64,000 nt of DNA from Lachnospiraceae bacterium (GTDB taxonomy: Bacteria; Bacillota; Clostridia; Lachnospirales; Lachnospiraceae): NCBI GenBank assembly GCA_017621815.1, contig JAGASK010000050.1:23972-87971 (forward strand), in the 5' to 3' direction. Under the pieces are notes generated by a model that saw only the letters and a program-made list of their open reading frames with translations, searched no databases and had not been told where the DNA came from. Shown piece by piece: positions 1-64,000 of this stretch (position 1 is its first letter; every line of letters starts with the position of its first letter). The translations under genes were made by a program, and so were the position numbers.

Positions 1-470
1 CGTACCTCATCTCTGGACATATCAAGCGCCACAGAAAGCTCTCCATAAAGAAAATCCTCAGCCAGTTTAAAATAACGGCTGTCCACTGCAGTTACTTTAC
101 ATCCCTTTAAAATTCGTTTTTCCTTTCTGAGATAAATAGTTTTAATAAGCTTCAGCCAGCCTTCACAGCTGTTTTGATGCATATACTCTTTATATGTTTT
201 TTCAAGCGTCTTTTCATCAGCAAGGGGAATCAAGGGTATGTCGGGAATAGAATGGATAAAGGTAAGAGCCTCATCCTTTGAAACGGCCTTTCTCATTGCC
301 TCGTCAGCTGTGTCCACAGGAATGTACACGGTACTGCCGGAAAGAAAAACAGGCTTTAAGAGATAATATTTTCTGTTTTTATCAATACCGGTAATATTTA
401 ACGTAGTAATATCCTGCACGCTGCAAATTCCGTTGTTACCGCAAACTACATAATCACCAACTTTGAACAT
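1..470 (-). CDS. CarD-family transcriptional regulator (3' end cut by window edge)
   Basis: Read on the minus strand from an ATG at 468-470, this frame stays open to the window edge (156 codons). It begins MFKVGDYVVCGNNGICSV, the typical start of the CarD/TRCF RNA-polymerase-interacting domain; a helical C-terminal half follows (around residues 75-156). CarD-family proteins bind the RNA polymerase beta subunit and tune promoter opening. Family members are about 160-170 aa, so only a few residues are probably missing. An AGGAGG-like site precedes the ATG and a good promoter lies upstream. It is divergent from the phosphatase gene. Family call is confident; target promoters are unknown. Confidence 0.85.
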   Translation of the reverse strand, partial: MFKVGDYVVCGNNGICSVQDITTLNITGIDKNRKYYLLKPVFLSGSTVYIPVDTADEAMRKAVSKDEALTFIHSIPDIPLIPLADEKTLEKTYKEYMHQNSCEGWLKLIKTIYLRKEKRILKGCKVTAVDSRYFKLAEDFLYGELSVALDMSRDEV

Positions 471-491
471 AAAATACCTCCTATGTTTATT

Positions 492-521
492 AGTATACCA
501 CAATTTTCGGAAAAATGTCAG
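492..521 (-). promoter_or_regulatory. Promoter of the CarD-like gene
   Basis: On the minus strand CTGACA (516-521) and TATACT (492-497) are separated by 18 bases, close to a sigma-A promoter. The ATG lies about 22 bases downstream of the -10 element. Seen in sequence; activity is inferred. Confidence 0.55.
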
Positions 522-721
522 AAGGACGATGAAAGAGTGCGTAAATTCGGCGTTTTGTACCATATATAAATACTATAATATTGTGCAATAGTTACAAGGA
601 GGTCAAAAACAGACTTCTGTTAAAAAGGAATGGGAAAAAAATGATGATTATGGTAAGATATACTTGTTGAATTATCGTGTCTGATAAAGTATACTTGCAG
701 AATTATGGAAGAAAGGAAATT

Positions 722-1303
722 ATGCTTATGGCTATTTATCTGGCAAGGCATGGGGAAACGGACTGGAATCTTAAGGGACTGATTCAGGGACATACGGATA
801 TTCCTTTAAATGAAACGGGAAAACAGCAGGCTTATGAACTGGCAGCCGCCATTAAAGATAAAGGCATTTCCATAAACAGAATTTATTCAAGTGATATGAA
901 GCGCGCCCGCGAAACAGCAGAGATCGTGGCAAAGGAGCTTTTGGTCGAAGCGCAGGCTCTTAAAGGAATACAGGAAGTGAATCTCGGCAGATGGGAAGGG
1001 CATACATGGAAGCAGGTTCGGGAACTTTTTCCTGATGAATACCGGGTATGGTATGAGAACAGGCGCTATGAAGTGCCGCCGGAAGGAGAATCCTATGAGC
1101 AGGTGCTTCAGAGGGTGGTGCCTGTATTATCCGGTATTGCTTTAAAAGAAGATGAAAATGTGCTGGTCGTTGTTCACAGTGCAGTAATTATGTCATTGCT
1201 TTCCTATGTTTATGACAAACCTTTTGAAGAGATGTCCAGAAATTTCAGGACGAAGAACGGAGAGATTACAGAACTTGAGAAAAGCATGATAAAACCGCTT
1301 TAA
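722..1303 (+). CDS. Histidine phosphatase family protein (phosphoglycerate mutase-like)
   Basis: The protein starts MLMAIYLARHGETDW; the RHGE motif (residues 9-12) carries the phospho-accepting His10, and a second conserved His sits near residue 152 in VVVHSAV. This is the branch-2 histidine phosphatase fold (GpmB/CobC/PhoE relatives), about 193 aa, the usual length. The substrate cannot be told from sequence: a small sugar phosphate, phosphoglycerate or a cobalamin precursor are all possible. An upstream in-frame start exists at 677, but GAAAGGA just before 722 favours the shorter form. It is followed at 33 bp by the SH3b membrane protein, probably in one transcript. Confidence 0.85.
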   Translation: MLMAIYLARHGETDWNLKGLIQGHTDIPLNETGKQQAYELAAAIKDKGISINRIYSSDMKRARETAEIVAKELLVEAQALKGIQEVNLGRWEGHTWKQVRELFPDEYRVWYENRRYEVPPEGESYEQVLQRVVPVLSGIALKEDENVLVVVHSAVIMSLLSYVYDKPFEEMSRNFRTKNGEITELEKSMIKPL

Positions 1304-1336
1304 AACAAATATACAGAAGGGAACTGAAAGTATTAT

Positions 1337-2167
1337 ATGAAAAATAAAGTCAGTTTAAAAATAGCAATGCTTTTTACGGCAGTTTTTCTGTTTATGATTT
1401 TTCTTCCCGTGAAGGTATTTGCAGAAAACGAATATACCGTAACAGAAATGACAGCTGAAGGAGAAGTAATCAGTGATGTAAATGTGCGTACGGGACCTGC
1501 CACCTCTTATGATATTATCGGGACTGTGAGGGCAAAGGATATTGTTGCCATAAGCGGCAGGAGCAGTGACGGCTGGTACAGAATTGATTTTCAGGGTCAG
1601 CCAGGTTTTGTATACGGAGAATATATATCCGTTATTGAAAAAGCGCCGGAGGAAACTCCCGAAGCTGTGCAGCAGCCGGCCTCCAATACGGCAAAAAAGG
1701 ACTTCGGACCTTTCAGGCTGGCGGCAATTTTTGTAATTATTATAGTGATTATCATTATGATTGTTCTTACTATCCGCAGCTTTATCCAGGGGAACCGGGA
1801 TGAAGATGATGAGGAGGAAGAAGATGATGATGGAGAAGACGGGGAAAGTGATGAGGACGGTTTAACAAAGTCAGAAGAGACACCTGAGAAGAAGGAAAGC
1901 AAAAAGTCCGGTGGAACTTCAGAAGCGGTTAAGACGATAGTTATCCGGGAGGAAGATTATCAGCTCCATATAGACCCTAAATATTTTGAGGACGAACCTT
2001 TGAGCCAGCCGGAGTATGTGACGGATTATCTGAAAAAAATTGAGAGTGAAAATACCCAGCCTACAAAGCCTTTGGCAAAAAAGGAAAATGCGGATGACCT
2101 TACCAGAGCCATGAAAAAACTGGAGGAGCTGCAGGAGGAAATAGAGAGGCTGAAGAGGAAGCAATAA
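1337..2167 (+). CDS. SH3b-domain single-pass membrane protein
   Basis: Residues 1-29 form a signal peptide ending VFA; residues 42-98 are a bacterial SH3 domain with the hallmark NVRTGPATSYDIIG and a later GWYRI; residues 128-147 are a very hydrophobic Ile/Val-rich membrane segment; residues 154-175 are a run of Asp/Glu; the C-terminus (about 247-276) is a charged probable coiled coil. Bacterial SH3 domains usually bind peptidoglycan stem peptides, so the external half probably senses or binds the wall while the acidic tail is cytoplasmic. No enzymatic domain is present. Function unknown; it lies between a phosphatase and a sugar kinase. Confidence 0.75.
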   Translation: MKNKVSLKIAMLFTAVFLFMIFLPVKVFAENEYTVTEMTAEGEVISDVNVRTGPATSYDIIGTVRAKDIVAISGRSSDGWYRIDFQGQPGFVYGEYISVIEKAPEETPEAVQQPASNTAKKDFGPFRLAAIFVIIIVIIIMIVLTIRSFIQGNRDEDDEEEEDDDGEDGESDEDGLTKSEETPEKKESKKSGGTSEAVKTIVIREEDYQLHIDPKYFEDEPLSQPEYVTDYLKKIESENTQPTKPLAKKENADDLTRAMKKLEELQEEIERLKRKQ

Positions 2168-2193
2168 TATAATGAAATGAAAGGAGACAGGGT

Positions 2194-3075
2194 ATGGTAT
2201 TAGGAGCATTGGAAGCAGGCGGTACTAAGATGGTCTGTGCCGTTGGAAATGAAAAGGGAGAAATATTTGAGCAGGTGTCGATTCCTACGGAGGCCCCGGC
2301 GATAACGGTTCCGAAGATGATTTCTTATTTTAAGGAAAAGAAAATAGAGGCGTTGGGAATCGGATGTTTCGGTCCCATAGATCCGGATAAAAAGTCGGAA
2401 ACTTATGGATACATCACGAGTACGCCGAAGCTGGCATGGGCTGACTATAATATTGTGGGAGCTTTTGAGGAGGCTATTGGCTGTCCTGTGGGCTTTGATA
2501 CGGACGTAAACGGTTCAGTGCTTGGAGAGGTTACTTTCGGACAGGCCAGGGGTAAAAGCAGCGTTATTTATATTACCATTGGAACCGGTGTAGGTGCGGG
2601 AATTTATATTGAAGGAAAGCTTCTTCACGGAATGCTGCATCCTGAAGCGGGGCACGTTCTGATTCAAAAGCGGAGTGATGATACTTATGGAGGCAAATGT
2701 CCTTACCACAAAACATGTCTGGAGGGCATGGCAGCAGGACCTGCCCTTAAGGAAAGATGGGGAAAGGATGCTCGTTTATTAAAAGATAAAAAAGAAGTCT
2801 GGGATTTGGAAGCATATTATATTGCCCAGGCACTTACCAATTATATTTTGACTCTTTCACCGGAGCTGATTATTTTAGGCGGCGGCGTCATGCATCAGGA
2901 GCAGTTGTTTCCGCTGATTCGCAGTTACGTGAAGGATATGCTGAACGGTTATTTGAAAACAGAAGAACTGAAGGATTTGGAGCATTACATTGTACCTGCA
3001 AGCCTCAAAGACAATCAGGGAATTATGGGCTGTCTTGAACTTGGCAGGCGTGCAGTATGTGAAGAGCAGAATTAA
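2194..3075 (+). CDS. scrK: ROK-family fructokinase / sugar kinase
   Basis: A 293-aa ROK kinase that phosphorylates a hexose, probably fructose, with ATP in the cytoplasm. EAGGTK (residues 7-12) is the phosphate-binding loop; Asp104 in GFDTDVNG is the expected catalytic base; the EAGH...CPYHKTC stretch supplies the ROK zinc ligands His154, Cys169, His172 and Cys175. The EAGGTK start and zinc motif match the fructokinase (ScrK/GmuE/YdhR) branch better than glucokinase or NagC-type repressors, and there is no N-terminal helix-turn-helix. An AAGGAG site precedes the ATG. The translation-factor fusion gene starts 2 bp after its stop. Confidence 0.85.
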   Translation: MVLGALEAGGTKMVCAVGNEKGEIFEQVSIPTEAPAITVPKMISYFKEKKIEALGIGCFGPIDPDKKSETYGYITSTPKLAWADYNIVGAFEEAIGCPVGFDTDVNGSVLGEVTFGQARGKSSVIYITIGTGVGAGIYIEGKLLHGMLHPEAGHVLIQKRSDDTYGGKCPYHKTCLEGMAAGPALKERWGKDARLLKDKKEVWDLEAYYIAQALTNYILTLSPELIILGGGVMHQEQLFPLIRSYVKDMLNGYLKTEELKDLEHYIVPASLKDNQGIMGCLELGRRAVCEEQN

Positions 3076-3076
3076 A

Positions 3077-5815
3077 ATGGAGCGTTTGACATTAGGAATT
3101 TTAGCCCACGTAGATGCGGGGAAAACAACTTTATCGGAAGCCATACTTTATACAAGCGGTGATATACGCAAAGCGGGAAGAGTGGATAATAAGGATACCT
3201 TTCTTGACACCTATGAGCTGGAAAGGGAAAGGGGAATCACTATTTTTTCCAAGCAGGCCATTGTCAACTATAAAGATATGCGGATAACCCTGCTTGATAC
3301 TCCCGGACATGTGGATTTTTCGGCGGAAATGGAGCGTACCCTGCAGGTGCTGGATGCGGCAGTGCTGGTAATCAGCGGTGCAGACGGCGTACAGGGACAT
3401 ACAAAGACGCTGTGGCGGCTTTTGAAACGGTATCAGGTGCCTGTATTTTTGTTTATCAACAAAATGGACCAGCCGGGAACGGATAAGGAAGCTTTGCTTA
3501 AGGAACTTTCAGAGAAGCTGGATACAGGGTGTGTGGATTTCTCACAGCCGGATACAGATAGTTTTTATGAAAGTCTGGCTGTATGCGAGGAAGGAATGCT
3601 GAACCTCTTTTTGGAGGAAGGAAAAATAGAAACGGAGGAAATTAAGAGGGCTATAGCTGCCCGAAAGGTTTTTCCCTGTTTTTTCGGCTCTGCTCTGAGA
3701 ATGTCCGGTGTGGAGGAGCTTTTGGAGGGAATCAGGAAATTTGCGACTGTTCCTGTGTACTCCGGGGAGTTTGGCGCCAGAGTTTTCAAAATAACAAGAG
3801 ATGCCCAGGGAAACCGCCTTACGCATATGAAGATTACAGGCGGAAGTCTCTGTGCAAGGTGTGTGTTAAGTATAAAGAAAGCTTCGGATAAAGAGGAGGT
3901 TCTGGAAGAAAAGGTGAATCAGATCCGCATTTATTCCGGAGAGAAGTTTGAAGCGGTAAAGGAAGCACCGGCAGGAAGTGTCTGTGCAGTAACCGGACTT
4001 ACAGGAACTTTGCCCGGGGAAGGTCTGGGTAAAGAGCAGGAAAGAGAGATTCCTGTGCTGGAGCCTGTTCTGAGCTACTGTGTACAGCTGCCGGAAGGAT
4101 ATGATGCAGCCCTGATGCTTCCAAAACTTTTACAGCTTCAGGAAGAAGACCCCATGCTGCATATCGTCTGGGATGAGGAACTTAAGGAAATTCATGCCAA
4201 GGTCATGGGAGAAGTGCAGACAGAGGTTTTAAAGCGCATGATTTATGAGCGTTTCGGGGTGGAGGTTTCCTTCGGTACCGGGCGCATTGTTTATAAGGAG
4301 ACTATTGCCGATAGGGTGGAAGGAGTAGGGCACTTCGAGCCTCTTAGGCATTATGCGGAGGTGCATCTGCTTCTGGAACCGGGAGAGCCGGGCAGCGGTC
4401 TTGCTTTTGCTGCGGATTGCAGTGAGGACATTCTGGGGCGCAACTGGCAGCGGCTTGTTTTAACTCATTTAGAGGAAAGGGAGCACCGTGGTGTGCTTAC
4501 AGGTTCGCCCATTACAGATATGAAAATTACTCTGGTAGCAGGAAAGGCGCATCAGAAGCATACAGAGGGCGGTGATTTCAGACAGGCTACTTACCGTGCC
4601 CTGAGACAGGGACTGATGGAGGCACAGTCAGTGCTGCTGGAGCCCATATATGAGTTCCGGCTGGAGGTGCCGGAGGGTGCTGTCGGACGGGCAATGACGG
4701 ATATGGAAAAGCTCCATGGAAGCTTCACTTTAGAGGAACGCAGCGGCGAAACGGCAGTGCTGACAGGAACGGCGCCGGTGGTAACACTTCAGGATTATCA
4801 GAAAGAAGTAACGGCTTACACGAAAGGACATGGAAGGCTGTTTTGCAGTTTTAAGGGATATGCACCCTGTCATAATGCTGAGGCGGTAATGGAAAGCAGG
4901 AGATATGACCCGGAAGCTGATTTGAGAAATCCTTCCGCTTCCGTTTTTTGCGCTCACGGAGCAGGGTTTGTGGTGCCCTGGAATCAGGTAAAAAATTATA
5001 TGCACCTTCCCGGCTGCATGGAAGGAGACCGGGAGACCATACTGGAAAGTGCTTTTGAGGAAGAACTTGCAAAGCGCAGACAGGCAGCCTTAAGCAGACA
5101 GGAGCTTCTGAAAGAGCAGGGCGGGGAGGTTTTTATCGGAACCGAAGAAATAGATGCTATTTTAAGCCGCACTTCAAATGCAAACAGCAGACAGGACGGT
5201 AATAAGAAAAAAGAAGGCTGGCAGAGAGAGCGCAGGAGCGGTGAAAATGCAAGTACCGGCAAATCCTCCGTTACACGTGTTTATAAGGGACAGGAAAAGA
5301 GGGAAGAATACCTTCTGGTGGACGGGTATAATGTGATTTTTGCATGGGAGGATTTAAAGGAGCTGGCAGCTGTCAATTTAGACGGTGCAAGAGGAAAGCT
5401 TCTTGATATTCTGTGCAACTATCAGGGCATTAAAAAATGCAGTTTAATAGCTGTGTTTGACGCCTACAGGTTAAAGGGACATCCTACGGAGATTCTTGAT
5501 TATCACAATATTCATGTGGTATATACAAAAGAAGCGGAAACTGCAGACAGGTATATTGAGAAGTTTGCACATGATAACGGAAAGAAGTACGATATTACAG
5601 TAGCCACCTCCGACGGTCTTGAACAGATCATTATCAGGGGAGAAGGCTGCAGGCTTTTGTCTGCCAGGGATTTAAGGGAGGAAATAGACAGGGCACAGGC
5701 AGCGCTGAAGGAGGAATTTCTTGACAGGCCAGGGAAAAGCAAAAACTATCTGCTGGACGGATTGTCAGGGGAAGCACAGGAGCAGCTTATGAAGCTGCAG
5801 TCCCCTGTGGATTAA
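3077..5815 (+). CDS. TetM/EF-G-like translation GTPase fused to a C-terminal YacP/Rae1-type NYN nuclease domain
   Basis: 912 aa from the ATG at 3077, chosen because MERLTLGILAHVDAGKTT aligns with translation GTPases; an in-frame start at 2990 would overlap the kinase. G1 HVDAGKT (11-17), G2 RGIT (52-55), G3 DTPGH (74-78) and G4 NKMD (128-131) are intact. Domains II-V of the ribosomal-protection/EF-G family follow to about residue 680. After a polar linker comes an NYN/PIN-like domain (about 745-880) with VDGYN (Asp749), VFDAY (Asp795) and TSDGLEQ (Asp846), as in YacP/Rae1, a ribosome-associated mRNA endonuclease. The GTPase half probably docks in the ribosomal A site. Annotation pipelines may call this tetracycline resistance; the extra domain argues for a housekeeping or ribosome-rescue role (inference). 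Confidence 0.85.
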   Translation: MERLTLGILAHVDAGKTTLSEAILYTSGDIRKAGRVDNKDTFLDTYELERERGITIFSKQAIVNYKDMRITLLDTPGHVDFSAEMERTLQVLDAAVLVISGADGVQGHTKTLWRLLKRYQVPVFLFINKMDQPGTDKEALLKELSEKLDTGCVDFSQPDTDSFYESLAVCEEGMLNLFLEEGKIETEEIKRAIAARKVFPCFFGSALRMSGVEELLEGIRKFATVPVYSGEFGARVFKITRDAQGNRLTHMKITGGSLCARCVLSIKKASDKEEVLEEKVNQIRIYSGEKFEAVKEAPAGSVCAVTGLTGTLPGEGLGKEQEREIPVLEPVLSYCVQLPEGYDAALMLPKLLQLQEEDPMLHIVWDEELKEIHAKVMGEVQTEVLKRMIYERFGVEVSFGTGRIVYKETIADRVEGVGHFEPLRHYAEVHLLLEPGEPGSGLAFAADCSEDILGRNWQRLVLTHLEEREHRGVLTGSPITDMKITLVAGKAHQKHTEGGDFRQATYRALRQGLMEAQSVLLEPIYEFRLEVPEGAVGRAMTDMEKLHGSFTLEERSGETAVLTGTAPVVTLQDYQKEVTAYTKGHGRLFCSFKGYAPCHNAEAVMESRRYDPEADLRNPSASVFCAHGAGFVVPWNQVKNYMHLPGCMEGDRETILESAFEEELAKRRQAALSRQELLKEQGGEVFIGTEEIDAILSRTSNANSRQDGNKKKEGWQRERRSGENASTGKSSVTRVYKGQEKREEYLLVDGYNVIFAWEDLKELAAVNLDGARGKLLDILCNYQGIKKCSLIAVFDAYRLKGHPTEILDYHNIHVVYTKEAETADRYIEKFAHDNGKKYDITVATSDGLEQIIIRGEGCRLLSARDLREEIDRAQAALKEEFLDRPGKSKNYLLDGLSGEAQEQLMKLQSPVD

Positions 5816-5829
5816 ACTATAAAAAGTGT

Positions 5830-7419
5830 CTACCAGCGCTCCCAGAAAATGTAAATGACATTGATGAACAGTAAAACAGTAAGCACGCCCCAGTTTATGA
5901 TATGCATCATAACAGGGGCTGTTTTTGCGAAAAAGCCCTTTGCGGGGGTATTTGCCTGAGTCAGATAATATTTGTTTCCAAGCCCCAGCGCAATGGCAAT
6001 ATATACAAGGCAGATAGCCACATATCTGAAGTCACTGCTGCAGGTGTAAGGATAAATAATTACGAAAGCAGCAAAGGAAATCAGCATAACCACATAACCT
6101 ACCAGTAGGAACACTTTGTCCTCGAGAAGTGTCTTCTTTTTCAGAAGCACAACTATCAATAAGACTGCAGTGGCAATACTGAAAATGATGGCGAGGACAA
6201 AGGTAATCTGGCAGAGAATTAAAAGAATGTCGGGCAAATCTGTGGGATATTCCTCTGCAAACAAAGAAGTATGGAGCATAATTACCCAGGTATTGCTGCA
6301 GGCTCTGGCACTGATGGGGTGAAAGGGAAATTCAATTCTCCAGTCTGCTAAAGAGGGAATGCCAAGGCGGCTCCAAAGACTGAAACCAGCTGTATACATG
6401 GGTGAGGTCTCGCCCGGTACGGGAACCCCCGGTTTTTCCCCGAAGCGGATCAGATTGCGGACTATCCAGCTTAAGCCGATGGGAGCTACAACAATGCCGA
6501 AGATGCAGTAATTTTTTATCCATTTTATAATGTCTGCCTTTTGTCTGCTTCTGATAACGGAAATAAAGTGCATCAGGAAAACAAGGGCAAGAGGAATGGC
6601 AAGCACGGCGCTGTTCAGCTTGGTAATCATGCCGAAACCGATATAAAGTGCAAGCTTAATCAGGTTTTTTAAATTTTTCTCCCGAATCCATGTAAGGGAG
6701 CCCAGTATAATCAGACACATAAAAAGAATGGTCAGCATGTCATTGTTAACGCTTCCTGCCATAACTACAGTAGCAGGATGGAAGACCATAAAGGCAAGAC
6801 CGATGAAAAGCCCGCTGCCTTTAATATCCAATATTTTTAAAATCTTATAGGTAACCACCATGCACAGACAGGAATAAAGCAGGGTCAGAACCTGCAGATT
6901 TTCAAAGGCAAGGTTTTCTGCCACTCCCAGAGCAATATTCAGCTGAAGCCACAAAAAAGAAAGAATGTGGTGAAAAGGCGGATGGTAGTAAGCAAAAAGT
7001 TCGTAAGGATTTAAATCCGGCAGTTTATGAAATTTGTATATGTACTCAATATATCCGATGTGGCCGGGATTCACGAAGTCTGTGGCAATGCCTGTATAAA
7101 CGCCTGCATCGTGCTGTCTGTCATAGAGACCGGAAAGCAGGACATAACTGCAGCGAATCAGTACGCCAAGAAAAATCATCATGGTTACAGCCGTATCCTC
7201 GGAAATCAGTCTCTTTGTCACCTTCAGGTAGAAGAGAAATGCAAAATAAGCAAGAAAAATACAGGTAAGAACAAGTACCTTCGTATAATGAGAGGTCTCA
7301 AAAAAACTGCTTCCCTGGCCGATTGCCACAAAAAGGCAGGAAACAAGAATGAGGATAATCTGAATGGTTACAGGCTGTTTTATTTTTGGAATGCCAGTCC
7401 CCTTTAACAGCATTTTCAT
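5830..7419 (-). CDS. Multi-pass GT-C-like glycosyltransferase family membrane protein
   Basis: A 529-aa protein with about a dozen hydrophobic segments. Between the first membrane spans lies an extracytoplasmic loop with RQHDAGVYTG and later YYHPPFHH, resembling the acidic-loop layout of GT-C enzymes that use polyprenyl-phosphate sugars (GT39/GT83, ArnT/PMT type). It may therefore glycosylate a wall polymer or protein outside the membrane; no acceptor is evident. The ATG follows an AAGGA site by about 9 bases. It lies 18 bp after the lipoprotein gene 7438-8493 and is co-transcribed with it. The stop faces the GTPase-fusion stop with only 14 bp between. Confidence 0.65.
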   Translation of the reverse strand: MKMLLKGTGIPKIKQPVTIQIILILVSCLFVAIGQGSSFFETSHYTKVLVLTCIFLAYFAFLFYLKVTKRLISEDTAVTMMIFLGVLIRCSYVLLSGLYDRQHDAGVYTGIATDFVNPGHIGYIEYIYKFHKLPDLNPYELFAYYHPPFHHILSFLWLQLNIALGVAENLAFENLQVLTLLYSCLCMVVTYKILKILDIKGSGLFIGLAFMVFHPATVVMAGSVNNDMLTILFMCLIILGSLTWIREKNLKNLIKLALYIGFGMITKLNSAVLAIPLALVFLMHFISVIRSRQKADIIKWIKNYCIFGIVVAPIGLSWIVRNLIRFGEKPGVPVPGETSPMYTAGFSLWSRLGIPSLADWRIEFPFHPISARACSNTWVIMLHTSLFAEEYPTDLPDILLILCQITFVLAIIFSIATAVLLIVVLLKKKTLLEDKVFLLVGYVVMLISFAAFVIIYPYTCSSDFRYVAICLVYIAIALGLGNKYYLTQANTPAKGFFAKTAPVMMHIINWGVLTVLLFINVIYIFWERW

Positions 7420-7437
7420 AAGTAAAAATCCTTTCTT

Positions 7438-8493
7438 TTAATAAATTGCGGTAACATCGGTGATAGTATTGTCCGTAACATTAAAACTCCAGATGGAATG
7501 TCCCGGAATACGATGCTCCGTCAGATACCAGGTATCGTCTATTTTGGTGAGATAGTAAGGAGTACCGCCTCCTATAAAGTTTTTGTACACATCCTCGTAT
7601 TTTCCTTTTTTTAAGTCTTTTAAGTTTTTCACCCGGATGATAGTTGCATAGTCCTGATTGCCGGTTATGTCGGTGGAAACGGTGATGTAAAAGTAATCTT
7701 CAATAGGAGTGAGCTGTATCATGCCGGCAAGCTCATCCGGTACAGGGTACTCCTTTTTGATTTTAAAGTCAGTAAGGTCTGCTTCTATAATGGAGGAGTT
7801 GCCGGATACAAAATAAATGGTATCCTCCACAATGGTAAAGGAGCGCACATAGACACCGTTTAAGGAAGGAATTGAGCGGATTTCCGTCAGATACATATGA
7901 GGGTCATCCTTCGGATGGCGGAAAAGGAACATTTCACCGCTTTCGGAGCTCCAGGCGTAGAAGGTATCCGTCCTTTCATCATAAATAATATAGTGGGGCC
8001 TTACGCCGATTTCCGTAAATTCCTGGAAAGGAATGAAGATGGGTTGTCCGTTCTCGTTGACATCTTCTGTCATAACAAGAATTCTGTTGCTTTCCGTATC
8101 ATCTATCAGGTAAACGAGACCGTCTCCGGCAATGGTATGGGCCATGGAGATGTCATTTGTCATAATCTGCCATTCATACAGCGGGTCAGTCAGGTTTGGG
8201 TGATAGATGACCTGATTGTTATAGCAGTCCACAATAAAATAGTTGTCTTTTATTTTCGTAATATAGGTAGGCACACTTAATGAGGGAAAGGAATTATCGG
8301 GAATAGAATTTAAAGAAGCCTTGTCAAACTCTATGGGACTGCCTTCCCTCAGATAATTTTCGGGAACATAGTCCGAAGGTGCGGTCTGTTTTCCTGCACA
8401 GCCCGTAAGCAGGAATAAAAAGAACAGACAGAGCAAAAAAATTCTTTTAGAAAGAGTATTCAGTTTTAATTTAGGTAATCTTAATCTTTTCAT
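7438..8493 (-). CDS. Lipoprotein with predicted beta-propeller-like repeats
   Basis: 351 aa. A basic N-terminus and hydrophobic core end at the lipobox LLTGC (Cys32), so the mature protein is membrane-anchored outside the cell. The rest is rich in beta-strand motifs of the type YFIVDCYNNQVIYH, LVYLIDDTESNRI and TIYFVSGNSSIIEADL, suggesting blades of a beta propeller (inference). No catalytic motif is recognised. It is the first gene of a two-gene operon with the GT-C-like protein, so a role in surface glycan assembly or sensing is plausible. No Shine-Dalgarno sequence precedes the ATG and the promoter predicts a leaderless transcript. Confidence 0.65.
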   Translation of the reverse strand: MKRLRLPKLKLNTLSKRIFLLCLFFLFLLTGCAGKQTAPSDYVPENYLREGSPIEFDKASLNSIPDNSFPSLSVPTYITKIKDNYFIVDCYNNQVIYHPNLTDPLYEWQIMTNDISMAHTIAGDGLVYLIDDTESNRILVMTEDVNENGQPIFIPFQEFTEIGVRPHYIIYDERTDTFYAWSSESGEMFLFRHPKDDPHMYLTEIRSIPSLNGVYVRSFTIVEDTIYFVSGNSSIIEADLTDFKIKKEYPVPDELAGMIQLTPIEDYFYITVSTDITGNQDYATIIRVKNLKDLKKGKYEDVYKNFIGGGTPYYLTKIDDTWYLTEHRIPGHSIWSFNVTDNTITDVTAIY

Positions 8494-8499
8494 AAGGCT

Positions 8500-8528
8500 A
8501 TTATAATTTTTTTGCTTTCTTTATACAA
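8500..8528 (-). promoter_or_regulatory. Promoter predicting a leaderless mRNA for the lipoprotein operon
   Basis: Minus strand TTGTAT (8523-8528), 17-base spacer, perfect TATAAT (8500-8505). Only six bases (AGCCTT) separate the -10 element from the ATG at 8493, placing the transcription start at or next to the start codon. Confidence 0.55.
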
Positions 8529-8580
8529 TGTTTTTTTGTATACTGATAATGAATTTTTGTATTTGTTAAGAGACATCTTA

Positions 8581-8662
8581 GAACAGGTAATTGAGAAACT
8601 CACAAGCTTACAGAATATTGTCTGAATATTTCCACAGTTTTGAGTTTCTCGATTACCTGTTC
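8581..8662. repeat. 22-bp inverted repeat with 38-base loop ahead of the acyltransferase gene
   Basis: Left arm 8581-8602 and right arm 8641-8662 are reverse complements at 21 of 22 positions; the one difference is a G-U pair in RNA. The arms share GAACAGGTAA / TTACCTGTTC at their outer ends. It ends 24 bp before the preferred ATG at 8687. It could be a leader RNA hairpin, a regulator site or a small invertible element; no T-run follows, so it is not an ordinary terminator. Confidence 0.7.
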
Positions 8663-8686
8663 GAAGAAGCCGGATGGGAGAAAAAA

Positions 8687-9784
8687 ATGGCGGACTATCA
8701 GGAAAATCGGGAATTCAGAATTTTATCTGCAATCGGAATTATTTTGGTTGCGGCAGGGCATTTGGGGTTTAATTTGTTTGATGTGGGCGGTTTGTTTCCT
8801 TATTATTCCTTTCATGTTTTTATTTTTCTGTTTGTGTCGGGTTATTTTTACAAGCCTGAATCAGAGAATAAAATTGGAAGTTATATTAAGGGAAAATGTG
8901 TTACGCTGCTGCTTCCCTATTTTATATGGAATCTTTTATATGGAATTATGACTCTTCTTCTGCATAAAGCAGGTTTTACCATAGGACAGGATATTTCACT
9001 GTATACCCTGTTTCTTGCACCCTTTGACGGCGGACATCAGTTTATGTACAATTTCCCGGCGTGGTTTGTGCCTGCGCTGTTTCTCGTTGAGGTGATTAAT
9101 GTCTGTGCAAGAAAGGCGCTTTCTTTCCTGCATCTGAATTATGAATGGCTGATATTTGCGGGCAGCCTTTTTCTTGGCATACTTACTGTGTGGCTTGCTA
9201 TAGGCGGTCACGTATGGGGATTTTATAAGATTCCCGGAAGAATATTGTTTATGCTGCCCGGTTTTGAAATGGGCCGTATTTATAAAGAAAAGCTGGAAGC
9301 GCACGACAGGCTTTCAAACGGCTGGTACTTTCTGATTGTTATGGGAATACAGCTTATTATAACCTTTTTATGCGGCGGGCTTGCTTTCAGTGCGGTATGG
9401 GTGACAAGCTTCGGAAACGGTCCTGTGGTGCCTTATCTGACTGTGATTACGGGAATTGCCTTCTGGCTTCGGATTTCCAGAATTTTAAAGGAAGTTCCTG
9501 CAGTTTCAAAAGGACTGGTTACAATCGGAAGAAATACTTATGCTGTCATGATGCACCATATAATGGCCTTTTTCCTGGTAAAAACAGTTTTTTACGTGAT
9601 TCACCTGCTGACACCCCTATGCGGGGATTTTGATACTGCACTGTATTTTTCGGATGTTAATTTTCTGTACCTGCCGAAAGAAGCGGAAGTGGTGAAATGG
9701 CTGTATCTTGCAGCGGGAATCGGTATTCCGCTTGTGGTTGCCTGCTGGCAGGAGAAGCTTAAAAATGAAGTGGGATTAAAATAA
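8687..9784 (+). CDS. Acyltransferase-3 family membrane protein
   Basis: From the ATG at 8687 (GGGAG six bases upstream) the protein is 365 aa and starts MADYQENREFRILSAIGI with His25 in AAGHLG, the position of the conserved acyl-transfer His in the AT3 family. About ten hydrophobic segments fill the rest. AT3 proteins transfer acetyl or other acyl groups to sugars or peptidoglycan outside the cell. An upstream TTG at 8591 would extend the frame through a 22-bp inverted repeat and is less likely to be used. It stands alone between a divergent lipoprotein operon and a convergent Rpn-type gene. Substrate unknown. Confidence 0.75.
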   Translation: MADYQENREFRILSAIGIILVAAGHLGFNLFDVGGLFPYYSFHVFIFLFVSGYFYKPESENKIGSYIKGKCVTLLLPYFIWNLLYGIMTLLLHKAGFTIGQDISLYTLFLAPFDGGHQFMYNFPAWFVPALFLVEVINVCARKALSFLHLNYEWLIFAGSLFLGILTVWLAIGGHVWGFYKIPGRILFMLPGFEMGRIYKEKLEAHDRLSNGWYFLIVMGIQLIITFLCGGLAFSAVWVTSFGNGPVVPYLTVITGIAFWLRISRILKEVPAVSKGLVTIGRNTYAVMMHHIMAFFLVKTVFYVIHLLTPLCGDFDTALYFSDVNFLYLPKEAEVVKWLYLAAGIGIPLVVACWQEKLKNEVGLK

Positions 9785-9845
9785 ATTCGCAGGATGAGAT
9801 TCATGCTTAAACGATACTCAAAGTTTTGCCCGTTTAACAGAATTT

Positions 9846-9893
9846 ATAATAACAGCAGACCTTCCCTCGGGAGGGAAGGTCTGCTGTTATTAT
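9846..9893. terminator. Bidirectional terminator between convergent genes
   Basis: A perfect 23-bp stem (9846-9868 with 9871-9893) folds around CCCTCGGGAGGG, with A/T-rich ends on both sides, so it can stop transcription from both the acyltransferase (+) and the Rpn-type gene (-). It covers the stop codon of the minus-strand gene. Confidence 0.85.
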
Positions 9894-10837
9894 GCCGGTA
9901 AAGATTCTTTCTTTCCAATGACAGTGTTTACTTCTTCAATGCTGATCTCTACAATTTCTGCAATCAGTTCAGGGGGATAGCCTTTCCTGTGCATGTTCAT
10001 TATACATTTCATATTCACTTCTTCAGTAGCCATTTCTTCAATGCCTTCGCCTAAATTGCACATAATGTTTATATCCTTTCTGAAACTATCGTTAACGGGA
10101 ATATCATATTCTTTTTCCATAATATCGAGCTTTTCACCGGGCTTAAGTTGGCGGGATAATAAAGCGCCGATTAATCGATGAAGTTCATAACGTTCATCAT
10201 ATTCTGGTAATTCGTTTGAGATACCGATGAGAATGATATTAAAAAGTGAAATATTGCCTTTCCAACCGCAGGGCTCTAACAGTTCATTTTTGGTAAGGTG
10301 AATATGGCTCATGCTGTTAGTATCCATATTCATACAAATCCAAATTGAAAAAACACATTTTATATCATCATAATTTGTATTTACAAAGTCTCTTTCCTTT
10401 TGGGAAGAGATGAGCCTGCTTACATAAAAAACTGCCCTGTTCAATATTTTATATGCAGTGGGTTCATTTTTTTGAGCTTCCACATTTACAATAATCTGCG
10501 AAAGGCCGTCTTTCATACGAACATAAAATATGATGTCAAATCTTATCACTCCTTCAGCGGCTTCTGAATTTTCTGTATTCAGACCTATAATACGTTGACC
10601 GGTTTTATCTTTTTTTTCTTTATTAGTGAGTCCCGGTTCTGACGGAACCATACTGACATATGGTTCGCCTTCAATGTAGGCAGCCACATCTTTGGGATTC
10701 ATTCCTTTGAATTCATCAACAGTTTTTACTAATATATGAGCAAGAATGATTTTCTGGGACAACAGATGTTTCGCATATTCATCATATTGTGACTTGTCAT
10801 CGGCTGCAGTTACTGCATTTGTTATTTCAGTATTCAC
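9890..10837 (-). CDS. Rpn-family PD-(D/E)XK nuclease / putative transposase
   Basis: 315 aa from a GTG at 10835-10837, chosen because AAGGAGG sits nine bases upstream; the frame can be read 15 codons further without a better site. Asp101 in IRFDIIF, then Glu120 and Gln122 in NVEAQKNE, fit the D...ExQ variant of the PD-(D/E)XK nuclease core found in the Rpn / recombination-promoting nuclease family, abundant in Lachnospiraceae. Relatives of E. coli RpnA cut DNA and promote recombination. The C-terminal half is helical with an Arg/Lys/Glu-rich end. No terminal inverted repeats were found, so autonomous mobility is not shown. A homologue starts at 63308. Confidence 0.75.
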   Translation of the reverse strand: MNTEITNAVTAADDKSQYDEYAKHLLSQKIILAHILVKTVDEFKGMNPKDVAAYIEGEPYVSMVPSEPGLTNKEKKDKTGQRIIGLNTENSEAAEGVIRFDIIFYVRMKDGLSQIIVNVEAQKNEPTAYKILNRAVFYVSRLISSQKERDFVNTNYDDIKCVFSIWICMNMDTNSMSHIHLTKNELLEPCGWKGNISLFNIILIGISNELPEYDERYELHRLIGALLSRQLKPGEKLDIMEKEYDIPVNDSFRKDINIMCNLGEGIEEMATEEVNMKCIMNMHRKGYPPELIAEIVEISIEEVNTVIGKKESLPA

Positions 10838-11018
10838 GGTGGTGTGCCTCCTTGCTTTGTATAAAATTGTATTAACTTCCACAAAAGGCCCACCAATTCA
10901 CATATTCATTATATCGTAGCTTTTTATGTGAAGCAAATGAATTTTTTATAAACACTAATTGAATCAGTTCAGCCGTTATCATTAATTATTAAAAAAGTAT
11001 AAATTCCCATTTCCGGGA

Positions 11019-11047
11019 TTGACGATGATAAAAGCATGTGATATGCT
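11019..11047 (+). promoter_or_regulatory. Promoter of the repeat surface protein gene
   Basis: TTGACG (11019-11024), 17-base spacer, TATGCT (11042-11047). The transcript should start near 11054, about 160 bases ahead of the gene. Confidence 0.6.
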
Positions 11048-11094
11048 TGGAACACTTACCGCTTAGTGAAAAAGTGAATAGAAAAAGAGTGAAG

Positions 11095-11126
11095 CCTGTC
11101 TGTGGATAACCATGGACAGGTTTTTG
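11095..11126 (+). terminator. Leader intrinsic terminator (possible attenuator) of the repeat protein gene
   Basis: An 11-bp stem (11095-11105 with 11110-11120, two G-U pairs), loop ATAA, then TTTTTG. It lies between the promoter and its own gene, and the upstream neighbour is on the other strand, so it cannot be the end of a preceding co-directional operon. A second 10-bp hairpin follows at 11134-11166. Confidence 0.65.
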
Positions 11127-11215
11127 TTCGTGGCAGCAGAAAGTTTGTAAAACCAGCTTTCTGTTGTTGTATAGGTATCTATCATACGTATTCTTCTAAG
11201 CGAAAGGAAAAGAAA

Positions 11216-13798
11216 ATGAAAAAATTAGTGATAACTAAAAAGAGAAAAATAAAAGCATTTCAAACAAAGAAAAAGGCATATCGGGCAATGGGAAAGGCGG
11301 CGGCAATAGCCCTGGCATTCAGCATGGCAGCAGGAAATGCGCCCACAGCTCTTGCCATGGAAGGTGATGCCGGAGATTCGGCTTTAAGACAAACCGTTAC
11401 TTATGTGTATCATCAGCATGCAGGCAATGAAAACGAAGAGGGCGGATGCTATATGACCCCGGTATTCCATGTGCATGAGGGAGATGAAAAAAGGGGAGGA
11501 AGCTGTTATGAAACTCCTGTTTGGCATGAGCATGAGGGCAGTGCTGAAAGCGGAGGAAGCTGCTATAAAACACCGGTTTACCATGTGCATGAAGGTGATG
11601 AAGAAAAGGGAGGAAACTGCTATGAAACTCCCGTTTATCATGTTCATGCCGGAAACGAAGAAAAGGGAGGCGGCTGCTATGGCAGTCCTGTTTATCATGT
11701 TCATGAGGGAAGCAAAGAAAAGGGAGGAAGCTGTTACGGCACACCGGTTTATCATGCCCATACGGGGAATAAAAACAGCGGAGGCGGCTGTTATCAGGAA
11801 ATAATTTATCATACCCATACCGGCAATGAAAACAATGGAGGCGGCTGCTATGGGAAGGCGCTCTATCATGTCCATGCAGGAAGCGAAGCCGGCGGCGGCT
11901 GTTTTGGGACACCTGTTTATCATGTGCACAGCGGAAACGCTTCTTCGGGAGGCGGCTGTTACGGTACCGCGATCAGACATACTCATTCGGGGGATGAAGT
12001 ATCGGGCGGAGCATGCTATAGCCCTGTTTATCATACGCATACGGCAGATTGTGATATTGAGGTATCCAGTGAGGATTTGGGCTGTGAGACGGTACGGTGG
12101 GAAGACACCGGAGACGATGATTATGAAGGTCACGATTATAAAAACTTTTATATGTCCTGCGGTGTAACGGTACATGGAACTAATTCCTCCCATACTCATA
12201 TGGTGCATAATTGCGGCAAAGATGAAAACACTCTGGAAGGATATGTTCTTGGCTGCGGAAAAACGGAAGATACGGTGGAAGGTTATGCGTTAAATTGCGG
12301 AAAAACAGAATCCACGGTGGAAAAATATTCCTTAAGCTGCGGTAAAAATGAAGCTACAGTGGAAAAATATGTTTTAAACTGCGGCAAGACAATGACCACA
12401 ATAGAAGGTTATTCACTTAACTGCGGAAAAACAGCATCCACAATTGAAAGCTATACTCTTGATTGCGGAAAAACAACAGCATCCATAGACAGTTATAAAA
12501 GAAACTGCGGTAAAAATGAAAAGACAGTGGAAGGGTATGAACTCAGCTGTACCAAGGACGAAAAAACCATTGACAGCTATAAGCAGAGCTGTTTTAAAAC
12601 AGAAAAAACAGTTGATGCCTATGCGTTAAGCTGTAAGAAAACAGCTTTAACAGTTGAAGGCTATCAAAGAAGCTGCGGAATGGATGAGACCACTCCCTAC
12701 GGAAAGATTACGCTGACCAATGAAACAGAGGGTGAAGGTGAAAAGGTAAAGCTTACTGCCGTTTATGAAAACCTGCCGGGAGGCAATGCGGAACTTTCGG
12801 ACAATCCCTTCACATGGTATGACAGTCAGGGAAATGAAATCGGAAAAGGAGAAACTGTTGAGGTTTCAGAAAACGGAAATTATTCTGTTGTAACAGAGGT
12901 TAAAAATGAGGACATTGATAAAGACAGTCTGAAGTCTGAAATCGCAGTTGACAATGTTGTTATACCGGAGAAGGAAGAATCTGATGACAAGGGTGAAGCC
13001 GGGGATAAAAACAACGACGGTAAAGATGATGCCGGTGATAAGACTGACAATGGCAGTGGAGACGGCAATGGCAGCGGCAGTGAAGACAATGGCAGTGGAG
13101 ACGGCAGCGACAATGACAACAACGGCGACAATGGTGGCAGCGACAACGGCAATGGCAGCGGTGATGGAGATGCAGACACTGACAGCGGCAATGGCGCTCT
13201 GACTGATTTAATAAAGAAGCTTCTGCCTGTTCCGTCAAAAGAACCTGTTAAAGAAAAGGAAACAGGAAAACCTTCTATGGTTTCCAAAGTACAGAAAAAC
13301 AAGGCAGTCGTAAAACCGTCAGAAACTCCGGAGCCCACCATAAGTCCTGAGCCGGAATTTTCAATAAATACAGAAACAGTGAAGCTTGAAGAACGTGAAA
13401 GTGAAGGAGAAGAAATTGCTGAAATAAATACGGTTGAATCCAGAGAAGGCTTTTTTGATTCACCTGTTGTTCGTCTGATTACCATTACAGCCGGAACCTT
13501 TGCGGCTCTGACAGGATTATTTGTGCTGTTATATCTGCTCAGATGGAGCGTTAAAGTATATAATGATGACGGTAAAGGCGGAAGGCTTTATCTGGGAAGA
13601 TGTTCCGTAAAAACAGATGAAGACGGATATATAATCAGGATTACCGATGAAATGGCTGAAAAGGCTGTTACCAACAGATATGTGATAAAACCGGGATTGT
13701 TTAAGGCTTTCAGAAGCGAGGATGAAGAATTGATTGTATGCAGGGGGCAGAAGAGAGTTTCCGTATATTTGAGCAAAGAGATGATAGTAGTAGTATAA
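11216..13798 (+). CDS. Large secreted, membrane-anchored repeat protein with HxH/Cys and Cys-Gly-Lys repeats
   Basis: 860 aa from the ATG at 11216 (AAGGAAA upstream). Residues 1-48 are a long basic signal peptide ending ALA. Residues 66-272 hold eleven repeats of 18-19 aa of the form HxHxG(x)nGGxCYxxPVY, plus a partial twelfth. Residues 333-486 hold eleven exact 14-residue repeats of the form CGKTxxTVEGYxLN, plus a partial twelfth. A beta-sandwich-like segment (about 500-580) and an Asp/Gly/Asn low-complexity stalk follow, then a membrane span (about 754-776) and an 85-residue cytoplasmic tail. No LPXTG motif is present. Regular His and Cys suggest metal binding or disulfide cross-links (inference). 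Function unknown; proteins of similar design occur in Clostridia. Confidence 0.75.
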   Translation: MKKLVITKKRKIKAFQTKKKAYRAMGKAAAIALAFSMAAGNAPTALAMEGDAGDSALRQTVTYVYHQHAGNENEEGGCYMTPVFHVHEGDEKRGGSCYETPVWHEHEGSAESGGSCYKTPVYHVHEGDEEKGGNCYETPVYHVHAGNEEKGGGCYGSPVYHVHEGSKEKGGSCYGTPVYHAHTGNKNSGGGCYQEIIYHTHTGNENNGGGCYGKALYHVHAGSEAGGGCFGTPVYHVHSGNASSGGGCYGTAIRHTHSGDEVSGGACYSPVYHTHTADCDIEVSSEDLGCETVRWEDTGDDDYEGHDYKNFYMSCGVTVHGTNSSHTHMVHNCGKDENTLEGYVLGCGKTEDTVEGYALNCGKTESTVEKYSLSCGKNEATVEKYVLNCGKTMTTIEGYSLNCGKTASTIESYTLDCGKTTASIDSYKRNCGKNEKTVEGYELSCTKDEKTIDSYKQSCFKTEKTVDAYALSCKKTALTVEGYQRSCGMDETTPYGKITLTNETEGEGEKVKLTAVYENLPGGNAELSDNPFTWYDSQGNEIGKGETVEVSENGNYSVVTEVKNEDIDKDSLKSEIAVDNVVIPEKEESDDKGEAGDKNNDGKDDAGDKTDNGSGDGNGSGSEDNGSGDGSDNDNNGDNGGSDNGNGSGDGDADTDSGNGALTDLIKKLLPVPSKEPVKEKETGKPSMVSKVQKNKAVVKPSETPEPTISPEPEFSINTETVKLEERESEGEEIAEINTVESREGFFDSPVVRLITITAGTFAALTGLFVLLYLLRWSVKVYNDDGKGGRLYLGRCSVKTDEDGYIIRITDEMAEKAVTNRYVIKPGLFKAFRSEDEELIVCRGQKRVSVYLSKEMIVVV
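11411..12047 (+). repeat. HxH...GGxCY coding repeat tract (about 57-bp units)
   Basis: Eleven in-frame units, mostly 57 bp (two of 54 bp), each encoding HxHxG, a variable acidic or polar segment and GGxCY. Codons differ between units, so protein sequence is preserved more than DNA sequence. Confidence 0.85.
12212..12673 (+). repeat. CGKTxxTVEGY coding repeat tract (42-bp units)
   Basis: Eleven units of exactly 42 bp (14 codons), each starting with Cys (usually Cys-Gly-Lys) and containing an aromatic Tyr at position 11. The last three drift to CTK, CFK and CKK. Confidence 0.85.
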
Positions 13799-13803
13799 AA
13801 TAC

Positions 13804-13832
13804 TTGATTTTATTACAGGAAAGTGATAGACT
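13804..13832 (+). promoter_or_regulatory. Promoter of the first amino acid ABC transporter
   Basis: TTGATT (13804-13809), 17-base spacer, TAGACT (13827-13832), about 65 bases ahead of the substrate-binding protein ATG. A moderate match. Confidence 0.4.
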
Positions 13833-13898
13833 ACGAACTGATATACAGATAAATTGTATATTTATGCATTAGTATGCAAAAATAAGGAGGAAAGTATT

Positions 13899-14801
13899 AT
13901 GAAAAAATTTTTAGCAGTTGCATTAACTGTGGCAATGACCATGACCATGCTTACTGCCTGCGGAAGCAGTGAAACAGCAGCAGACAGCACAGAAGCAACA
14001 GCAGCAGACAGTACAGAAGCTGCTGAAACAACAGAGACAGCAGATGACACGGCAGAAGAAACCGAAGCAGAAGCTCCTGCAGCAGATGAAACAGCAGAAA
14101 ACTCAGATGCAGTAAGTGAAGCTCTGGCAGACGGTGTTTTAACTGTAGGTACCAATGCAGAATTCCCGCCTTTTGAGTATGTGGATGACAATGGAGAGGC
14201 TGATGGTTTTGATATGGCGTTGGTAAAAGCCATCGGTGAAAAGTTAGGTGTTGAAGTTGTTATTGAGAATATGGAATTTGCTTCTCTGGTATCTTCTATC
14301 GGAAGCAAAATCGATATTGCGGCAGCAGGTATGACGGTGACAGATGAAAGAAAAGAAAGCGTAGATTTTACAAATTCTTATTATGAAGCAGTTCAGTATG
14401 TCATTCTTCCTGCAGATTCCGAAATTGCCGCAGCAGCAGATCTGGAAGGCAAAACAATCGGTGTACAGCTTGGTACAACAGGCGATTTTATAGCAGAAGA
14501 TATTGCAGACAGCACCGTTTCACAGTACAATAAAGCAGTAGATGCAGTAAATGACTTAATTAACGGTAGAGTTGACTGTGTAATTATTGATAAGAATCCT
14601 GCACTTGTATTTGAAAGCAAGTTTGAAGGCCAGGTAGTTGCAGTTGACGGCGCGCAGTTTGATTTTGAACCTGAAGAGTATGCGATTGCACTTCCCAAGG
14701 GAGATACTGTTTTATTAGACCAGATTAATGCAGCATTAGAGGAAATCAAGGCTGACGGTACTTTTGATGAATTAGTAAAAACTTATATTGAAGCTGAATA
14801 A
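13899..14801 (+). CDS. Polar amino acid ABC transporter substrate-binding lipoprotein
   Basis: 300 aa from the ATG at 13899 (AAGGAGG upstream). The signal peptide ends at lipobox LTACG (Cys21). An Ala/Glu/Thr-rich linker (22-80) is followed by a family-3 solute-binding domain starting LTVGTNAEFPPFEYVDDNG, with the signature MTVTDERKESVDFTNSYYEA. It captures a polar amino acid outside the membrane and hands it to the permease at 14885 and ATPase at 15573. The pocket cannot be assigned to one amino acid by eye. A stem-loop after the stop probably keeps its mRNA more abundant than the downstream genes. Confidence 0.9.
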   Translation: MKKFLAVALTVAMTMTMLTACGSSETAADSTEATAADSTEAAETTETADDTAEETEAEAPAADETAENSDAVSEALADGVLTVGTNAEFPPFEYVDDNGEADGFDMALVKAIGEKLGVEVVIENMEFASLVSSIGSKIDIAAAGMTVTDERKESVDFTNSYYEAVQYVILPADSEIAAAADLEGKTIGVQLGTTGDFIAEDIADSTVSQYNKAVDAVNDLINGRVDCVIIDKNPALVFESKFEGQVVAVDGAQFDFEPEEYAIALPKGDTVLLDQINAALEEIKADGTFDELVKTYIEAE

Positions 14802-14826
14802 AAAATGAGGTACAATTAAGTTTATC

Positions 14827-14859
14827 AAAGAGGATAGCACTTATTCTGCTATCCTCTTT
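14827..14859 (+). terminator. Intercistronic stem-loop after the binding-protein gene
   Basis: A 13-bp perfect stem (14827-14839 with 14847-14859), 7-base loop, short T-tract. Such hairpins between binding protein and permease genes reduce read-through or stabilise the upstream mRNA. Confidence 0.7.
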
Positions 14860-14884
14860 CCATAAGGTATGAAAGGGAAAGTTT

Positions 14885-15586
14885 ATGCAGACATGGTTTG
14901 AAAATGTGAGCAAGAAGTTCGTAATGGCATTCGTGGAAGGAGACAGGTGGAAGCTGTATCTGGATGGCTTGGGCGTTACACTTGAAATTGCTTTTTTTGC
15001 GGCAGTTTTAGGTCTGGTTATCGGTACAGTAGTGGCACTTATGAAGCTTTCCGTGAAAAAGAACGGAAAGAAAAGCATATGGTCCAGAATAGCCGGAGTT
15101 TATATTGATATTATCAGAGGAACACCTTCTGTTTTGCAGTTATTAATTATGTGGTTCATTGTGATGAAGTCATGTAAAAACGGTGTGCTTGTTGCAGTTC
15201 TTTCCTTTGGCATTAACAGCGGCGCTTATGTGGCGGAAATTGTCAGGGCAGGTATTCTGGCAGTGGATAAGGGACAGACAGAGGCCGGGAGAAGCCTTGG
15301 ACTTTCAAAAGCACAGACCATGATTTACATAGTAATTCCTCAGGCAATTAAAAATGTACTGCCTCCTATAGGAAATGAATTTATTGTTCTGCTGAAGGAA
15401 ACGGCCATTGTGGGTTATGTAAGCTTAACAGATTTGACAAGAGCGGCAAATCAGATAACCTCAAGAACTTATGAAGCATTTATGCCTCTTATCGGAGCAG
15501 CTGTTATTTATTTTACGATTATAAAAATACTGACAATCTTATTGGATAAATTGGAGAGGAGGCTGCGTAAGAGTGATAATCGTTAA
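14885..15586 (+). CDS. Amino acid ABC transporter permease
   Basis: 233 aa, HisMQ/GlnP type, with an opening span after [15 protein letters not shown] and about five membrane helices. The cytoplasmic EAA loop, [14 protein letters not shown], is the contact for the ATPase. It ends 14 bases inside the start of the ATPase gene (translational coupling). It belongs with the binding protein at 13899 and ATPase at 15573; there is one permease gene, so a homodimer is expected. AAAGGGAAAG precedes the ATG. Confidence 0.9.
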
Positions 15587-16295
15587 GGACTTACATAAAA
15601 CATTTGAAGACAACCATGTGCTTAGAGGGGTGAATTATCATGTTCACCAGGGAGAAAAAATTGTTGTAGTAGGGCCTTCCGGCTCCGGTAAAAGTACCTT
15701 TTTACGCTGCCTGAATCTTCTTGAAACGCCCACAAGCGGTGAAATATGGTTTGACGGCCAGCTGATTACGGACCCTAAAGTAAATATTGATAAAGTAAGG
15801 CAGCATATGGGCATGGTGTTCCAGAATTTTAATCTGTTCAATAATCATACCATTATGGAAAATATTACTTTGGCGCCTGTAAAGTTAAAACTGATGAGTA
15901 AAGAAGAAGCAAGTGAAAATGCACTCAGCCTTCTTGACAGAGTGGGGCTCAGGGGAAAGGCTGATTCTTATCCCAGCCAGCTGTCCGGCGGTCAGAAGCA
16001 GAGAATAGCCATTGTACGTTCCCTTGCAATGAATCCCAGAGTGATGCTGTTTGACGAGCCTACATCTGCCCTTGACCCTGAAATGGTAGGGGAAGTGCTG
16101 GATGTTATGAAGGGGCTTGCAGAAAGCGGTATGACCATGGTGGTTGTTACTCATGAAATGGGATTTGCAAGAGAAGTAGGAACCAGGGTCCTGTTTATGG
16201 ATGAAGGCAATATTATGGAAGAAAATACACCCCGGGAATTTTTCAATAACCCCCAGTGTCCAAGGTTACAGGAATTTTTATCCAAAGTATTATAA
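15573..16295 (+). CDS. Amino acid ABC transporter ATP-binding protein (GlnQ/ArtP type)
   Basis: 240 aa from a GTG at 15573 that overlaps the permease end; GGAGAGGAGG precedes it. Walker [10 protein letters not shown] (34-42), Q-loop in VFQNFNLF, signature LSGGQKQR and Walker [13 protein letters not shown] are intact. It energises uptake of polar amino acids with the preceding permease and binding protein. The gene ends 10 bp from the convergent DUF6020 gene. Confidence 0.92.
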
Positions 16296-16305
16296 CATGC
16301 CGGCT

Positions 16306-18141
16306 TTATTTGCTGATATCCGCAGGAGGCATCTCAAGCAGGGCGGTAACGAGATAGAACGGCAGGGAAAATACCATAAAATATACATAGCGGAATTCAG
16401 TAGCCACGGGAGTGGCAATCAATACGGTAAGATAAAGGGCAAAGCTGGGAAGATAGTAAATCAGCTTTGCTTTTTCTTTTCTTATAAATGCATTGCCTGC
16501 GCAGAAAATGAGAATCCAGAATACAACGCCCATGCTCCAGAGCAGGCTGTAGCCTGGTACCATACTGCCAAGTTTTATGGAAATTTCTTTTGCTTTTACG
16601 ACCAACGGACCGCCGATTAAGGGAGTATGGGATACGCCCAGACTTGTGGCGCTGACGCCTTCGGCTTCTGCCACAAGATAAAAGGAATCGGGATACCAGT
16701 AGCCGTAAGTCTGGTTTTTGTAAGCCTCCAGATAGTCAAGAGGATAACGAAGCCCGAGTTTTATCCAGAGTTTGAGGAATTCACTTTTGTGTGCTGCAAG
16801 ATATTCCTGATTTCCTGCACGCACCAGTTCCTTCATATTATCTGCGTAAGTAGGATTATATAAGTCTTTAATATAAGTTAAATCCACAACATTTTCTATT
16901 AAGGAAAGCTGCTCGCCTGTCAATTTCCTGTCGTTGCAGATGACAGCGGCAATCTGCTGAGTAGGAACAGAGAGGGATTCGATTAAATCCGGCTGAATCA
17001 CATGACAGGCGTTCATAATAGGATATTTGATAATTACGGCTGTCAGGAAAATTCCTGCAAGTGCGGGAAAAACAAGCTTTGCCTTTTTCCTGTAAAAATA
17101 CAAAAGAAAAGGAAGGCACAGCACAAAGCCGTACCAGCCGTTGGAGCGGAATAAGCACAGCATAATTCCCGATATAATAAAAACAAGCATGGTTTTAGGC
17201 GCTGCACCTCTAAGGAGTCTTAACATGGAACAGCTAAACAGAAGCACGGCAGCTGCAAAGGGAATGTCTTTCCAGATTGTGACCGAAAATACGGCATTAT
17301 ATGGCACCAGTGCATAAAACAAAGTAATTACGAAGAGAAGCAAAGGCCTTACCCGGAACATTTTTGCCGTCTGAATAAAGTAGGCAGCGCCAAAAGCAAG
17401 AAAACACATTTGAATAAAAGTATAAAAAGAAATTGCCACCACCATATTGGAAGTAAACAAGAGACCGATATGATAGAAAAGCTTAATTATCATGGTATGT
17501 GCCAGGGGATGGTGATTGCTGTAAGGAATCAGGCCAAGCACCTGTTCAAACTGATTGATGCTGTCAGGAGTCATGATGCCGGGGTACTGGTAAAGGAAAT
17601 AAGGAAGCCAGCAGAGCAGACAGATAAAAAAGCTGCAGGCGCCGCTTCGGCGTCTGTAAAGTTTCAGCATTCCATTTAGGATATTCGATAATTTTTTAAA
17701 ACGGAGAGAAAAGGTAAAGCAGTGTTTTCCGTTTCCGTATAAAAACTGATGCATGGCTTTTTTATCTCTGGTATAGGAGAAAAGCAGTATCAGAAGCTTA
17801 TAAAAGAGAACGAAAAAGCCAATAAAAACAGACAACAGAATAATGGCCTGAAATAAATGATTCGTTAAAGTGGAAATATAGTGTCTGGCATCCACTGCCA
17901 TGTAAAGCAAAGTAAAGACAGCGGAAATGATAAGTGATGTTCTTTTTACTACAGGGCTTCCGGAAAAGGCTTGGCGGCCTATACGGTCGTTGATATGGCG
18001 GTACAAAAAGAAGGAAAGCAGAAAGAAAACGCCTGTCAGAATATTGCCGGGTTCCATCCTTCCGGCTTTCATCAGCGCCCAGCTGGTAAAAAAGCTTTCC
18101 AATATGTTGAGAATAAAAAGGGTTTTTGTACCTGTCTTCAT
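16306..18141 (-). CDS. DUF6020 family multi-pass membrane protein
   Basis: 611 aa with about twelve hydrophobic segments. The stretch PGIMTPDSINQFEQVLG followed by YSNHHPLAHT is the hallmark of DUF6020 proteins, common in Lachnospiraceae and thought to be GT-C-like membrane glycosyltransferases (family knowledge is thin). A large extracytoplasmic C-terminal loop contains YGYWYPDSFY. CAGGAG precedes the ATG by about seven bases and a near-consensus promoter lies upstream. It is divergent from a GT2 glycosyltransferase, which supports a surface polysaccharide role (inference). Confidence 0.7.
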   Translation of the reverse strand: MKTGTKTLFILNILESFFTSWALMKAGRMEPGNILTGVFFLLSFFLYRHINDRIGRQAFSGSPVVKRTSLIISAVFTLLYMAVDARHYISTLTNHLFQAIILLSVFIGFFVLFYKLLILLFSYTRDKKAMHQFLYGNGKHCFTFSLRFKKLSNILNGMLKLYRRRSGACSFFICLLCWLPYFLYQYPGIMTPDSINQFEQVLGLIPYSNHHPLAHTMIIKLFYHIGLLFTSNMVVAISFYTFIQMCFLAFGAAYFIQTAKMFRVRPLLLFVITLFYALVPYNAVFSVTIWKDIPFAAAVLLFSCSMLRLLRGAAPKTMLVFIISGIMLCLFRSNGWYGFVLCLPFLLYFYRKKAKLVFPALAGIFLTAVIIKYPIMNACHVIQPDLIESLSVPTQQIAAVICNDRKLTGEQLSLIENVVDLTYIKDLYNPTYADNMKELVRAGNQEYLAAHKSEFLKLWIKLGLRYPLDYLEAYKNQTYGYWYPDSFYLVAEAEGVSATSLGVSHTPLIGGPLVVKAKEISIKLGSMVPGYSLLWSMGVVFWILIFCAGNAFIRKEKAKLIYYLPSFALYLTVLIATPVATEFRYVYFMVFSLPFYLVTALLEMPPADISK

Positions 18142-18197
18142 GAATAACTCCTGTTCTAATGCCGGATTTTATGGTATACTTTACCTGCTTGTTTTTT

Positions 18198-18226
18198 ATC
18201 ATATTAAATAGCAGCTGACTTGTCAA
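18198..18226 (-). promoter_or_regulatory. Promoter of the DUF6020 gene
   Basis: Minus strand TTGACA (18221-18226), 17-base spacer, TATGAT (18198-18203): near-consensus sigma-A promoter, about 57 bases before the ATG. Confidence 0.65.
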
Positions 18227-18250
18227 TGAATTACGAAGGAGAAGAAGCTT

Positions 18251-19270
18251 ATGATAACCATCAGTTTGTGCATGATTGTAAAAAATGAAGAAAAGGTTCT
18301 GGCAAGATGCCTTGACAGTGTAAGAGGGCTGATGGATGAAATTATAATAGTAGATACCGGTTCTGACGACAGGACAAAGGAAATTGCAAAGAGGTATACG
18401 GACAAGATATATGATTTTGAATGGATTCATGATTTTTCGGCGGCGAGAAACTTTGCCTTTTCAAAAGCTTCCTGCGAATATATTTATTCTGCCGATGCGG
18501 ATGAGGTTCTGAATGAGGAAAACAGGGAAAAATTCAGAATTTTAAAAGAAAACCTGCTTTCTGAAATAGAAATCGTGCAGATGTATTACGGGAATCAGCT
18601 TTCTTTCGGAACCATATACAATTATGACAGGGAGCTGCGGCCCAAGCTTTTTAAGCGTCTTCGCAGCTTTCAGTGGACGGAAGCTATTCACGAGACGGTA
18701 CGGCTTTCACCTGTGGTGTTTGACAGCGACATAGAGATTACCCATATGCCGGAAAAAAGCCATACGGACAGAGATTTGGCGGCGTTCAGAAGGCTGACGG
18801 AAAATGGGGAGGCTTTATCGGAAAGGCTTTTTAATATTTATGCAAAGGAACTATTTGTTTCAGGTAAAGATGAGGATTTCCTGAAGGCAGAAGAATTTTT
18901 TACTCTGGCAGCTGATGACGGCGGGCTTTCCATGGAGCGGCTTAAGGAAGCGCTTTGTGTGATTGTAAAAGCTGCAAGACTGCGTGGTGACTATCTTAAA
19001 ATGTATCGCTATGCCATGAAAGATATTGCCAGTGAAGGAGTCAGTGAAGTCTGCTTTGAACTTGGAGAATATTATCTGACGGCAGGCATTTTTGATGAGG
19101 CGGCCATGTGGTTTTATAATGCCGGACATGAAGCCTGCAGCATTTTAAATATTCATTGTTCAGGGGACCTGGCGCTTTATAAGCTGGCAGAATGCTATGA
19201 TAAAATGGGATGTGCCGAAAGCGCAGAGAAGTACAGAAAAGAAGCCGGGTTATGGAAAGCGGAAGAATAA
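18251..19270 (+). CDS. Family 2 glycosyltransferase with C-terminal helical repeats
   Basis: 339 aa. The N-terminus ISLCMIVKNEEKVLARCLDS and DTGSDDRTKEI are the nucleotide-sugar site of GT2 enzymes; SADADEVL holds the DxD-like metal motif. The second half is helical and resembles TPR units, as in SunS-like glycosyltransferases that modify peptides or proteins. It is cytoplasmic with no membrane span. AGGAG lies ahead of the ATG. The acceptor is unknown. It precedes hisC by about 130 bp on the same strand but has no evident functional link to it. Confidence 0.8.
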   Translation: MITISLCMIVKNEEKVLARCLDSVRGLMDEIIIVDTGSDDRTKEIAKRYTDKIYDFEWIHDFSAARNFAFSKASCEYIYSADADEVLNEENREKFRILKENLLSEIEIVQMYYGNQLSFGTIYNYDRELRPKLFKRLRSFQWTEAIHETVRLSPVVFDSDIEITHMPEKSHTDRDLAAFRRLTENGEALSERLFNIYAKELFVSGKDEDFLKAEEFFTLAADDGGLSMERLKEALCVIVKAARLRGDYLKMYRYAMKDIASEGVSEVCFELGEYYLTAGIFDEAAMWFYNAGHEACSILNIHCSGDLALYKLAECYDKMGCAESAEKYRKEAGLWKAEE

Positions 19271-19399
19271 AGATGCTGATAAGAAGCTGAAAAAGTCTTG
19301 CAGACAGGTCTTTATAATGATAGGATAAAAAGGATATTTTACGGCGCTGTGCATAAATATAAGTTTTGTGCAAAAGACAGTGCAGGAATGAGGAAAACG

Positions 19400-20464
19400 A
19401 TGAGCTGGGAAAACAATGTCAGAAAAGTGGAACCTTATGTTGCCGGAGAACAGCCGAAAAACCATGACATTATTAAGCTGAATACCAATGAATGTCCTTA
19501 CCAGCCGGCACCCGGCGTGGCAAGGAAAGCAAGGGAAATGCAGTGCGATGATTTACGCCTGTACCCTGATATGAATGCGGAAAAGCTGGTAAATGCCCTT
19601 TCGGATTATTATCATGTGAAACCTTCACAGCTTTTTGTGGGTGTGGGCTCTGATGATGTACTCGCGATGGCCTTTATGACCTTTTTTAATTCCGATAAGC
19701 CGGTGCTCTTTCCGGATATTACCTATTCCTTCTATGATGTATGGGCAGAGCTTTACAGAATACCTTATAAAAGATGTCCGCTTAATGAGGACTTCCGCAT
19801 CAGGAAGGAAGATTATCTTTCGCCCAACGGGGGAATTATATTCCCGAATCCCAATGCGCCTACAGGAGTGCTGGAATCTGCGGACATGATAGAAGAAATC
19901 ATAAAAGCAAACCGTGATGTGGTAGTGATTATCGACGAAGCTTATATTGATTTCGGCGGGGAAAGTGTGATGCCTCTCATTGAAAAATATGATAACCTGC
20001 TTGTTGTACAGACTTTTTCAAAGTCACGTGCCATGGCGGGCATGCGTATCGGCTTTGCCGCCGGAAGCGAAAAACTGATTGGATACCTGAAGGATGCCAA
20101 ATTTTCTTTCAATTCCTATACATTAAATATGCCTGCCATTGAAATGGGCGTGGAAGCCGTGAAGGATGACGGGTATTTTAAGGAGATTGTGAATAAGATT
20201 ATTAAGACCAGGGAGAAAACGAAAAAGGAGTTGAAAGAACTGGGCTTTACTTTTACGGATTCAAAGAGCAACTTTCTATTTGCATCCCACGAATCGGTGC
20301 CTGCTTCAGAGCTGTTTCAGGCGCTTAAGGATAACGGGATTTATGTGCGCTATTGGAATAAACCCAGAATAAATAACCGTCTGCGCATTACCATTGGTAC
20401 GGATGAGCAGATGGAGAAATTAATATTATTTTTAAAAGAATATTTAAAAAAACAGGAGAAGTAA
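19400..20464 (+). CDS. hisC: Histidinol-phosphate aminotransferase
   Basis: 354 aa from the ATG at 19400, chosen because GAGG sits five bases upstream and MSWENNVRKVEPYVAGEQP is the usual start; in-frame codons back to 19298 lack a site. It is a fold-type I PLP enzyme: the PLP lysine is in TFSKSRAMAGMRIG, DEAYIDF holds the cofactor Asp, and NPNAPTGV is conserved. It converts histidinol phosphate and 2-oxoglutarate to imidazole acetol phosphate and glutamate in histidine synthesis. No other his genes are nearby, so a broader aromatic aminotransferase role cannot be excluded. The DUF368 gene follows 3 bp later. Confidence 0.85.
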   Translation: MSWENNVRKVEPYVAGEQPKNHDIIKLNTNECPYQPAPGVARKAREMQCDDLRLYPDMNAEKLVNALSDYYHVKPSQLFVGVGSDDVLAMAFMTFFNSDKPVLFPDITYSFYDVWAELYRIPYKRCPLNEDFRIRKEDYLSPNGGIIFPNPNAPTGVLESADMIEEIIKANRDVVVIIDEAYIDFGGESVMPLIEKYDNLLVVQTFSKSRAMAGMRIGFAAGSEKLIGYLKDAKFSFNSYTLNMPAIEMGVEAVKDDGYFKEIVNKIIKTREKTKKELKELGFTFTDSKSNFLFASHESVPASELFQALKDNGIYVRYWNKPRINNRLRITIGTDEQMEKLILFLKEYLKKQEK

Positions 20465-20467
20465 AAA

Positions 20468-21313
20468 ATGATTAAAAATTTATTAAAGGGAATCGTAATG
20501 GGAACCGCCAATATTATCCCGGGGGTCAGCGGAGGAACCATGGCAGTTTCCATGGGAATCTATGATAAGCTGATTCACTGTCTTACACATTTATTTAAGG
20601 AATTTAAGGAAAGCATTAAATTTATCATACCCATTGCCATAGGTATGGTGATTGCCCTGGTAGGCCTTGCTTTTGTGATTACACCTGCCTTTGAGCATTT
20701 TCCCCTGCAGACAAATGGTTTGTTTATCGGCCTGATTGTGGGCGGACTTCCCGCAGTCTGGAAAAAAGTAAAAGGAAACAGCATAAAAATCAGTCATATG
20801 ATTCCGTTTCTTCTTTTCTTTGCCCTGGTAATCGGTATGGCGGCTATGGGAGAAACAGAAGGCAAAGCAGCTGATTTGTCCCTTAGCCTGTGGTCTGTTA
20901 TCAAGCTGTTTCTGGTAGGGGTTCTGGCTTCTGCAACAATGGTAATACCCGGCGTCAGCGGCTCCATGATGCTGCTTGTAATCGGTTATTATAATCCCAT
21001 TGTTGCTACCATTAAGGAATTTGTGGAGGCTCTGGTTGCTTTTAATATTTCTGAGATTTTAAGATGCTGCGGTATTCTGATTCCTATGGGAATCGGCATA
21101 GTAGTGGGGATTTTTGCTATTGCAAAAATAATTGAAATTATATTTGAAAAGTTCCCTCTTCATGCATATTGGGCGATTATCGGTTTAATTGTGGCATCTC
21201 CTTTTGCAATTCTTATGGTTTCGGAACTGGGAGTAATTACGGTAATCAGTGTGCTGACAAGTATTGTAACCTTTGTAATCGGTTTTATTATTGCAATGAA
21301 GCTTGGTGACTAG
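20468..21313 (+). CDS. DUF368 polyprenyl-phosphate translocase (PopT-like)
   Basis: 281 aa with about eight hydrophobic segments. The start NLLKGIVMGTANIIPGVSGG and the internal VIPGVSGSMML are the repeated P-G-V-S-G motifs of the DUF368 family. Members were recently shown to recycle undecaprenyl phosphate across the membrane for wall synthesis (PopT). It sits directly after hisC (3 bp) and 20 bp before a methyltransferase, probably in one transcript. Function is assigned from the family. Confidence 0.85.
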   Translation: MIKNLLKGIVMGTANIIPGVSGGTMAVSMGIYDKLIHCLTHLFKEFKESIKFIIPIAIGMVIALVGLAFVITPAFEHFPLQTNGLFIGLIVGGLPAVWKKVKGNSIKISHMIPFLLFFALVIGMAAMGETEGKAADLSLSLWSVIKLFLVGVLASATMVIPGVSGSMMLLVIGYYNPIVATIKEFVEALVAFNISEILRCCGILIPMGIGIVVGIFAIAKIIEIIFEKFPLHAYWAIIGLIVASPFAILMVSELGVITVISVLTSIVTFVIGFIIAMKLGD

Positions 21314-21333
21314 ATTAAAAACGGAGGATTGCT

Positions 21334-22179
21334 GTGGAAGCGTATACGGATTTTGCCGGAGTTTATGATACTTTTATGGATGATACACCCTATCGGGAGT
21401 GGGCTGATTTTCTGGCAGGACTGATTGAAAAATACGGAATATCAAAGCCGGCAGAAAGGGAAGCTGCTGTTTTGCAGGATGAGAAAGCTTCGGAGCAGAT
21501 ATCAGAAGAAGAAGCCCTGACCATGGAAAGAAATCTTGTGCTGGATTTAGGCTGCGGAACAGGAACACTGACAGAGCTTCTTTATCAGAAGGGTTATGAT
21601 ATGATTGGCATTGACAGTTCTGAGGAAATGTTGAATATTGCCATGGAAAAGAAGGAAAAAACGGGCAGCGAGATTTTATATCTGTGCCAGGATATGCGTG
21701 ACCTTGATTTATACAGTACTATAGGAACTGTCATCAGTGTCTGTGACAGCATCAATTATCTGCTTGAAGACGAAGAGGTTCTGGATACCTTTCAGCTTAT
21801 CAATAATTATTTGTATCCGGGAGGAATATTCATTTTTGATTTTAACACGGTGTATAAATATGAGACGGTAATCGGTGATACAACTATTGCAGAGAACCGT
21901 GACAGATGCAGCTTTATATGGGAGAATTATTACCATGAAGAAGAGCACATCAATGAATATGATTTGACGGTTTTTGTGAAAGAGGATGAAAACAGGGAGC
22001 TTTTCCGCCGTTTTTGTGAAACTCATTATCAGAGAGGGTATACGCCGGAAGAAATGTCGGAGTTTGTAAAGCAGGCAGGAATGGAGCTTTTGCTTACGCT
22101 GGATGCGGATACTCATAGGGAACCTACGGAAAAAAGTGAACGAGTATATATGGTGTGCAGGGAAAGAGGAAAGAGATAA
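21334..22179 (+). CDS. Class I SAM-dependent methyltransferase
   Basis: 281 aa from a GTG at 21334 with CGGAGG upstream. The SAM-binding motif I is VLDLGCGTGT (residues 69-78), with the acidic ribose-binding end IGIDSSEEML. An unusual Glu-rich insert (about 37-64) separates the N-terminal YDTFMDDTPYREW motif from the Rossmann core. The YDxFM start is shared by small-molecule methyltransferases often found next to hslO in Clostridia. The stop lies 2 bp before the hslO ATG. Substrate unknown. Confidence 0.8.
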   Translation: MEAYTDFAGVYDTFMDDTPYREWADFLAGLIEKYGISKPAEREAAVLQDEKASEQISEEEALTMERNLVLDLGCGTGTLTELLYQKGYDMIGIDSSEEMLNIAMEKKEKTGSEILYLCQDMRDLDLYSTIGTVISVCDSINYLLEDEEVLDTFQLINNYLYPGGIFIFDFNTVYKYETVIGDTTIAENRDRCSFIWENYYHEEEHINEYDLTVFVKEDENRELFRRFCETHYQRGYTPEEMSEFVKQAGMELLLTLDADTHREPTEKSERVYMVCRERGKR

Positions 22180-22181
22180 TT

Positions 22182-23060
22182 ATGTCGGATTATATTGTGA
22201 GAGCTACGGCGGCAAATGCACAGATAAGGGCTTTTGCCGCTTCAACGAAGCAGCTTGTGGAAACTGCAAGAAAAACACATGACACAAGTCCGGTGGCAAC
22301 GGCGGCTTTAGGCAGGCTCCTTACCGGCGGCGTTATGATGGGAGCCATGTTAAAGGGTGAAAAGGATTTACTGACGCTTCAGATAAAGGGGGACGGACCT
22401 TTAAGGGGAATGACAGTAACTGCTGACAGCCGGGGAAATGTAAAAGGCTATGTTCTTGAGCCTCAGGTAATGCTGCCTCCAAGCCCCCTTAAGAAGCTGG
22501 ACGTGGGAGGCGCTGTGGGATGTGGCTCGTTACGCGTTATTAAGGATATGGGATTAAAAGAACCGTACGTGGGGCAGACTGTTTTGCAGACAGGAGAAAT
22601 TGCGGAAGATTTGACATATTATTTTGCAGCCTCTGAACAGGTGCCTTCCAGTGTGGGGCTGGGCGTGTTGATGGAAAAGGACAATACCGTAAAACAGGCG
22701 GGAGGATTTATTATTCAGCTGATGCCTTTTGCCGATGAGGAAGTAATCAGCAGGCTGGAAAGTAATTTATCTGCTTTTTCTACGGTAACAAAGGTGCTGG
22801 ATGAAGGAAAAACGCCGGAGGAAATGCTGGAAATGCTTCTTAAAGGGCTGGAGCTTATGATTACGGATACCATGCCCTGCCGGTTCCACTGTGATTGCAA
22901 TAAAAAGCGTGTGGAAAAGGCAATTATCAGCATCGGTAAAAAGGATATTGAAGAGATGATTGCTGAGGGAAAAGAGATAGAAGTGAGCTGTCAGTTCTGT
23001 AATACCTTCTACCGTTTTTCCGTGGAAGAGTTAAAGGATATGCTGCTGCGCAGCATATAG
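22182..23060 (+). CDS. hslO: Hsp33 redox-regulated chaperone
   Basis: 292 aa from the ATG at 22182 (GAGGAAAG upstream). SDYIVRATAANAQIRAFAA is the typical Hsp33 start. The C-terminal zinc switch is intact: Cys237 and Cys239 in HCDCN, and Cys270 and Cys273 in CQFC. Under oxidative stress the zinc is released, disulfides form and the chaperone binds unfolding proteins in the cytoplasm. Normal length for the family. It sits between a methyltransferase and nadE. Confidence 0.95.
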   Translation: MSDYIVRATAANAQIRAFAASTKQLVETARKTHDTSPVATAALGRLLTGGVMMGAMLKGEKDLLTLQIKGDGPLRGMTVTADSRGNVKGYVLEPQVMLPPSPLKKLDVGGAVGCGSLRVIKDMGLKEPYVGQTVLQTGEIAEDLTYYFAASEQVPSSVGLGVLMEKDNTVKQAGGFIIQLMPFADEEVISRLESNLSAFSTVTKVLDEGKTPEEMLEMLLKGLELMITDTMPCRFHCDCNKKRVEKAIISIGKKDIEEMIAEGKEIEVSCQFCNTFYRFSVEELKDMLLRSI

Positions 23061-23114
23061 AGGAATTCAGGGCCGTGGGATAAGCTGCGGGCTTAAGAAA
23101 GGTAAGGGTATCCT

Positions 23115-25025
23115 ATGAAACATGGATTTATTAAAGCAGCTGCTGCAACGCCGGATATCAGGGTAGCAGACCCTGTTTATAATGCGGAGAATATTTGCAG
23201 CTGTATGGATGAAGCCGTCAGAGAAGGGGCAAAAATCATTGTTTTTCCTGAGCTGTGCCTTTGCGGCTATACATGCAGTGATCTGTTTTTGCAGGAACAG
23301 CTTTTAAATTCCTGCAAAGAGCAGCTTATAAAGATTGCAGAATATACGAAGGGCAGGGATGCCCTTGTTTTTGTAGGGCTTCCTCTTGAGTGGGAAGGGA
23401 AGCTTTACAATGTGGCGGCGGCTCTGCAGAATGGAAAAATTCTTGCTTTTATTCCCAAGACATTTATTCCCTCCTATGGGGAATTTTATGAGACAAGGCA
23501 CTTTGCAGCGGGAAATGAATCTCCGGTCTTAGTGGATTTTGAAGGCAATGAAATCCCCTTTGGAACCCATATTCTTTTAGAGGCAGAAGGGCTGGACGGG
23601 CTTGTTGTGGGATGTGAAATCTGTGAGGATATCTGGGTGCCTTTATCACCCGGTATTTCCCATGCCATGGCAGGTGCCATTGTGATTGTCAATCTCTCCG
23701 CTTCCAATGAAACCATTGGAAAGGATGCCTACAGAGAGCTGCTTGTGAAAGCTGCCAGCGCCAGGCAGATAGCAGGATATATTTATGCCAGTGCGGGAGA
23801 AGGGGAATCCACACAGGACCTTGTGTTTGGCGGACATAATATCATTGCGGAAAACGGAGTCATTTTAACCCAGGCCAAACGCTTTGAAAATCAAATAATT
23901 TACGGAGATATTGATATTCACAGGCTTCGCATGGAGCGAAGACGGATGAATACCTTTACTATAGAGAAGAAGGATTATGTTACGGTTCTTTTTTCACTTA
24001 AAAAGGAGGAAACAAAGCTCTCAAGATGCTTTTCGGGAAAGCCCTTTGTTCCGGAGAATCAGAAGGAGCGGGATGAGCGGTGTAATGAGATTTTATCCAT
24101 TCAGTCCTGCGGGCTGAAAAAAAGATATCAGCATACAGGCTGTCAGAAAGCGGTTATCGGTGTTTCGGGAGGCCTTGATTCCACACTGGCACTTTTGGTA
24201 ACAGTCAGGGCTTTTGATATGCTGGGACTTTCCAGGGGAAATATTATTGCCGTTACCATGCCCTGTTTCGGCACCACGGACAGAACCTATGATAATGCCT
24301 GCAGGCTGGCAAAAACGCTGGGAGCCACCCTGGAAGAAGTAGATATTAAGGAAGCGGTTACTGTCCATTTCAAAGATATTAAGCAGGATATCAATAACCA
24401 TAATGTCACCTATGAGAACGGTCAGGCGAGGGAAAGGACACAGATTCTGATGGATATTGCCAACCGGGAAAACGGGCTTGTAATCGGAACGGGAGATATG
24501 TCGGAGCTTGCTCTTGGCTGGGCTACCTATAACGGCGACCATATGTCCATGTATGGGGTCAACGCCGGAGTGCCTAAGACTCTGGTACGGCATCTGGTAC
24601 AGTATTATGCGGATACCTGCAATGTAAAGGAACTTTCAGAGGTGCTTCTCGATGTGCTTGCAACTCCCGTAAGTCCGGAACTTTTACCGCCTGTGGACGG
24701 GGTGATTTCCCAGAAAACGGAAGACCTTGTGGGACCCTATGAACTGCATGACTTTTTCCTGTATTATATGCTGCGGTGCGGCTTTGAACCTTCCAAAATA
24801 TACAGGCTTGCAAAGCTTTCCTTTGCGGGACAGTATGAGGAAGAAGTGATTTTAAAATGGCTGAAGACTTTTTACAGAAGGTTTTTCTCACAACAGTTTA
24901 AGCGCTCCTGCCTGCCTGACGGACCGAAGGTGGGAAGCGTTGCGGTATCTCCAAGGGGAGATTTGCGCATGCCTTCAGATGCCTGCGCACGGATTTGGAT
25001 GGAAGAGATTGAGAAGCTGAAATAG
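23115..25025 (+). CDS. nadE: Glutamine-dependent NAD(+) synthase
   Basis: 636 aa. The N-terminal nitrilase-like glutaminase (1-270) shows the Glu in VFPELCLCGYT, the Lys in PKTFIPSYGEFYE and the Cys in GCEICEDIW. The C-terminal ATP-dependent synthetase starts at VSGGLDSTLAL (P-loop) and carries GTGDMSELALGW and NAGVPKTLV. It makes NAD from deamido-NAD, ATP and glutamine-derived ammonia. The length matches two-domain NadE. AAGGTAAGG precedes the ATG. Confidence 0.95.
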   Translation: MKHGFIKAAAATPDIRVADPVYNAENICSCMDEAVREGAKIIVFPELCLCGYTCSDLFLQEQLLNSCKEQLIKIAEYTKGRDALVFVGLPLEWEGKLYNVAAALQNGKILAFIPKTFIPSYGEFYETRHFAAGNESPVLVDFEGNEIPFGTHILLEAEGLDGLVVGCEICEDIWVPLSPGISHAMAGAIVIVNLSASNETIGKDAYRELLVKAASARQIAGYIYASAGEGESTQDLVFGGHNIIAENGVILTQAKRFENQIIYGDIDIHRLRMERRRMNTFTIEKKDYVTVLFSLKKEETKLSRCFSGKPFVPENQKERDERCNEILSIQSCGLKKRYQHTGCQKAVIGVSGGLDSTLALLVTVRAFDMLGLSRGNIIAVTMPCFGTTDRTYDNACRLAKTLGATLEEVDIKEAVTVHFKDIKQDINNHNVTYENGQARERTQILMDIANRENGLVIGTGDMSELALGWATYNGDHMSMYGVNAGVPKTLVRHLVQYYADTCNVKELSEVLLDVLATPVSPELLPPVDGVISQKTEDLVGPYELHDFFLYYMLRCGFEPSKIYRLAKLSFAGQYEEEVILKWLKTFYRRFFSQQFKRSCLPDGPKVGSVAVSPRGDLRMPSDACARIWMEEIEKLK

Positions 25026-25071
25026 AAAGGGACAGATTGGCGAACCGGATAAAAATACTACTTTTGGATAC

Positions 25072-25121
25072 TTGCCTTTTTGAAAAAGTTAGTATACTAT
25101 AAAAATACAACTTGTATACAA
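25072..25121 (+). promoter_or_regulatory. Promoter with downstream GntR-type operator for the ATC-hydrolase gene
   Basis: TTGCCT (25072-25077), 17 bases, TACTAT (25095-25100; TATACT overlaps at 25093). A perfect palindrome TTGTATACAA at 25112-25121 sits at about +5 to +15, where a repressor would block initiation. The same core occurs at 26801-26810. Confidence 0.6.
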
Positions 25122-25142
25122 CGGGATGAAAGAGGACAGTAT

Positions 25143-25844
25143 ATGGAAGAACAATATACCGTAGAGCAGCATGCGGTTTTAATCGGCCTTGCAGGCAAAT
25201 ATTTGGAGGCCAGTCAGGGCGGATATGGAATTGATTTGTTTATTAACAGTATTGTCAAGTATGCCGGCCAGCGGGGACGCAGAATGCGGGGCAGGGCAAT
25301 CAGGGACGGAAAACCTTTAAATTATGAGACCTTTCTGGCTTACGGAGAATTAAAATTGAATACTCTTCCGGGAGATTACAGCATCCAATCGGAGTCTCCC
25401 GTATACATAAACTGCTGTCACCGCTGTATGTGGGATGAGAGCTGGAAAAAATACAATTTATCAAGGTATGGCGAATGGTATTGCCGATATGTTGACCTCA
25501 GTCTGATCCAGGGCTTTTCAGAGGATATGGTTATGCTTGTAAAAACCATGAAAGGGCTTGGTGATGAATGCTGTACTTTTGTTAATGTGGGTTATGAACA
25601 GACAGAAGAGTCAAAACAGAGGATTGCTGATTTAAAAGAGGAACTGAACGGGAAATATACCAGGGATTTTCTGTATCATACGGCACATTTTCTGAATGCT
25701 CTCCATTCCATTTGCAGTAGGGCGCTTTTAGAAGATTATGCCTTGGTGGAAGATGCTGTGAAGCAGGAATTTGAGCAGATTTACGGGACAGAAATTGCGG
25801 GAAATGTGTGGAAAGCATCCTGCCAGGATTTTGATGCATTGTAA
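25143..25844 (+). CDS. ATC hydrolase family protein (L-2-amino-thiazoline-4-carboxylate hydrolase-like)
   Basis: 233 aa from the ATG at 25143 (AAGAGGA upstream; the frame is open from 25080 without a site). The segment CCHRCMWDESWKKYNL, then GEWYCRYVDLSLIQGF and GDECCTFV, is the conserved core of the ATC_hydrolase family, with several Cys and acidic residues. The named member opens the thiazoline ring of ATC to N-carbamoyl-cysteine; most clostridial members are untested. A GntR-type palindrome in its promoter links it to the regulator at 26042. An M20 carbamoylase and hydantoin racemase lie about 20 kb away. Confidence 0.7.
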   Translation: MEEQYTVEQHAVLIGLAGKYLEASQGGYGIDLFINSIVKYAGQRGRRMRGRAIRDGKPLNYETFLAYGELKLNTLPGDYSIQSESPVYINCCHRCMWDESWKKYNLSRYGEWYCRYVDLSLIQGFSEDMVMLVKTMKGLGDECCTFVNVGYEQTEESKQRIADLKEELNGKYTRDFLYHTAHFLNALHSICSRALLEDYALVEDAVKQEFEQIYGTEIAGNVWKASCQDFDAL

Positions 25845-25880
25845 GTTTTAATGCTATTCTGATAGTCCGGGATTATTTAG

Positions 25881-26007
25881 TCAAATACCCTGCAGCAAGC
25901 TACGGGGCATCAAAATTGAAACGCAGCAGAGCTGCGGGGTATTCGACCCTCGCGGCATTCGCCAAATGCGTGTGCACGCCCCCGCGCTTGGCTCATTGCT
26001 CGCGGGA
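25881..26007. repeat. GC-rich structured intergenic element, probable dispersed repeat
   Basis: Clearly richer in G+C than its flanks. It contains an imperfect stem (25888-25895 with 25900-25907), a perfect CGCAGC-aga-GCTGCG stem (25922-25936), a GCGTG-TG-CACGC stem (25968-25979) and paired CGCGG blocks further out. It has no ORF. Similar GC-rich elements are common between genes in Lachnospiraceae, so a genome-dispersed repeat is likely (inference; only one copy lies here). Confidence 0.5.
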
Positions 26008-26041
26008 ATAAAATTACGCAGAAACGAAATGGGGAAATATC

Positions 26042-26671
26042 ATGGAAAACTTAAGAAGTGTGGCGTACAGCAGTATTAAGGAGAATATTATTAACTGCAC
26101 CTATGCGCCGGGAACCTTTCTGGATACAGCGTATATTGTACAGGAGCTTGGAATGAGCCGTACGCCGGTAAGGGAAGCAATTACAAAGCTGGAGCAGGAG
26201 GGGCTTGTGCAGATAGTGTCCCAGAAGGGAGTGCTGATTCAGAATGTCACTTTGAAGAATATCAGGGACGTTTATACTACAAGGGAAATGATAGAGCCTC
26301 AGATGATTTTAATGTATGGAAAGGAAATTCCGAAAGAAGATTTGAAAGACTGCCTGGAAAAGCTGAAAAAGGATATGGAGCCTTTATCGCTTAAAGAGGT
26401 GGTGGAACTGGATGATTTGCTTCATAAGGTGATTATGTATGCTTCCGATAATGCCTTTATTATTTCGCTCTTTCATAATCTCTGCGACCAGAACCGCAGA
26501 ATTCAGTATATGACAAGAAGTCTTACGGACCGCCGGAAAAAGAATCAGGACGGACATATTGCCATTCTTGAGTTGATGCTGCAGGATAAGTTTGAAGAAG
26601 CTTCGGAAATGATGAAGGAGCATTTGAAAACTTCTATGGAGGACGCATTTAAGTATATGATGAGTCATTGA
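26042..26671 (+). CDS. GntR-family transcriptional regulator with FCD domain
   Basis: 209 aa. The N-terminal winged helix (about 1-70) has the GntR signature LGMSRTPVREAITKLEQEGLV; the C-terminal helical FCD domain (about 75-205) includes EMIEPQMILMYG and the metal/ligand-binding helices with LDDLLHKVI. FCD regulators bind organic or amino acids and typically recognise TNGTNNACNA-type palindromes. Exactly such palindromes lie at 25112, 26799 and 33986. It probably controls the ATC-hydrolase gene upstream and the DUF6282-Dpp unit downstream. The ligand is unknown. Confidence 0.85.
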   Translation: MENLRSVAYSSIKENIINCTYAPGTFLDTAYIVQELGMSRTPVREAITKLEQEGLVQIVSQKGVLIQNVTLKNIRDVYTTREMIEPQMILMYGKEIPKEDLKDCLEKLKKDMEPLSLKEVVELDDLLHKVIMYASDNAFIISLFHNLCDQNRRIQYMTRSLTDRRKKNQDGHIAILELMLQDKFEEASEMMKEHLKTSMEDAFKYMMSH

Positions 26672-26707
26672 CTGGTAAATATTGGAATAAAAAAATAAAA
26701 TAACAGG

Positions 26708-26736
26708 TTGACAGTCAAAATTGATTGTGCTATATA
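26708..26736 (+). promoter_or_regulatory. Strong promoter ahead of the leader terminator of the DUF6282-Dpp operon
   Basis: Perfect TTGACA (26708-26713), 17-base spacer, TATATA (26731-26736). A transcript would start near 26743, only about six bases before an intrinsic terminator. Confidence 0.6.
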
Positions 26737-26748
26737 TTAATACAAGCA

Positions 26749-26790
26749 AAGGCGCTTATCGAAACAGAAAGTTTCGGTAAGCCTTTTTTT
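26749..26790 (+). terminator. Promoter-proximal intrinsic terminator
   Basis: A 15-bp stem (26749-26765 with 26771-26785, two-base bulge), loop AGAAA, then seven T. It lies between GntR and the DUF6282 gene, and also directly downstream of the promoter at 26708, so it may end gntR or attenuate the next operon. Confidence 0.75.
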
Positions 26791-26798
26791 ATGAATTG

Positions 26799-26834
26799 AC
26801 TTGTATACAAGTGATATACAATTAAGTATACAAG
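26799..26834 (+). promoter_or_regulatory. GntR-type operators at a second promoter of the DUF6282-Dpp operon
   Basis: ACTTGTATACAAGT (26799-26812) is a perfect 14-bp palindrome overlapping a TTGACT -35-like hexamer (26796-26801). A degenerate second copy ending GTATACAAG lies at 26823-26834 (9 of 12 bases match). Its core is identical to that at 25112. Confidence 0.65.
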
Positions 26835-26881
26835 ATAGAATACAAGTTAAGAAACAGGCAGAGGAAGAGAGGAATTGTGAA

Positions 26882-27943
26882 ATGAATATTTACCCTGAGA
26901 ATTTTGATAAAAGCGATTGGAGGTACTCCCGTTCTTATCAGAGAAGTCTGGATTTATTAAAAGGCTCTATTGACCTTCATGTACATGCAGGCCCACATCT
27001 TGTCAGCAGTCCCAGAAGCGTGAATCCGGTACAGGCAGCCATTGAGGCAAGAGATGCCGGAATGAGAGCCATAGCGTATATGTGTGTGTTTAACTGGTCG
27101 GTGGGAACTTCATGGATTGTAAATGAAGCGGTGCCGGATTTCACTACATATGGCGGTATTATTTTAAATACCGTATTGGGTGGAATGAATCCGAGGGCGG
27201 TTAAAACAGCCGTATATTATGGCAATGGGGCCAGGTATGTTTCCTTTGGAGCTCATTCCACCAAATATCAGGCAGGGGTGGAAGGACGGTACGTCGACGG
27301 TCAGTGGAAGAAATTAACGGAACTGTATCCCGAATTTGTGGAGGAAGAATATAATCGCTGCATTGAAATTCCGCTTGATAAGCCTACAAAGGAATTTGAT
27401 CAGATTATGAGAGTAATAGCTGATAATCCGCAGATTTATCTGGTAAGCGGGCATATTTCCAACAAAGAAGCCTTAAGGCTTTGTGATTATGCAGAAGAAT
27501 ACGGAATTAAAAAGGTGCTGATTTCCAATGCAGTTACCGAGCATCTTTCCGAAAAGGAGATTGAATATGTGATTAAAAAGGGCGGAAAGTTGGAAAAATG
27601 TCTGGCTGAACATACCCACACCGGCTCCATTCCCAAGACACATTATTATGTAGAGCCGGAATATAGGGCATATGATGAGGGGCAGTCAGGTGCTCCGGCA
27701 GGCGGCGTGTATGCATCTGCTAATCAAATGAGGAAATTTGGTGTGGAAAACTTCATTATCGGAACAGATTTCGGTGTATATACACTGCCTCATCCGGTGG
27801 AAGGATTCCGTGAATGGATTGCCTGCCTTATGGACTGCGGTTTCAGCGATGAAGAAATCCGCATGGTAAGTACCGTAAATCCCGCAAAAATGCTGGATAT
27901 TGATATTACAAAGCCCATGCCATGGGAGAAAGAGGAGGAGTAA
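26882..27943 (+). CDS. DUF6282 family metal-dependent hydrolase
   Basis: 353 aa from the ATG at 26882 (AGAGGA about ten bases upstream). IDLHVHAGPHL (His33, His35, His39) is the N-terminal metal-binding motif of amidohydrolase/PHP-like TIM barrels; VSGHISN, AEHTHTG and IIGTDFGVY supply further likely ligands. DUF6282 members have no firmly assigned reaction; hydrolysis of an amide or cyclic amide is the family-level guess. It is the first gene of a unit with a Dpp-type transporter, 2 bp ahead of its binding protein, which suggests it acts on the imported compound or its product. Confidence 0.65.
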   Translation: MNIYPENFDKSDWRYSRSYQRSLDLLKGSIDLHVHAGPHLVSSPRSVNPVQAAIEARDAGMRAIAYMCVFNWSVGTSWIVNEAVPDFTTYGGIILNTVLGGMNPRAVKTAVYYGNGARYVSFGAHSTKYQAGVEGRYVDGQWKKLTELYPEFVEEEYNRCIEIPLDKPTKEFDQIMRVIADNPQIYLVSGHISNKEALRLCDYAEEYGIKKVLISNAVTEHLSEKEIEYVIKKGGKLEKCLAEHTHTGSIPKTHYYVEPEYRAYDEGQSGAPAGGVYASANQMRKFGVENFIIGTDFGVYTLPHPVEGFREWIACLMDCGFSDEEIRMVSTVNPAKMLDIDITKPMPWEKEEE

Positions 27944-27945
27944 AA

Positions 27946-29598
27946 ATGAAAAAAAGATTATTGAAAATGCTGGCAGCCTTAATGTCTGTGACAATGCTGC
28001 TTGCCGGATGCGGAAATTCCGCAGGCACAGGCTCAGGCAGTAACGCAGGGACAGCGGAAAGCCAGGAAGAAAGTGGAGGAGAAAATGTGCAGGCAGAAGA
28101 AACAAAACGGCTGGTAATGGCTGTTGATCCGGATTATGAAACTTTTGATCCGGGACGCGCTTATGAGGTGTATGCCGATTTGGTTCTGCATTCCTGTTAT
28201 GATACTCTTTTACAGTTTGAAGGAGGAGATGTGCAGAATCTTGTTCCCTGTGCTGCTGAAAGCTATGAGGTTTCTGAGGATAAGCTGACCTATATCTTTC
28301 AGATTAAGCCGGGACAGAAGTTTTCAAGCGGAAATGAAGTAACGGCGGAGGACTTCAAATGGTCCATTGAGAGAGGCATTCATCTGGAAGGAAATCCTTC
28401 TTTTTTGGCTGATTCCATTAATTCTATTGAAACTGATGGAGACTATACGCTGATTTTTCATATGAAACAGGCAGATGCTTCTTTTCTGACAAAGCTGACC
28501 TACTGTATGTTTGCGGCTATTGACAGGAAGGTTGCAGAAGAAAACGGCGCATCAGCAGGTGAAGATGCGGCTTCGGCAGATACGGCAAAGACCTGGTTTG
28601 ATTACAATTCAGCAGGTTCCGGTCCTTACAAAATTTCATCCTATACGCCAGGCAGCGATGTGGTAATGGTACGTAATGAATATTATAGCGGAACAGCGCC
28701 TTATTTTGATGAGATTACTATTAAGACTGTAACTGATACTTCCTCACAGGTAATGACGGTGCAGGGCGGCGATATTGATATTGCCGTAAACGTGGATGTT
28801 GACCAGGCTGCGTCTTTGGAAAATGCGGAAGGAATTACCGTTCATCATGCACAGACAGCGACTTTTTCCTATTTGCTGCTTAACTGCTCGGAGGAGTATG
28901 GACCGATTTCTAATGAAAAAGTGCATCAGGCTATTCGTTATGCTCTGGATTATGAAGGAATTCTCAGTCTGTCGGCAGAAGGAACTACGGTTCCGGTAGG
29001 ACCTTTCCCGGAAGGCTTTCCCGGCTCACTGGCATCAGCTAATCCGGCAGAACTCCGTGACCTTGATAAAGCAAAGGAATTGCTGGCAGAAGCCGGATAT
29101 GCGGACGGTTTTAGTGTAGAGTTATATATTCCTACCATCAATGTACTTGGAGTGGATTTTGTTACGGTAGGAGAAAAGGTACAGAGTGATTTAAAAGAAA
29201 TCGGAATTGATGTACAGATTGTGGCACAGGATTCTGCCGTGGCACAGGAAGGTTACAGAACAGGAACACAGAGTATGGGGCTTCGTATGTGGGGACCCGA
29301 TTATCCTGATAACGGTTCCCAGCTGGCATTTTTGCCCGGCAATGTAGTGGGACTTCGTGCAAACTGGGCGGAGGAAGCCAATCCTGAACTGGCAGAGCTT
29401 GGAAGAGCGGCAGAGACCACTGTGGATTTGGAACAGAGAAATAAAATCTTTAATGAGATTGCGGAGAAAATGAATGAAGAGTCTCCTTTTGTAATGTTGA
29501 TGCAGCATGCTACCCAATATATTACCAGAAGCAATATTACGGGCGCTGATTACAGCAATCGTTACCTTTTTGACCTGCGTAACATAGCAGCCGAGTAA
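27946..29598 (+). CDS. Peptide/solute ABC transporter substrate-binding lipoprotein (family 5)
   Basis: 550 aa from the ATG at 27946, two bases after the DUF6282 stop, with AGGAGGAG upstream. The lipobox is LLAGCG. The mature part is a family-5 (DppA/OppA) binding protein: it starts LVMAVDPDYETFDPGRAYE and carries EDFKWSIERGI and RYALDYEGILS. It binds a peptide or other mid-size solute outside the membrane and delivers it to DppBCDF at 29673-33671. A hairpin (29623-29653) separates it from dppB. Confidence 0.88.
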   Translation: MKKRLLKMLAALMSVTMLLAGCGNSAGTGSGSNAGTAESQEESGGENVQAEETKRLVMAVDPDYETFDPGRAYEVYADLVLHSCYDTLLQFEGGDVQNLVPCAAESYEVSEDKLTYIFQIKPGQKFSSGNEVTAEDFKWSIERGIHLEGNPSFLADSINSIETDGDYTLIFHMKQADASFLTKLTYCMFAAIDRKVAEENGASAGEDAASADTAKTWFDYNSAGSGPYKISSYTPGSDVVMVRNEYYSGTAPYFDEITIKTVTDTSSQVMTVQGGDIDIAVNVDVDQAASLENAEGITVHHAQTATFSYLLLNCSEEYGPISNEKVHQAIRYALDYEGILSLSAEGTTVPVGPFPEGFPGSLASANPAELRDLDKAKELLAEAGYADGFSVELYIPTINVLGVDFVTVGEKVQSDLKEIGIDVQIVAQDSAVAQEGYRTGTQSMGLRMWGPDYPDNGSQLAFLPGNVVGLRANWAEEANPELAELGRAAETTVDLEQRNKIFNEIAEKMNEESPFVMLMQHATQYITRSNITGADYSNRYLFDLRNIAAE

Positions 29599-29622
29599 AA
29601 GCAGGCAGATAAGATGAAATGG

Positions 29623-29653
29623 GAAAGGTGAATCTTTTCAAGGTTCACCTTTC
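29623..29653 (+). terminator. Intercistronic stem-loop between binding protein and dppB
   Basis: A 13-bp stem (29623-29635 with 29641-29653, one G-U pair) with loop TTTCA, then TGCTT without a strong T-run. Probably limits read-through or protects the upstream mRNA. Confidence 0.65.
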
Positions 29654-29672
29654 TGCTTAAGGAGGAAACAGT

Positions 29673-30692
29673 ATGAATGTTTTGCGGTATTTGGGAAGAA
29701 GACTTGTTTTTACAGTTTTTCTTCTGATTGGCGTTACCATGATGGTATATATCATTTCGTATATGGTTCCATCCGACCCGGTAGTGGCCAACCTCAGCGC
29801 ACGAAATCTGAATAATGAAGAGATGGTACAGGCTTATCGGGAAAAGTGGGGATTGGATCAACCGGTATATAAACAGTATTTTACTTATCTGAACAATCTG
29901 CTCCATGGGGATATGGGGACTTCCCTGAGAACGGAAAGGGCGGTTATGGAGGATTTGAAGCTTTATTTTCCGGCAACTTTAGAATTATCAATTTTTGGAA
30001 TTTTGTTTGCGGTTTTCTTTGGAATGCTGTTTGGAATTATATCCGCGATTAAAAGAAATAAATGGGTAGATCAGATTTTGCGGGGAGTATCCGTTCTGGG
30101 AGTATCGGTACCGGTCTTCTGGATGGCACTGCTTCTGCTGTTTGTTTTTTATCTGAAACTGGGAATTTTTCCGGGACCGGGCAGATTGTCTGCCAGTTTG
30201 ACGCCGCCTGTTCATAAGACCGGTCTGTACACTGTAGATGCGCTGTTAATGGGAGATATAAAAGTATTTGCCGATGCGTTTAAGCATCTTTGTCTTCCGG
30301 GGATCTGTATGGGACTTTTTACTATGGGGCTGATTTCCCGTACCAGCCGTTCCAGTCTCCTGGAAGTGCTTTCCCTTGACTATATCCGTACAGCCCGGGC
30401 AAAAGGATTAAGAGAAAGAGATGTTATTATAAAGCATGCATTGGGAAATTCACTTATTTCCGTGCTTACGGTAATTGGTCTGGGATTTGGAAACCTGCTT
30501 GGCGGTATGGTTTTGGTGGAATCGGTATTTGCCTGGCCGGGAATCGGGCAGTATGCATATAAGGCTGCCCAGAATCTTGATTTTCCGGCAATCGTGGGGG
30601 TTTCGCTTTTAATAGCCTTAAATTATGTGGTAATCAATATTGTGGTAGATTTGCTGTATTGTGTTCTGGACCCCAGAGTGAGGTATATGTAG
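29673..30692 (+). CDS. dppB: Peptide ABC transporter permease DppB
   Basis: 339 aa with six predicted membrane segments. It has the usual DppB start NVLRYLGRRLVFTVFLLIGV, the external VPSDPV and WGLDQPVYKQYF motifs, and the EAA loop TARAKGLRERDVIIKHALGNS. AAGGAGG precedes the ATG. Its stop abuts the dppC ATG. It forms the membrane channel with DppC. Confidence 0.92.
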   Translation: MNVLRYLGRRLVFTVFLLIGVTMMVYIISYMVPSDPVVANLSARNLNNEEMVQAYREKWGLDQPVYKQYFTYLNNLLHGDMGTSLRTERAVMEDLKLYFPATLELSIFGILFAVFFGMLFGIISAIKRNKWVDQILRGVSVLGVSVPVFWMALLLLFVFYLKLGIFPGPGRLSASLTPPVHKTGLYTVDALLMGDIKVFADAFKHLCLPGICMGLFTMGLISRTSRSSLLEVLSLDYIRTARAKGLRERDVIIKHALGNSLISVLTVIGLGFGNLLGGMVLVESVFAWPGIGQYAYKAAQNLDFPAIVGVSLLIALNYVVINIVVDLLYCVLDPRVRYM

Positions 30693-31556
30693 ATGAAAAA
30701 TAAAAAAAGCTTTTTAAAAAACAATACAGTTTTTCAGGCACTGCGTACCAATACGCTTCTGACAATAGGGGTTGTTATATGTGCCATTTGGCTGTTTGTT
30801 ATTATATTTGCGGACTATCTTGCACCCTATGATCCGCTTTTACAGGATTTGTCTTTGCGCCTGCAGCCTCCCTGCAGGGAGCATTTGTTCGGAACAGATT
30901 CACTAGGAAGGGACATTTTAAGCAGGGTTCTTGCAGGAAGCCGGATTTCCATTGGTGCGGGACTTCAATGTGTAATTATTTCAGCTGTTGCCGGAATGCT
31001 GATAGGAGGTATTTCAGGTTATATAGGAGGCATTTTTGATGATGTGGTCATGCGTATCGGAGAATTATTTTCTTCTTTTCCTACCATTATTCTGGCTATG
31101 GTAATTGCCTCTGCAATGGGACCAAGTTTATTTAATACACTGCTTACTATGTGCATTGTCTGGTGGCCCAATTATGCCCGGGTAATGAGGGCAATGGTAA
31201 TTCAGGTAAAATCAAATGAATATGTGGAAGCCAGCCGTTGTCTGGGGGCATCCAGGATGCGGATTTTTATCAGAGAGATCTTGCCTAACAGTATCAGTTC
31301 CGTCATCGTATTAACTACGGTGGATTTCGGTAATGCTATCTTACTTTTTGCTTCACTGAGTTATCTGGGACTGGGTTCTCCTCCGCCTGCTCCTGAATGG
31401 GGAGCCATGGTCAGTAACGGCGCAGAACAATTTTATTACTGGTGGGTGGCTACCTTTCCGGGACTTGCTATTTTGAGTGTTTCTTTAGGAGCTAATTTTA
31501 TTGGCGACGGCATACGGGATTATCTGGATCCCAAGCTGAGAAAAACCATCAGCTGA
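30693..31556 (+). CDS. dppC: Peptide ABC transporter permease DppC
   Basis: 287 aa starting on the base after the dppB stop. The N-terminal span is followed by YDPLLQDLSLRLQPP and HLFGTDSLGRDILSR, a hallmark of DppC/OppC. The EAA loop is EASRCLGASRMRIFIREILP and the conserved LGLGSPPPAPEWGAM follows. It partners with DppB. Confidence 0.93.
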   Translation: MKNKKSFLKNNTVFQALRTNTLLTIGVVICAIWLFVIIFADYLAPYDPLLQDLSLRLQPPCREHLFGTDSLGRDILSRVLAGSRISIGAGLQCVIISAVAGMLIGGISGYIGGIFDDVVMRIGELFSSFPTIILAMVIASAMGPSLFNTLLTMCIVWWPNYARVMRAMVIQVKSNEYVEASRCLGASRMRIFIREILPNSISSVIVLTTVDFGNAILLFASLSYLGLGSPPPAPEWGAMVSNGAEQFYYWWVATFPGLAILSVSLGANFIGDGIRDYLDPKLRKTIS

Positions 31557-31593
31557 AAACAGAAAGATGAGTGAAATAGGAAAGGAAAAGCCG

Positions 31594-32667
31594 ATGAAAA
31601 AAAATGAGAAAACAGCAGAACTTCAGGAAACGGCTGATGACCGGAACGGTTCCCTGCTTAGAATTGAGAATCTGGAAGTTGAATTTCATACTGTGGAAGG
31701 CATTCATAAGGCGGTACGGAAGGTTTCTTACGAAGTGAAGATGGGAGAGACTTTGGGTGTTGTAGGAGAAAGCGGCAGCGGAAAAAGTGTTACGGCGCTT
31801 TCTGTTATGCAGTTGATTCAGAGCCCTCCGGGGAAAATAATGGGAGGGAAAATTCTTTTTGAAGAGAAGGATTTGCTTTCTTTGTCCAAGGAGGAAATGA
31901 ATCATATCAGAGGTAATGAAATCGCCATGATTTTTCAGGAGCCTATGACTTCTTTAAATCCGATACATACCTGTGGAAAGCAGATTATGGAGCCGCTTAT
32001 ACTGCATAAAGGCTATAGTAAATCAGAGGCTTATGAAAAAGCGCTGCAGATGATGGGACAGGTGGGAATTCCCATTCCCCGGCAGAGAATGAAAGAATAT
32101 CCCCATCAGCTTTCAGGTGGAATGCGCCAGAGAGTTATGATTGCTATGGCGCTGGTATGCAAGCCCAAGCTGCTGATTGCAGATGAACCCACGACGGCTT
32201 TGGATGTAACCATTCAGGCCCAGATTCTGGAACTGATGAAGATACTTCGGAAAGAAATGAATTCATCCATTATCATGATTACCCACGATTTGGGAGTGGT
32301 TGCGGAAATGTGCGACAGAGTGGTGGTTATGTATGACGGACAGATTGTAGAAGTGTGTAAGGTCAGTGATTTATTCAGGCATCCGTATCATCCCTACAGC
32401 GAAGGCCTGATTTGTTCCATTCCTTCTATTGGCGGTACGAGAAGAAAACTATATGCCATCAAGGGAACGGTTCCCAGTCCCTATGAAGAAAAGACAGGCT
32501 GCAGCTTTGCACCCCGCTGTCAATATGCGAAGGATATTTGCCGCAGACAGTGCCCTGAAATGACGGACTTGGGTAATGGGAGGTTGGTGAGATGCTGGAA
32601 TTACAGGGAAACAGGAAATTTGATGGAAACAGCAAAGGAATCGCCGGAAGGGAGGGGAAAAGCATGA
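31594..32667 (+). CDS. dppD: Peptide ABC transporter ATP-binding protein DppD
   Basis: 357 aa from the ATG at 31594, preferred because AGGAAAGG lies eight bases upstream; an ATG at 31567 gives a 366-aa form with a weaker site. Walker A GESGSGKS, signature LSGGMRQR and Walker [13 protein letters not shown] are intact. The C-terminal oligopeptide-transporter extension has the Cys motif [15 protein letters not shown], as in Fe-S-binding DppD. The stop overlaps the dppF start by four bases (ATGA). Confidence 0.92.
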
Positions 32668-33671
32668 AGACCATGGAAGAAAAAAATGCGGAAGGCAATG
32701 TGATAAAGGATGAGGATTTTATTCAGGTAAAAAGCTTAAAACAGTATTTCCCTGTATCAGGAAATTCTTTGCTTAACAGGCAGTATGTGAAAGCAGTAGA
32801 TGATGTCAGTTTCAGTATCCGTAAGGGTGAAACTCTGGGATTGGTAGGTGAATCGGGATGTGGAAAAAGCACTCTTGGAAGAACGCTGCTGCAGCTGTAT
32901 GTTCCGACAGGTGGAGAAGTTATTTTTGACGGACAAAAGCTGGGGGATTTACGCAAAAAGGAAATGAAAAGCTTTCGTAAGAGAATGCAGCTTATTTTTC
33001 AAGACCCAAGCGCCTGCCTGAATCCAAGAAAAACGGTTCGTGAAATTTTGATGGAGCCGTACAGAATACACAGAGTTGGGACAGAAAAGGAAAGGGAACA
33101 AAAGGTTCTTTTTCTGATGGACAGAGTGGGACTGGAATCCTATTATCTTTCCAGATATCCTCATGAGATGAGCGGCGGCCAGAAACAGAGGGTGGGAATT
33201 GCCCGTGCGCTGGCATTAAAGCCCGAGCTGATTGTCTGTGATGAGGCAGTTTCGGCTCTGGATGTATCTATACAGGCACAGGTAATCAATCTGCTTGAGC
33301 AGCTGCAGGAGGAATTTTCCCTGACCTATCTTTTTATTTCCCATAATCTCAGTATTGTCCACCATATCAGTGACAGGGTGGCTGTGATGTATCTGGGAAA
33401 AATGGTAGAACTTGGTTCTGATACCGCTATTTATGAAAATCCTTGTCATCCCTATTCACAGGCTCTGATATCGGCAATACCGAATGCGGACTGTGAAAAG
33501 GACAAAAGCAGAATTCTGCTTACGGGCGATGTACCCTCTCCGGTAAATCCGCCTTCAGGCTGTCGTTTTCATACCAGATGCCGGCACTGCAGGGAAATCT
33601 GCAGACAGGAGGAACCGGGACTGCGGGAAATAGAACCGGATCATTATGTGGCGTGTCATCTTTTTGGGTGA
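32664..33671 (+). CDS. dppF: Peptide ABC transporter ATP-binding protein DppF
   Basis: 335 aa from the ATG at 32664 (GGGAGGGG upstream), overlapping dppD by four bases. Walker A GESGCGKST, signature MSGGQKQR and Walker B LIVCDEAVSALD are visible; the third of these has DEAVSALD, typical of DppF/OppF. A Cys-rich extension (CRFHTRCRHCREIC) follows. It completes the DppBCDF transporter. Confidence 0.92.
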   Translation: MKTMEEKNAEGNVIKDEDFIQVKSLKQYFPVSGNSLLNRQYVKAVDDVSFSIRKGETLGLVGESGCGKSTLGRTLLQLYVPTGGEVIFDGQKLGDLRKKEMKSFRKRMQLIFQDPSACLNPRKTVREILMEPYRIHRVGTEKEREQKVLFLMDRVGLESYYLSRYPHEMSGGQKQRVGIARALALKPELIVCDEAVSALDVSIQAQVINLLEQLQEEFSLTYLFISHNLSIVHHISDRVAVMYLGKMVELGSDTAIYENPCHPYSQALISAIPNADCEKDKSRILLTGDVPSPVNPPSGCRFHTRCRHCREICRQEEPGLREIEPDHYVACHLFG

Positions 33672-33791
33672 TTAATATATTGGATTTTGGAACAGATGAA
33701 ATTGATTTCCGCAGGCAACGAGCCAGATGATCATGCCTGTATGAGCATTTGGCAGCTGATGCAGGGACATTAAAAGGAAAGAAGGGTTTTT

Positions 33792-34883
33792 ATGAATTAC
33801 GAACAAAGAATAAGTAATGCACAGAAAAGGATGAAGGAACAGGGAATCGATTATCTGATTCTGACACCTTCAACAGATTTGCTTTATCTGACAGGCTACA
33901 GAGGGATGCTGTCGGAAAGGCTGACTTGTCTGATTTTAACACAGGATGAGCCGTATTTTGTGCTTCCGCAATTTGAAATGGATACTTTGTATACAAAACT
34001 GAGCCTGAAGGTTACCTGCATTCCCTGGGAGGAAACGGAAAGTCCTTATGAAAAAATTGAAAGAGTCCTGCTGGATGGGAAGAAGACAGCGGCTATCGGG
34101 GCTTATGCTCCGGGAATGGTGATGTACAGGTTCCAGAAGAAATTTTCCGGGTGGGAATGGACTCTGGCAAATGATATTCTGGACGATATGAGAATGATAA
34201 AGAGCGTGGAGGAGGAAAGCTGTATTAAGGAGAGCCATAAAAGATGTGAAAAAGCGCTGTACAGGTTATATGAGCATGGCCTGCAGGGAATGACGGAAGT
34301 GGAAGCCATGAATTTGTTGGAAACTTACTGTAAGCAGGAGGGCTTAAACATATTAAACGGCTTCAATATGGTGGCAACAGGGCCTGACGGTGCGCTTCAG
34401 CATTATGATTCACAGGCTGTGGAAATAAAGAGGGGGGATCCTGTTATTATTGATTTCGGCTATGAATATGCGGGGTATATATCGGATATTACGCGGACTC
34501 CCATAGTCGGATATGCATCGGAAGAAGTAAAGGAAGTGTACAGCATAGTAAGAGAGGCAAATGAAGCGGCTGCAAGGGCAGTAAAAATCGGTGAGACCTG
34601 TGAAAATATTGACAGGGCTGCCAGAGAGGTAATTGAAGGGTCAGGCTACGGACCATATTTCACCCACAGGCTGGGGCATGGTATCGGCTTGGACATGCAT
34701 GAGGAGCCTTATATGGTGGAAGGGAATAAAAGAATCCTTCAGGATGGCTATACTTTCTCGGATGAGCCGGGTATTTATCTGCCCGGCAAATTCGGAATCC
34801 GCATAGAGGATATTTTGATAGCCAGACCGGACGGTGCCCATAAATTAAACGATTTGCCCCATGAGATGGTAATTGTTGATTAA
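33792..34883 (+). CDS. M24 family Xaa-Pro dipeptidase/aminopeptidase
   Basis: 363 aa: a creatinase-like N-terminal domain (1-125) and a pita-bread metallopeptidase domain. All five dinuclear metal ligands are visible: Asp in IDFGYEY, Asp in SDITRTP, His in RLGHGIG, Glu in SDEPGIY and Glu in RIEDILI. Such enzymes cleave Xaa-Pro peptides. Placed 120 bp after dppF, it probably processes imported proline peptides, though a creatinase-type or related amidohydrolase activity is possible. A GntR-type palindrome lies inside the coding region at 33986. Confidence 0.85.
   Translation: MNYEQRISNAQKRMKEQGIDYLILTPSTDLLYLTGYRGMLSERLTCLILTQDEPYFVLPQFEMDTLYTKLSLKVTCIPWEETESPYEKIERVLLDGKKTAAIGAYAPGMVMYRFQKKFSGWEWTLANDILDDMRMIKSVEEESCIKESHKRCEKALYRLYEHGLQGMTEVEAMNLLETYCKQEGLNILNGFNMVATGPDGALQHYDSQAVEIKRGDPVIIDFGYEYAGYISDITRTPIVGYASEEVKEVYSIVREANEAAARAVKIGETCENIDRAAREVIEGSGYGPYFTHRLGHGIGLDMHEEPYMVEGNKRILQDGYTFSDEPGIYLPGKFGIRIEDILIARPDGAHKLNDLPHEMVIVD
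33986..33997. promoter_or_regulatory. Intragenic GntR-type palindrome
   Basis: TTTGTATACAAA, a perfect 12-bp palindrome with the same TTGTATACAA core as the operators at 25112 and 26801, inside the M24 peptidase gene (codons for TLYTK). It may be an intragenic operator or chance. Confidence 0.3.
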
Positions 34884-34907
34884 TTATAAATTTATCTTTT
34901 ACATATT

Positions 34908-34931
34908 AGTTATAAGTTTTTTTATATAACT
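34908..34931 (+). promoter_or_regulatory. Candidate LysR operator upstream of the second amino acid transporter
   Basis: AGTTATA-N10-TATAACT, inverted, centred about 30 bp ahead of the -35 hexamer at 34949, the usual place for a LysR activator. The same arrangement occurs in the lysR/TPP-enzyme divergent region at 39658. Confidence 0.5.
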
Positions 34932-34948
34932 CCTGTAAATTTTTTCTA

Positions 34949-34978
34949 TTGGACTTCATACTCCTTTTGTGGTAGGAT
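34949..34978 (+). promoter_or_regulatory. Promoter of the second amino acid transporter
   Basis: TTGGAC (34949-34954), 18 bases, TAGGAT (34973-34978). A weak -10 fits an activator-dependent promoter. The expected start is near 34985. Confidence 0.4.
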
Positions 34979-35009
34979 TTCACTATCATAAATAAGAGAT
35001 GAAGCGAAG

Positions 35010-35042
35010 AGGCTTATGAACAGACAGTTCATAGGTCTTTTT
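35010..35042 (+). terminator. Leader hairpin terminator of the second amino acid transporter
   Basis: A 12-bp stem (35010-35021 with 35027-35038, two G-U pairs), loop AGACA, then TTTTT. It closes 24 bases before the binding-protein ATG. Its apex (GAAC-AGACA-GTTC) resembles the hairpin at 26749 (GAAAC-AGAAA-GTTTC). Confidence 0.65.
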
Positions 35043-35065
35043 GACTTTAAGAGAGGAGAACAATT

Positions 35066-35917
35066 ATGAAAAGAAAAATCGCATTAGCATTAGCAGCAAT
35101 TATGGCAATTGGCATGGTGGGCTGCGGCAGCAGTTCGGCTGCAGGAACAGAAGAAAAACAGACAGAGGAAACGAAAACTTCCGAAACAGCAGAAGCAGAT
35201 ACTGCATCTTCAGAAGCTGCTGAAGGAACCGAAGGCGGAGAAAAAACTTATATTATTTCCTGCGACCAGGCATTTGCTCCTTTTGCCATCCAGCAGGATG
35301 ACGGAAGTTATACAGGTATTGATGTGGAGCTTTTGGATGCCATTGCAAAAGCAGGCGGCTTTGAATATGAATTACAGCCTATGGATTTCAGTGGCATTAT
35401 ACCTGCCCTTGTTTCCGGAACCATTGACGGCGGTATGGCATGCATGAACATTACAGAGGAAAGAAAAGAAAGTGTTGACTTTTCAGACCCTTATTATGAA
35501 TCAGGTGTCGCTTTAGTCTGCCGGGCAGATGATGATACCATTAATGCCAAAGAAGATTTAAGCGGTAAAATAGCAGCCTGCAAAGAAGGCTCCATCGGAC
35601 AAATCTGGTGTGAGGACAATGCGGAAACCTATGGCTATTCTGTAACAGTATATCCTGATTCCGCTTCTATGATGATGGCAGTTACCAACGGACAGGCAGA
35701 CTTTTTGTTTGAAGACTATCCTACAGTAAGCTATCAGATTAAGATTGGCGAGCAGGGAGATTTACGTGTGGCCATTGATGCAGTGGATGAAGTCGGCGAA
35801 GTGGGATTTGCTGTAAAGAAGGGCACTAATGGTGAACTGCTTGAAAAGTTTAATGCAGGCCTTGCAGCCATCAAGGCAGACGGTACTTATGATGAAATTA
35901 TTGCTAACTATGAATAA
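35066..35917 (+). CDS. Amino acid ABC transporter substrate-binding lipoprotein
   Basis: 283 aa. The signal peptide ends at lipobox MVGCGS (Cys20); an acidic, Ser/Thr-rich linker (21-55) precedes the family-3 binding domain starting YIISCDQAFAPFAIQQDDGS. The signature MNITEERKESVDFSDPYYESG is conserved. It serves the permease at 36040 and ATPase at 36706. The pocket is not assignable to one amino acid by eye. It has its own promoter and leader hairpin, and the LysR-type site upstream suggests co-regulation with the ureide cluster. Confidence 0.9.
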   Translation: MKRKIALALAAIMAIGMVGCGSSSAAGTEEKQTEETKTSETAEADTASSEAAEGTEGGEKTYIISCDQAFAPFAIQQDDGSYTGIDVELLDAIAKAGGFEYELQPMDFSGIIPALVSGTIDGGMACMNITEERKESVDFSDPYYESGVALVCRADDDTINAKEDLSGKIAACKEGSIGQIWCEDNAETYGYSVTVYPDSASMMMAVTNGQADFLFEDYPTVSYQIKIGEQGDLRVAIDAVDEVGEVGFAVKKGTNGELLEKFNAGLAAIKADGTYDEIIANYE

Positions 35918-36039
35918 AGGACGGGCTGTGTTTCAAAGAACTTAAGCTGGGAACTGCCGCGCTGGCTGAAACCTTCGGTCAGTGCGTCAGTCCGTTTATA
36001 CAACTAAGGAATAGATAACGTAACAAAGGAGAGAAGTAT

Positions 36040-36693
36040 ATGGCTGATTATTTTAGTTTATTTGCAAAATATCTGCCGCTTTTGCTTAAGGGGCTGCAGA
36101 ATACGATAATTATAGCAATCGGCGGAGTAATATTAGGTACGATACTGGGAATCGTGCTTTGCATTTTATCTATCAGCAAAAATGTTATTTTACAGAAAAT
36201 TGCAAACTTTTATGTAACAATTGTGCGGGGCATACCACTTATGATACTTGCCTTGTTTTTGTATTTCGGTGTAATTAAGAATGCTCTGCCGGTTCTGACT
36301 TCTGCAATTATTATATTGGGAATCAACGCTTCGGCATTCATAGCTGAAATTTTCAGGGCGGGGATTCTGGCAATTGACCCGGGACAAATGGAGGCTGCCC
36401 GCAGTCTTGGTATGAGCTATTTTCAGGCTATGGGGAAAATAATATTGCCCCAGGCTTTTAAAATCATGATTCCCTCCCTGATGAATCAGTTTATTGCCGC
36501 TTTGAAAGATACCTCTATTTTATCGGCAATCAGTGTGACCGAGCTGACCATGTCGGCAAAAACGATTATTGCAAGAACCTATAAGGCTTTTGAACTCTAT
36601 TCATTTGCGCTCATTATTTATGTGGTTGTAATTACGACTCTGACGTTTATCTCAAAGAAAATAGAGCAGAAGCTTAGTTATGATAAGCGATAG
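36040..36693 (+). CDS. Amino acid ABC transporter permease
   Basis: 217 aa, HisMQ/GlnP type with about five membrane segments; the EAA loop is EAARSLGMSYFQAMGKIILPQ. GGAGAGAAG lies before the ATG. It is separated from its binding protein by 122 bp containing a weak stem (35922-35929 with 35987-35994) and lies 12 bp before the ATPase start. Confidence 0.9.
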   Translation: MADYFSLFAKYLPLLLKGLQNTIIIAIGGVILGTILGIVLCILSISKNVILQKIANFYVTIVRGIPLMILALFLYFGVIKNALPVLTSAIIILGINASAFIAEIFRAGILAIDPGQMEAARSLGMSYFQAMGKIILPQAFKIMIPSLMNQFIAALKDTSILSAISVTELTMSAKTIIARTYKAFELYSFALIIYVVVITTLTFISKKIEQKLSYDKR

Positions 36694-36705
36694 GAGGTTT
36701 TGGTT

Positions 36706-37434
36706 ATGGGAAAAATTGTAGAAGTAAGTCATCTAAAAAAGAGCTTCGGAGATTTAGAGGTATTAAAGGACATTACATTTGATGTGGAGGAAGGAGAGGT
36801 AGTCTGCCTGATAGGACCTTCCGGCTCCGGGAAATCCACACTGCTTCGCTGCTTAAACCGTTTGGAGGAAAAGCAGGGCGGAACGATAAATATTTTAGGG
36901 GAAAATCTGGACTGCGTAAAAAACCTTAATGCTTTCAGGCAGAGCATCGGAATGGTTTTTCAGCATTTTAATCTGTTTCCCAATTATACGGTTTTAGAAA
37001 ATATGACAATTGCGCCCACCATGTTAAAGGGTATTAAAAAAGAAGATGCCAGACAGATGGCTGAAAAGCTTCTTGACAGGGTTGGGCTTCTTGATAAGAA
37101 AAATGTTTATCCGGTAACACTTTCAGGAGGTCAAAAACAGCGTGTGGCTATTGCAAGGGCTCTCTGCATGCAGCCCAAGGTCATGCTTTTTGATGAACCC
37201 ACATCAGCCCTTGACCCTGAAATGGTAGGAGAAGTACTGGATGTTATGAAGCAGCTGGCAAAAGAAGGCATGACCATGATAGTGGTAACACATGAAATGG
37301 GATTTGCGAGGGATGTGGCAAACAGAATTATTTTTATGGATGACGGATTGATTGTGGAAGAGGCGCCGCCTCAGGAAATGTTCAAAAATCCCAAAACAGA
37401 ACGTTGTAAGAACTTTTTGGAAAGCGTGCTGTAA
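36706..37434 (+). CDS. Amino acid ABC transporter ATP-binding protein
   Basis: 242 aa from the ATG at 36706 (TAGGAGG upstream); a TTG at 36700 is in frame but less likely. Walker [11 protein letters not shown]-loop in VFQHFNLFP, signature LSGGQKQR and Walker [13 protein letters not shown] are intact. It is closely similar to the ATPase at 15573, so the window has two paralogous transporters of the polar amino acid class. Confidence 0.92.
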
Positions 37435-37515
37435 TTACAATGGATAACTGCCTGCAGGGGCAAAAAATTCGGAAGATAGTTAAGGGAATAGAAAACGAAA
37501 AGGAGGGGTAAGGAG

Positions 37516-37938
37516 ATGGCATTGGAAAACAGTGTTGTTTTTTTACCGGTAAAGGATATAGAGGAAACAACATCATTTTACCGTGACATAGTGGGGATTC
37601 CCGTGGTACAGGAACAATCCGGCGGAATCTGCCGCATTTTTGATACGGGTTACGGCTATCTGGGATTCTGCCAGTATCCGGATGGAAGACCTATACCGGG
37701 TGGCCCCGTAGGAGTCTGTCTTTCTTTAAATTGTCATGATGAAGCTGATGTTAACAGTCAGTATGACAGAATAACGAAAACCGGCTGGAAGACGGAATGC
37801 GCACCGAAATACATGGAAAATTTTCCGGTGTATGGTTTCTTTATGCGGGATCCCAATGATTATAAAGTGGAGTTTCAGTTTATTTTGCTGCCGGATCAGC
37901 AGTTGATGGGCGGCAGGAGAGGAGATTGTTATGTCTGA
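37516..37938 (+). CDS. VOC superfamily (glyoxalase-like) protein
   Basis: 140 aa. It starts ENSVVFLPVKDIEETTSFYRDIVGIPVVQE, the first beta-alpha-beta unit of a vicinal-oxygen-chelate fold, and ends with DPNDYKVEFQF, where the last metal ligand Glu sits. The reaction is unknown; members act as glyoxalases, dioxygenases or binding proteins. AAGGAGGGG precedes the ATG. It overlaps the next gene by eight bases, so the two are co-translated. Confidence 0.75.
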   Translation: MALENSVVFLPVKDIEETTSFYRDIVGIPVVQEQSGGICRIFDTGYGYLGFCQYPDGRPIPGGPVGVCLSLNCHDEADVNSQYDRITKTGWKTECAPKYMENFPVYGFFMRDPNDYKVEFQFILLPDQQLMGGRRGDCYV

Positions 37939-38530
37939 AAAGTATGTAATTACAATTTCAAGGGAATTTGGAAGTATGGGCCGTACCATTGCAAGAAAAA
38001 TGGCGCAGGAACTGAATATTGAATTTTATGACAGGGATATTGTGGAAGAGGTTTCAAAACGTTTGGGACTTCCGGTGCCCACTGTTTCTGATGTGGAGGA
38101 AAAGGCAAGTAATTATTTTGCCAGAAGCTTTCCGCTTGGAAACATGACCACGGAGCTTCAGGATCAGATTTTTAAGGTTCAGCAGGACATTATTCAGAAT
38201 CTGGCTTCCAAGGAAAGCTGTATTATTGTGGGACGCTGTGCGGATTATGTGCTGAGGGAGCACAAAAATCATATGCGGGTTTATATTTATACTTCTTATG
38301 AAAATAAATATAACAACTGCGTGAATAATCTGCTGCTTAATCCAAAAGAAGCGGCTAAAATGATTAAATCGGTGGATAAGGCAAGAAAGGCTTATCATTT
38401 GCGGTATGCCAAATATGCGCCTAATGACCCGGAGTATAAGGATGTGCTTGTGGATTCTTCCTTCCTGGGAGTGGAGGGAACTGCAGAGCTTTTAGTGGAT
38501 ATGGCAAAGAGGAAGTTTGACATTAAATAA
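37931..38530 (+). CDS. Cytidylate kinase-like family protein
   Basis: 199 aa. The N-terminus KYVITISREFGSMGRTIARK is the glycine-rich nucleotide-binding start of the cytidylate-kinase-like family, followed by FYDRDIVEEVSKR. Family members are P-loop kinases of uncertain substrate, distinct from Cmk. The ATG overlaps the VOC gene end. Its frame ends ahead of a strong terminator shared with the convergent lysR. Confidence 0.8.
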   Translation: MSEKYVITISREFGSMGRTIARKMAQELNIEFYDRDIVEEVSKRLGLPVPTVSDVEEKASNYFARSFPLGNMTTELQDQIFKVQQDIIQNLASKESCIIVGRCADYVLREHKNHMRVYIYTSYENKYNNCVNNLLLNPKEAAKMIKSVDKARKAYHLRYAKYAPNDPEYKDVLVDSSFLGVEGTAELLVDMAKRKFDIK

Positions 38531-38561
38531 TGCCTGCAAGGTGTATAGTATATTGTGCATG

Positions 38562-38597
38562 ATAATAGAAAGCCCGCCATGTGGGCTTTCTATTATT
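38562..38597. terminator. Bidirectional terminator (ATAATAGAAAG family hairpin)
   Basis: A 16-bp stem (38562-38577 with 38581-38596), outer arms ATAATAGAAAG / CTTTCTATTAT, GC-rich apex. Nearly the same arms recur at 63106-63140. It separates the cytidylate-kinase-like gene from convergent lysR. Confidence 0.85.
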
Positions 38598-38691
38598 GAT
38601 GAAAATAAAAGGTGTTTTCTATAAATATTAGTTATAACATGTATACAAATATATGTATTTGATTATAAGTATGGCATGAGTATAATTCAAT

Positions 38692-39639
38692 TTAGGGATA
38701 GATTTCCTTTGCCAGCTGGATAAAACAATCCATGGCTTTGGTTTTCCTGATTCCTTTCTGATAGGCAATGAACATATCGCGGTGTGCAACTTTGTCATTA
38801 AGGGTATAAAACACAAGGGAGTCTCTTTTTAAGGGTATGTTTTTGATTAAGGTGTCTGTCAGAAAACAGCAGCCAAGTCCCTGGGCGCCCATGTTGGCGG
38901 CAGTGGACAGCTGATTTAAGTACATGGCATTCTGGGGCTTGAAGCCGGCATGTTCGCAAATGGCAATACTCCGTGTATGCATGTCGTGTCCTTTTTTCAG
39001 CAGAATCAGGCGTTCCTCCCGGAAAGTCTTCATGCTGACCGGTTTGTGAGCAGAATCCAGGTGGCGGTTATTTAAAATGTCGTCATAGGACAGAGCAACG
39101 TCGAGATGCTTTTGGTTGATGGGGTTGGATTTGGGGACAGCGAATAAAATCTGCTCCGTAAACAGAAATTCGGAGGAAAAAAGATTATTGTCGCAGGTTC
39201 CGGCATCCAGAATCAAGTCAATGTTATCCTGCAGGGCTTCCGTATACAGGGTATTGGAATCGGATTCCATCAGTTCAATGTCAATGCCGGGATAGTTCTG
39301 GATAAAGGCATGGATAATGGGCGGCAGCATATAAGCGGAAAAGAAATTGGCGCCGGCAATAATTAAATGACCGCGTTCCAGATTGGAAAGCTCATTCAGC
39401 TGCTGTTTTAATTCTTTTTCGGCAGACATGATTTTCTGGATTGCCTGAATGTAAAGTTCTCCGGCTTCCGTTAACCGGATGGGAAGGCTGTTGCGGTCAA
39501 AAATCTGCAGACCGATTTCGGTTTCTGTTTTTTTGATACAGGCGCTGAGGGCAGGCTGGGAAACAAAGAGATTTTTGGCAGCCTGGGAAAAGCTTTTTTC
39601 CTTATATACTTCATAAATGTAAGTCATGGAATGATTCAT
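38692..39639 (-). CDS. LysR-family transcriptional regulator
   Basis: 315 aa. The N-terminal winged helix (1-60) has SFSQAAKNLFVSQPALSACIKKTE, the LysR recognition signature; residues about 90-300 form the periplasmic-binding-like effector domain. GAGGT precedes the ATG. It is divergent from the TPP enzyme gene, the classic LysR arrangement. Matching inverted repeats at 39658 and 34908 suggest it controls the ureide cluster and the second amino acid transporter. The effector is unknown. Confidence 0.9.
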   Translation of the reverse strand: MNHSMTYIYEVYKEKSFSQAAKNLFVSQPALSACIKKTETEIGLQIFDRNSLPIRLTEAGELYIQAIQKIMSAEKELKQQLNELSNLERGHLIIAGANFFSAYMLPPIIHAFIQNYPGIDIELMESDSNTLYTEALQDNIDLILDAGTCDNNLFSSEFLFTEQILFAVPKSNPINQKHLDVALSYDDILNNRHLDSAHKPVSMKTFREERLILLKKGHDMHTRSIAICEHAGFKPQNAMYLNQLSTAANMGAQGLGCCFLTDTLIKNIPLKRDSLVFYTLNDKVAHRDMFIAYQKGIRKTKAMDCFIQLAKEIYP

Positions 39640-39657
39640 TGTAGATACCTCGCTTGC

Positions 39658-39693
39658 AGTTATAAAAAATATATTATAATTTTTAAAATTATA
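39658..39693. promoter_or_regulatory. Divergent LysR-type operator region
   Basis: AGTTATA-N10-TATAATT (39658-39681) matches the arrangement at 34908. Overlapping it is a perfect 19-bp palindrome TATAATTTTTAAAATTATA (39675-39693). It lies between lysR and the TPP enzyme gene. Confidence 0.5.
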
Positions 39694-39765
39694 TCATTTT
39701 TATTAATAAGTAACAAGAAAAAGCAGAAATAAAAATTACTATTATTAATACTGAGGAGAATGAAA

Positions 39766-41448
39766 ATGAATGCGGCGGAAGCATTAATAAAAAGTCTGGA
39801 GAATGAAGGAGTAAAATACATTTTCGGCATACCGGGAGAGGAGAATCTTGCAGTAATGCAGGCTTTGAAAAATTCATCTATCCGTTTTATCACGGTGCGT
39901 CATGAGCAGGGGGCTGCTTTTATGGCGGACATGTACGGCAGGTTGACAGGAAAAGCAGGAGTGTGTCTGTCAACCCTTGGACCGGGGGCCACGAATCTTG
40001 TGACAGGAGTGGCGGATGCCAATTCTGACGGAGCGCCCCTGATTGCTATTACCGGACAGGTGGGGACGGAAAGAATGCATTTAACTTCCCACCAATATCT
40101 GGATCTTGTAAACATGTTTTCTCCCATTACCAAGAGAAGCAAACAGATTGTAAGACCGGATACTGTTCATGAAATTGTAAGAATTGCTTTCAAATATGCG
40201 GAAAATGAAAAACCCGGCGCCTGCCATATTGATTTGCCCTGCGATATTGCCAGGCAGGAGATGCCGGAAGGACCCGGCATTCAGCCCTTAAGACACCACG
40301 TTCCGAATATGGAAATGGCATGTATTGAAAATATCGAAGAGGCAGCAGGAATTATTTTTCAGGCGAAGAAGCCTGTTATTTTAGCGGGACATTCCGCTAT
40401 CAGAAATAAGGCGGTAGGAGCAGTAACAAAATTTGCAGAAAAATTGAAAATACCGGTGATTAATACCATGATGGCGAAAGGAGTAATTCCCTATAACAGC
40501 CCTTATTCTCTCTGGACAATCGGAATTCCCCAGAAGGATTATCAGGACCTGATTTTTGAGGAAGCGGATCTTGTGATAGCGGTAGGATATGATATTGTGG
40601 AATTTGCTCCCCGGAAATGGAATGCCGGAGAAAATCACAAGATTCTGCATATTGATACAAGACCCTGTCATATCAATAAGCTTTATCAGCCTGATTTGGA
40701 GGTTGTGGGTGATATCTCTTATTCACTGAAGCAGATTTCCTTAAGATGCAGCAGGGCGGAGGAACCAGACTGGGCAATGAAAGTAAAAGAAAAAATGGTG
40801 GAAGAATATGAAAGCTATGAAAATGATAATGCTTTTCCTATGAAGCCTCAGAGAATTTTAAGCGATGTCAGAAAGGTTATGGGTGAAGATGATATTGTTA
40901 TATCGGATGTCGGTGCCCATAAGATGTGGATTGCAAGGGAGTATAATTGCTATAAGCCCAACACCTGCATTATTTCTAACGGATTTGCTACCATGGGAAT
41001 TGCAGTGCCGGGAGCGTTGTCAGCCAAGCTGATAAATCCGGATAAAAAAATACTGGCAATTACGGGTGACGGCGGTTTTATGATGAACTGTCAGGAATTT
41101 GAAACTGCCCTGCGGGAAAAGACACCTTTTGTAACACTTATATTTAATGACAGCAGTTATGGGCTTATTAAATGGAAGCAGGAGGAGCAATATCATGACA
41201 GCTGCTTTGTGGATTATACAAATCCTGATTTTGTAAAATTTGCGGAGAGTATGCATGCGGTGGGTTACCGCATTACCAGGGCCGAAGAACTGAAGCCTGT
41301 TCTGGAAGAGGCTTTTAAGCAGGAGGTTCCGGTGATTATTGACTGTCCGGTGGATTATTCCGAAAATATGAAGCTGACGGAGCATTTAAAAAAGATGTAT
41401 AAAGAGAATTCAAAATCAGTTAGAAGAAATAAAGCAAATGACAGGTAA
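39766..41448 (+). CDS. Acetolactate synthase-like thiamine diphosphate enzyme
   Basis: 560 aa from the ATG at 39766 (GAGGAG seven bases upstream). It starts AAEALIKSLENEGVKYIFGI; RHEQGAAFMADMYGR holds the catalytic Glu that activates ThDP; GDGGFMMNCQEFETAL...FNDSSYG is the Mg-ThDP motif. It resembles catabolic AlsS/IlvB proteins. The retained Glu argues against glyoxylate carboligase, which lacks it. No regulatory small subunit follows. As first gene of the LysR-linked cluster it may condense or decarboxylate a 2-oxo acid made by the aminotransferases downstream (inference). Confidence 0.8.
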   Translation: MNAAEALIKSLENEGVKYIFGIPGEENLAVMQALKNSSIRFITVRHEQGAAFMADMYGRLTGKAGVCLSTLGPGATNLVTGVADANSDGAPLIAITGQVGTERMHLTSHQYLDLVNMFSPITKRSKQIVRPDTVHEIVRIAFKYAENEKPGACHIDLPCDIARQEMPEGPGIQPLRHHVPNMEMACIENIEEAAGIIFQAKKPVILAGHSAIRNKAVGAVTKFAEKLKIPVINTMMAKGVIPYNSPYSLWTIGIPQKDYQDLIFEEADLVIAVGYDIVEFAPRKWNAGENHKILHIDTRPCHINKLYQPDLEVVGDISYSLKQISLRCSRAEEPDWAMKVKEKMVEEYESYENDNAFPMKPQRILSDVRKVMGEDDIVISDVGAHKMWIAREYNCYKPNTCIISNGFATMGIAVPGALSAKLINPDKKILAITGDGGFMMNCQEFETALREKTPFVTLIFNDSSYGLIKWKQEEQYHDSCFVDYTNPDFVKFAESMHAVGYRITRAEELKPVLEEAFKQEVPVIIDCPVDYSENMKLTEHLKKMYKENSKSVRRNKANDR

Positions 41449-41466
41449 AACGAAAGGGATAAAAAA

Positions 41467-42756
41467 ATGAAAGCTGTAAATGCATCAACAACACAATTGA
41501 AGCAGGATTTGGAAAAACTGAAAAAAAACTATGAAGAGTATCAGAAGAAAGGATTGAATCTTAATATCAGCAGAGGACTCCCTTGTAAGGAACAGCTGGA
41601 TTTGAATGGGGAAATGTTTCATGTTCTTGATGAGGACAATTATATGGCTGAAGACGGTACGGACTGCAGAAATTACGGTGTCATGTACGGATTGCCGGAA
41701 TGTACGAGGTTATTTTCCCAGCTGCTTGATATACCCGAGGAAAATATCGTTCTTGGCGGTGAATCCAGTTTAAACCTTATGTATGACCAGTTTCTCCGGT
41801 ACTACGCCTTTGGCACTCTGGGAGAAAAGCCCTGGAGTGATCAGGCAAAGGAACATGAACTGAAATGGTTATGTCCTGTTCCCGGATATGACTGTCATTT
41901 TAACCTGACAGAAGCTTTGGGATTCCGTATGATTAACATTCCTCTTCTGTCTACCGGCCCTGATATGGATATGGTGGAAAAACTGGTGGCAAATGACCCT
42001 GCTATTAAGGGAATCTGGTGTGTGCCCCAGTATTCCAATCCCACAGGAGTGGTTTACAGCGATGAGACTGTGGAACGCCTTGCAAAAATGAAGACAGCTG
42101 CTCCCGATTTCAGGATTTTCTGGGACAATGCTTATGCAGTTCATCATTTATATAAAGAAAATATTGTAAAGGATATTTTTAAGGCAGCAAAGCCATACGG
42201 AACTGAGGACAGGATTTTATATTTCTTTTCCACTGCTAAAATTACTTTTGCAGGCTCTGGCGTATGCCTTATGGCATCAGGAGACGGTACTATAGAAGAA
42301 ACAAGGAGATTGTTAAAGCTTCAGATATTCAGCCACGATAAGCTGAACCAGCTGCGCCATGTGAAATATTTGAAAACACCTGAAAACATCAGGAATCATA
42401 TGAAGGAGGTTGCAGCTGTTTTAAGGCCCAGGTTTGATTTGGTGGACAGGCTGCTTACCGAAAAGCGGTTATATGAAGATGTCTATACCTGGTTTAAGCC
42501 TGACGGCGGCTATTTCATTACGGTGGACAGTTATGAGGGCTGTGCAAAGAAGATATTGGAAATGACGGAAAACGCAGGAGTGAAGGTTGCAACAGCAGCT
42601 TCCACATATCCTTACCATTATGACCCCAATGATTCCAATATCAGGCTGGCTCCCACTTATCCGCCTATGGAAGAACTGGAAGAAGCCATAAAATTGTTTT
42701 GTATCTGTGCCAATATCGCGGCGATTGAAAAAGTATTAGCAGAAAGGGGCGTATAA
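41467..42756 (+). CDS. Type Ic aspartate aminotransferase-like PLP enzyme
   Basis: 429 aa. LNLNISRGLPCKEQLDLN, then DCRNYGVMYGLPECTRLF and VPQYSNPTGVVYSDE, are typical of the Ic aspartate aminotransferase subgroup (AspT of Corynebacterium), which differs from AspC in sequence. The lysine in FFSTAKITFAGSG is the PLP anchor. It transfers an amino group between an amino acid, probably aspartate, and 2-oxoglutarate. The gene lies 18 bp after the TPP enzyme and 2 bp before the hydroxyacid dehydrogenase. Confidence 0.8.
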   Translation: MKAVNASTTQLKQDLEKLKKNYEEYQKKGLNLNISRGLPCKEQLDLNGEMFHVLDEDNYMAEDGTDCRNYGVMYGLPECTRLFSQLLDIPEENIVLGGESSLNLMYDQFLRYYAFGTLGEKPWSDQAKEHELKWLCPVPGYDCHFNLTEALGFRMINIPLLSTGPDMDMVEKLVANDPAIKGIWCVPQYSNPTGVVYSDETVERLAKMKTAAPDFRIFWDNAYAVHHLYKENIVKDIFKAAKPYGTEDRILYFFSTAKITFAGSGVCLMASGDGTIEETRRLLKLQIFSHDKLNQLRHVKYLKTPENIRNHMKEVAAVLRPRFDLVDRLLTEKRLYEDVYTWFKPDGGYFITVDSYEGCAKKILEMTENAGVKVATAASTYPYHYDPNDSNIRLAPTYPPMEELEEAIKLFCICANIAAIEKVLAERGV

Positions 42757-42758
42757 GC

Positions 42759-43715
42759 ATGAAGATTATTTGTAATTCTTTATACCGGCATTTAATTAAG
42801 GAAGAATATTATCCCGATATTCTCTTTTTAAGCAATGAGGAATGCGACAGACAGGGGGATGGGTATGATTTATCCGAAGTGGAAGCAGCCGTTTTGCAGC
42901 CCTTTTATGTAAATAAAGCATTTCTGGATCGTATGCCGAAGCTGAAATACGTGCAGATAACAGGTGCGGGATATGATCGTGTGGATGTGGAAGAGGTGAA
43001 AAAGCGGGGGCTTATTATGAGCAATACGAGAGGTGTCATGTCGGTATCCATAGCGGAAGATGTGTTTACCAAGCTTTTGTTTTTCACGAGGCAGGTACGC
43101 AGGGTGGAGCAGGATAAAAAAGAGCATGTGTGGGACATGTTCGGACAGGACCAGTGGATGTGTTCCTGCTATGAAGACCTTTATGGAAAAACTCTTGGGA
43201 TTATGGGATATGGTTCTATCGGCAGTGAAATTGCAAAAAGGGCGGCAGCCTTTGGCATGAAGATTCATGTTTATGATGTATTTGAGCAGAAGGATGGAAG
43301 TATTACGAAATGCTTTATCGGACCTGACAGCTTAAAGGATTTTTACCCTTCCTGCGATTATCTGGTAGTGTGTATTCCTTTAAATGAAAAAACAAGACAT
43401 ATGCTGGGCGAAGAAGCCTTTGAAAGGATGAAGGATTCTGCCATTTTAATTAATATTGCAAGGGGACCTCTGGTGGATACGGATGCCCTGATAAAAGCCC
43501 TTAAAGAAAAGAAAATCAGGGCGGCGGCGCTGGATGTGTTTGAACAGGAGCCTCTCCCTTCGGACAGTCCTTTATGGAATACGGAGAATTTGTATATGAG
43601 TTCCCATAAGGCAGGCATGGGGGACAGCTGGAAGGGCTTTATCGGTGATTTGATTATGCGCAATATTGATAATTACCGCTTGGGTAAAGAGCCGGAAAAT
43701 GTCATAAGACTTTAA
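42759..43715 (+). CDS. D-2-hydroxyacid dehydrogenase family protein
   Basis: 318 aa. KTLGIMGYGSIGSEIAKRA is the NAD(P)-binding glycine motif; the catalytic Arg is in NIARGPLVDTDAL, the Glu in VFEQEPLP and the His in MSSHKAG. The family reduces 2-oxo acids or oxidises D-2-hydroxy acids. In this operon it could remove the oxo acid formed by the adjacent aminotransferases. The substrate is not deducible. It starts 2 bp after the previous stop. Confidence 0.88.
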   Translation: MKIICNSLYRHLIKEEYYPDILFLSNEECDRQGDGYDLSEVEAAVLQPFYVNKAFLDRMPKLKYVQITGAGYDRVDVEEVKKRGLIMSNTRGVMSVSIAEDVFTKLLFFTRQVRRVEQDKKEHVWDMFGQDQWMCSCYEDLYGKTLGIMGYGSIGSEIAKRAAAFGMKIHVYDVFEQKDGSITKCFIGPDSLKDFYPSCDYLVVCIPLNEKTRHMLGEEAFERMKDSAILINIARGPLVDTDALIKALKEKKIRAAALDVFEQEPLPSDSPLWNTENLYMSSHKAGMGDSWKGFIGDLIMRNIDNYRLGKEPENVIRL

Positions 43716-43738
43716 TAAGGATTAAGGAGGAGCGTAGT

Positions 43739-44950
43739 ATGAGTACGATATTGGAAAAATTTGCAAAGCTGGGAGTGGACAATGCACCCGGGCAGGAAGG
43801 GCGCCGTAAATGCGGAAATCTGGATCTTCGGGGAGAAAAGCTTCCCGGTGTTCCTGTGGATTTCTCTCATGGGGATGTAGATGCCTTTCTGCCTTTGCCG
43901 GGCAGCTTTGAAGCCTTTGAAAAGGGATGGATGGCAGGAGGAAAGCAGGCATATACGGAGTACAGCGGTAAGAAAAATATCAGGGAGGATCTGGCAAAGA
44001 AGCTTTCTGATTTTACGGGTGCAGCTATAGATGCGGAGGGTGAAATTATTTTAACTCCCGGTACACAGGGAGCATTGTTCCTTGCCATGGGAGCGCTGGT
44101 GGCAGAAGGTGATAAGGTAGCCATTGTGGAACCGGATTATTTTGCGAACCGCAAGCTGGTAGAGTTCTTTGAAGGGGAACTGGTTCCTGTACAGATGGAT
44201 TATTTCGGCGCTGAGGATGGTGCAGGACTTGACCTTGGGCAGCTTGAAGAGGCCTTTAAGGGAGGTGTGAAGCTGTTTCTTTTTTCCAATCCCAACAATC
44301 CTACAGGAGCTGTTTATTCTTATGAAGAAATTACAAAAATTGCAGCTTTGGCAAAACAGTATCATGTTACGCTTCTGGTAGATGAGCTTTATTCCAGACA
44401 GATTTTTGATAATAAAACTTATACTCATTTAAGGGCGCAGAAGGAAATACCCGAAAATCTGGTGACTATTATCGGACCGTCCAAAACAGAGTCGCTAAGC
44501 GGTTTCCGGCTTGGTGCGGCCTTTGGTTCCAGGGAGATTATTACAAGGATGGAAAAGCTTCAGGCAATCGTATCACTGCGCTGTGCAGGTTACTGCCAAT
44601 CTGTGTTTGAGGTCTGGTTCAATGAGCCTGAAGGTTTTATGGAAGAGCGAATTGCCAAACATCAGGCTATCCGTGATGAATTGGTGGAGGTGTTTAATGC
44701 AGTGGAAGGTGTTCAGGTGCGCCCTTCTGACGGAGGCAGCTATCTGTTTGTAAAGCTGCCTGAACTTTCTGTAAGTATCGGTGATTTTGTTAAAATTGTC
44801 AGGGAAATGGCAGGGGTTACAGTGACTCCGGGTACGGAATTCGGTCCACAGTTTACGGACAGCTTCCGGATTAATTTTTCACAGGATCACAAGGCTGCAG
44901 TGGATGCAGCAAAGAGACTGCTGGTGATAATGGAACGCTACAGGAGGTAG
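43739..44950 (+). CDS. Class I/II PLP-dependent aminotransferase
   Basis: 403 aa. TPGTQGALFLAMGAL, FSNPNNPTGAVYSYEE and VDELYSRQIFD mark the fold-type I core; GPSKTESLSGFRLG holds the PLP lysine. It is a second, distinct aminotransferase of the cluster. AAGGAGG precedes the ATG and the stop is 2 bp before the aspartate-dehydrogenase-like gene. Substrate unknown; an aspartate/alanine-type oxo acid partner is likely. Confidence 0.85.
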   Translation: MSTILEKFAKLGVDNAPGQEGRRKCGNLDLRGEKLPGVPVDFSHGDVDAFLPLPGSFEAFEKGWMAGGKQAYTEYSGKKNIREDLAKKLSDFTGAAIDAEGEIILTPGTQGALFLAMGALVAEGDKVAIVEPDYFANRKLVEFFEGELVPVQMDYFGAEDGAGLDLGQLEEAFKGGVKLFLFSNPNNPTGAVYSYEEITKIAALAKQYHVTLLVDELYSRQIFDNKTYTHLRAQKEIPENLVTIIGPSKTESLSGFRLGAAFGSREIITRMEKLQAIVSLRCAGYCQSVFEVWFNEPEGFMEERIAKHQAIRDELVEVFNAVEGVQVRPSDGGSYLFVKLPELSVSIGDFVKIVREMAGVTVTPGTEFGPQFTDSFRINFSQDHKAAVDAAKRLLVIMERYRR

Positions 44951-44952
44951 GC

Positions 44953-45699
44953 ATGAAAAAGATTGGATTTTTAGGATGCGGTAAAATCGGGCAGGCGTTG
45001 CTTGCGCATATTAAGGAAGAAGGATACGGGGAAATTGTTTTTATAGAAGACCCTTTTGCAGAACTTCCCGGAGAACCGGTAATCAGGGAGCCTTTGGAAA
45101 GCGCTTATGAGAAAGCAGAACTCATTGTGGAATGCGCAAATGCCGATGTGTTGAAAAAGCATCTGGAGCTTATTTTAAAATATGGGGATTTACTGATGTT
45201 TTCCGTTACGGCATTTTCAGACTTGGAATTTAGCACGCTTGCAGATGAACTCTGCAGAAAATATGGCAGGCATATTTATCTTCCTCATGGGGCAATTCTT
45301 GGATTGGACGGTATTTTTGACGGAAGAAGAGTGTGGAAGGAAGTAGTGATAGAAACGACAAAAAGCCCAAAGAGCCTTGGAAGAGAGGATAAAGAAAGGA
45401 CTGTTGTTTATGAAGGACCTACTAGGCAGGCATGTGTGCTGTATCCCCGAAATGTAAATGTACATGCGGCAATTGCACTTGCGGGTATGGGCTTTGATAA
45501 GACTTGTTCTAAAATCATTTCCGACCCGGCTGTGGAAACAAATGCCCACACCATTTGCTTGAAGGGAGAAGGAATTGATATTACAATGAACATAAGCAGT
45601 TATGCCAATGGTGCCGTAACGGGCGTTTATACACCACATTCTGCCTGCGGCAGTCTGGACCGCATCTGTAAGGAAGATGCCGGAACATTGTTTGTTTAA
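44953..45699 (+). CDS. L-aspartate dehydrogenase-like protein (NadX family)
   Basis: 248 aa. GFLGCGKIGQALL is the dinucleotide motif; the DUF108-type C-terminal domain contains PRNVNVHAAIALAGMG, in which the His matches the catalytic residue of aspartate dehydrogenase. The family oxidises aspartate to iminoaspartate and ammonia. With no nadA/nadC neighbours, and ureide genes downstream, it is more likely catabolic (inference). It starts 2 bp after the aminotransferase. Confidence 0.82.
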   Translation: MKKIGFLGCGKIGQALLAHIKEEGYGEIVFIEDPFAELPGEPVIREPLESAYEKAELIVECANADVLKKHLELILKYGDLLMFSVTAFSDLEFSTLADELCRKYGRHIYLPHGAILGLDGIFDGRRVWKEVVIETTKSPKSLGREDKERTVVYEGPTRQACVLYPRNVNVHAAIALAGMGFDKTCSKIISDPAVETNAHTICLKGEGIDITMNISSYANGAVTGVYTPHSACGSLDRICKEDAGTLFV

Positions 45700-45712
45700 A
45701 GGAGAGAATAAT

Positions 45713-46894
45713 TTGGACAGAATGAAGGAAAAGCTTTTTGAACTTGCAAAAATCGGACAGGATTCGGAGGGCGGAATCAGCCGTGTTTTCGGAAGCGAAG
45801 CCATGAAGGAAGGTCAGCAGGCGGTTGAGAAATATTTTTGTGAATGTGGGCTTAAAACCTGGACGGATTCTGCAGGAAATGTCCATGGCGTGCTTTCATC
45901 AGGCAGGGAGAATGCGAAGGAGATTTTTATCGGTTCTCATATAGATACGGTCAGGCAGGGCGGCATTTTTGACGGCCTGCTTGGAGTTGTTGCAGGAGCG
46001 GAAACGGCAGCAAGGCTTTTAAGGGAGAAGGTTACTCTTACCAAAGATGTTCACATTATTGCCACTAATGGCGAAGAAGGAAATGAGCTTGGAGGAACCT
46101 TCGGCAGCAGGGCAATGATGGGGCTTCTTCCTGTGGATTCAAAGGAATATCTTGAAAAAGCGGCAAGCTTTGGCTTTTCCAAAGAGGATTTATTAAAAGC
46201 AAGTTTAAATACGGACAGGGCAGCATGTTATCTTGAACTGCATATTGAGCAGGGTCCCACGCTTTATAAGCATAAAGAGCAGATTGGCATTGTAACCGGA
46301 ATTGTGGGGCTTAGAAGATATCAGGTGACTGTTTACGGCATCAGTAATCATGCGGGCACAACTATGATGGAAGACAGGGAAGATGCACTTGTTGCGGCTT
46401 CACGGATTATTTTAATGGGAGATGAACTGGCAAGGAAGGCGGGACATCATTTGGTGGAGACTGTAGGTGTGATGAAGGTATATCCCTGCAGTGCACCCGT
46501 GATTCCGAACAGAGTGGAAATGATTCTGGAAATCAGAAATGAAGAGGAGACATTGATGGATGACTTTATGGCAGAGTTTACACAGCAGGCAGAAAGCATG
46601 GCAAGGGTAAAAATAGAACCTATTGTGGCAAAGGCACCTGTTAAATGCAGGGAAGAGCTGGTGAACTTTATAGAAAAGGCCTGTAAAGAAGAAGCGGTAC
46701 GGTATCGGAGGATGCCAAGCGGTGCCACCCATGACGGCAATGCAATGGCTGTCAAAATGCCTGTAGGCATGATTTTTGTGCCGAGTAAGGATGGAATCAG
46801 CCATTCCAAAGATGAATGGACTGAGTGGAAAGATATAGAGTGTGGTATGGAAGTTTTATGGAAAGTGTTACTATTACTGGAAAAGGAGGAATAG
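45713..46894 (+). CDS. M20 family N-carbamoyl-L-amino acid hydrolase / allantoate amidohydrolase-like
   Basis: 393 aa from a TTG at 45713 with GGAGAG six bases upstream; an ATG at 45722 is the alternative. Metal ligands: SHIDTVRQGGIFDGLLG, NGEEGNELGGTF (Glu pair) and LHIEQGPTL; the dimerisation domain contains GISNHAGTTMM. It hydrolyses N-carbamoyl amino acids to amino acid, CO2 and ammonia, or a related ureide. Its placement directly before a hydantoinase and a hydantoin racemase fits an Hyu-type pathway. The gene is 4 bp from the next start. Confidence 0.87.
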   Translation: MDRMKEKLFELAKIGQDSEGGISRVFGSEAMKEGQQAVEKYFCECGLKTWTDSAGNVHGVLSSGRENAKEIFIGSHIDTVRQGGIFDGLLGVVAGAETAARLLREKVTLTKDVHIIATNGEEGNELGGTFGSRAMMGLLPVDSKEYLEKAASFGFSKEDLLKASLNTDRAACYLELHIEQGPTLYKHKEQIGIVTGIVGLRRYQVTVYGISNHAGTTMMEDREDALVAASRIILMGDELARKAGHHLVETVGVMKVYPCSAPVIPNRVEMILEIRNEEETLMDDFMAEFTQQAESMARVKIEPIVAKAPVKCREELVNFIEKACKEEAVRYRRMPSGATHDGNAMAVKMPVGMIFVPSKDGISHSKDEWTEWKDIECGMEVLWKVLLLLEKEE

Positions 46895-46898
46895 AAAA

Positions 46899-48296
46899 TT
46901 GCTGGATTTATGGATTCAAAACGGAAATGTTTTTCTGGATGGATGTTTTTCACTTGCAAGCATAGGAGTAAAGGATGGTAAAATCGTAATAATCGCCGAT
47001 CCGGAGGAAACAATTCCTGCAAAAGAAGTATTGGATTTGGGAGGCCAGTATCTGATACCGGGGGCAATTGATACACATATGCATGTCCGGGATCCGGGAC
47101 ACATTGAAAGGGGTAACTTTTATACGGAAACGCTGGCGGCTGCTGCGGGCGGAGTTACAACCATCATGGAACATCCTATCAGTGTTCCTCCCCAATATAA
47201 TGTGGAGATTCTGGAAAACAGGATAAAGAGGGCACAGGAACAGTGTGTAGTTGATTATTGCTTTTATGGAGCAGCAGGGGGAGAATTTCCGGAAGAAATT
47301 ACGAAGCTGGCAGCGGATGGAAGGATTGTGGCATTCAAAACCTTTCTGCATGCGGCTCCAAACGGACGGGAACAGGAATTCAAAGGCCTTACCATGGCAG
47401 ATGACGGTCAGCTGATAACAGGAATGCAGGAACTGGCAAAAACAGGGCTTATCTGTGCGTTTCATGCGGAAGACAATGACCTGATTCAATACTATATTAA
47501 GAAGTTTAAAGCAGAAGGAAGATGCTCAGGAAGGGATCATGCTTTAAGCCGGCCGCCGGTTACCGAAGTGCAGAGTGTGGAGAGGGTGCTTCGTTTTGCA
47601 AAGGAAACGGGAGCCAGAGTGGAAATTGCCCATGTATCCACGCCTGAGGCTATGGAATTATTAAAAAAAGCAAAAAGGGAAGGCCTGGATGTGTATGCGG
47701 AAACCTGTCCTCATTATCTGTTTCTGAATGAAGATGATTTGGAAAAATACGGACCTTTTGCCAAGTGCAATCCCCCCTTAAGGAAGCAGGAACTGGTGGA
47801 GGAATTGTGGAAATATGTAAATGACGGTACAGTGGATTATATCGGCAGTGACCACAGTCCTTTTCTTTACGAAGAAAAGACCAGGGGACTTGAAGATATT
47901 TTTGCAGCCGTTTCAGGTTTTCCGGGAGTGGACTTAAGGCTTCCTTTGATGCTGAATGCGGTAACGGAAGGAAAGGTAAGTCTTAATAAAGTGGTAGAGC
48001 TTTTATGCGTAAATCCTGCCAGAATATTTGATATCTTCCCAAGGAAGGGAACGATTCGTGTGGGGGCGGACGCAGATTTTGCGGTATTTAATTTAAATGA
48101 AGAAACAATAGTGGATAAAGAGAAGAACTATTCTCATGCAAAGGATATAGCTGTACCTTATGACGGAAGAAAGCTTCACTGCCGGATTACGTATACGGTT
48201 TTAAGAGGACGTATTATCATGAAAAACGGCATAGTAGACGAAAGTGCAAAGGCATACGGACGGCTTATATGTCCTCAGAAAGGAAAAAAAGAATGA
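46899..48296 (+). CDS. Hydantoinase/allantoinase-type cyclic amidohydrolase
   Basis: 465 aa from a TTG at 46899 with AAAAGGAGG nine bases upstream. THMHVRDPGHIERG provides the HxH metal pair and the substrate Arg; the Lys in AFKTFLHA is the expected carbamylated bridge; CAFHAED, EIAHVSTP and GSDHSPF give the remaining His and Asp ligands. This fits the allantoinase/dihydroorotase-III/hydantoinase branch. It opens a cyclic ureide to a carbamoyl compound, which the M20 enzyme upstream would cleave. Its stop overlaps the racemase ATG (ATGA). Confidence 0.87.
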   Translation: MLDLWIQNGNVFLDGCFSLASIGVKDGKIVIIADPEETIPAKEVLDLGGQYLIPGAIDTHMHVRDPGHIERGNFYTETLAAAAGGVTTIMEHPISVPPQYNVEILENRIKRAQEQCVVDYCFYGAAGGEFPEEITKLAADGRIVAFKTFLHAAPNGREQEFKGLTMADDGQLITGMQELAKTGLICAFHAEDNDLIQYYIKKFKAEGRCSGRDHALSRPPVTEVQSVERVLRFAKETGARVEIAHVSTPEAMELLKKAKREGLDVYAETCPHYLFLNEDDLEKYGPFAKCNPPLRKQELVEELWKYVNDGTVDYIGSDHSPFLYEEKTRGLEDIFAAVSGFPGVDLRLPLMLNAVTEGKVSLNKVVELLCVNPARIFDIFPRKGTIRVGADADFAVFNLNEETIVDKEKNYSHAKDIAVPYDGRKLHCRITYTVLRGRIIMKNGIVDESAKAYGRLICPQKGKKE

Positions 48297-48979
48297 AGCA
48301 GAAAATGAAAATTGTAGTCCTTAATCCAAACAGTTCCGAAGAAATGACTCATGCCATAGCAAGAAGTGCAAGAAAATATGCGCAGAACCGTTTTGAAGTG
48401 CTGGCAATTACAGATAACGGAGCTCCTGAATTTATTGACTATCCGGAGGATGTGGCAAAAGCGACTAAGGATATGATGCAGATAATTAAGGATCATGAAT
48501 ATATTGCGGATGCGTTCGTGATTGCATGTCACTGCGACCCAAATGTAAAGCTGCTGCGGCAGATTTCCAAAAAGCCGGTGATTGGAATCGGTGAAGCCTC
48601 CATGCGGCTTGCGGCTATGCTGGGAGCCAGATTTTCTGTGATAACCACCGATTTACATTCGGTAACCCAGAAGTATGAATTGATTCATGAATATGGCCTG
48701 GAGCGTTACTGCGCTTCGGTACGGGTAAGGGATAAAAGCATTGAAGACGAAATGGAAGCTTACGAACAGGCAGCCCGGAAGGCTATAGAAGAAGATTTGG
48801 CAGAGGTAATTGTACTCGGATGTGCAGGACTTTGCGAAATGGCAGAAGAACTGACAAAGCGGCTGAAGGTGCCTGTTCTGGATGGGGTTGTCTGCGGGCT
48901 GATTCTGGCAGAGGGAATGGTAAACGCCGGATACCGGACAAGCAAGGTGCGGTTTTATGCAGGAAAAAATGACCTGTAA
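48293..48979 (+). CDS. Asp/Glu/hydantoin racemase family protein
   Basis: 228 aa from the ATG at 48293. KIVVLNPNSSEEMTHAI is the hydantoin-racemase start. The two catalytic cysteines are in IACHCDPNV and LGCAGLCEM. It would interconvert enantiomers of a cyclic ureide (hydantoin or allantoin) so the stereospecific enzymes upstream can act. It is the last gene of the cluster, followed by a terminator-like hairpin at 49031. Confidence 0.85.
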   Translation: MKQKMKIVVLNPNSSEEMTHAIARSARKYAQNRFEVLAITDNGAPEFIDYPEDVAKATKDMMQIIKDHEYIADAFVIACHCDPNVKLLRQISKKPVIGIGEASMRLAAMLGARFSVITTDLHSVTQKYELIHEYGLERYCASVRVRDKSIEDEMEAYEQAARKAIEEDLAEVIVLGCAGLCEMAEELTKRLKVPVLDGVVCGLILAEGMVNAGYRTSKVRFYAGKNDL

Positions 48980-48983
48980 AATC

Positions 48984-49012
48984 TTGCAAAAATAATTTGA
49001 ATAGTTTATTAT
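48984..49012 (+). promoter_or_regulatory. Promoter of the LuxR-type regulator gene
   Basis: TTGCAA (48984-48989), 17 bases, TATTAT (49007-49012). Expected start near 49018, about 13 bases before the hairpin at 49031. Confidence 0.5.
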
Positions 49013-49030
49013 ATATGTGAAATTGCAAAG

Positions 49031-49064
49031 AAGCAGTGACTCTTTAGGGGTTTACTGCTTTTTT
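49031..49064 (+). terminator. Intrinsic terminator in the leader of the LuxR gene
   Basis: AAGCAGT (49031-49037) pairs with ACTGCTT (49054-49060), with partial pairing inside, followed by a T-run. It ends 37 bases before the LuxR ATG. It may terminate the ureide operon, attenuate luxR, or both. Confidence 0.65.
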
Positions 49065-49101
49065 GCTTTATAAGATTATGGGACATTGCAGGAGGAAGGC
49101 C

Positions 49102-49857
49102 ATGAAAACGTTAGACACTAATGACTGGCTGGTACTGAACAGCATTATTTATAAAATTTATACGGTGGAAGATGAGAAAAAAATGCGGATTGCTTTTTTA
49201 GAGCAGCTGAAAATGATTATTGATTTTGATGCTGCTGATTTTTATCTGGCCAAAGATGAGGGAGTAAACGGAGAAACAGGTCTGGTAAATCCGGTGGCGT
49301 ATAATTGCGACTGCGTATCGGGAGATTATGATGCGCTGGATTACAGCCGCGGTATTTTGTACAGCGGAAAAAGCATGGTATACCGGGAAACAGATATTAT
49401 TGATGATGAGAAAAGAAAAATCAGCGAATATTACCAAAAGGTATATAAGCCCAATAACTGGCACTATTCCATGCAGATAATATTGGCAAAGGATAAACAG
49501 TTTCTGGGTGTGGCCACACTGTACCGTTCCATTGGAAAGGATAATTTTGAGTATGATGATATCTTTCTGGTGGATATGCTGCGTGACCATTTATCCTTCC
49601 GTCTCAGTAAGGAAAGAAAGAACCGCCTGGAAAATCCCCATAAGTGGACTATCATGGAGGCTGCGGAGGAATTTCAGCTTACCAGGCGTGAGGAGATGGT
49701 GCTGCAGTGCATTATGGAAGGAAAGGATAAGGAAGAAATCTGCAATGAGCTGGTAATCAGCGTCAATACTTTTAAGAAACATTCTTTGAATATATATCGT
49801 AAGCTTGGAGTGAATAACAGGGTACAGCTGTTCAAAAAAATATTGGAAAAGGAGTAA
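49102..49857 (+). CDS. LuxR-family (GerE HTH) transcriptional regulator
   Basis: 251 aa from the ATG at 49102 (GGAGGAAGG upstream). The N-terminal 180 residues look like a GAF/PAS-type sensor fold (FDAADFYLAKDEG, IILAKDKQFLGVATLYRS). The C-terminal HTH reads LTRREEMVLQCIMEGKDKEEICNELVISVNTFKKH and ends with YRKLGVNNR, standard for GerE domains. It is not a response regulator, since no Asp receiver is present. It lies between the ureide and polyamine clusters and may control either. Confidence 0.82.
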   Translation: MKTLDTNDWLVLNSIIYKIYTVEDEKKMRIAFLEQLKMIIDFDAADFYLAKDEGVNGETGLVNPVAYNCDCVSGDYDALDYSRGILYSGKSMVYRETDIIDDEKRKISEYYQKVYKPNNWHYSMQIILAKDKQFLGVATLYRSIGKDNFEYDDIFLVDMLRDHLSFRLSKERKNRLENPHKWTIMEAAEEFQLTRREEMVLQCIMEGKDKEEICNELVISVNTFKKHSLNIYRKLGVNNRVQLFKKILEKE

Positions 49858-49922
49858 TTATTATGAAGTAATACTACCCAAAAGGAGCAGAAAAATTACG
49901 AAAGTGAATCATTGTAATAAAT

Positions 49923-49951
49923 TTGTGAAAGGTTTATAGTTGCATTAAATT
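49923..49951 (+). promoter_or_regulatory. Promoter of the PII-potABCD operon
   Basis: TTGTGA (49923-49928), 17 bases, TAAATT (49946-49951); expected start near 49958, ten bases before the hairpin at 49968. A moderate match. Confidence 0.4.
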
Positions 49952-49967
49952 AAATGATATTTAATGA

Positions 49968-50002
49968 AAGCAACGGAGCTTGAGGGCTTCGTTGCTTTTT
50001 TT
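49968..50002 (+). terminator. Leader terminator of the PII-potABCD operon
   Basis: A 12-bp stem (49968-49979 with 49986-49997, one G-U pair), loop TTGAGG, then a T-run. The left arm includes AAAGCAACGGAGC, an exact 13-base match to the leader at 58354 upstream of the putrescine aminotransferase gene. Confidence 0.75.
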
Positions 50003-50029
50003 ATCTGACAATAGGAAGGAGCTGTGTGA

Positions 50030-50377
50030 ATGAAAGAAATGATTATCATAATCCGGCCGGAAAAACTGGAGAAGGTAAAGCAGATTTTTGATGAAGCGGG
50101 CTTAGGTGGTATTTCCATTACCAGTGTTATGGGATGCGGAACCCAGCGGGGACTGGAGACAGAACCTGAAATGCAGGGAATAAAAGCAAGTGTCAATCTG
50201 CTGCCTAAAATCAGGGTGGAAATTGTAGTAGAGGATGATAAGGTGGAAGAAATCATTACTGATTTGCGTGACAAGGTAGCTACAGGGCATGTGGGTGACG
50301 GAAAAATTTTTATCAGAAACGTGGAAGATGCCGTTCGTATCAGAACGGGTGAGCGGGGCAATAAAGCTCTTTATTAA
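50030..50377 (+). CDS. PII-family nitrogen regulatory protein lacking the T-loop tyrosine (first copy)
   Basis: 115 aa. Gln39 (GCGTQRG), the B-loop TGHVGDGKIF (85-94) and the C-loop RIRTGERG (103-110) match PII, so ATP and 2-oxoglutarate binding should be kept. The T-loop (41-60) is two residues longer than E. coli GlnB and has no tyrosine, so it cannot be uridylylated at Tyr51. PII proteins report nitrogen/energy status by binding partner proteins. No amtB or glnA is nearby; instead it is followed 27 bp later by the polyamine ATPase. NifI-type relatives are an alternative label. Confidence 0.88.
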   Translation: MKEMIIIIRPEKLEKVKQIFDEAGLGGISITSVMGCGTQRGLETEPEMQGIKASVNLLPKIRVEIVVEDDKVEEIITDLRDKVATGHVGDGKIFIRNVEDAVRIRTGERGNKALY

Positions 50378-50404
50378 ATCAGACGGCAAAAAGAGGTGAC
50401 AGTT

Positions 50405-51520
50405 GTGGAAGAAAAGAAAATAATTGTTGAAATTAAAAATGTGAATAAAGTTTATCAGGGTACCAATGCGGTAGTAAAGGACTTGAATTTGAATGTATAT
50501 GAAGGGGAATTCCTGACCCTGCTTGGTTCATCGGGCTGCGGTAAAACAACAACTCTGCGCATGATAGCGGGCTTTGAGGATATTACAAGCGGAACCATAT
50601 TGGTAGAGGGAGAAAATATTGAGGATAAGGAGCCCTTTGAAAGGAATGTCAATACTGTCTTCCAGACTTATGCCCTTTTCCCCCATATGACCGTATTTGA
50701 TAATGTGGCCTATGGTTTGAAAATAAAGAAAAAGCCTAAGGGTGAAATTAAAACGAAGGTTATGGAAATGCTTGAACTGGTTCAGCTCGGAGGTTTTGAA
50801 AAAAGATATCCTTCCCAGCTTTCCGGCGGACAGAAACAAAGAGTTGCCATAGCAAGGGCGCTGATTAACCAGCCGAGAGTGCTTCTTTTGGATGAGCCTC
50901 TGGGGGCTCTGGATTTAAAACTCAGGAAGCAGATGCAGCTGGAGCTTAAAAGACTGCAGAGAAAATTAAAGATAACATTTATTTATGTTACCCATGATCA
51001 GGAAGAAGCCCTGTCCATGAGTGACAGGATTGCCATTATGAATGACGGTATTTTACAGCAGGTCGGCACGCCTGTTGAAATTTATGAGCAGCCGGCAACC
51101 AGATTTGTAGCCTCCTTTATCGGAGAGACCAATCTCTTTGACGGCGCTGTAAGCAGCGTGGACGGGGATAAGGTTTCCGTATCCATTGAAAGCGGCGTTA
51201 TTACGGGAAAAGGTACGGATTTTAAGGTTGGTGAGATGGTTGCGGTATCCGTAAGACCCGAAAGAATCAAGTATTCCGTTAGGCCGGTGGAAGGCTTTAC
51301 AGTTCCGGCTGCGGTAAAGGAACAGGTTTATGTAGGTTCCGTGCTGAAAACCATTGTGGTTTTGCCCAATGGAAATGAAATCAGGATTGAGAGGCTGGCA
51401 GGTGAAGAACTTCCGGCAGAGGGCATGGTTTATCTGTACTGGAAGGATGAAGACGCTAAAATTATTCATTCCTTTGATAACAATATTTTTGCAGCTATTG
51501 ATAATATTCAGCTTGCGTAA
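50405..51520 (+). CDS. potA: Spermidine/putrescine ABC transporter ATP-binding protein
   Basis: 371 aa from a GTG at 50405 (AAGAGG eight bases upstream; a GTG at 50396 is the alternative). Walker A GSSGCGKTT, signature LSGGQKQR, Walker B VLLLDEPLGALDLKLR and a TOBE domain in the last 100 residues (VRPERIKYS) are typical of PotA. It hydrolyses ATP to drive polyamine uptake with PotB, PotC and PotD. It follows the first PII gene by 27 bp, suggesting the PII protein may bind this transporter. Confidence 0.9.
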   Translation: MEEKKIIVEIKNVNKVYQGTNAVVKDLNLNVYEGEFLTLLGSSGCGKTTTLRMIAGFEDITSGTILVEGENIEDKEPFERNVNTVFQTYALFPHMTVFDNVAYGLKIKKKPKGEIKTKVMEMLELVQLGGFEKRYPSQLSGGQKQRVAIARALINQPRVLLLDEPLGALDLKLRKQMQLELKRLQRKLKITFIYVTHDQEEALSMSDRIAIMNDGILQQVGTPVEIYEQPATRFVASFIGETNLFDGAVSSVDGDKVSVSIESGVITGKGTDFKVGEMVAVSVRPERIKYSVRPVEGFTVPAAVKEQVYVGSVLKTIVVLPNGNEIRIERLAGEELPAEGMVYLYWKDEDAKIIHSFDNNIFAAIDNIQLA

Positions 51521-51548
51521 GGCAGTGCTGGGAAGGAGACAGGAAAAG

Positions 51549-52418
51549 ATGAAGAAAAAGAAAAATTTCAGGGGCAATACCCTTCCGGCACTTGTAATGG
51601 TGGGTCCGGTAACCTTGTGGCTTCTTTTGCTGGTAGCAGTGCCGCTTATTTATGTGGTATTTATGACCTTTTGCAGTTTGGATGCCAATTACAATCTGGT
51701 TTTTACCTTTACCCTGGATAATTATAAACGGCTGTTTGATGCCAATTACGTGCAGATATATGCACAGTCGCTGCTCATTGCTTTTTCCACCACATTGATT
51801 TGTATTATAGCAGGATATCCTTTTGCTTTTCTTATAGCCAGGGTATTTACCAAAAAGAAAGCCATTTTGTATATGCTGGTAATTATTCCCTTCTGGACCA
51901 ATTCGCTGATCCGTATTTATGGGTGGAGAACTTTTCTCGGCAGCAGCGGCTGGCTGAATAATATGTTGACAAAGCTTCACATTATCAGTGAGCCGGCAGA
52001 ATTTTTGTTTAACAGGGGAACCATTATTCTGGGTATGGTATACTGCCTGATTCCCTACATGATTCTGCCTTTATATACGGCAGTGGAAAAACTGGATAAA
52101 AGCATGATAGAAGCATCGAAAGACCTTGGTGCTAAGGGACCGGCTACTTTTTTAAAGGTAATTCTTCCCATGACGGCAAGCGGTATTTTTTCCGGCTCCA
52201 TTATGGTGTTTATACCCTGCCTCGGGTATTTCTTTGTAGCGGATATACTTGGCGGAGGCAAATCGGATGTCATAGGAAATCTGATTGAAAGACAGTTTCA
52301 GAGCGGCAATAACTGGCCTCTGGGCGCAGCGCTGTCTGTTATCCTGATAGCAATTACTCTGCTTCTTGTAAAAATATATCAGATATGCGGCGGGGATATG
52401 GAGAATCTGGGAGTATAG
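51549..52418 (+). CDS. potB: Spermidine/putrescine ABC transporter permease PotB
   Basis: 289 aa from the ATG at 51549 (GGAAGGAGA upstream); the frame is open further upstream only inside potA. Six predicted membrane segments start after RGNTLPALVMVGPVTLWLL. The EAA loop is EASKDLGAKGPATFLKVILP. FWTNSLIRIYGWRTFL is conserved in PotB. It is followed 24 bp later by potC. Confidence 0.9.
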   Translation: MKKKKNFRGNTLPALVMVGPVTLWLLLLVAVPLIYVVFMTFCSLDANYNLVFTFTLDNYKRLFDANYVQIYAQSLLIAFSTTLICIIAGYPFAFLIARVFTKKKAILYMLVIIPFWTNSLIRIYGWRTFLGSSGWLNNMLTKLHIISEPAEFLFNRGTIILGMVYCLIPYMILPLYTAVEKLDKSMIEASKDLGAKGPATFLKVILPMTASGIFSGSIMVFIPCLGYFFVADILGGGKSDVIGNLIERQFQSGNNWPLGAALSVILIAITLLLVKIYQICGGDMENLGV

Positions 52419-52442
52419 GTTGAAAAATAGGAGGACTTGAAC

Positions 52443-53243
52443 ATGAACAGAAGAATAAAAGAAAAAATCAAATATACGGCGGGAATTATCTATTGTGCAC
52501 TGGTTTATGTTTTTCTGTTTCTGCCTATCGTAGTAATTGTGGTAAACTCCTTTAACGCTACTACCTCAAAGCCTTATCTTTCCTGGAAGGGCTTCACCTT
52601 TGCATGGTATGGTAAATTGTTTGAAAATACAGTACTGCTTGCATCCTTCGGGCATACGGTTTTACTGGCGGTTGTCAGTACACTGCTTTCCACGGCCATC
52701 GGCACTTTGGCGGCGGTAGGAATGTATAAATATCATTTTAAGGGCAAGGGGCTTATTGACGGCCTGTTATATATACCGGTAGTTATTCCGGAAATAGTGC
52801 TCGGTATTTCGCTGCTGACGGTATTTGCCAAGGCAAGTGTTCCAAGGGGAATGATTACGCTGGTTCTGGCCCATGTAACCTTCAGTATACCCTTTGTAAT
52901 CTTTAATATCAGGGCAAGGCTTTCGGGATATGATAATTCCATTGAGGAGGCTTCCATGGATTTGGGAGCAAACAGGGTGTATACCTTTTTTCATATAACC
53001 CTGCCGGTGCTGGCGCCGGGCATCGGGGGAGGTGCACTTCTTGCCTTTACACTTTCCATTGATGATGTTATTATCAGCTATTTTACGAACGGACAGGTAA
53101 AGACCTTCCCTCTTAAGGTAATGGAAAGCATTAAGAGCGGTGTGGCGCCGGATGTAAATGCACTTTCAACCTTGATTTTAGTGGGAACTTCTCTTTTAGT
53201 CATACTGACTCAAAGCGGAATTTTCTCTAAACATAAAAAATAA
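52443..53243 (+). CDS. potC: Spermidine/putrescine ABC transporter permease PotC
   Basis: 266 aa from the ATG at 52443 (AGGAGG upstream). Hydrophobic spans are interrupted by VVIVVNSFNATTSKPYLSW and the EAA loop EASMDLGANRVYTFFHITLP; LSIDDVIISYFTNG is a PotC hallmark. It pairs with PotB to form the polyamine channel. Confidence 0.92.
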   Translation: MNRRIKEKIKYTAGIIYCALVYVFLFLPIVVIVVNSFNATTSKPYLSWKGFTFAWYGKLFENTVLLASFGHTVLLAVVSTLLSTAIGTLAAVGMYKYHFKGKGLIDGLLYIPVVIPEIVLGISLLTVFAKASVPRGMITLVLAHVTFSIPFVIFNIRARLSGYDNSIEEASMDLGANRVYTFFHITLPVLAPGIGGGALLAFTLSIDDVIISYFTNGQVKTFPLKVMESIKSGVAPDVNALSTLILVGTSLLVILTQSGIFSKHKK

Positions 53244-53282
53244 GTTATGGTACTGCATAAGCGGTACGGACAGGAGGATGTT

Positions 53283-54347
53283 ATGAAAAAGAAAATTATG
53301 AGTCTGGTTTTAGCAGCAGCTTTAACTGTGTCGGTGGTATTGACAGGCTGCGGAAGCAAGGAAACATCAGCAAATGCAGATGCGGGAGAACTTAATTTGT
53401 TTATCTGGACAGAATATGTGCCGGACAGTGTATTTGACAAATTTACGGAAGAAACAGGAATTAAGGTAAATGTAACCACTTTTTCTTCTAATGAAGATAT
53501 GCTGGCAAAAGTGAAGTCGGAAGCACCCGGCGCTTATGATATTATCCAGCCCAGCGATTATATGGTGTCACAGCTGATTGCTCAGGATATGCTGGCAGAG
53601 CTTGATAAGGATGCTCTCACCAATCTTTCCAATATCGGAGAGGAATATCTTGACCCTGTGTATGACCCGGGCAATGTATATTCAGTGCCTTATCAGGGCG
53701 GTGTGGCTGCCATTGCAGTTAATACTGACAAAGTAGATGTTGAAATTACCAGCTATGACGATTTATTTGACCCGGCGCTTGCCAATTCCATTGTGCTTTT
53801 AGATGATTTTCGTGCCATTATCGGTATGACAGCAAGGAGCATGGGCTACAGCATGAATGAAACCGACCCGGCAAAACTTGCAGAAATCAAGGAAAAATTG
53901 CTTACACTTAAATCCAATGTCAAGCTGTACGATTCTGATTCGCCTAAGTCGGCTTTGATTTCCGGGGACTGTTCCGTAGGAATGATTTGGAATGCCGAAA
54001 TTGCTTTATCCATGGCGGAAAACAGCAATATTGAAGTTGTGTTCCCGAAGGAGGGGCCTTACGTATTTATGGATAACTGGTGCATCACCAAAGAAAGTCC
54101 TAACTATGATAATGCCATGAAGTTTATTAATTTCATGATGGACCCGGAGGTAGTGCAGATGGTGCTTGCAGAGTTTCCTTATCTTAATCCCAACAAGACT
54201 GCAGTAGAAGCTATGGGTGAAGAATATTCAGGCAATCCCGCAAAGAATCCTCCCGCAGAAGTAATTGCTTCCGGTGAATATGTGGAAAATCTGGATGTGG
54301 ATACACTTGCCGTTTATGATGAAATGTGGACGGAATTGAAGAAATAA
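53283..54347 (+). CDS. potD: Spermidine/putrescine-binding lipoprotein PotD
   Basis: 354 aa from the ATG at 53283 (AGGAGG upstream). The lipobox is LTGCGS. The mature start ELNLFIWTEYVPDSVFDKF and later IIQPSDYMVSQL, YSVPYQGG and VFMDNWCITKES match PotD/PotF-type polyamine-binding proteins; the Trp and acidic residues line the polyamine site. Whether it prefers putrescine, spermidine or agmatine is not decidable, but the enzyme context favours putrescine or agmatine. Confidence 0.9.
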   Translation: MKKKIMSLVLAAALTVSVVLTGCGSKETSANADAGELNLFIWTEYVPDSVFDKFTEETGIKVNVTTFSSNEDMLAKVKSEAPGAYDIIQPSDYMVSQLIAQDMLAELDKDALTNLSNIGEEYLDPVYDPGNVYSVPYQGGVAAIAVNTDKVDVEITSYDDLFDPALANSIVLLDDFRAIIGMTARSMGYSMNETDPAKLAEIKEKLLTLKSNVKLYDSDSPKSALISGDCSVGMIWNAEIALSMAENSNIEVVFPKEGPYVFMDNWCITKESPNYDNAMKFINFMMDPEVVQMVLAEFPYLNPNKTAVEAMGEEYSGNPAKNPPAEVIASGEYVENLDVDTLAVYDEMWTELKK

Positions 54348-54365
54348 GCGGAAAGGAGAGCGTAA

Positions 54366-55844
54366 ATGGAGATTAAGAAAAATTACATTGACGGGCAGTG
54401 GGTGGAAGGCACCTCAGGTAAGGTGATTGACGTTATCAATCCCGCAACGGGCCAGGTATTTGCCATGGTATCGGAAAGCAGTGTGGAGGATGTCAGGAAA
54501 GCCATAGCGGCGGCAAAAAAATCCTTTTATGTGACGAGACAATGGCGGGATATGGATTCTCAGGCAAGAGGTGATATCCTGTTGAAGATTGCCGGCTTAA
54601 TTGAAAGAGATGCAGCAGAGATTGCCATGCTGGATACATTGGATAACGGGAAGCCTTTAAGAGAAGCAGAAGGGGATATTGATGACGGCATCCATACCTT
54701 TCGTTATTATGCAGGACTGATTAAAGCACCCTATGGCGGCGTTTATGATGTAAACAGCAACTTCGGAAAAATGCATAGTTATACGGTACATGAACCGGTA
54801 GGTGTATGTGCACAGATTACTCCATGGAATTATCCTTTTCTTATGAGTGTATGGAAGCTGGTTCCCGCACTGGCAGCAGGCAACAGCATTGTATTTAAAC
54901 CAAGTCCCAAGGCTCCCTTAAGCACCATTAAGCTGTTTGAACTTTTTGAGGAAGCAGGTCTTCCCGCTGGATGCGTTAATCTGGTGCAGGGTGATGCAGA
55001 GGTGGGAACCGAAATGGGTGAAAATAAAGATGTGGATATGATTACCTTTACAGGAAGCACCAGGGTGGGTCAGAGCCTGATGAAAGCCGCAGCAGGCAAT
55101 CTTAAAAAAATCGGCCTGGAGCTTGGAGGCAAATCTCCTAATATTATTTTTGCGGATGCGGATATGGACGGCGCTGTGGAATGGGCAATGATAGGCATTT
55201 TCTTTAACCAGGGTGAGGTGTGTTCTGCAGGCAGCAGGATTATCATTGAGGAATCTATAAAGGATGAATTTGTAGAAAAGCTGGCGAAGAAAGCAAATGC
55301 CATGACAATCGGAAATCCTGTCAATAATCCTGATTTGGGTCCGGTTATTACAAAAGAGCACATGGAAAGAGTTCTTTCCTATATTAAAAGCGGCATTGAG
55401 GAAGGCGCTACCCTTGTATGCGGCGGAGAAAGATATACGGAAGGGGAATGTGCCGGGGGCTACTTTATCCGTCCCACTATATTTACCGATTGTAAGCCTG
55501 ATATGAAGATAGTCAGAGAGGAAATCTTTGGTCCTGTTGTTACCGTGCAGACCTTTAAAACAGAGGAAGAGGCCATTGCCCTTGCCAACGATACCGATTA
55601 CGGCCTTGCAGGTGCGGTGTTTACTTCTGATGTGACCAGAGCGCATAGAGTCATCAGTGAAATCAGAGCCGGAATTACCTGGATTAACTGCTATAATCCC
55701 ACCTTCAATGAAGCGCCCTGGGGCGGTTATAAAATGAGCGGGCTTGGCAGAGAGCTGGGCGTTCACGGACTGGAAGAATATCAGGAAGTAAAGCAGATTA
55801 ACATTAATCTGACACCCGGTGTGCTCGGCTGGTATGAGCATTAA
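54366..55844 (+). CDS. Aldehyde dehydrogenase, probable 4-aminobutyraldehyde dehydrogenase
   Basis: 492 aa, NAD(P)-dependent ALDH fold. The catalytic Cys is in FFNQGEVCSAGSR, the general-base Glu in LELGGKSPN, and PWNYPFLMSVWKLVPALAAG and FTGSTRVGQSL bind cofactor. It follows potD by 18 bp inside a putrescine block, so oxidation of 4-aminobutyraldehyde to GABA is the best-supported role; betaine-aldehyde dehydrogenases look similar. It lies directly before the second PII gene. Confidence 0.85.
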   Translation: MEIKKNYIDGQWVEGTSGKVIDVINPATGQVFAMVSESSVEDVRKAIAAAKKSFYVTRQWRDMDSQARGDILLKIAGLIERDAAEIAMLDTLDNGKPLREAEGDIDDGIHTFRYYAGLIKAPYGGVYDVNSNFGKMHSYTVHEPVGVCAQITPWNYPFLMSVWKLVPALAAGNSIVFKPSPKAPLSTIKLFELFEEAGLPAGCVNLVQGDAEVGTEMGENKDVDMITFTGSTRVGQSLMKAAAGNLKKIGLELGGKSPNIIFADADMDGAVEWAMIGIFFNQGEVCSAGSRIIIEESIKDEFVEKLAKKANAMTIGNPVNNPDLGPVITKEHMERVLSYIKSGIEEGATLVCGGERYTEGECAGGYFIRPTIFTDCKPDMKIVREEIFGPVVTVQTFKTEEEAIALANDTDYGLAGAVFTSDVTRAHRVISEIRAGITWINCYNPTFNEAPWGGYKMSGLGRELGVHGLEEYQEVKQININLTPGVLGWYEH

Positions 55845-55868
55845 ACAAATTGTCAAGGAGAGATAAGA

Positions 55869-56219
55869 ATGAAAGAACTGGAAATTATTATAAAGCCGGA
55901 AAAACTGGAGACAGTGAAAAGCATATTGGATGAATTTCACTGCGGAGGTATGACAATTTCAAGTGTCATGGGCTGCGGTACGCAGAGAGGTAATATTGAT
56001 GAGGAAACCAACGTAATTAAGGGAATGAAGACCAATATCAATCTGCTGCCCAAAATCAGGGTAGAGGTAGTGGTGGATGAGGAAAAGGTGGAGAACTTAA
56101 TTGCCAGAATCAGTGAAAAAGTAGCAACCGGAAATGCCGGAGACGGGAAGATATTTATCCGCAGCATTGAGGAAGTGGTTCGAATCAGAACCGGTGAGAG
56201 AGGAAAGAAAGCTCTTTAA
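55869..56219 (+). CDS. PII-family nitrogen regulatory protein lacking the T-loop tyrosine (second copy)
   Basis: 116 aa. It is clearly paralogous to 50030-50377: SVMGCGTQRG, NLLPKIRVE, the B-loop ATGNAGDGKIFIR and RIRTGERG are shared. Its T-loop (GNIDEETNVIKGMKTNINLL) has one more residue and also no Tyr. Ligand sites are intact. It lies 24 bp after the aldehyde dehydrogenase and 46 bp before aguB. Two PII copies in one operon suggest separate partners, or a heterotrimer as in NifI pairs (inference). Confidence 0.88.
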   Translation: MKELEIIIKPEKLETVKSILDEFHCGGMTISSVMGCGTQRGNIDEETNVIKGMKTNINLLPKIRVEVVVDEEKVENLIARISEKVATGNAGDGKIFIRSIEEVVRIRTGERGKKAL

Positions 56220-56265
56220 AAGCAGAAGCCGGTCCGCATTTTTATGTATGGAAAGGAGAAAAGCT

Positions 56266-57132
56266 ATGCGTAAGGTCAGGGTGGCGGCAACCCAGATGGC
56301 ATGTTCCTGGGATGCAGAGGCAACACTTAAAAAAGCGGAAGGACTTGTAAGGAAAGCGGCAGGGCAGGGAGCACAGATTATTTTATTGCAGGAGCTGTTT
56401 GAAAGACCATATTTTTGTCAGAATCATAATCCGGATTATCTTGAACTGGCTACTTCTTTGGAAGAAAATCCTGCTGTACAGAGGTTTAAAAGGGCAGCGG
56501 CGGAATTAAGGGTTGTGCTTCCCATATGCTTTTATGAAAGGGCAGGAAATACGGCATTTAATACGGTTGCCATGATTGATGCTGACGGCAGTGTCCTTGG
56601 GATTTACCGGAAAACCCATATTCCGGACGGTGTACCCTATGCGGAAAAATTTTATTTTACACCGGGGGATACCGGTTTTAAAGTCTGGAAAACAGCTTAC
56701 GGTAATATAGGGCTTGGCATCTGCTGGGATCAGTGGTTCCCGGAAACGGCAAGGTGTCTTGCTCTTAAGGGTGCGGAGCTGCTGCTTTATCCTACTGCTA
56801 TCGGCAGTGAAATCAATCTTCCCATTGATTCCAAAGACCACTGGCAGCGCTGTATGCAGGGGCATGCGGCAGCAAACGTCATGCCGGTAATCGCTTCTAA
56901 CAGAATCGGGACGGAAAAGGATGAAATTCACGGAACAGAAATGACCTTTTACGGTTCATCTTTTATTACGGATGAAACCGGCGAGAAAATTGCGGAAGCA
57001 AATCGGGTGGATGAAACGGTTCTTGTTGCGGAATTTGATTTGGATGCAATTGCCGTAAGGCGCAGGCAATGGGGGATTTTCCGTGACCGCAGGCCGGAAA
57101 TGTACGGCACGCTTATGACTCATGGTGAGTAA
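56266..57132 (+). CDS. aguB: N-carbamoylputrescine amidase
   Basis: 288 aa from the ATG at 56266 (AAAGGAG upstream); the frame is open further back only inside the PII gene. It is a nitrilase-superfamily enzyme with the Glu-Lys-Cys triad in LLQELFERPYFCQ, YRKTHIPDGVPYAEKFYF and GICWDQWFPE. The long motifs match AguB, which cleaves N-carbamoylputrescine to putrescine, CO2 and ammonia. It is followed 24 bp later by aguA. Confidence 0.92.
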   Translation: MRKVRVAATQMACSWDAEATLKKAEGLVRKAAGQGAQIILLQELFERPYFCQNHNPDYLELATSLEENPAVQRFKRAAAELRVVLPICFYERAGNTAFNTVAMIDADGSVLGIYRKTHIPDGVPYAEKFYFTPGDTGFKVWKTAYGNIGLGICWDQWFPETARCLALKGAELLLYPTAIGSEINLPIDSKDHWQRCMQGHAAANVMPVIASNRIGTEKDEIHGTEMTFYGSSFITDETGEKIAEANRVDETVLVAEFDLDAIAVRRRQWGIFRDRRPEMYGTLMTHGE

Positions 57133-57156
57133 TCTGGCGGAAAAAGAGGAAAAAAT

Positions 57157-58260
57157 ATGGCGAAGAGAATTTACTGCTCTACTCCGAAGGAAGACGGCTT
57201 TTATATGCCGGGAGAATTTGAAAAACAGCAGTGCATATGGATGATTTGGCCGGAAAGGCCGGACAACTGGCGCTCCGGTGCCGTACCTGCGCAGAAAGCA
57301 TATGCTGATGTAGCGAAAGCCATTGTGCAGTTTGAACCTGTTATTATGCTTGCCTCAAAGAAGCAGTTTGAAAATTGCAGGAAGCAGCTTCCTTTGGAAA
57401 TAAAAGTAATAGAAATGGAAAGTGACGATGCCTGGGCAAGAGATGTGGGCCCTTCCTTTCTGATTAATAAGGAAGGGAAATTAAGGGCCTGTGACTGGAC
57501 CTTTAATGCCTGGGGCGGAGATTTGGATGGGTTGTATAAGCCCTGGGATAAGGATGATAAAATTGCGCGGCAGATATGTGAAATTGCAGGAGCGGATTTT
57601 TACCGGACGGAAGGGTTTGTGCTGGAAGGCGGTTCCTTTCATGTGGATGGGGAAGGGACAGTTATGGTCACGGAAATGTGTCTTCTCAGTAAAGGAAGAA
57701 ATCCGGAAATGTCAAAAGAGGAGATAGAAAAGAAGCTTTGCGATTATCTGAATTGTGAAAAGGTAATCTGGCTGAAAGACGGAATTGACCCGGAGGAAAC
57801 TAACGGACACATTGATGATGTTGCCTGCTTTACAGCGCCGGGCGAAGCTGCGTGCATTTATACGGAAGATGAGACACACTCCTTTTATCAGGCAGCCCGG
57901 GCGGCTTACCGTACTCTTTGCGGAGCAGTGGATGCAAAGGGCAGGCGGCTTAAGGTGCATAAGGTATGCTGCACGAAAAAGAATGTATATTTTGAGGACA
58001 GCTTCAGGATTGAAAATAATGATTGTTCCATAGACAGAAAAGGCGGTGACCTTTGCATTGCCTCTTACCTGAATTTTTTGATTGTAAACGGAGGCGTGAT
58101 TGTTCCCCAGTACGGTGATGAAAACGATGCACTGGCACTAAAGCAGATTCAGGAAATATTCCCGGAAAGAAAAGCAGTTGGCGTCATGACAAGGGAAATT
58201 GTTTATGGAGGCGGGAACATTCACTGTATTACCCAGCAGCAGCCTTTAGAAATGAAATAA
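57157..58260 (+). CDS. aguA: Agmatine deiminase
   Basis: 367 aa. It starts KEDGFYMPGEFEKQQCIWM, the classic AguA start. DDAWARDVGPSF, GGSFHVDGEG, NGHIDDVACF and the catalytic Cys357 in GGGNIHCITQQQ are conserved, with Cys at the position known for the family. It converts agmatine to N-carbamoylputrescine and ammonia. With AguB it turns agmatine into putrescine. Confidence 0.95.
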   Translation: MAKRIYCSTPKEDGFYMPGEFEKQQCIWMIWPERPDNWRSGAVPAQKAYADVAKAIVQFEPVIMLASKKQFENCRKQLPLEIKVIEMESDDAWARDVGPSFLINKEGKLRACDWTFNAWGGDLDGLYKPWDKDDKIARQICEIAGADFYRTEGFVLEGGSFHVDGEGTVMVTEMCLLSKGRNPEMSKEEIEKKLCDYLNCEKVIWLKDGIDPEETNGHIDDVACFTAPGEAACIYTEDETHSFYQAARAAYRTLCGAVDAKGRRLKVHKVCCTKKNVYFEDSFRIENNDCSIDRKGGDLCIASYLNFLIVNGGVIVPQYGDENDALALKQIQEIFPERKAVGVMTREIVYGGGNIHCITQQQPLEMK

Positions 58261-58304
58261 TCTAAAAGTAGTATATATAACTCAAAATAAGTAAAAAGAT
58301 GGTG

Positions 58305-58344
58305 CCTGAAACTAATTGTTTCAGGACAGATATGAGCGTAAAGT
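58305..58344 (+). promoter_or_regulatory. Promoter and palindromic operator of the putrescine aminotransferase operon
   Basis: CCTGAAAC-N5-GTTTCAGG (58305-58325) is a perfect 8-bp inverted repeat that overlaps the -35 TTGTTT (58316-58321). TAAAGT (58339-58344) lies 17 bases downstream. The arrangement fits a repressor site on a promoter. Confidence 0.5.
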
Positions 58345-58359
58345 AGTAGATGTAAAGCA

Positions 58360-58392
58360 ACGGAGCGGTAAAGGTTATCGCTTCGTTTTTTT
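58360..58392 (+). terminator. Leader terminator of the putrescine aminotransferase operon
   Basis: A 12-bp stem (58360-58371 with 58375-58386, G-U pairs included), short AGG loop, then seven T. The 5' side contains AAAGCAACGGAGC, identical over 13 bases to the PII-potABCD leader at 49967-49979. It starts about nine bases after the predicted transcription start. Confidence 0.7.
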
Positions 58393-58444
58393 GGTAAAGG
58401 TAATTATCCATAAAGGCGGAAATTAAAAAACGGAGGTATGAAAT

Positions 58445-59797
58445 ATGAGTTATGAACAGGTAAGTAAGGATTTGGAAAAGGTAATTGGCTATATTCACAG
58501 CGATGAGTTGTCTGATGCGGAAAAGGAGACCATGACAAAAGAAACTGTGGAATATTTTGATACCTATGTAAGCCCGGGCTGGCTGAAATACAGAAAAAGT
58601 GTTTCCACTAATTCGGCAGTTCTGGAATGGAAAGACCATGACGGTATCTGCGAAGGACTTTACGGAGAAGAGTTTATTGATTGTCTGGGCGGCTTCGGCA
58701 TTTATACCTGCGGACACAGAAACAGTTATATTTTAGATACGGTGAAGGCCCAGCTTGACCATCAGGCTCTGCATTCCCAGGAGCTTTTGGATCCTTTAAG
58801 AGGCTATCTGGCTAAGGCGGTAGCGGATATTACGCCCGGCGATTTGGAAAAATGCTTTTTCACAAACGGCGGTGCGGAGGCAGTGGAAATGGCATTAAAA
58901 TTAGCCAGAATCGCAACGGGCGGCAGATGGTATATTTCTACTGTGGGCGCTTTTCACGGCAAGTCAATGGGTGCTATATCCATGGGCGGTAAGGGTACTT
59001 ACAGAGTTCCCTATACTCCTATGGTTCAGCAGGTACAGCATGTGGAGTATGGTAATGCGGAGGATACCAGGAAGGCAATCAGAAATCTGGCAGCAGTAGG
59101 TGAAAAGGTAGCGGCAGTGATTGTAGAGCCTATACAGGGTGAAGCAGGTGTCATTGTTCCTCCTGAAGGATATCTTACCAAACTTCGTGAGATTTGTGAT
59201 GAATATGGTGTGGCGCTTATTTTTGATGAGATTCAGTGCGGTATGGGACGTACCGGAACTATGTGGAGATGTGAGGCAGAAGGTGTTGTTCCGGATATTA
59301 TGACTTTCGGAAAAGCTTTCGGCGGCGGTATCATGCCGATAACGGGCATTATCTGCAGACCTCATATGTGGACACAGGAACTGATTGACAATCCATGGCT
59401 CCTTGGTTCCCCCACCTTCGGCGGAAACCCTGTATGCTGCAGTGCGGCGCTGGCAACTATTAAATATATGATTGACAATGATATACCGGGACAATGTAAG
59501 GAAAAGGGCGAATATCTGATTGCAGGCCTTAAGTCTTTGCAGGAGAAATACCCTACGGTAATAGGTGATGTGAGGGGTGTGGGACTGATGCTGGCAGTAG
59601 AATTTGCAGCCAGTGATGTGGGATACAGCGTTGCCAAGGGCCTGTTTGCAAGGGGCGTTATGACAGCCGGTACTTTAGTGAACGCAAAGTGCATCCGGTT
59701 TGAGCCTTCAGCAGTGATTACCAGAGAGCAGATTGATACTGTAATTGAAAGAATGGATGCAGCACTTGCCGATACAAAGAAGGAATTTAATTTATAA
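58445..59797 (+). CDS. Putrescine aminotransferase (PatA/YgjG-like)
   Basis: 450 aa, class III PLP aminotransferase. CLGGFGIYTCGHRNSYI, FFTNGGAEAVEMALKLAR, IFDEIQCGMGRTG and the PLP Lys290 in TFGKAFGGGIMP are visible, and the N-terminal extension and YVSPGWLKYRKS resemble YgjG. It transfers the amino group of putrescine to 2-oxoglutarate, giving 4-aminobutyraldehyde. AGGTATGA-type site; the next aminotransferase starts 15 bp after its stop. Confidence 0.85.
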   Translation: MSYEQVSKDLEKVIGYIHSDELSDAEKETMTKETVEYFDTYVSPGWLKYRKSVSTNSAVLEWKDHDGICEGLYGEEFIDCLGGFGIYTCGHRNSYILDTVKAQLDHQALHSQELLDPLRGYLAKAVADITPGDLEKCFFTNGGAEAVEMALKLARIATGGRWYISTVGAFHGKSMGAISMGGKGTYRVPYTPMVQQVQHVEYGNAEDTRKAIRNLAAVGEKVAAVIVEPIQGEAGVIVPPEGYLTKLREICDEYGVALIFDEIQCGMGRTGTMWRCEAEGVVPDIMTFGKAFGGGIMPITGIICRPHMWTQELIDNPWLLGSPTFGGNPVCCSAALATIKYMIDNDIPGQCKEKGEYLIAGLKSLQEKYPTVIGDVRGVGLMLAVEFAASDVGYSVAKGLFARGVMTAGTLVNAKCIRFEPSAVITREQIDTVIERMDAALADTKKEFNL

Positions 59798-59811
59798 AAG
59801 GAGATGTTATT

Positions 59812-61182
59812 ATGTTACGGGAAGCATTACCTGAAATTGTGACCGGAGTTGTTCCGGGACCTAAATCAAAAGCATTATTGGAAAGAAAGGAAAAGGCGCT
59901 GCCGGCAGCCCTTGGAAAGGCTGTTTATCCCGTTTGTATTGCAAAGGGAGAGGGAGCCATGCTGGAGGACCTGGACGGCAACAGATTCCTGGACTGGATT
60001 GGCGGTGTGGGTGTTTTGAATATCGGTTATTCCAGACCGGAAGTGGTAGAAGCGGTAAAAGAACAGGCTGATAAATATTTTCATACCATTATTAATGTTA
60101 TCACTCATGAGGGTTATGTGGAGCTGGCGGAAAAGCTTAACAGTATCGTTCCTGTAAGGGGAGAGGAAAAGAAAACATATTTTGCCAATTCCGGTGCTGA
60201 AGCAGATGAAAACGCCATTAAAATTGCCAGGGCTTATACGAAGAGAAGCAATGTAATCTGTTTCTCAGGTGCGTTTCACGGCAGAACCAACCTGACAATG
60301 GCACTTACCGCTAAAAAGGCTTATTCCGTGGATATGGGCCCTTTTCCCTCAGGCATTTACAGGGCGGAATATCCTTATTTGTACCGGGCGCCTAAAGGCT
60401 ATACAGAAGAAGAGGCCGTTACCTATTACATAGATAAATTGTACCGCCTGTTTGATGAAGCTTCACCTGCTAAGGATATTGCCTGCATGATTATTGAGCC
60501 TTTGCAGGGCGAAGGAGGATTTATACCGGCACCCATCAGCTGGGTAAAGGCAGTCCGTAAAATCTGTGACGAAAACGGCATTCTGATGATTGCTGATGAA
60601 GTGCAGAGCGGTTTTTGCAGAACAGGAAAGATGTTTGCGTCTGATTACTGGGCAGAAGCAGGAATACAGCCGGATATCATTACCATGGCAAAATCCCTGG
60701 GAGGCGGCGTACCTGTCAGCGGTATCTGCGCAAGGGCGGAAATCATGGATGCGGCTCTTCCGGGAACTATCGGAGGCACCTATTGCGGCAATCCCCTTGC
60801 CTGCGCTTCCGCCCTTAAGGTCATTGAAATTTATGAAAAAGAAAATCTGGCAGACCGTTCCATGGAAATCGGCAGGAAAGTCCGTGCTGCCTATAAGGAA
60901 TTTGCTTTAAAGTATCCTGTAATCGGAGATATCCGTGGTCTTGGCGGCATGATTGGAATGGAATTTGTGAAGGATAAGGAAACGAAAGAGCCATTCCCTG
61001 AATTTGTAAGTGCCATGGTCAGGAATGCGGTTCAAAGAGGGCTTCTGATCGAAAATGCAGGTACCTATGGAAATGTAATCCGTTTCCTTGCACCTCTTGT
61101 CATGACAGATGAACAACTTGCGGCCGGACTTGCCATATTTGAAGAATGCCTTAAGGTAACAACTAAGCAGCTGTGTAAGTAG
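59812..61182 (+). CDS. Class III aminotransferase, probable 4-aminobutyrate aminotransferase
   Basis: 456 aa. DWIGGVGVLNIGYSRPEVVE, YFANSGAEADENAIKIAR, IADEVQSGFCRTGKMF and PLP Lys294 in TMAKSLGGGVPVSG define a class III enzyme of the GabT type. In this operon it would convert GABA to succinate semialdehyde. Ornithine or diaminobutyrate aminotransferase are possible alternatives. AAAGGAG precedes the ATG. Confidence 0.82.
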   Translation: MLREALPEIVTGVVPGPKSKALLERKEKALPAALGKAVYPVCIAKGEGAMLEDLDGNRFLDWIGGVGVLNIGYSRPEVVEAVKEQADKYFHTIINVITHEGYVELAEKLNSIVPVRGEEKKTYFANSGAEADENAIKIARAYTKRSNVICFSGAFHGRTNLTMALTAKKAYSVDMGPFPSGIYRAEYPYLYRAPKGYTEEEAVTYYIDKLYRLFDEASPAKDIACMIIEPLQGEGGFIPAPISWVKAVRKICDENGILMIADEVQSGFCRTGKMFASDYWAEAGIQPDIITMAKSLGGGVPVSGICARAEIMDAALPGTIGGTYCGNPLACASALKVIEIYEKENLADRSMEIGRKVRAAYKEFALKYPVIGDIRGLGGMIGMEFVKDKETKEPFPEFVSAMVRNAVQRGLLIENAGTYGNVIRFLAPLVMTDEQLAAGLAIFEECLKVTTKQLCK

Positions 61183-61205
61183 AAGATTAAAATAAGGAAA
61201 AATTT

Positions 61206-61233
61206 GAGCCTGCGGATGAAAAACTGCAGGCTC
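61206..61233 (+). terminator. Weak stem-loop between the GABA aminotransferase and flavin protein genes
   Basis: GAGCCTGC (61206-61213) pairs with GCAGGCTC (61226-61233); only TT follows. Probably partial attenuation or mRNA processing. Confidence 0.5.
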
Positions 61234-61253
61234 TTAAAGGAATCAGGTGAAAA

Positions 61254-61733
61254 ATGTTCAGAGAAATGAGATTAAGAAAACAACAATTATCCGCAGAGGA
61301 TTGTATATCTATTTTGCATAAGGCCACCTCAGGCGTACTGGCAGTTTCAGGTGATGACGGGTATCCTTATGCGGTACCCTTAAGCTTTGTATACCGGAAT
61401 TCGAAAATCTATTTTCATGGGGCGAAAACGGGTCATAGAGTGGATGCCGTGCAGAATAATGAAAAGGCGTCCTTTTGTATTATTGATAAAGACCTGGTGA
61501 TGCCGGAGGAATTTACCACTTATTATAGAAGCCTTATCGTATTTGGCAGAATTTGCATTCTTGAAAAGGAGGAAGAAAAAACAGAAGCGTTGGAGCTGCT
61601 TTCGGAAAAATATGCGCCTGGGGACGAAGCCGGAATGAAAAAGTATATGGAAAAAGAGTTTAAGGGAGTATGTGTCCTTGAATTGACAGTAGAGCATATG
61701 ACGGGTAAAATAGCAAGTGAATTGCTGGCATAA
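61254..61733 (+). CDS. Pyridoxamine 5'-phosphate oxidase-like flavin-binding protein (NimA-like)
   Basis: 159 aa. The start REMRLRKQQLSAEDCISIL, then GVLAVSGDDGYPYAVPLSFVY and IYFHGAKTGHRVDAV, match split-barrel FMN-binding proteins of the Pyridox_oxidase/NimA group. Reaction unknown; members include nitroreductases and heme- or F420-related proteins. The gene sits between a class III aminotransferase and an alcohol dehydrogenase. It is probably a redox helper. Confidence 0.8.
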   Translation: MFREMRLRKQQLSAEDCISILHKATSGVLAVSGDDGYPYAVPLSFVYRNSKIYFHGAKTGHRVDAVQNNEKASFCIIDKDLVMPEEFTTYYRSLIVFGRICILEKEEEKTEALELLSEKYAPGDEAGMKKYMEKEFKGVCVLELTVEHMTGKIASELLA

Positions 61734-61758
61734 ATAAGATTGAAAGAAGGAAGCGAAA

Positions 61759-62889
61759 ATGAATTTTAATTATAATCTCCCTGTAAATTTATTGTTTGGG
61801 GCAGGAAGGGCCGTGGAAGCAGGGGCGCTTACGGCGCAATATGGGAAAAAAGCGCTGATTGTAACTGGGAGAAACAGCACAAAAAAGACAGGGCTTTTAG
61901 ATAAAATGACTGCTTCCGTAAAGGAAGCCGGACTTTCTTATGAATTGTTTGATAAGGTGGCACAGAATCCATTGACAACCACTGCCATCGAAGGTGCAGA
62001 GCTTGCGAGGGAAACTGGCTGTGATGTGGTGCTTGGCGTTGGAGGAGGTTCCATTATGGACTGTGCCAAAGCAATAGCTTTCCTGGCGGTAAATGAAGGA
62101 GATATTAATGATTATATTTTTAACAGGAAAGTAAGCACAAAGGCGCTTCCCATTATTCTGGTTCCCACAACCTGCGGAACAGGAAGCGAAGGCAATGGAT
62201 TTGCTGTTTTGACCAATCCTGACAACGGAGATAAAAAGTCTCTGCGCTGCAACGCCATTGTGGCAAAAGCTTCTGTTATTGACCCTGAATGTATGATGAC
62301 CATGCCGAAAGGAATTCTGGCATCGGTGGGTTTTGATGCGCTTTGTCACTGCATGGAAGCATATCTTTCCAAAATAGGACAGCCGATTACGGAAGCGCTT
62401 AGTCTCAGCGGAATGAAGCTGATTGCCGAAAATCTTCTCCGGGCTTATGAGGATGAAACGGATACCGATGCTTTCAGCGCATTAAGTCTGGCAAGTACTT
62501 ACGGCGGCATGGTGATTCACAGCGCAGGCGTGACGCTCCCTCACGGTATGGAACATCCGGCAAGCGGACTTAAGGATATTGTGCATGGAAAGGGACTGGC
62601 AGCGCTGACCCCCGTGATTTGTGATGAATCCTATCATGCCGCACCTGAAAAATACGAGGTAATCAGCAAAATTCTGGGCGGCAGCAGGGCGGCTGGCTGC
62701 GGTGACAGCATCCGGCGTCTTCTTGAAAAGCTGAACCTTAACCTGAACTTATCACAGCAGGGAATTGAGGAAAAAGATATTCCCTGGATGGCGGAAAACT
62801 GCATGAAGGTTTCCGCAGCAGGAATCGCCAATCACCCCAGAGTGTTTACCCGGGAGGAAATTGCAGAGCTTTATAGAAAGGCGTTATAG
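61759..62889 (+). CDS. Iron-containing alcohol dehydrogenase
   Basis: 376 aa. VLGVGGGSIMDCAKAIA and PTTCGTGSEGNGFAVLTN bind NAD(P); GFDALCHCMEAYLS, HGMEHPASGL and IVHGKGL supply iron-binding His residues. In this context it could reduce succinate semialdehyde to 4-hydroxybutyrate, ending the putrescine/GABA route. Butanol or 1,3-propanediol dehydrogenases look alike. AAGGAAG precedes the ATG. A strong terminator follows at 62972. Confidence 0.85.
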   Translation: MNFNYNLPVNLLFGAGRAVEAGALTAQYGKKALIVTGRNSTKKTGLLDKMTASVKEAGLSYELFDKVAQNPLTTTAIEGAELARETGCDVVLGVGGGSIMDCAKAIAFLAVNEGDINDYIFNRKVSTKALPIILVPTTCGTGSEGNGFAVLTNPDNGDKKSLRCNAIVAKASVIDPECMMTMPKGILASVGFDALCHCMEAYLSKIGQPITEALSLSGMKLIAENLLRAYEDETDTDAFSALSLASTYGGMVIHSAGVTLPHGMEHPASGLKDIVHGKGLAALTPVICDESYHAAPEKYEVISKILGGSRAAGCGDSIRRLLEKLNLNLNLSQQGIEEKDIPWMAENCMKVSAAGIANHPRVFTREEIAELYRKAL

Positions 62890-62971
62890 TAATTTTTGCA
62901 GCAGCGATGCAAGTTTGATGCACAGTTACCTGCAGATGAGTTTATGTTGTAGTTATTATATTGTGAAGCAG

Positions 62972-63013
62972 ATGCGTATCTTCAGAACGTGATTAAGAAG
63001 ATACGCATTTTTA
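62972..63013 (+). terminator. Terminator of the alcohol dehydrogenase operon
   Basis: A 12-bp stem (62972-62983 with 62997-63008), then a T-run. Confidence 0.8.
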
Positions 63014-63063
63014 TAAAAATTTAATTTGTTTTTTGAATTCAATTTTGTTATATTCAATTTATC

Positions 63064-63094
63064 GGAAACATTCTGTTTTCTGAAGAGTGTTTCC
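63064..63094. repeat. Intergenic hairpin
   Basis: GGAAACATTCT (63064-63074) pairs with AGAGTGTTTCC (63084-63094), one G-U pair. Confidence 0.55.
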
Positions 63095-63105
63095 TGGTGT
63101 TCATG

Positions 63106-63140
63106 ATAATAGAAAGTTCACAATGTGTGCTTTCTATTAT
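63106..63140. repeat. ATAATAGAAAG-arm hairpin, relative of the terminator at 38562
   Basis: Arms ATAATAGAAAG (63106-63116) and CTTTCTATTAT (63130-63140), weaker apex than the copy at 38562-38596. The flanking CATG before the left arm is also shared. Confidence 0.65.
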
Positions 63141-63148
63141 ATATATGT

Positions 63149-63172
63149 CAACAGAAAGTCTGCTTTCTGTTG
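63149..63172. repeat. Perfect CAACAGAAAG / CTTTCTGTTG hairpin
   Basis: A 10-bp perfect stem with a TCTG loop (63149-63158 with 63163-63172). A close relative lies at 11134-11166. Confidence 0.65.
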
Positions 63173-63307
63173 TTCAGGTATTCAAAGGCGTATCGCCGGT
63201 ATTTCAACTAAAATTATACAAAAAAGAGATTGAATGATGCGGGAAAGGATTGTATAATATAAGGGAAAAATCCTATGCACTCTTTGCCGTGTCGGAAAGG
63301 GGTGTGT

Positions 63308-64000
63308 ATGGGAAGGTACAAAAAACAAGCTGAAGGGGAGGCTGCCAAAAGAAAGCTGGTTCCCGTCAAATATGATGAATGCGGGAGGAAGGTGCTGCAC
63401 AACAAAACAGTGTGCAGGTATTTTTTGAGTGACGTGCTGGGGATTCCCCCGGAAGAAATCAAAAAAATCAAATACCTGGATACAAGTCTTCTGAAGAAAT
63501 TCAGGAACCAGAAATATGGCATACTGGATGTATTGGTGGAGTTGAATGACCATGCCAAAATCGATATTGAAATACAGTTGAAAATCATAAAGCATTGGGA
63601 CAAGAGGCAGTTGTTTTACCTGTCAAGGATGTACGGGGACGGGCTCGCATCAGGGGAAGAATACAGGAAGCTGAAGAGGTGCATAGGAATCAGCATACTG
63701 GATTTTAACCTGGATAACAGGGAAGACTACCACAGCGTATATTATATTCAGGATAAGGAAGGGAACCATTTTACGGAGGATTTTGAACTGCATATCATAG
63801 AACTGCGCAAGGAGCTTAAGGGAGACAGAATGGATGACTGGATAAGGTTATTTAATGCAGAAAGTGAGGAGGAACTGGACATGATAAAAACAGCAAACAC
63901 AGGGATCAGGGAGGCGATACGGGAAGTGAAAAGATTCAGCCTGATAGGAGCAGCGAGGGATGTATACAGGGATTATATGGATGCCAAAAGGGACAGGAAG
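63308..64000 (+). CDS. Rpn-family PD-(D/E)XK nuclease / putative transposase (cut by window edge)
   Basis: 231 codons are open from the ATG at 63308 to the window edge. It starts MGRYKKQAEGEAAKRKLVPV. ILDVLVELN (Asp74) and IDIEIQLK (Glu88, Gln90) form the D...ExQ PD-(D/E)XK core; HWDKRQLFYLSRMYGDGL is typical of Rpn-type transposase-31 relatives. It is rich in AGG, ATA and GGG codons, unlike its neighbours, which fits a mobile-family gene. It is only distantly related to the gene at 9890. Confidence 0.75.
   Translation, partial: MGRYKKQAEGEAAKRKLVPVKYDECGRKVLHNKTVCRYFLSDVLGIPPEEIKKIKYLDTSLLKKFRNQKYGILDVLVELNDHAKIDIEIQLKIIKHWDKRQLFYLSRMYGDGLASGEEYRKLKRCIGISILDFNLDNREDYHSVYYIQDKEGNHFTEDFELHIIELRKELKGDRMDDWIRLFNAESEEELDMIKTANTGIREAIREVKRFSLIGAARDVYRDYMDAKRDRK

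Follow-up and report, generated by a model that had tools for sequence, protein, structure and literature searches.

PotN-like PII proteins encoded with a Pot polyamine importer in a Lachnospiraceae bacterium, and a candidate ANTAR-type switch in their leader

The window analysed here is a stretch of 64,000 nucleotides from the draft genome of a Lachnospiraceae bacterium. It contains a co-directional gene run of PII-1, potABCD, an aldehyde dehydrogenase gene, PII-2 and aguBA (Table 1), which may well form one operon. Both PII open reading frames proposed in an earlier note on this DNA are confirmed and intact, and a ribosome-binding-site-like stretch was read by eye ahead of each. The note had the two PII genes bracket the transporter and the aldehyde dehydrogenase; these neighbours are in place, but PII-2 does not flank the gene run as a whole, which starts at PII-1 and continues past PII-2 to aguA. 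All 25 NCBIfam models shown for the aldehyde dehydrogenase score below their own cut-offs. The aguB searches were run from 56260 and not from the hand-read start, and Rfam families at gathering thresholds gave no match between 48000 and 64000.

Table 1. Features of the PII-pot locus (positions in the window)
Feature	Position	Strand	Basis or remark
Loose ANTAR-like site with overlapping terminator, ahead of LuxR gene	49024..49035	+	TGCAAAGAAGCA, stem 18
LuxR-family regulator	49099..49857	+	GerE PF00196
Terminator-like hairpin, PII-pot leader	49966..49999	+	15-pair stem, then T run; ends 30 nt before PII-1
Exact EutV/ANTAR 13-nt consensus	49969..49981	+	Overlaps terminator 5' arm
PII-1, PotN-like, Tyr-free T-loop 2 residues longer	50030..50377	+	ORF, Pfam, PDB match, T-loop class, tree
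potA, ATPase with C-terminal tail FDNNIFAAIDNIQLA	50396..51520	+	TIGR01187 over cut-off
potB, permease	51561..52418	+	Start picked by hand; listed ORF from 51354
potC, permease	52437..53243	+	Domain match
potD-like substrate-binding protein	53247..54347	+	Domain and NCBIfam matches
Aldehyde dehydrogenase, substrate left unfixed by models	54366..55844	+	Best NCBIfam match: betaine-aldehyde dehydrogenase
PII-2, PotN-like, Tyr-free T-loop 4 residues longer	55869..56219	+	ORF, Pfam, PDB match, T-loop class, tree
aguB, N-carbamoylputrescine amidase	56266..57132	+	TIGR03381 over cut-off; start hand-read
aguA, agmatine deiminase	57157..58260	+	TIGR03380 over cut-off
ANTAR-like site (11/13 letters) with terminator, ahead of patA	58356..58387	+	
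Putrescine aminotransferase-like (patA)	58445..59797	+	NF008570 over cut-off, PF00202
GABA aminotransferase-like	59812..61182	+	Best models under their cut-offs

Both proteins belong to the PII superfamily. They match the P-II domain (Pfam PF00543) at 1.8e-25 (PII-1) and 3.6e-26 (PII-2), with domain scores of 89.7 and 91.9 bits against a curated cut-off of 25. The ligand-site elements Gln39, the lysine preceding strand 3, GDGKIF and RIRTGERG are all present in both. The T-loop is also longer and Tyr-free as claimed: the segment from Gln39 to the lysine spans 22 (PII-1) or 24 (PII-2) residues, whereas in AmtB-linked PII it spans 20 residues in 80 of 84 sequences and 21 in the other 4, with a Tyr in 80/84. 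PII-1 and PII-2 lack the normal-length T-loop with modifiable Tyr that marks GlnB and GlnK, and T-loop uridylylation would not be expected. The T-loop class divides according to linkage, to pot or to AmtB.

In the GlnK-AmtB system a PII protein gates a transporter, and PII-1 and PII-2 could be ordinary GlnK-type proteins for AmtB placed here by chance. They have the general PII fold and ligand motifs, and AmtB-linked PII from the same bacterial family fall close to the pot-linked clades in the PII tree. However, the window PIIs separate from AmtB-linked PII in the tree, their linkage to pot is conserved, and GlnK-type proteins differ from them in the shorter, Tyr-bearing T-loop, the clade and the AmtB partner. 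The AmtB of this genome is encoded on another contig and fused to its own PII, so the window PIIs are not AmtB-linked. A GlnK/AmtB identity was rejected on T-loop class and tree, and we regard it as very unlikely. The remark that no amtB lies nearby is correct for the window but not for the draft genome, which also encodes this AmtB-PII fusion and, next to a DUF1538 protein, a PII-like domain. Two PII genes together are known as NifI1 and NifI2, and the window also has two; here, however, they are five genes apart, and a NifH P-loop motif was not found within 6 kb of either. A NifI-like pair was dropped, as a nif signal is absent near both genes.

In the PDB, both proteins match best to 7O4X (1.1e-28 for PII-1, 3.1e-29 for PII-2), which is PotN of Lentilactobacillus hilgardii, published in 2022. 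The remark in the earlier note that it knew of no described PII control of Pot transporters is therefore not upheld as a claim of novelty, and a single PII beside a Pot importer is a conserved, already described arrangement. PotN is treated alongside the PotA C-terminal domain in PMC9692440, and the FEBS J 2022 article cited there (doi 10.1111/febs.16431) names PotN in its title as an energy-state sensor. Like the window proteins, PotN is a PII-like protein that retains Gln39 and has a loop without Tyr, of 22 residues. It differs in tree position, as there are two pot-linked clades (starred in the tree), of which type I (100/99) holds the window PIIs and type II (100/97) holds PotN. One joint pot clade with PotN is not rejected (AU p 0.237), while the tree itself shows them separately. 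The window is further set apart by its two PII genes, its ANTAR-like leader and its amine-catabolic surroundings. Its PIIs, from a Firmicutes genome and next to pot transporter genes, have the linkage that we take to define the PotN subfamily.

Conserved synteny is upheld by the locus counts. PII-potABCD is present in 11/11 closest family loci, potA is next to PII at 47 of the 54 top-ranked named loci, and a PII is found at 21 of the 30 best PotA loci, including the 12 top-scoring (window counted). These counts rule out chance co-location of PII and pot. Since the linkage is conserved and AmtB-linked PII are separate, neither of the outcomes named beforehand as damaging, i.e., no linkage in other genomes or clustering with GlnK, came about. 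This extends the PII-transporter pairing, known from a single lactobacillus, to a conserved module of Lachnospiraceae and other Clostridia. Of the 46 named pot-PII loci that have 900 bp or more available upstream, 32 also show a LuxR match next to PII.

The catabolic genes are less constant. Among the 34 pot loci for which 9 kb or more of downstream sequence is available, 14 have an aldehyde dehydrogenase gene or patA no further than 12 kb away; some other type I pot loci instead carry genes of the ornithine-cyclodeaminase family and flavin oxidase-like genes. The earlier note proposed that PII controls the aldehyde dehydrogenase and AguB, which we do not favour because these genes vary from locus to locus whereas PotA is constant. 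A PII pair responding to 2-oxoglutarate and acting on PotA as well as on these enzymes would fit the location of PII-2 between the aldehyde dehydrogenase gene and aguB, the catabolic genes at those 14 loci, and the retention of Gln39 and the 2-oxoglutarate-site lysine in 63/63 pot-class PII. However, PotN has the same Gln and yet is an energy-state sensor by the title of its report, and together with the variable gene content this makes such dual control improbable.

The doubling of PII looks new, as do the PotA tail and the nitrogen-type RNA switch described below. A second pot-type PII was found at 0 of 48 named pot loci within the flanks available. PII-2 groups with L118 and not with PII-1 in two trees (99/81 and 99/92). 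Both observations would suit a spare PII-2, derived from another pot operon or an old duplication and with no role of its own, which would leave PII-1 as sole regulator. However, both genes are intact, and it is PII-2 whose T-loop matches the conserved type I form; the copy that has diverged is PII-1 (end branch 0.57 vs a median of 0.077). Nor is it rejected that the two arose by duplication from a common ancestor (AU p 0.241 and 0.105). A spare PII-2 is a real possibility, but we lean towards a role for both proteins.

The PotA C-terminal tail is present in 65 of 71 PII-linked rows vs 1 of 26 unlinked rows, by a pattern that was fixed only after the tails had been viewed. It occurs in 52/53 type I-linked and 13/18 type II-linked rows, the remaining 5 of the 18 being without it. 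The PotA tree has about 4 linkage changes and 2 independent pairs; because the linked PotA are mutually related and independent pairs are too few, the association may reflect kinship. The near confinement of the tail to PII-linked PotA nevertheless points to PotA as the PII target, and the tail is a likely PII docking element, one that a peptide could test.

The leader resembles EutV-type ANTAR target RNA in that AGCAANGRRGCUY, the consensus taken from PMC3369931, overlaps its terminator. P-II and ammonium transporter genes are among the predicted EutV-type targets in that paper, and the word putrescine is absent from its main text. The P2 mini-hairpin, which has an A1/G4 hexaloop and overlaps the terminator, is found in the window leader, and its third stem pair is paired at 34 of 38 distinct sites (shuffle mean 27.5; 0/2000 shuffles as high). 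Unlike in EutV-type targets, the second hexaloop hairpin upstream (P1, A1/G4), which ANTAR proteins require as well, is missing from the window leader and occurs in 5 of 44 leaders vs 2.9 expected, and a canonical dual-hairpin site was dropped. The loose motif is carried by 38/64 leaders (shuffle mean 1.8, maximum 5 in 200 shuffles), while the 13-mer is exact in only 7/44; in type II leaders the loose motif is mostly absent, being present in 1/10.

The leader hairpin could instead simply terminate the LuxR gene and take no part in antitermination. This would explain why P1 is not conserved, and it agrees with the loose motif on 21 of 89 terminators elsewhere in these loci and with a strict scan that finds a terminator in 21/44 LuxR-flanked leaders (the one in the window was missed and caught by a separate scan). 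On the other hand, the motif is found on 13/20 terminators shortly upstream of PII, and some of its other sites precede LuxR, aguB, aguA, aldehyde dehydrogenase, patA or potD starts. The loose site in the window is 75 nt upstream of the LuxR start taken for the scan. Also, the exact 13-mer has 9 sites in the draft genome (reversed pattern 0), of which by eye only those before PII-pot and the amtB-glnK fusion run into a terminator. We give the plain terminator an appreciable chance, though below even, and consider that PII-pot expression is probably set by antitermination at the ANTAR-type site. The draft genome has one ANTAR match, in the gene following glutamine synthetase, and in 11/11 relatives one ANTAR match adjoins a glutamine synthetase-like gene. 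This ANTAR protein is the likely effector on the PII-pot leader. The amtB-glnK fusion has the leader 13-mer in common, and amine uptake would be under an RNA-level nitrogen switch of the type proposed for ammonium uptake.

Taken as a whole, we find it fairly probable that PII-1 and PII-2 are PotN-like proteins dedicated to the PotABCD of their own operon, with antitermination-controlled expression; most likely, this provides PotN-like gating of amine import with expression under nitrogen control. The PII trimer, possibly a mixed one of PII-1 and PII-2, would bind ATP or ADP, and perhaps also 2-oxoglutarate, and the lengthened, Tyr-free T-loop would dock on the PotA C-terminal domain and tail, most likely halting import when the energy or nitrogen state does not demand amines. 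AguA and AguB are predicted to convert agmatine to putrescine, which transamination and aldehyde oxidation could use as a source of nitrogen and carbon. If true, this helps explain when such bacteria import and burn polyamines. A bolder version is unlikely to hold in full: clostridial type I PII-pot operons as the amine branch of an ANTAR nitrogen regulon linked to glnA, with a reduced, P2-only antiterminator and PotA-tail docking, in which mixed trimers of two unlike PotN-type PIIs in this genome would integrate two signals on one importer. PII action on ABC importers is also described in PMC10710835, where cyanobacterial PII acts on NrtABCD and UrtABCDE via nucleotide-binding domains; however, these are other transporters and a global PII, whereas here PII is borne by the operon of the transporter.

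Outside the clostridial loci, the PotN query matched 23 of 395 Bacilli genomes at E 1e-12 or better, and potA (at least 45% to that of the window) was found within the ~1.5-kb flanks at 0 of 27 Bacilli loci from this query, all of them other than the L. hilgardii operon. In plasmids, the same query matched 84 records, every one below 60% identity. A second genome of the same genus gave a single PII-1 match (3e-21), weaker than the pot-linked matches seen.

The window's two PII proteins, PII-1 and PII-2, are 64% identical. Their genes lie on the + strand in a run that reads LuxR-family regulator, terminator, PII-1, potA, potB, potC, potD, aldehyde dehydrogenase (ALDH), PII-2, aguB, aguA, terminator, putrescine aminotransferase-like and GABA aminotransferase-like. 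With the start codons chosen in our analysis, the intergenic gaps from PII-1 through aguA are 3 to about 46 nt, and because they are short, these genes probably form one operon with PII-2 inside it. The earlier note had the PII pair bracketing PotABCD and the aldehyde dehydrogenase; the two do stand on either side, but PII-2 is internal to a longer run, with aguB-aguA beyond. The draft genome (estimated completeness 92%) holds four PF00543 matches, namely PII-1, PII-2, an AmtB-fused PII and a PII-like domain adjoining a DUF1538 protein. The last is C-terminal in a 225-residue protein encoded after the DUF1538 membrane protein gene (L004:19-1803). Upstream, positions 39760-48979 of the window carry an amide/hydantoin-degradation-like set (amidohydrolase, amidase-like, aminotransferases, racemase-like), named from ORF reading alone.

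Features of the PII-pot leader and the two PII genes
Feature	Position	Strand	Description
13-mer AGCAACGGAGCTT	49969	+	exact EutV/ANTAR consensus AGCAANGRRGCUY; overlaps terminator 5' arm
PII-1	50030-50377	+	complete PII protein
PII-2	55869-56219	+	complete PII protein

PotN, a PII-like protein of Lentilactobacillus hilgardii, is reportedly unresponsive to 2-oxoglutarate, and its contact with PotA is said to depend on adenine nucleotide. Its structure, 7O4X, is the best PDB match of both PII-1 and PII-2. PMC9692440, which cites Iskhakova et al. (FEBS J 2022), assigns 7O4X to PotN and treats PotN together with the PotA C-terminal domain. This precedent overturns the earlier statement that no PII control of Pot transporters had been described, and the PII-pot module is known in kind since 2022. 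A literature search largely limited to non-subscription papers found no report of a PotN-like PII in Clostridia. Four elements are new: a type I clade of PII, the C-terminal tail on PotA, a leader with an ANTAR-like site in common with amtB-glnK, and the doubling of PII; mechanistic steps of the module that go past the sequence level are ones that we infer.

The class of these proteins was examined in an alignment of 167 distinct sequences of usable length, out of 183 PII genes in the loci. In AmtB-linked PII the segment from Q39 to K spans 20-21 residues in 84/84 and contains Tyr in 80/84. In the pot-class (n=63; potA within 2.5 kb, PotN assigned by hand) it spans 20-31 residues, exceeds 20 in 59 and has any Tyr in 10. 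The remaining 20 proteins have neither neighbour; PII-2 is one of them, as are six of type I whose loci are cut or displaced. In a tree built with the T-loop columns left out (111 rows left by filtering at 82% identity), both window proteins fall in a type I pot clade (27 rows, support 100/99) and PotN in a type II pot clade (11 rows, 100/97). The placement against GlnK that the earlier note had proposed thus puts PII-1 and PII-2 with pot-linked proteins, and AmtB-linked PII outside both clades. A single clade of all pot-linked PII is not rejected (AU p 0.237). PII-1 is a long branch and PII-2 clusters with a protein from another locus (L118); a shared duplication origin of the two is likewise not rejected (AU p 0.241 and 0.105).

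The PII-pot module is real, conserved and functionally sensible. PII followed by potABCD occurs in 11/11 best family loci (window excluded), ten of which have the LuxR gene, and PII is adjacent in 21 of the 30 best PotA loci, the window counted among the 21; the PII-pot linkage within the synteny suggested earlier is borne out by both counts. The 12 highest-scoring PotA loci all have an adjacent PII, and PII was found beside none of 17 lower-ranked PotA (20 hand-chosen, 17 past a length filter) within a flank of about 1.5 kb. Some PII-1 match at E 1e-10 or better is present in 212/299 family genomes, and 18 of 36 loci fetched from the upper part of the family match list, a subset of all matches, are pot-linked. 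In the named collection, whose genomes partly overlap the family sample, potA (>=45% identity) lies within 2.5 kb of PII at 48 loci among the best 80 of at least 549 confirmed relatives, and at 47 of the 54 best-ranked of these 80 (L071-L124). In the seven exceptions, PotA is cut or broken (L081, L110, L111), potABCD lies about 3.5 to 7.5 kb upstream of PII (L099, L103), the available sequence begins 62 nt before PII (L102), or AmtB replaces potA (L114).

Some loci (L077, L080, L086, L091, L104, L106) have the alternative order PII-potD-potABC, with ALDH and patA farther on. One contig of genome G017 carries, about 20 kb apart (L043 and L048), a type I PII-pot set with ALDH nearby and a type II PII-potA set near patA, gabT and aguA. 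At L087:14390-20313, L117:14542-19058 and L103:6514-9983, the type I PII-pot run is followed by ornithine-cyclodeaminase/mu-crystallin family genes, which matched 'tyramine oxidase subunit B' models; L087 and L117 also have flavin oxidoreductase genes, those of L087 resembling sarcosine oxidase subunits. Because of these genes, the imported substrate at the three loci may be something other than a polyamine.

PotA, the candidate target, was compared over 97 distinct aligned rows. C-terminal domain identity to the window PotA averages 0.32 (0.16-0.41) in type II-linked proteins versus 0.20 (0.13-0.35) in unlinked ones, the closest of which (L163, L167) overlap the linked range; nucleotide-binding-domain identities are broadly alike (means 0.68 and 0.63). 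A tail beyond position 359 that resembles F..AV[ED]N, a pattern defined after the tails had been inspected, is present in 52/53 rows linked to type I (the window, L099 and L103 entered as linked; the sole row missing it shows no tail residues), in 13/18 type II-linked rows (one tail-less gene counted twice, L047 and L173) and in 1/26 unlinked rows. The PotA tree contains about four linkage changes and two independent pairs, so kinship explains much of this association. Where two potA genes surround a single PII (L048:5147-7800; L047:886-3483, also L173), the tail-less copy is upstream and only the downstream PotA has the tail.

The leader probably acts as an antitermination switch for an ANTAR (EutV-type) protein. 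A loose form of the motif occurs in 38/64 pot-PII leaders (shuffle mean 1.8, maximum 5), i.e., in 37/54 type I versus 1/10 type II leaders as sorted by the author. Among 38 distinct sites picked by the motif pattern, 34 can form the third stem pair (shuffle mean 27.5, 0/2000 as high), and the next pair outwards, formed in 15 (mean 17.3), is unsupported; the shuffles ignore kinship. The loose motif is found in 13/20 terminators shortly before PII, but 21/89 other terminators in the same loci share it, which counts against such a switch. So do the exact 13-mer being in only 7/44 leaders, the second, upstream hairpin P1 in 5/44 (2.9 expected), and a terminator by strict scan in 21/44 LuxR-flanked leaders.

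Genome-wide, the exact 13-mer occurs nine times and the reversed pattern never; judged by eye, only the PII-pot and amtB-glnK sites lead into a terminator-like stretch. The genome's sole ANTAR match follows a glutamine synthetase gene, and 11/11 genomes of the best loci have one ANTAR match each, adjoining a glutamine synthetase-like gene (39-74% identity). P-II and ammonium transporter genes are already among predicted ANTAR targets in PMC3369931, and no report of pot operons under ANTAR control was found in literature searched largely outside subscription papers. Like sites with terminators precede LuxR, aguB, aguA, ALDH, patA or potD in some loci, and further motif-terminator sites precede genes left unnamed in our analysis. 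At 26745-29595 of the window, another ANTAR-like site with a terminator precedes two genes, one for a DUF6282 protein and one for an SBP_bac_5 solute-binding protein.
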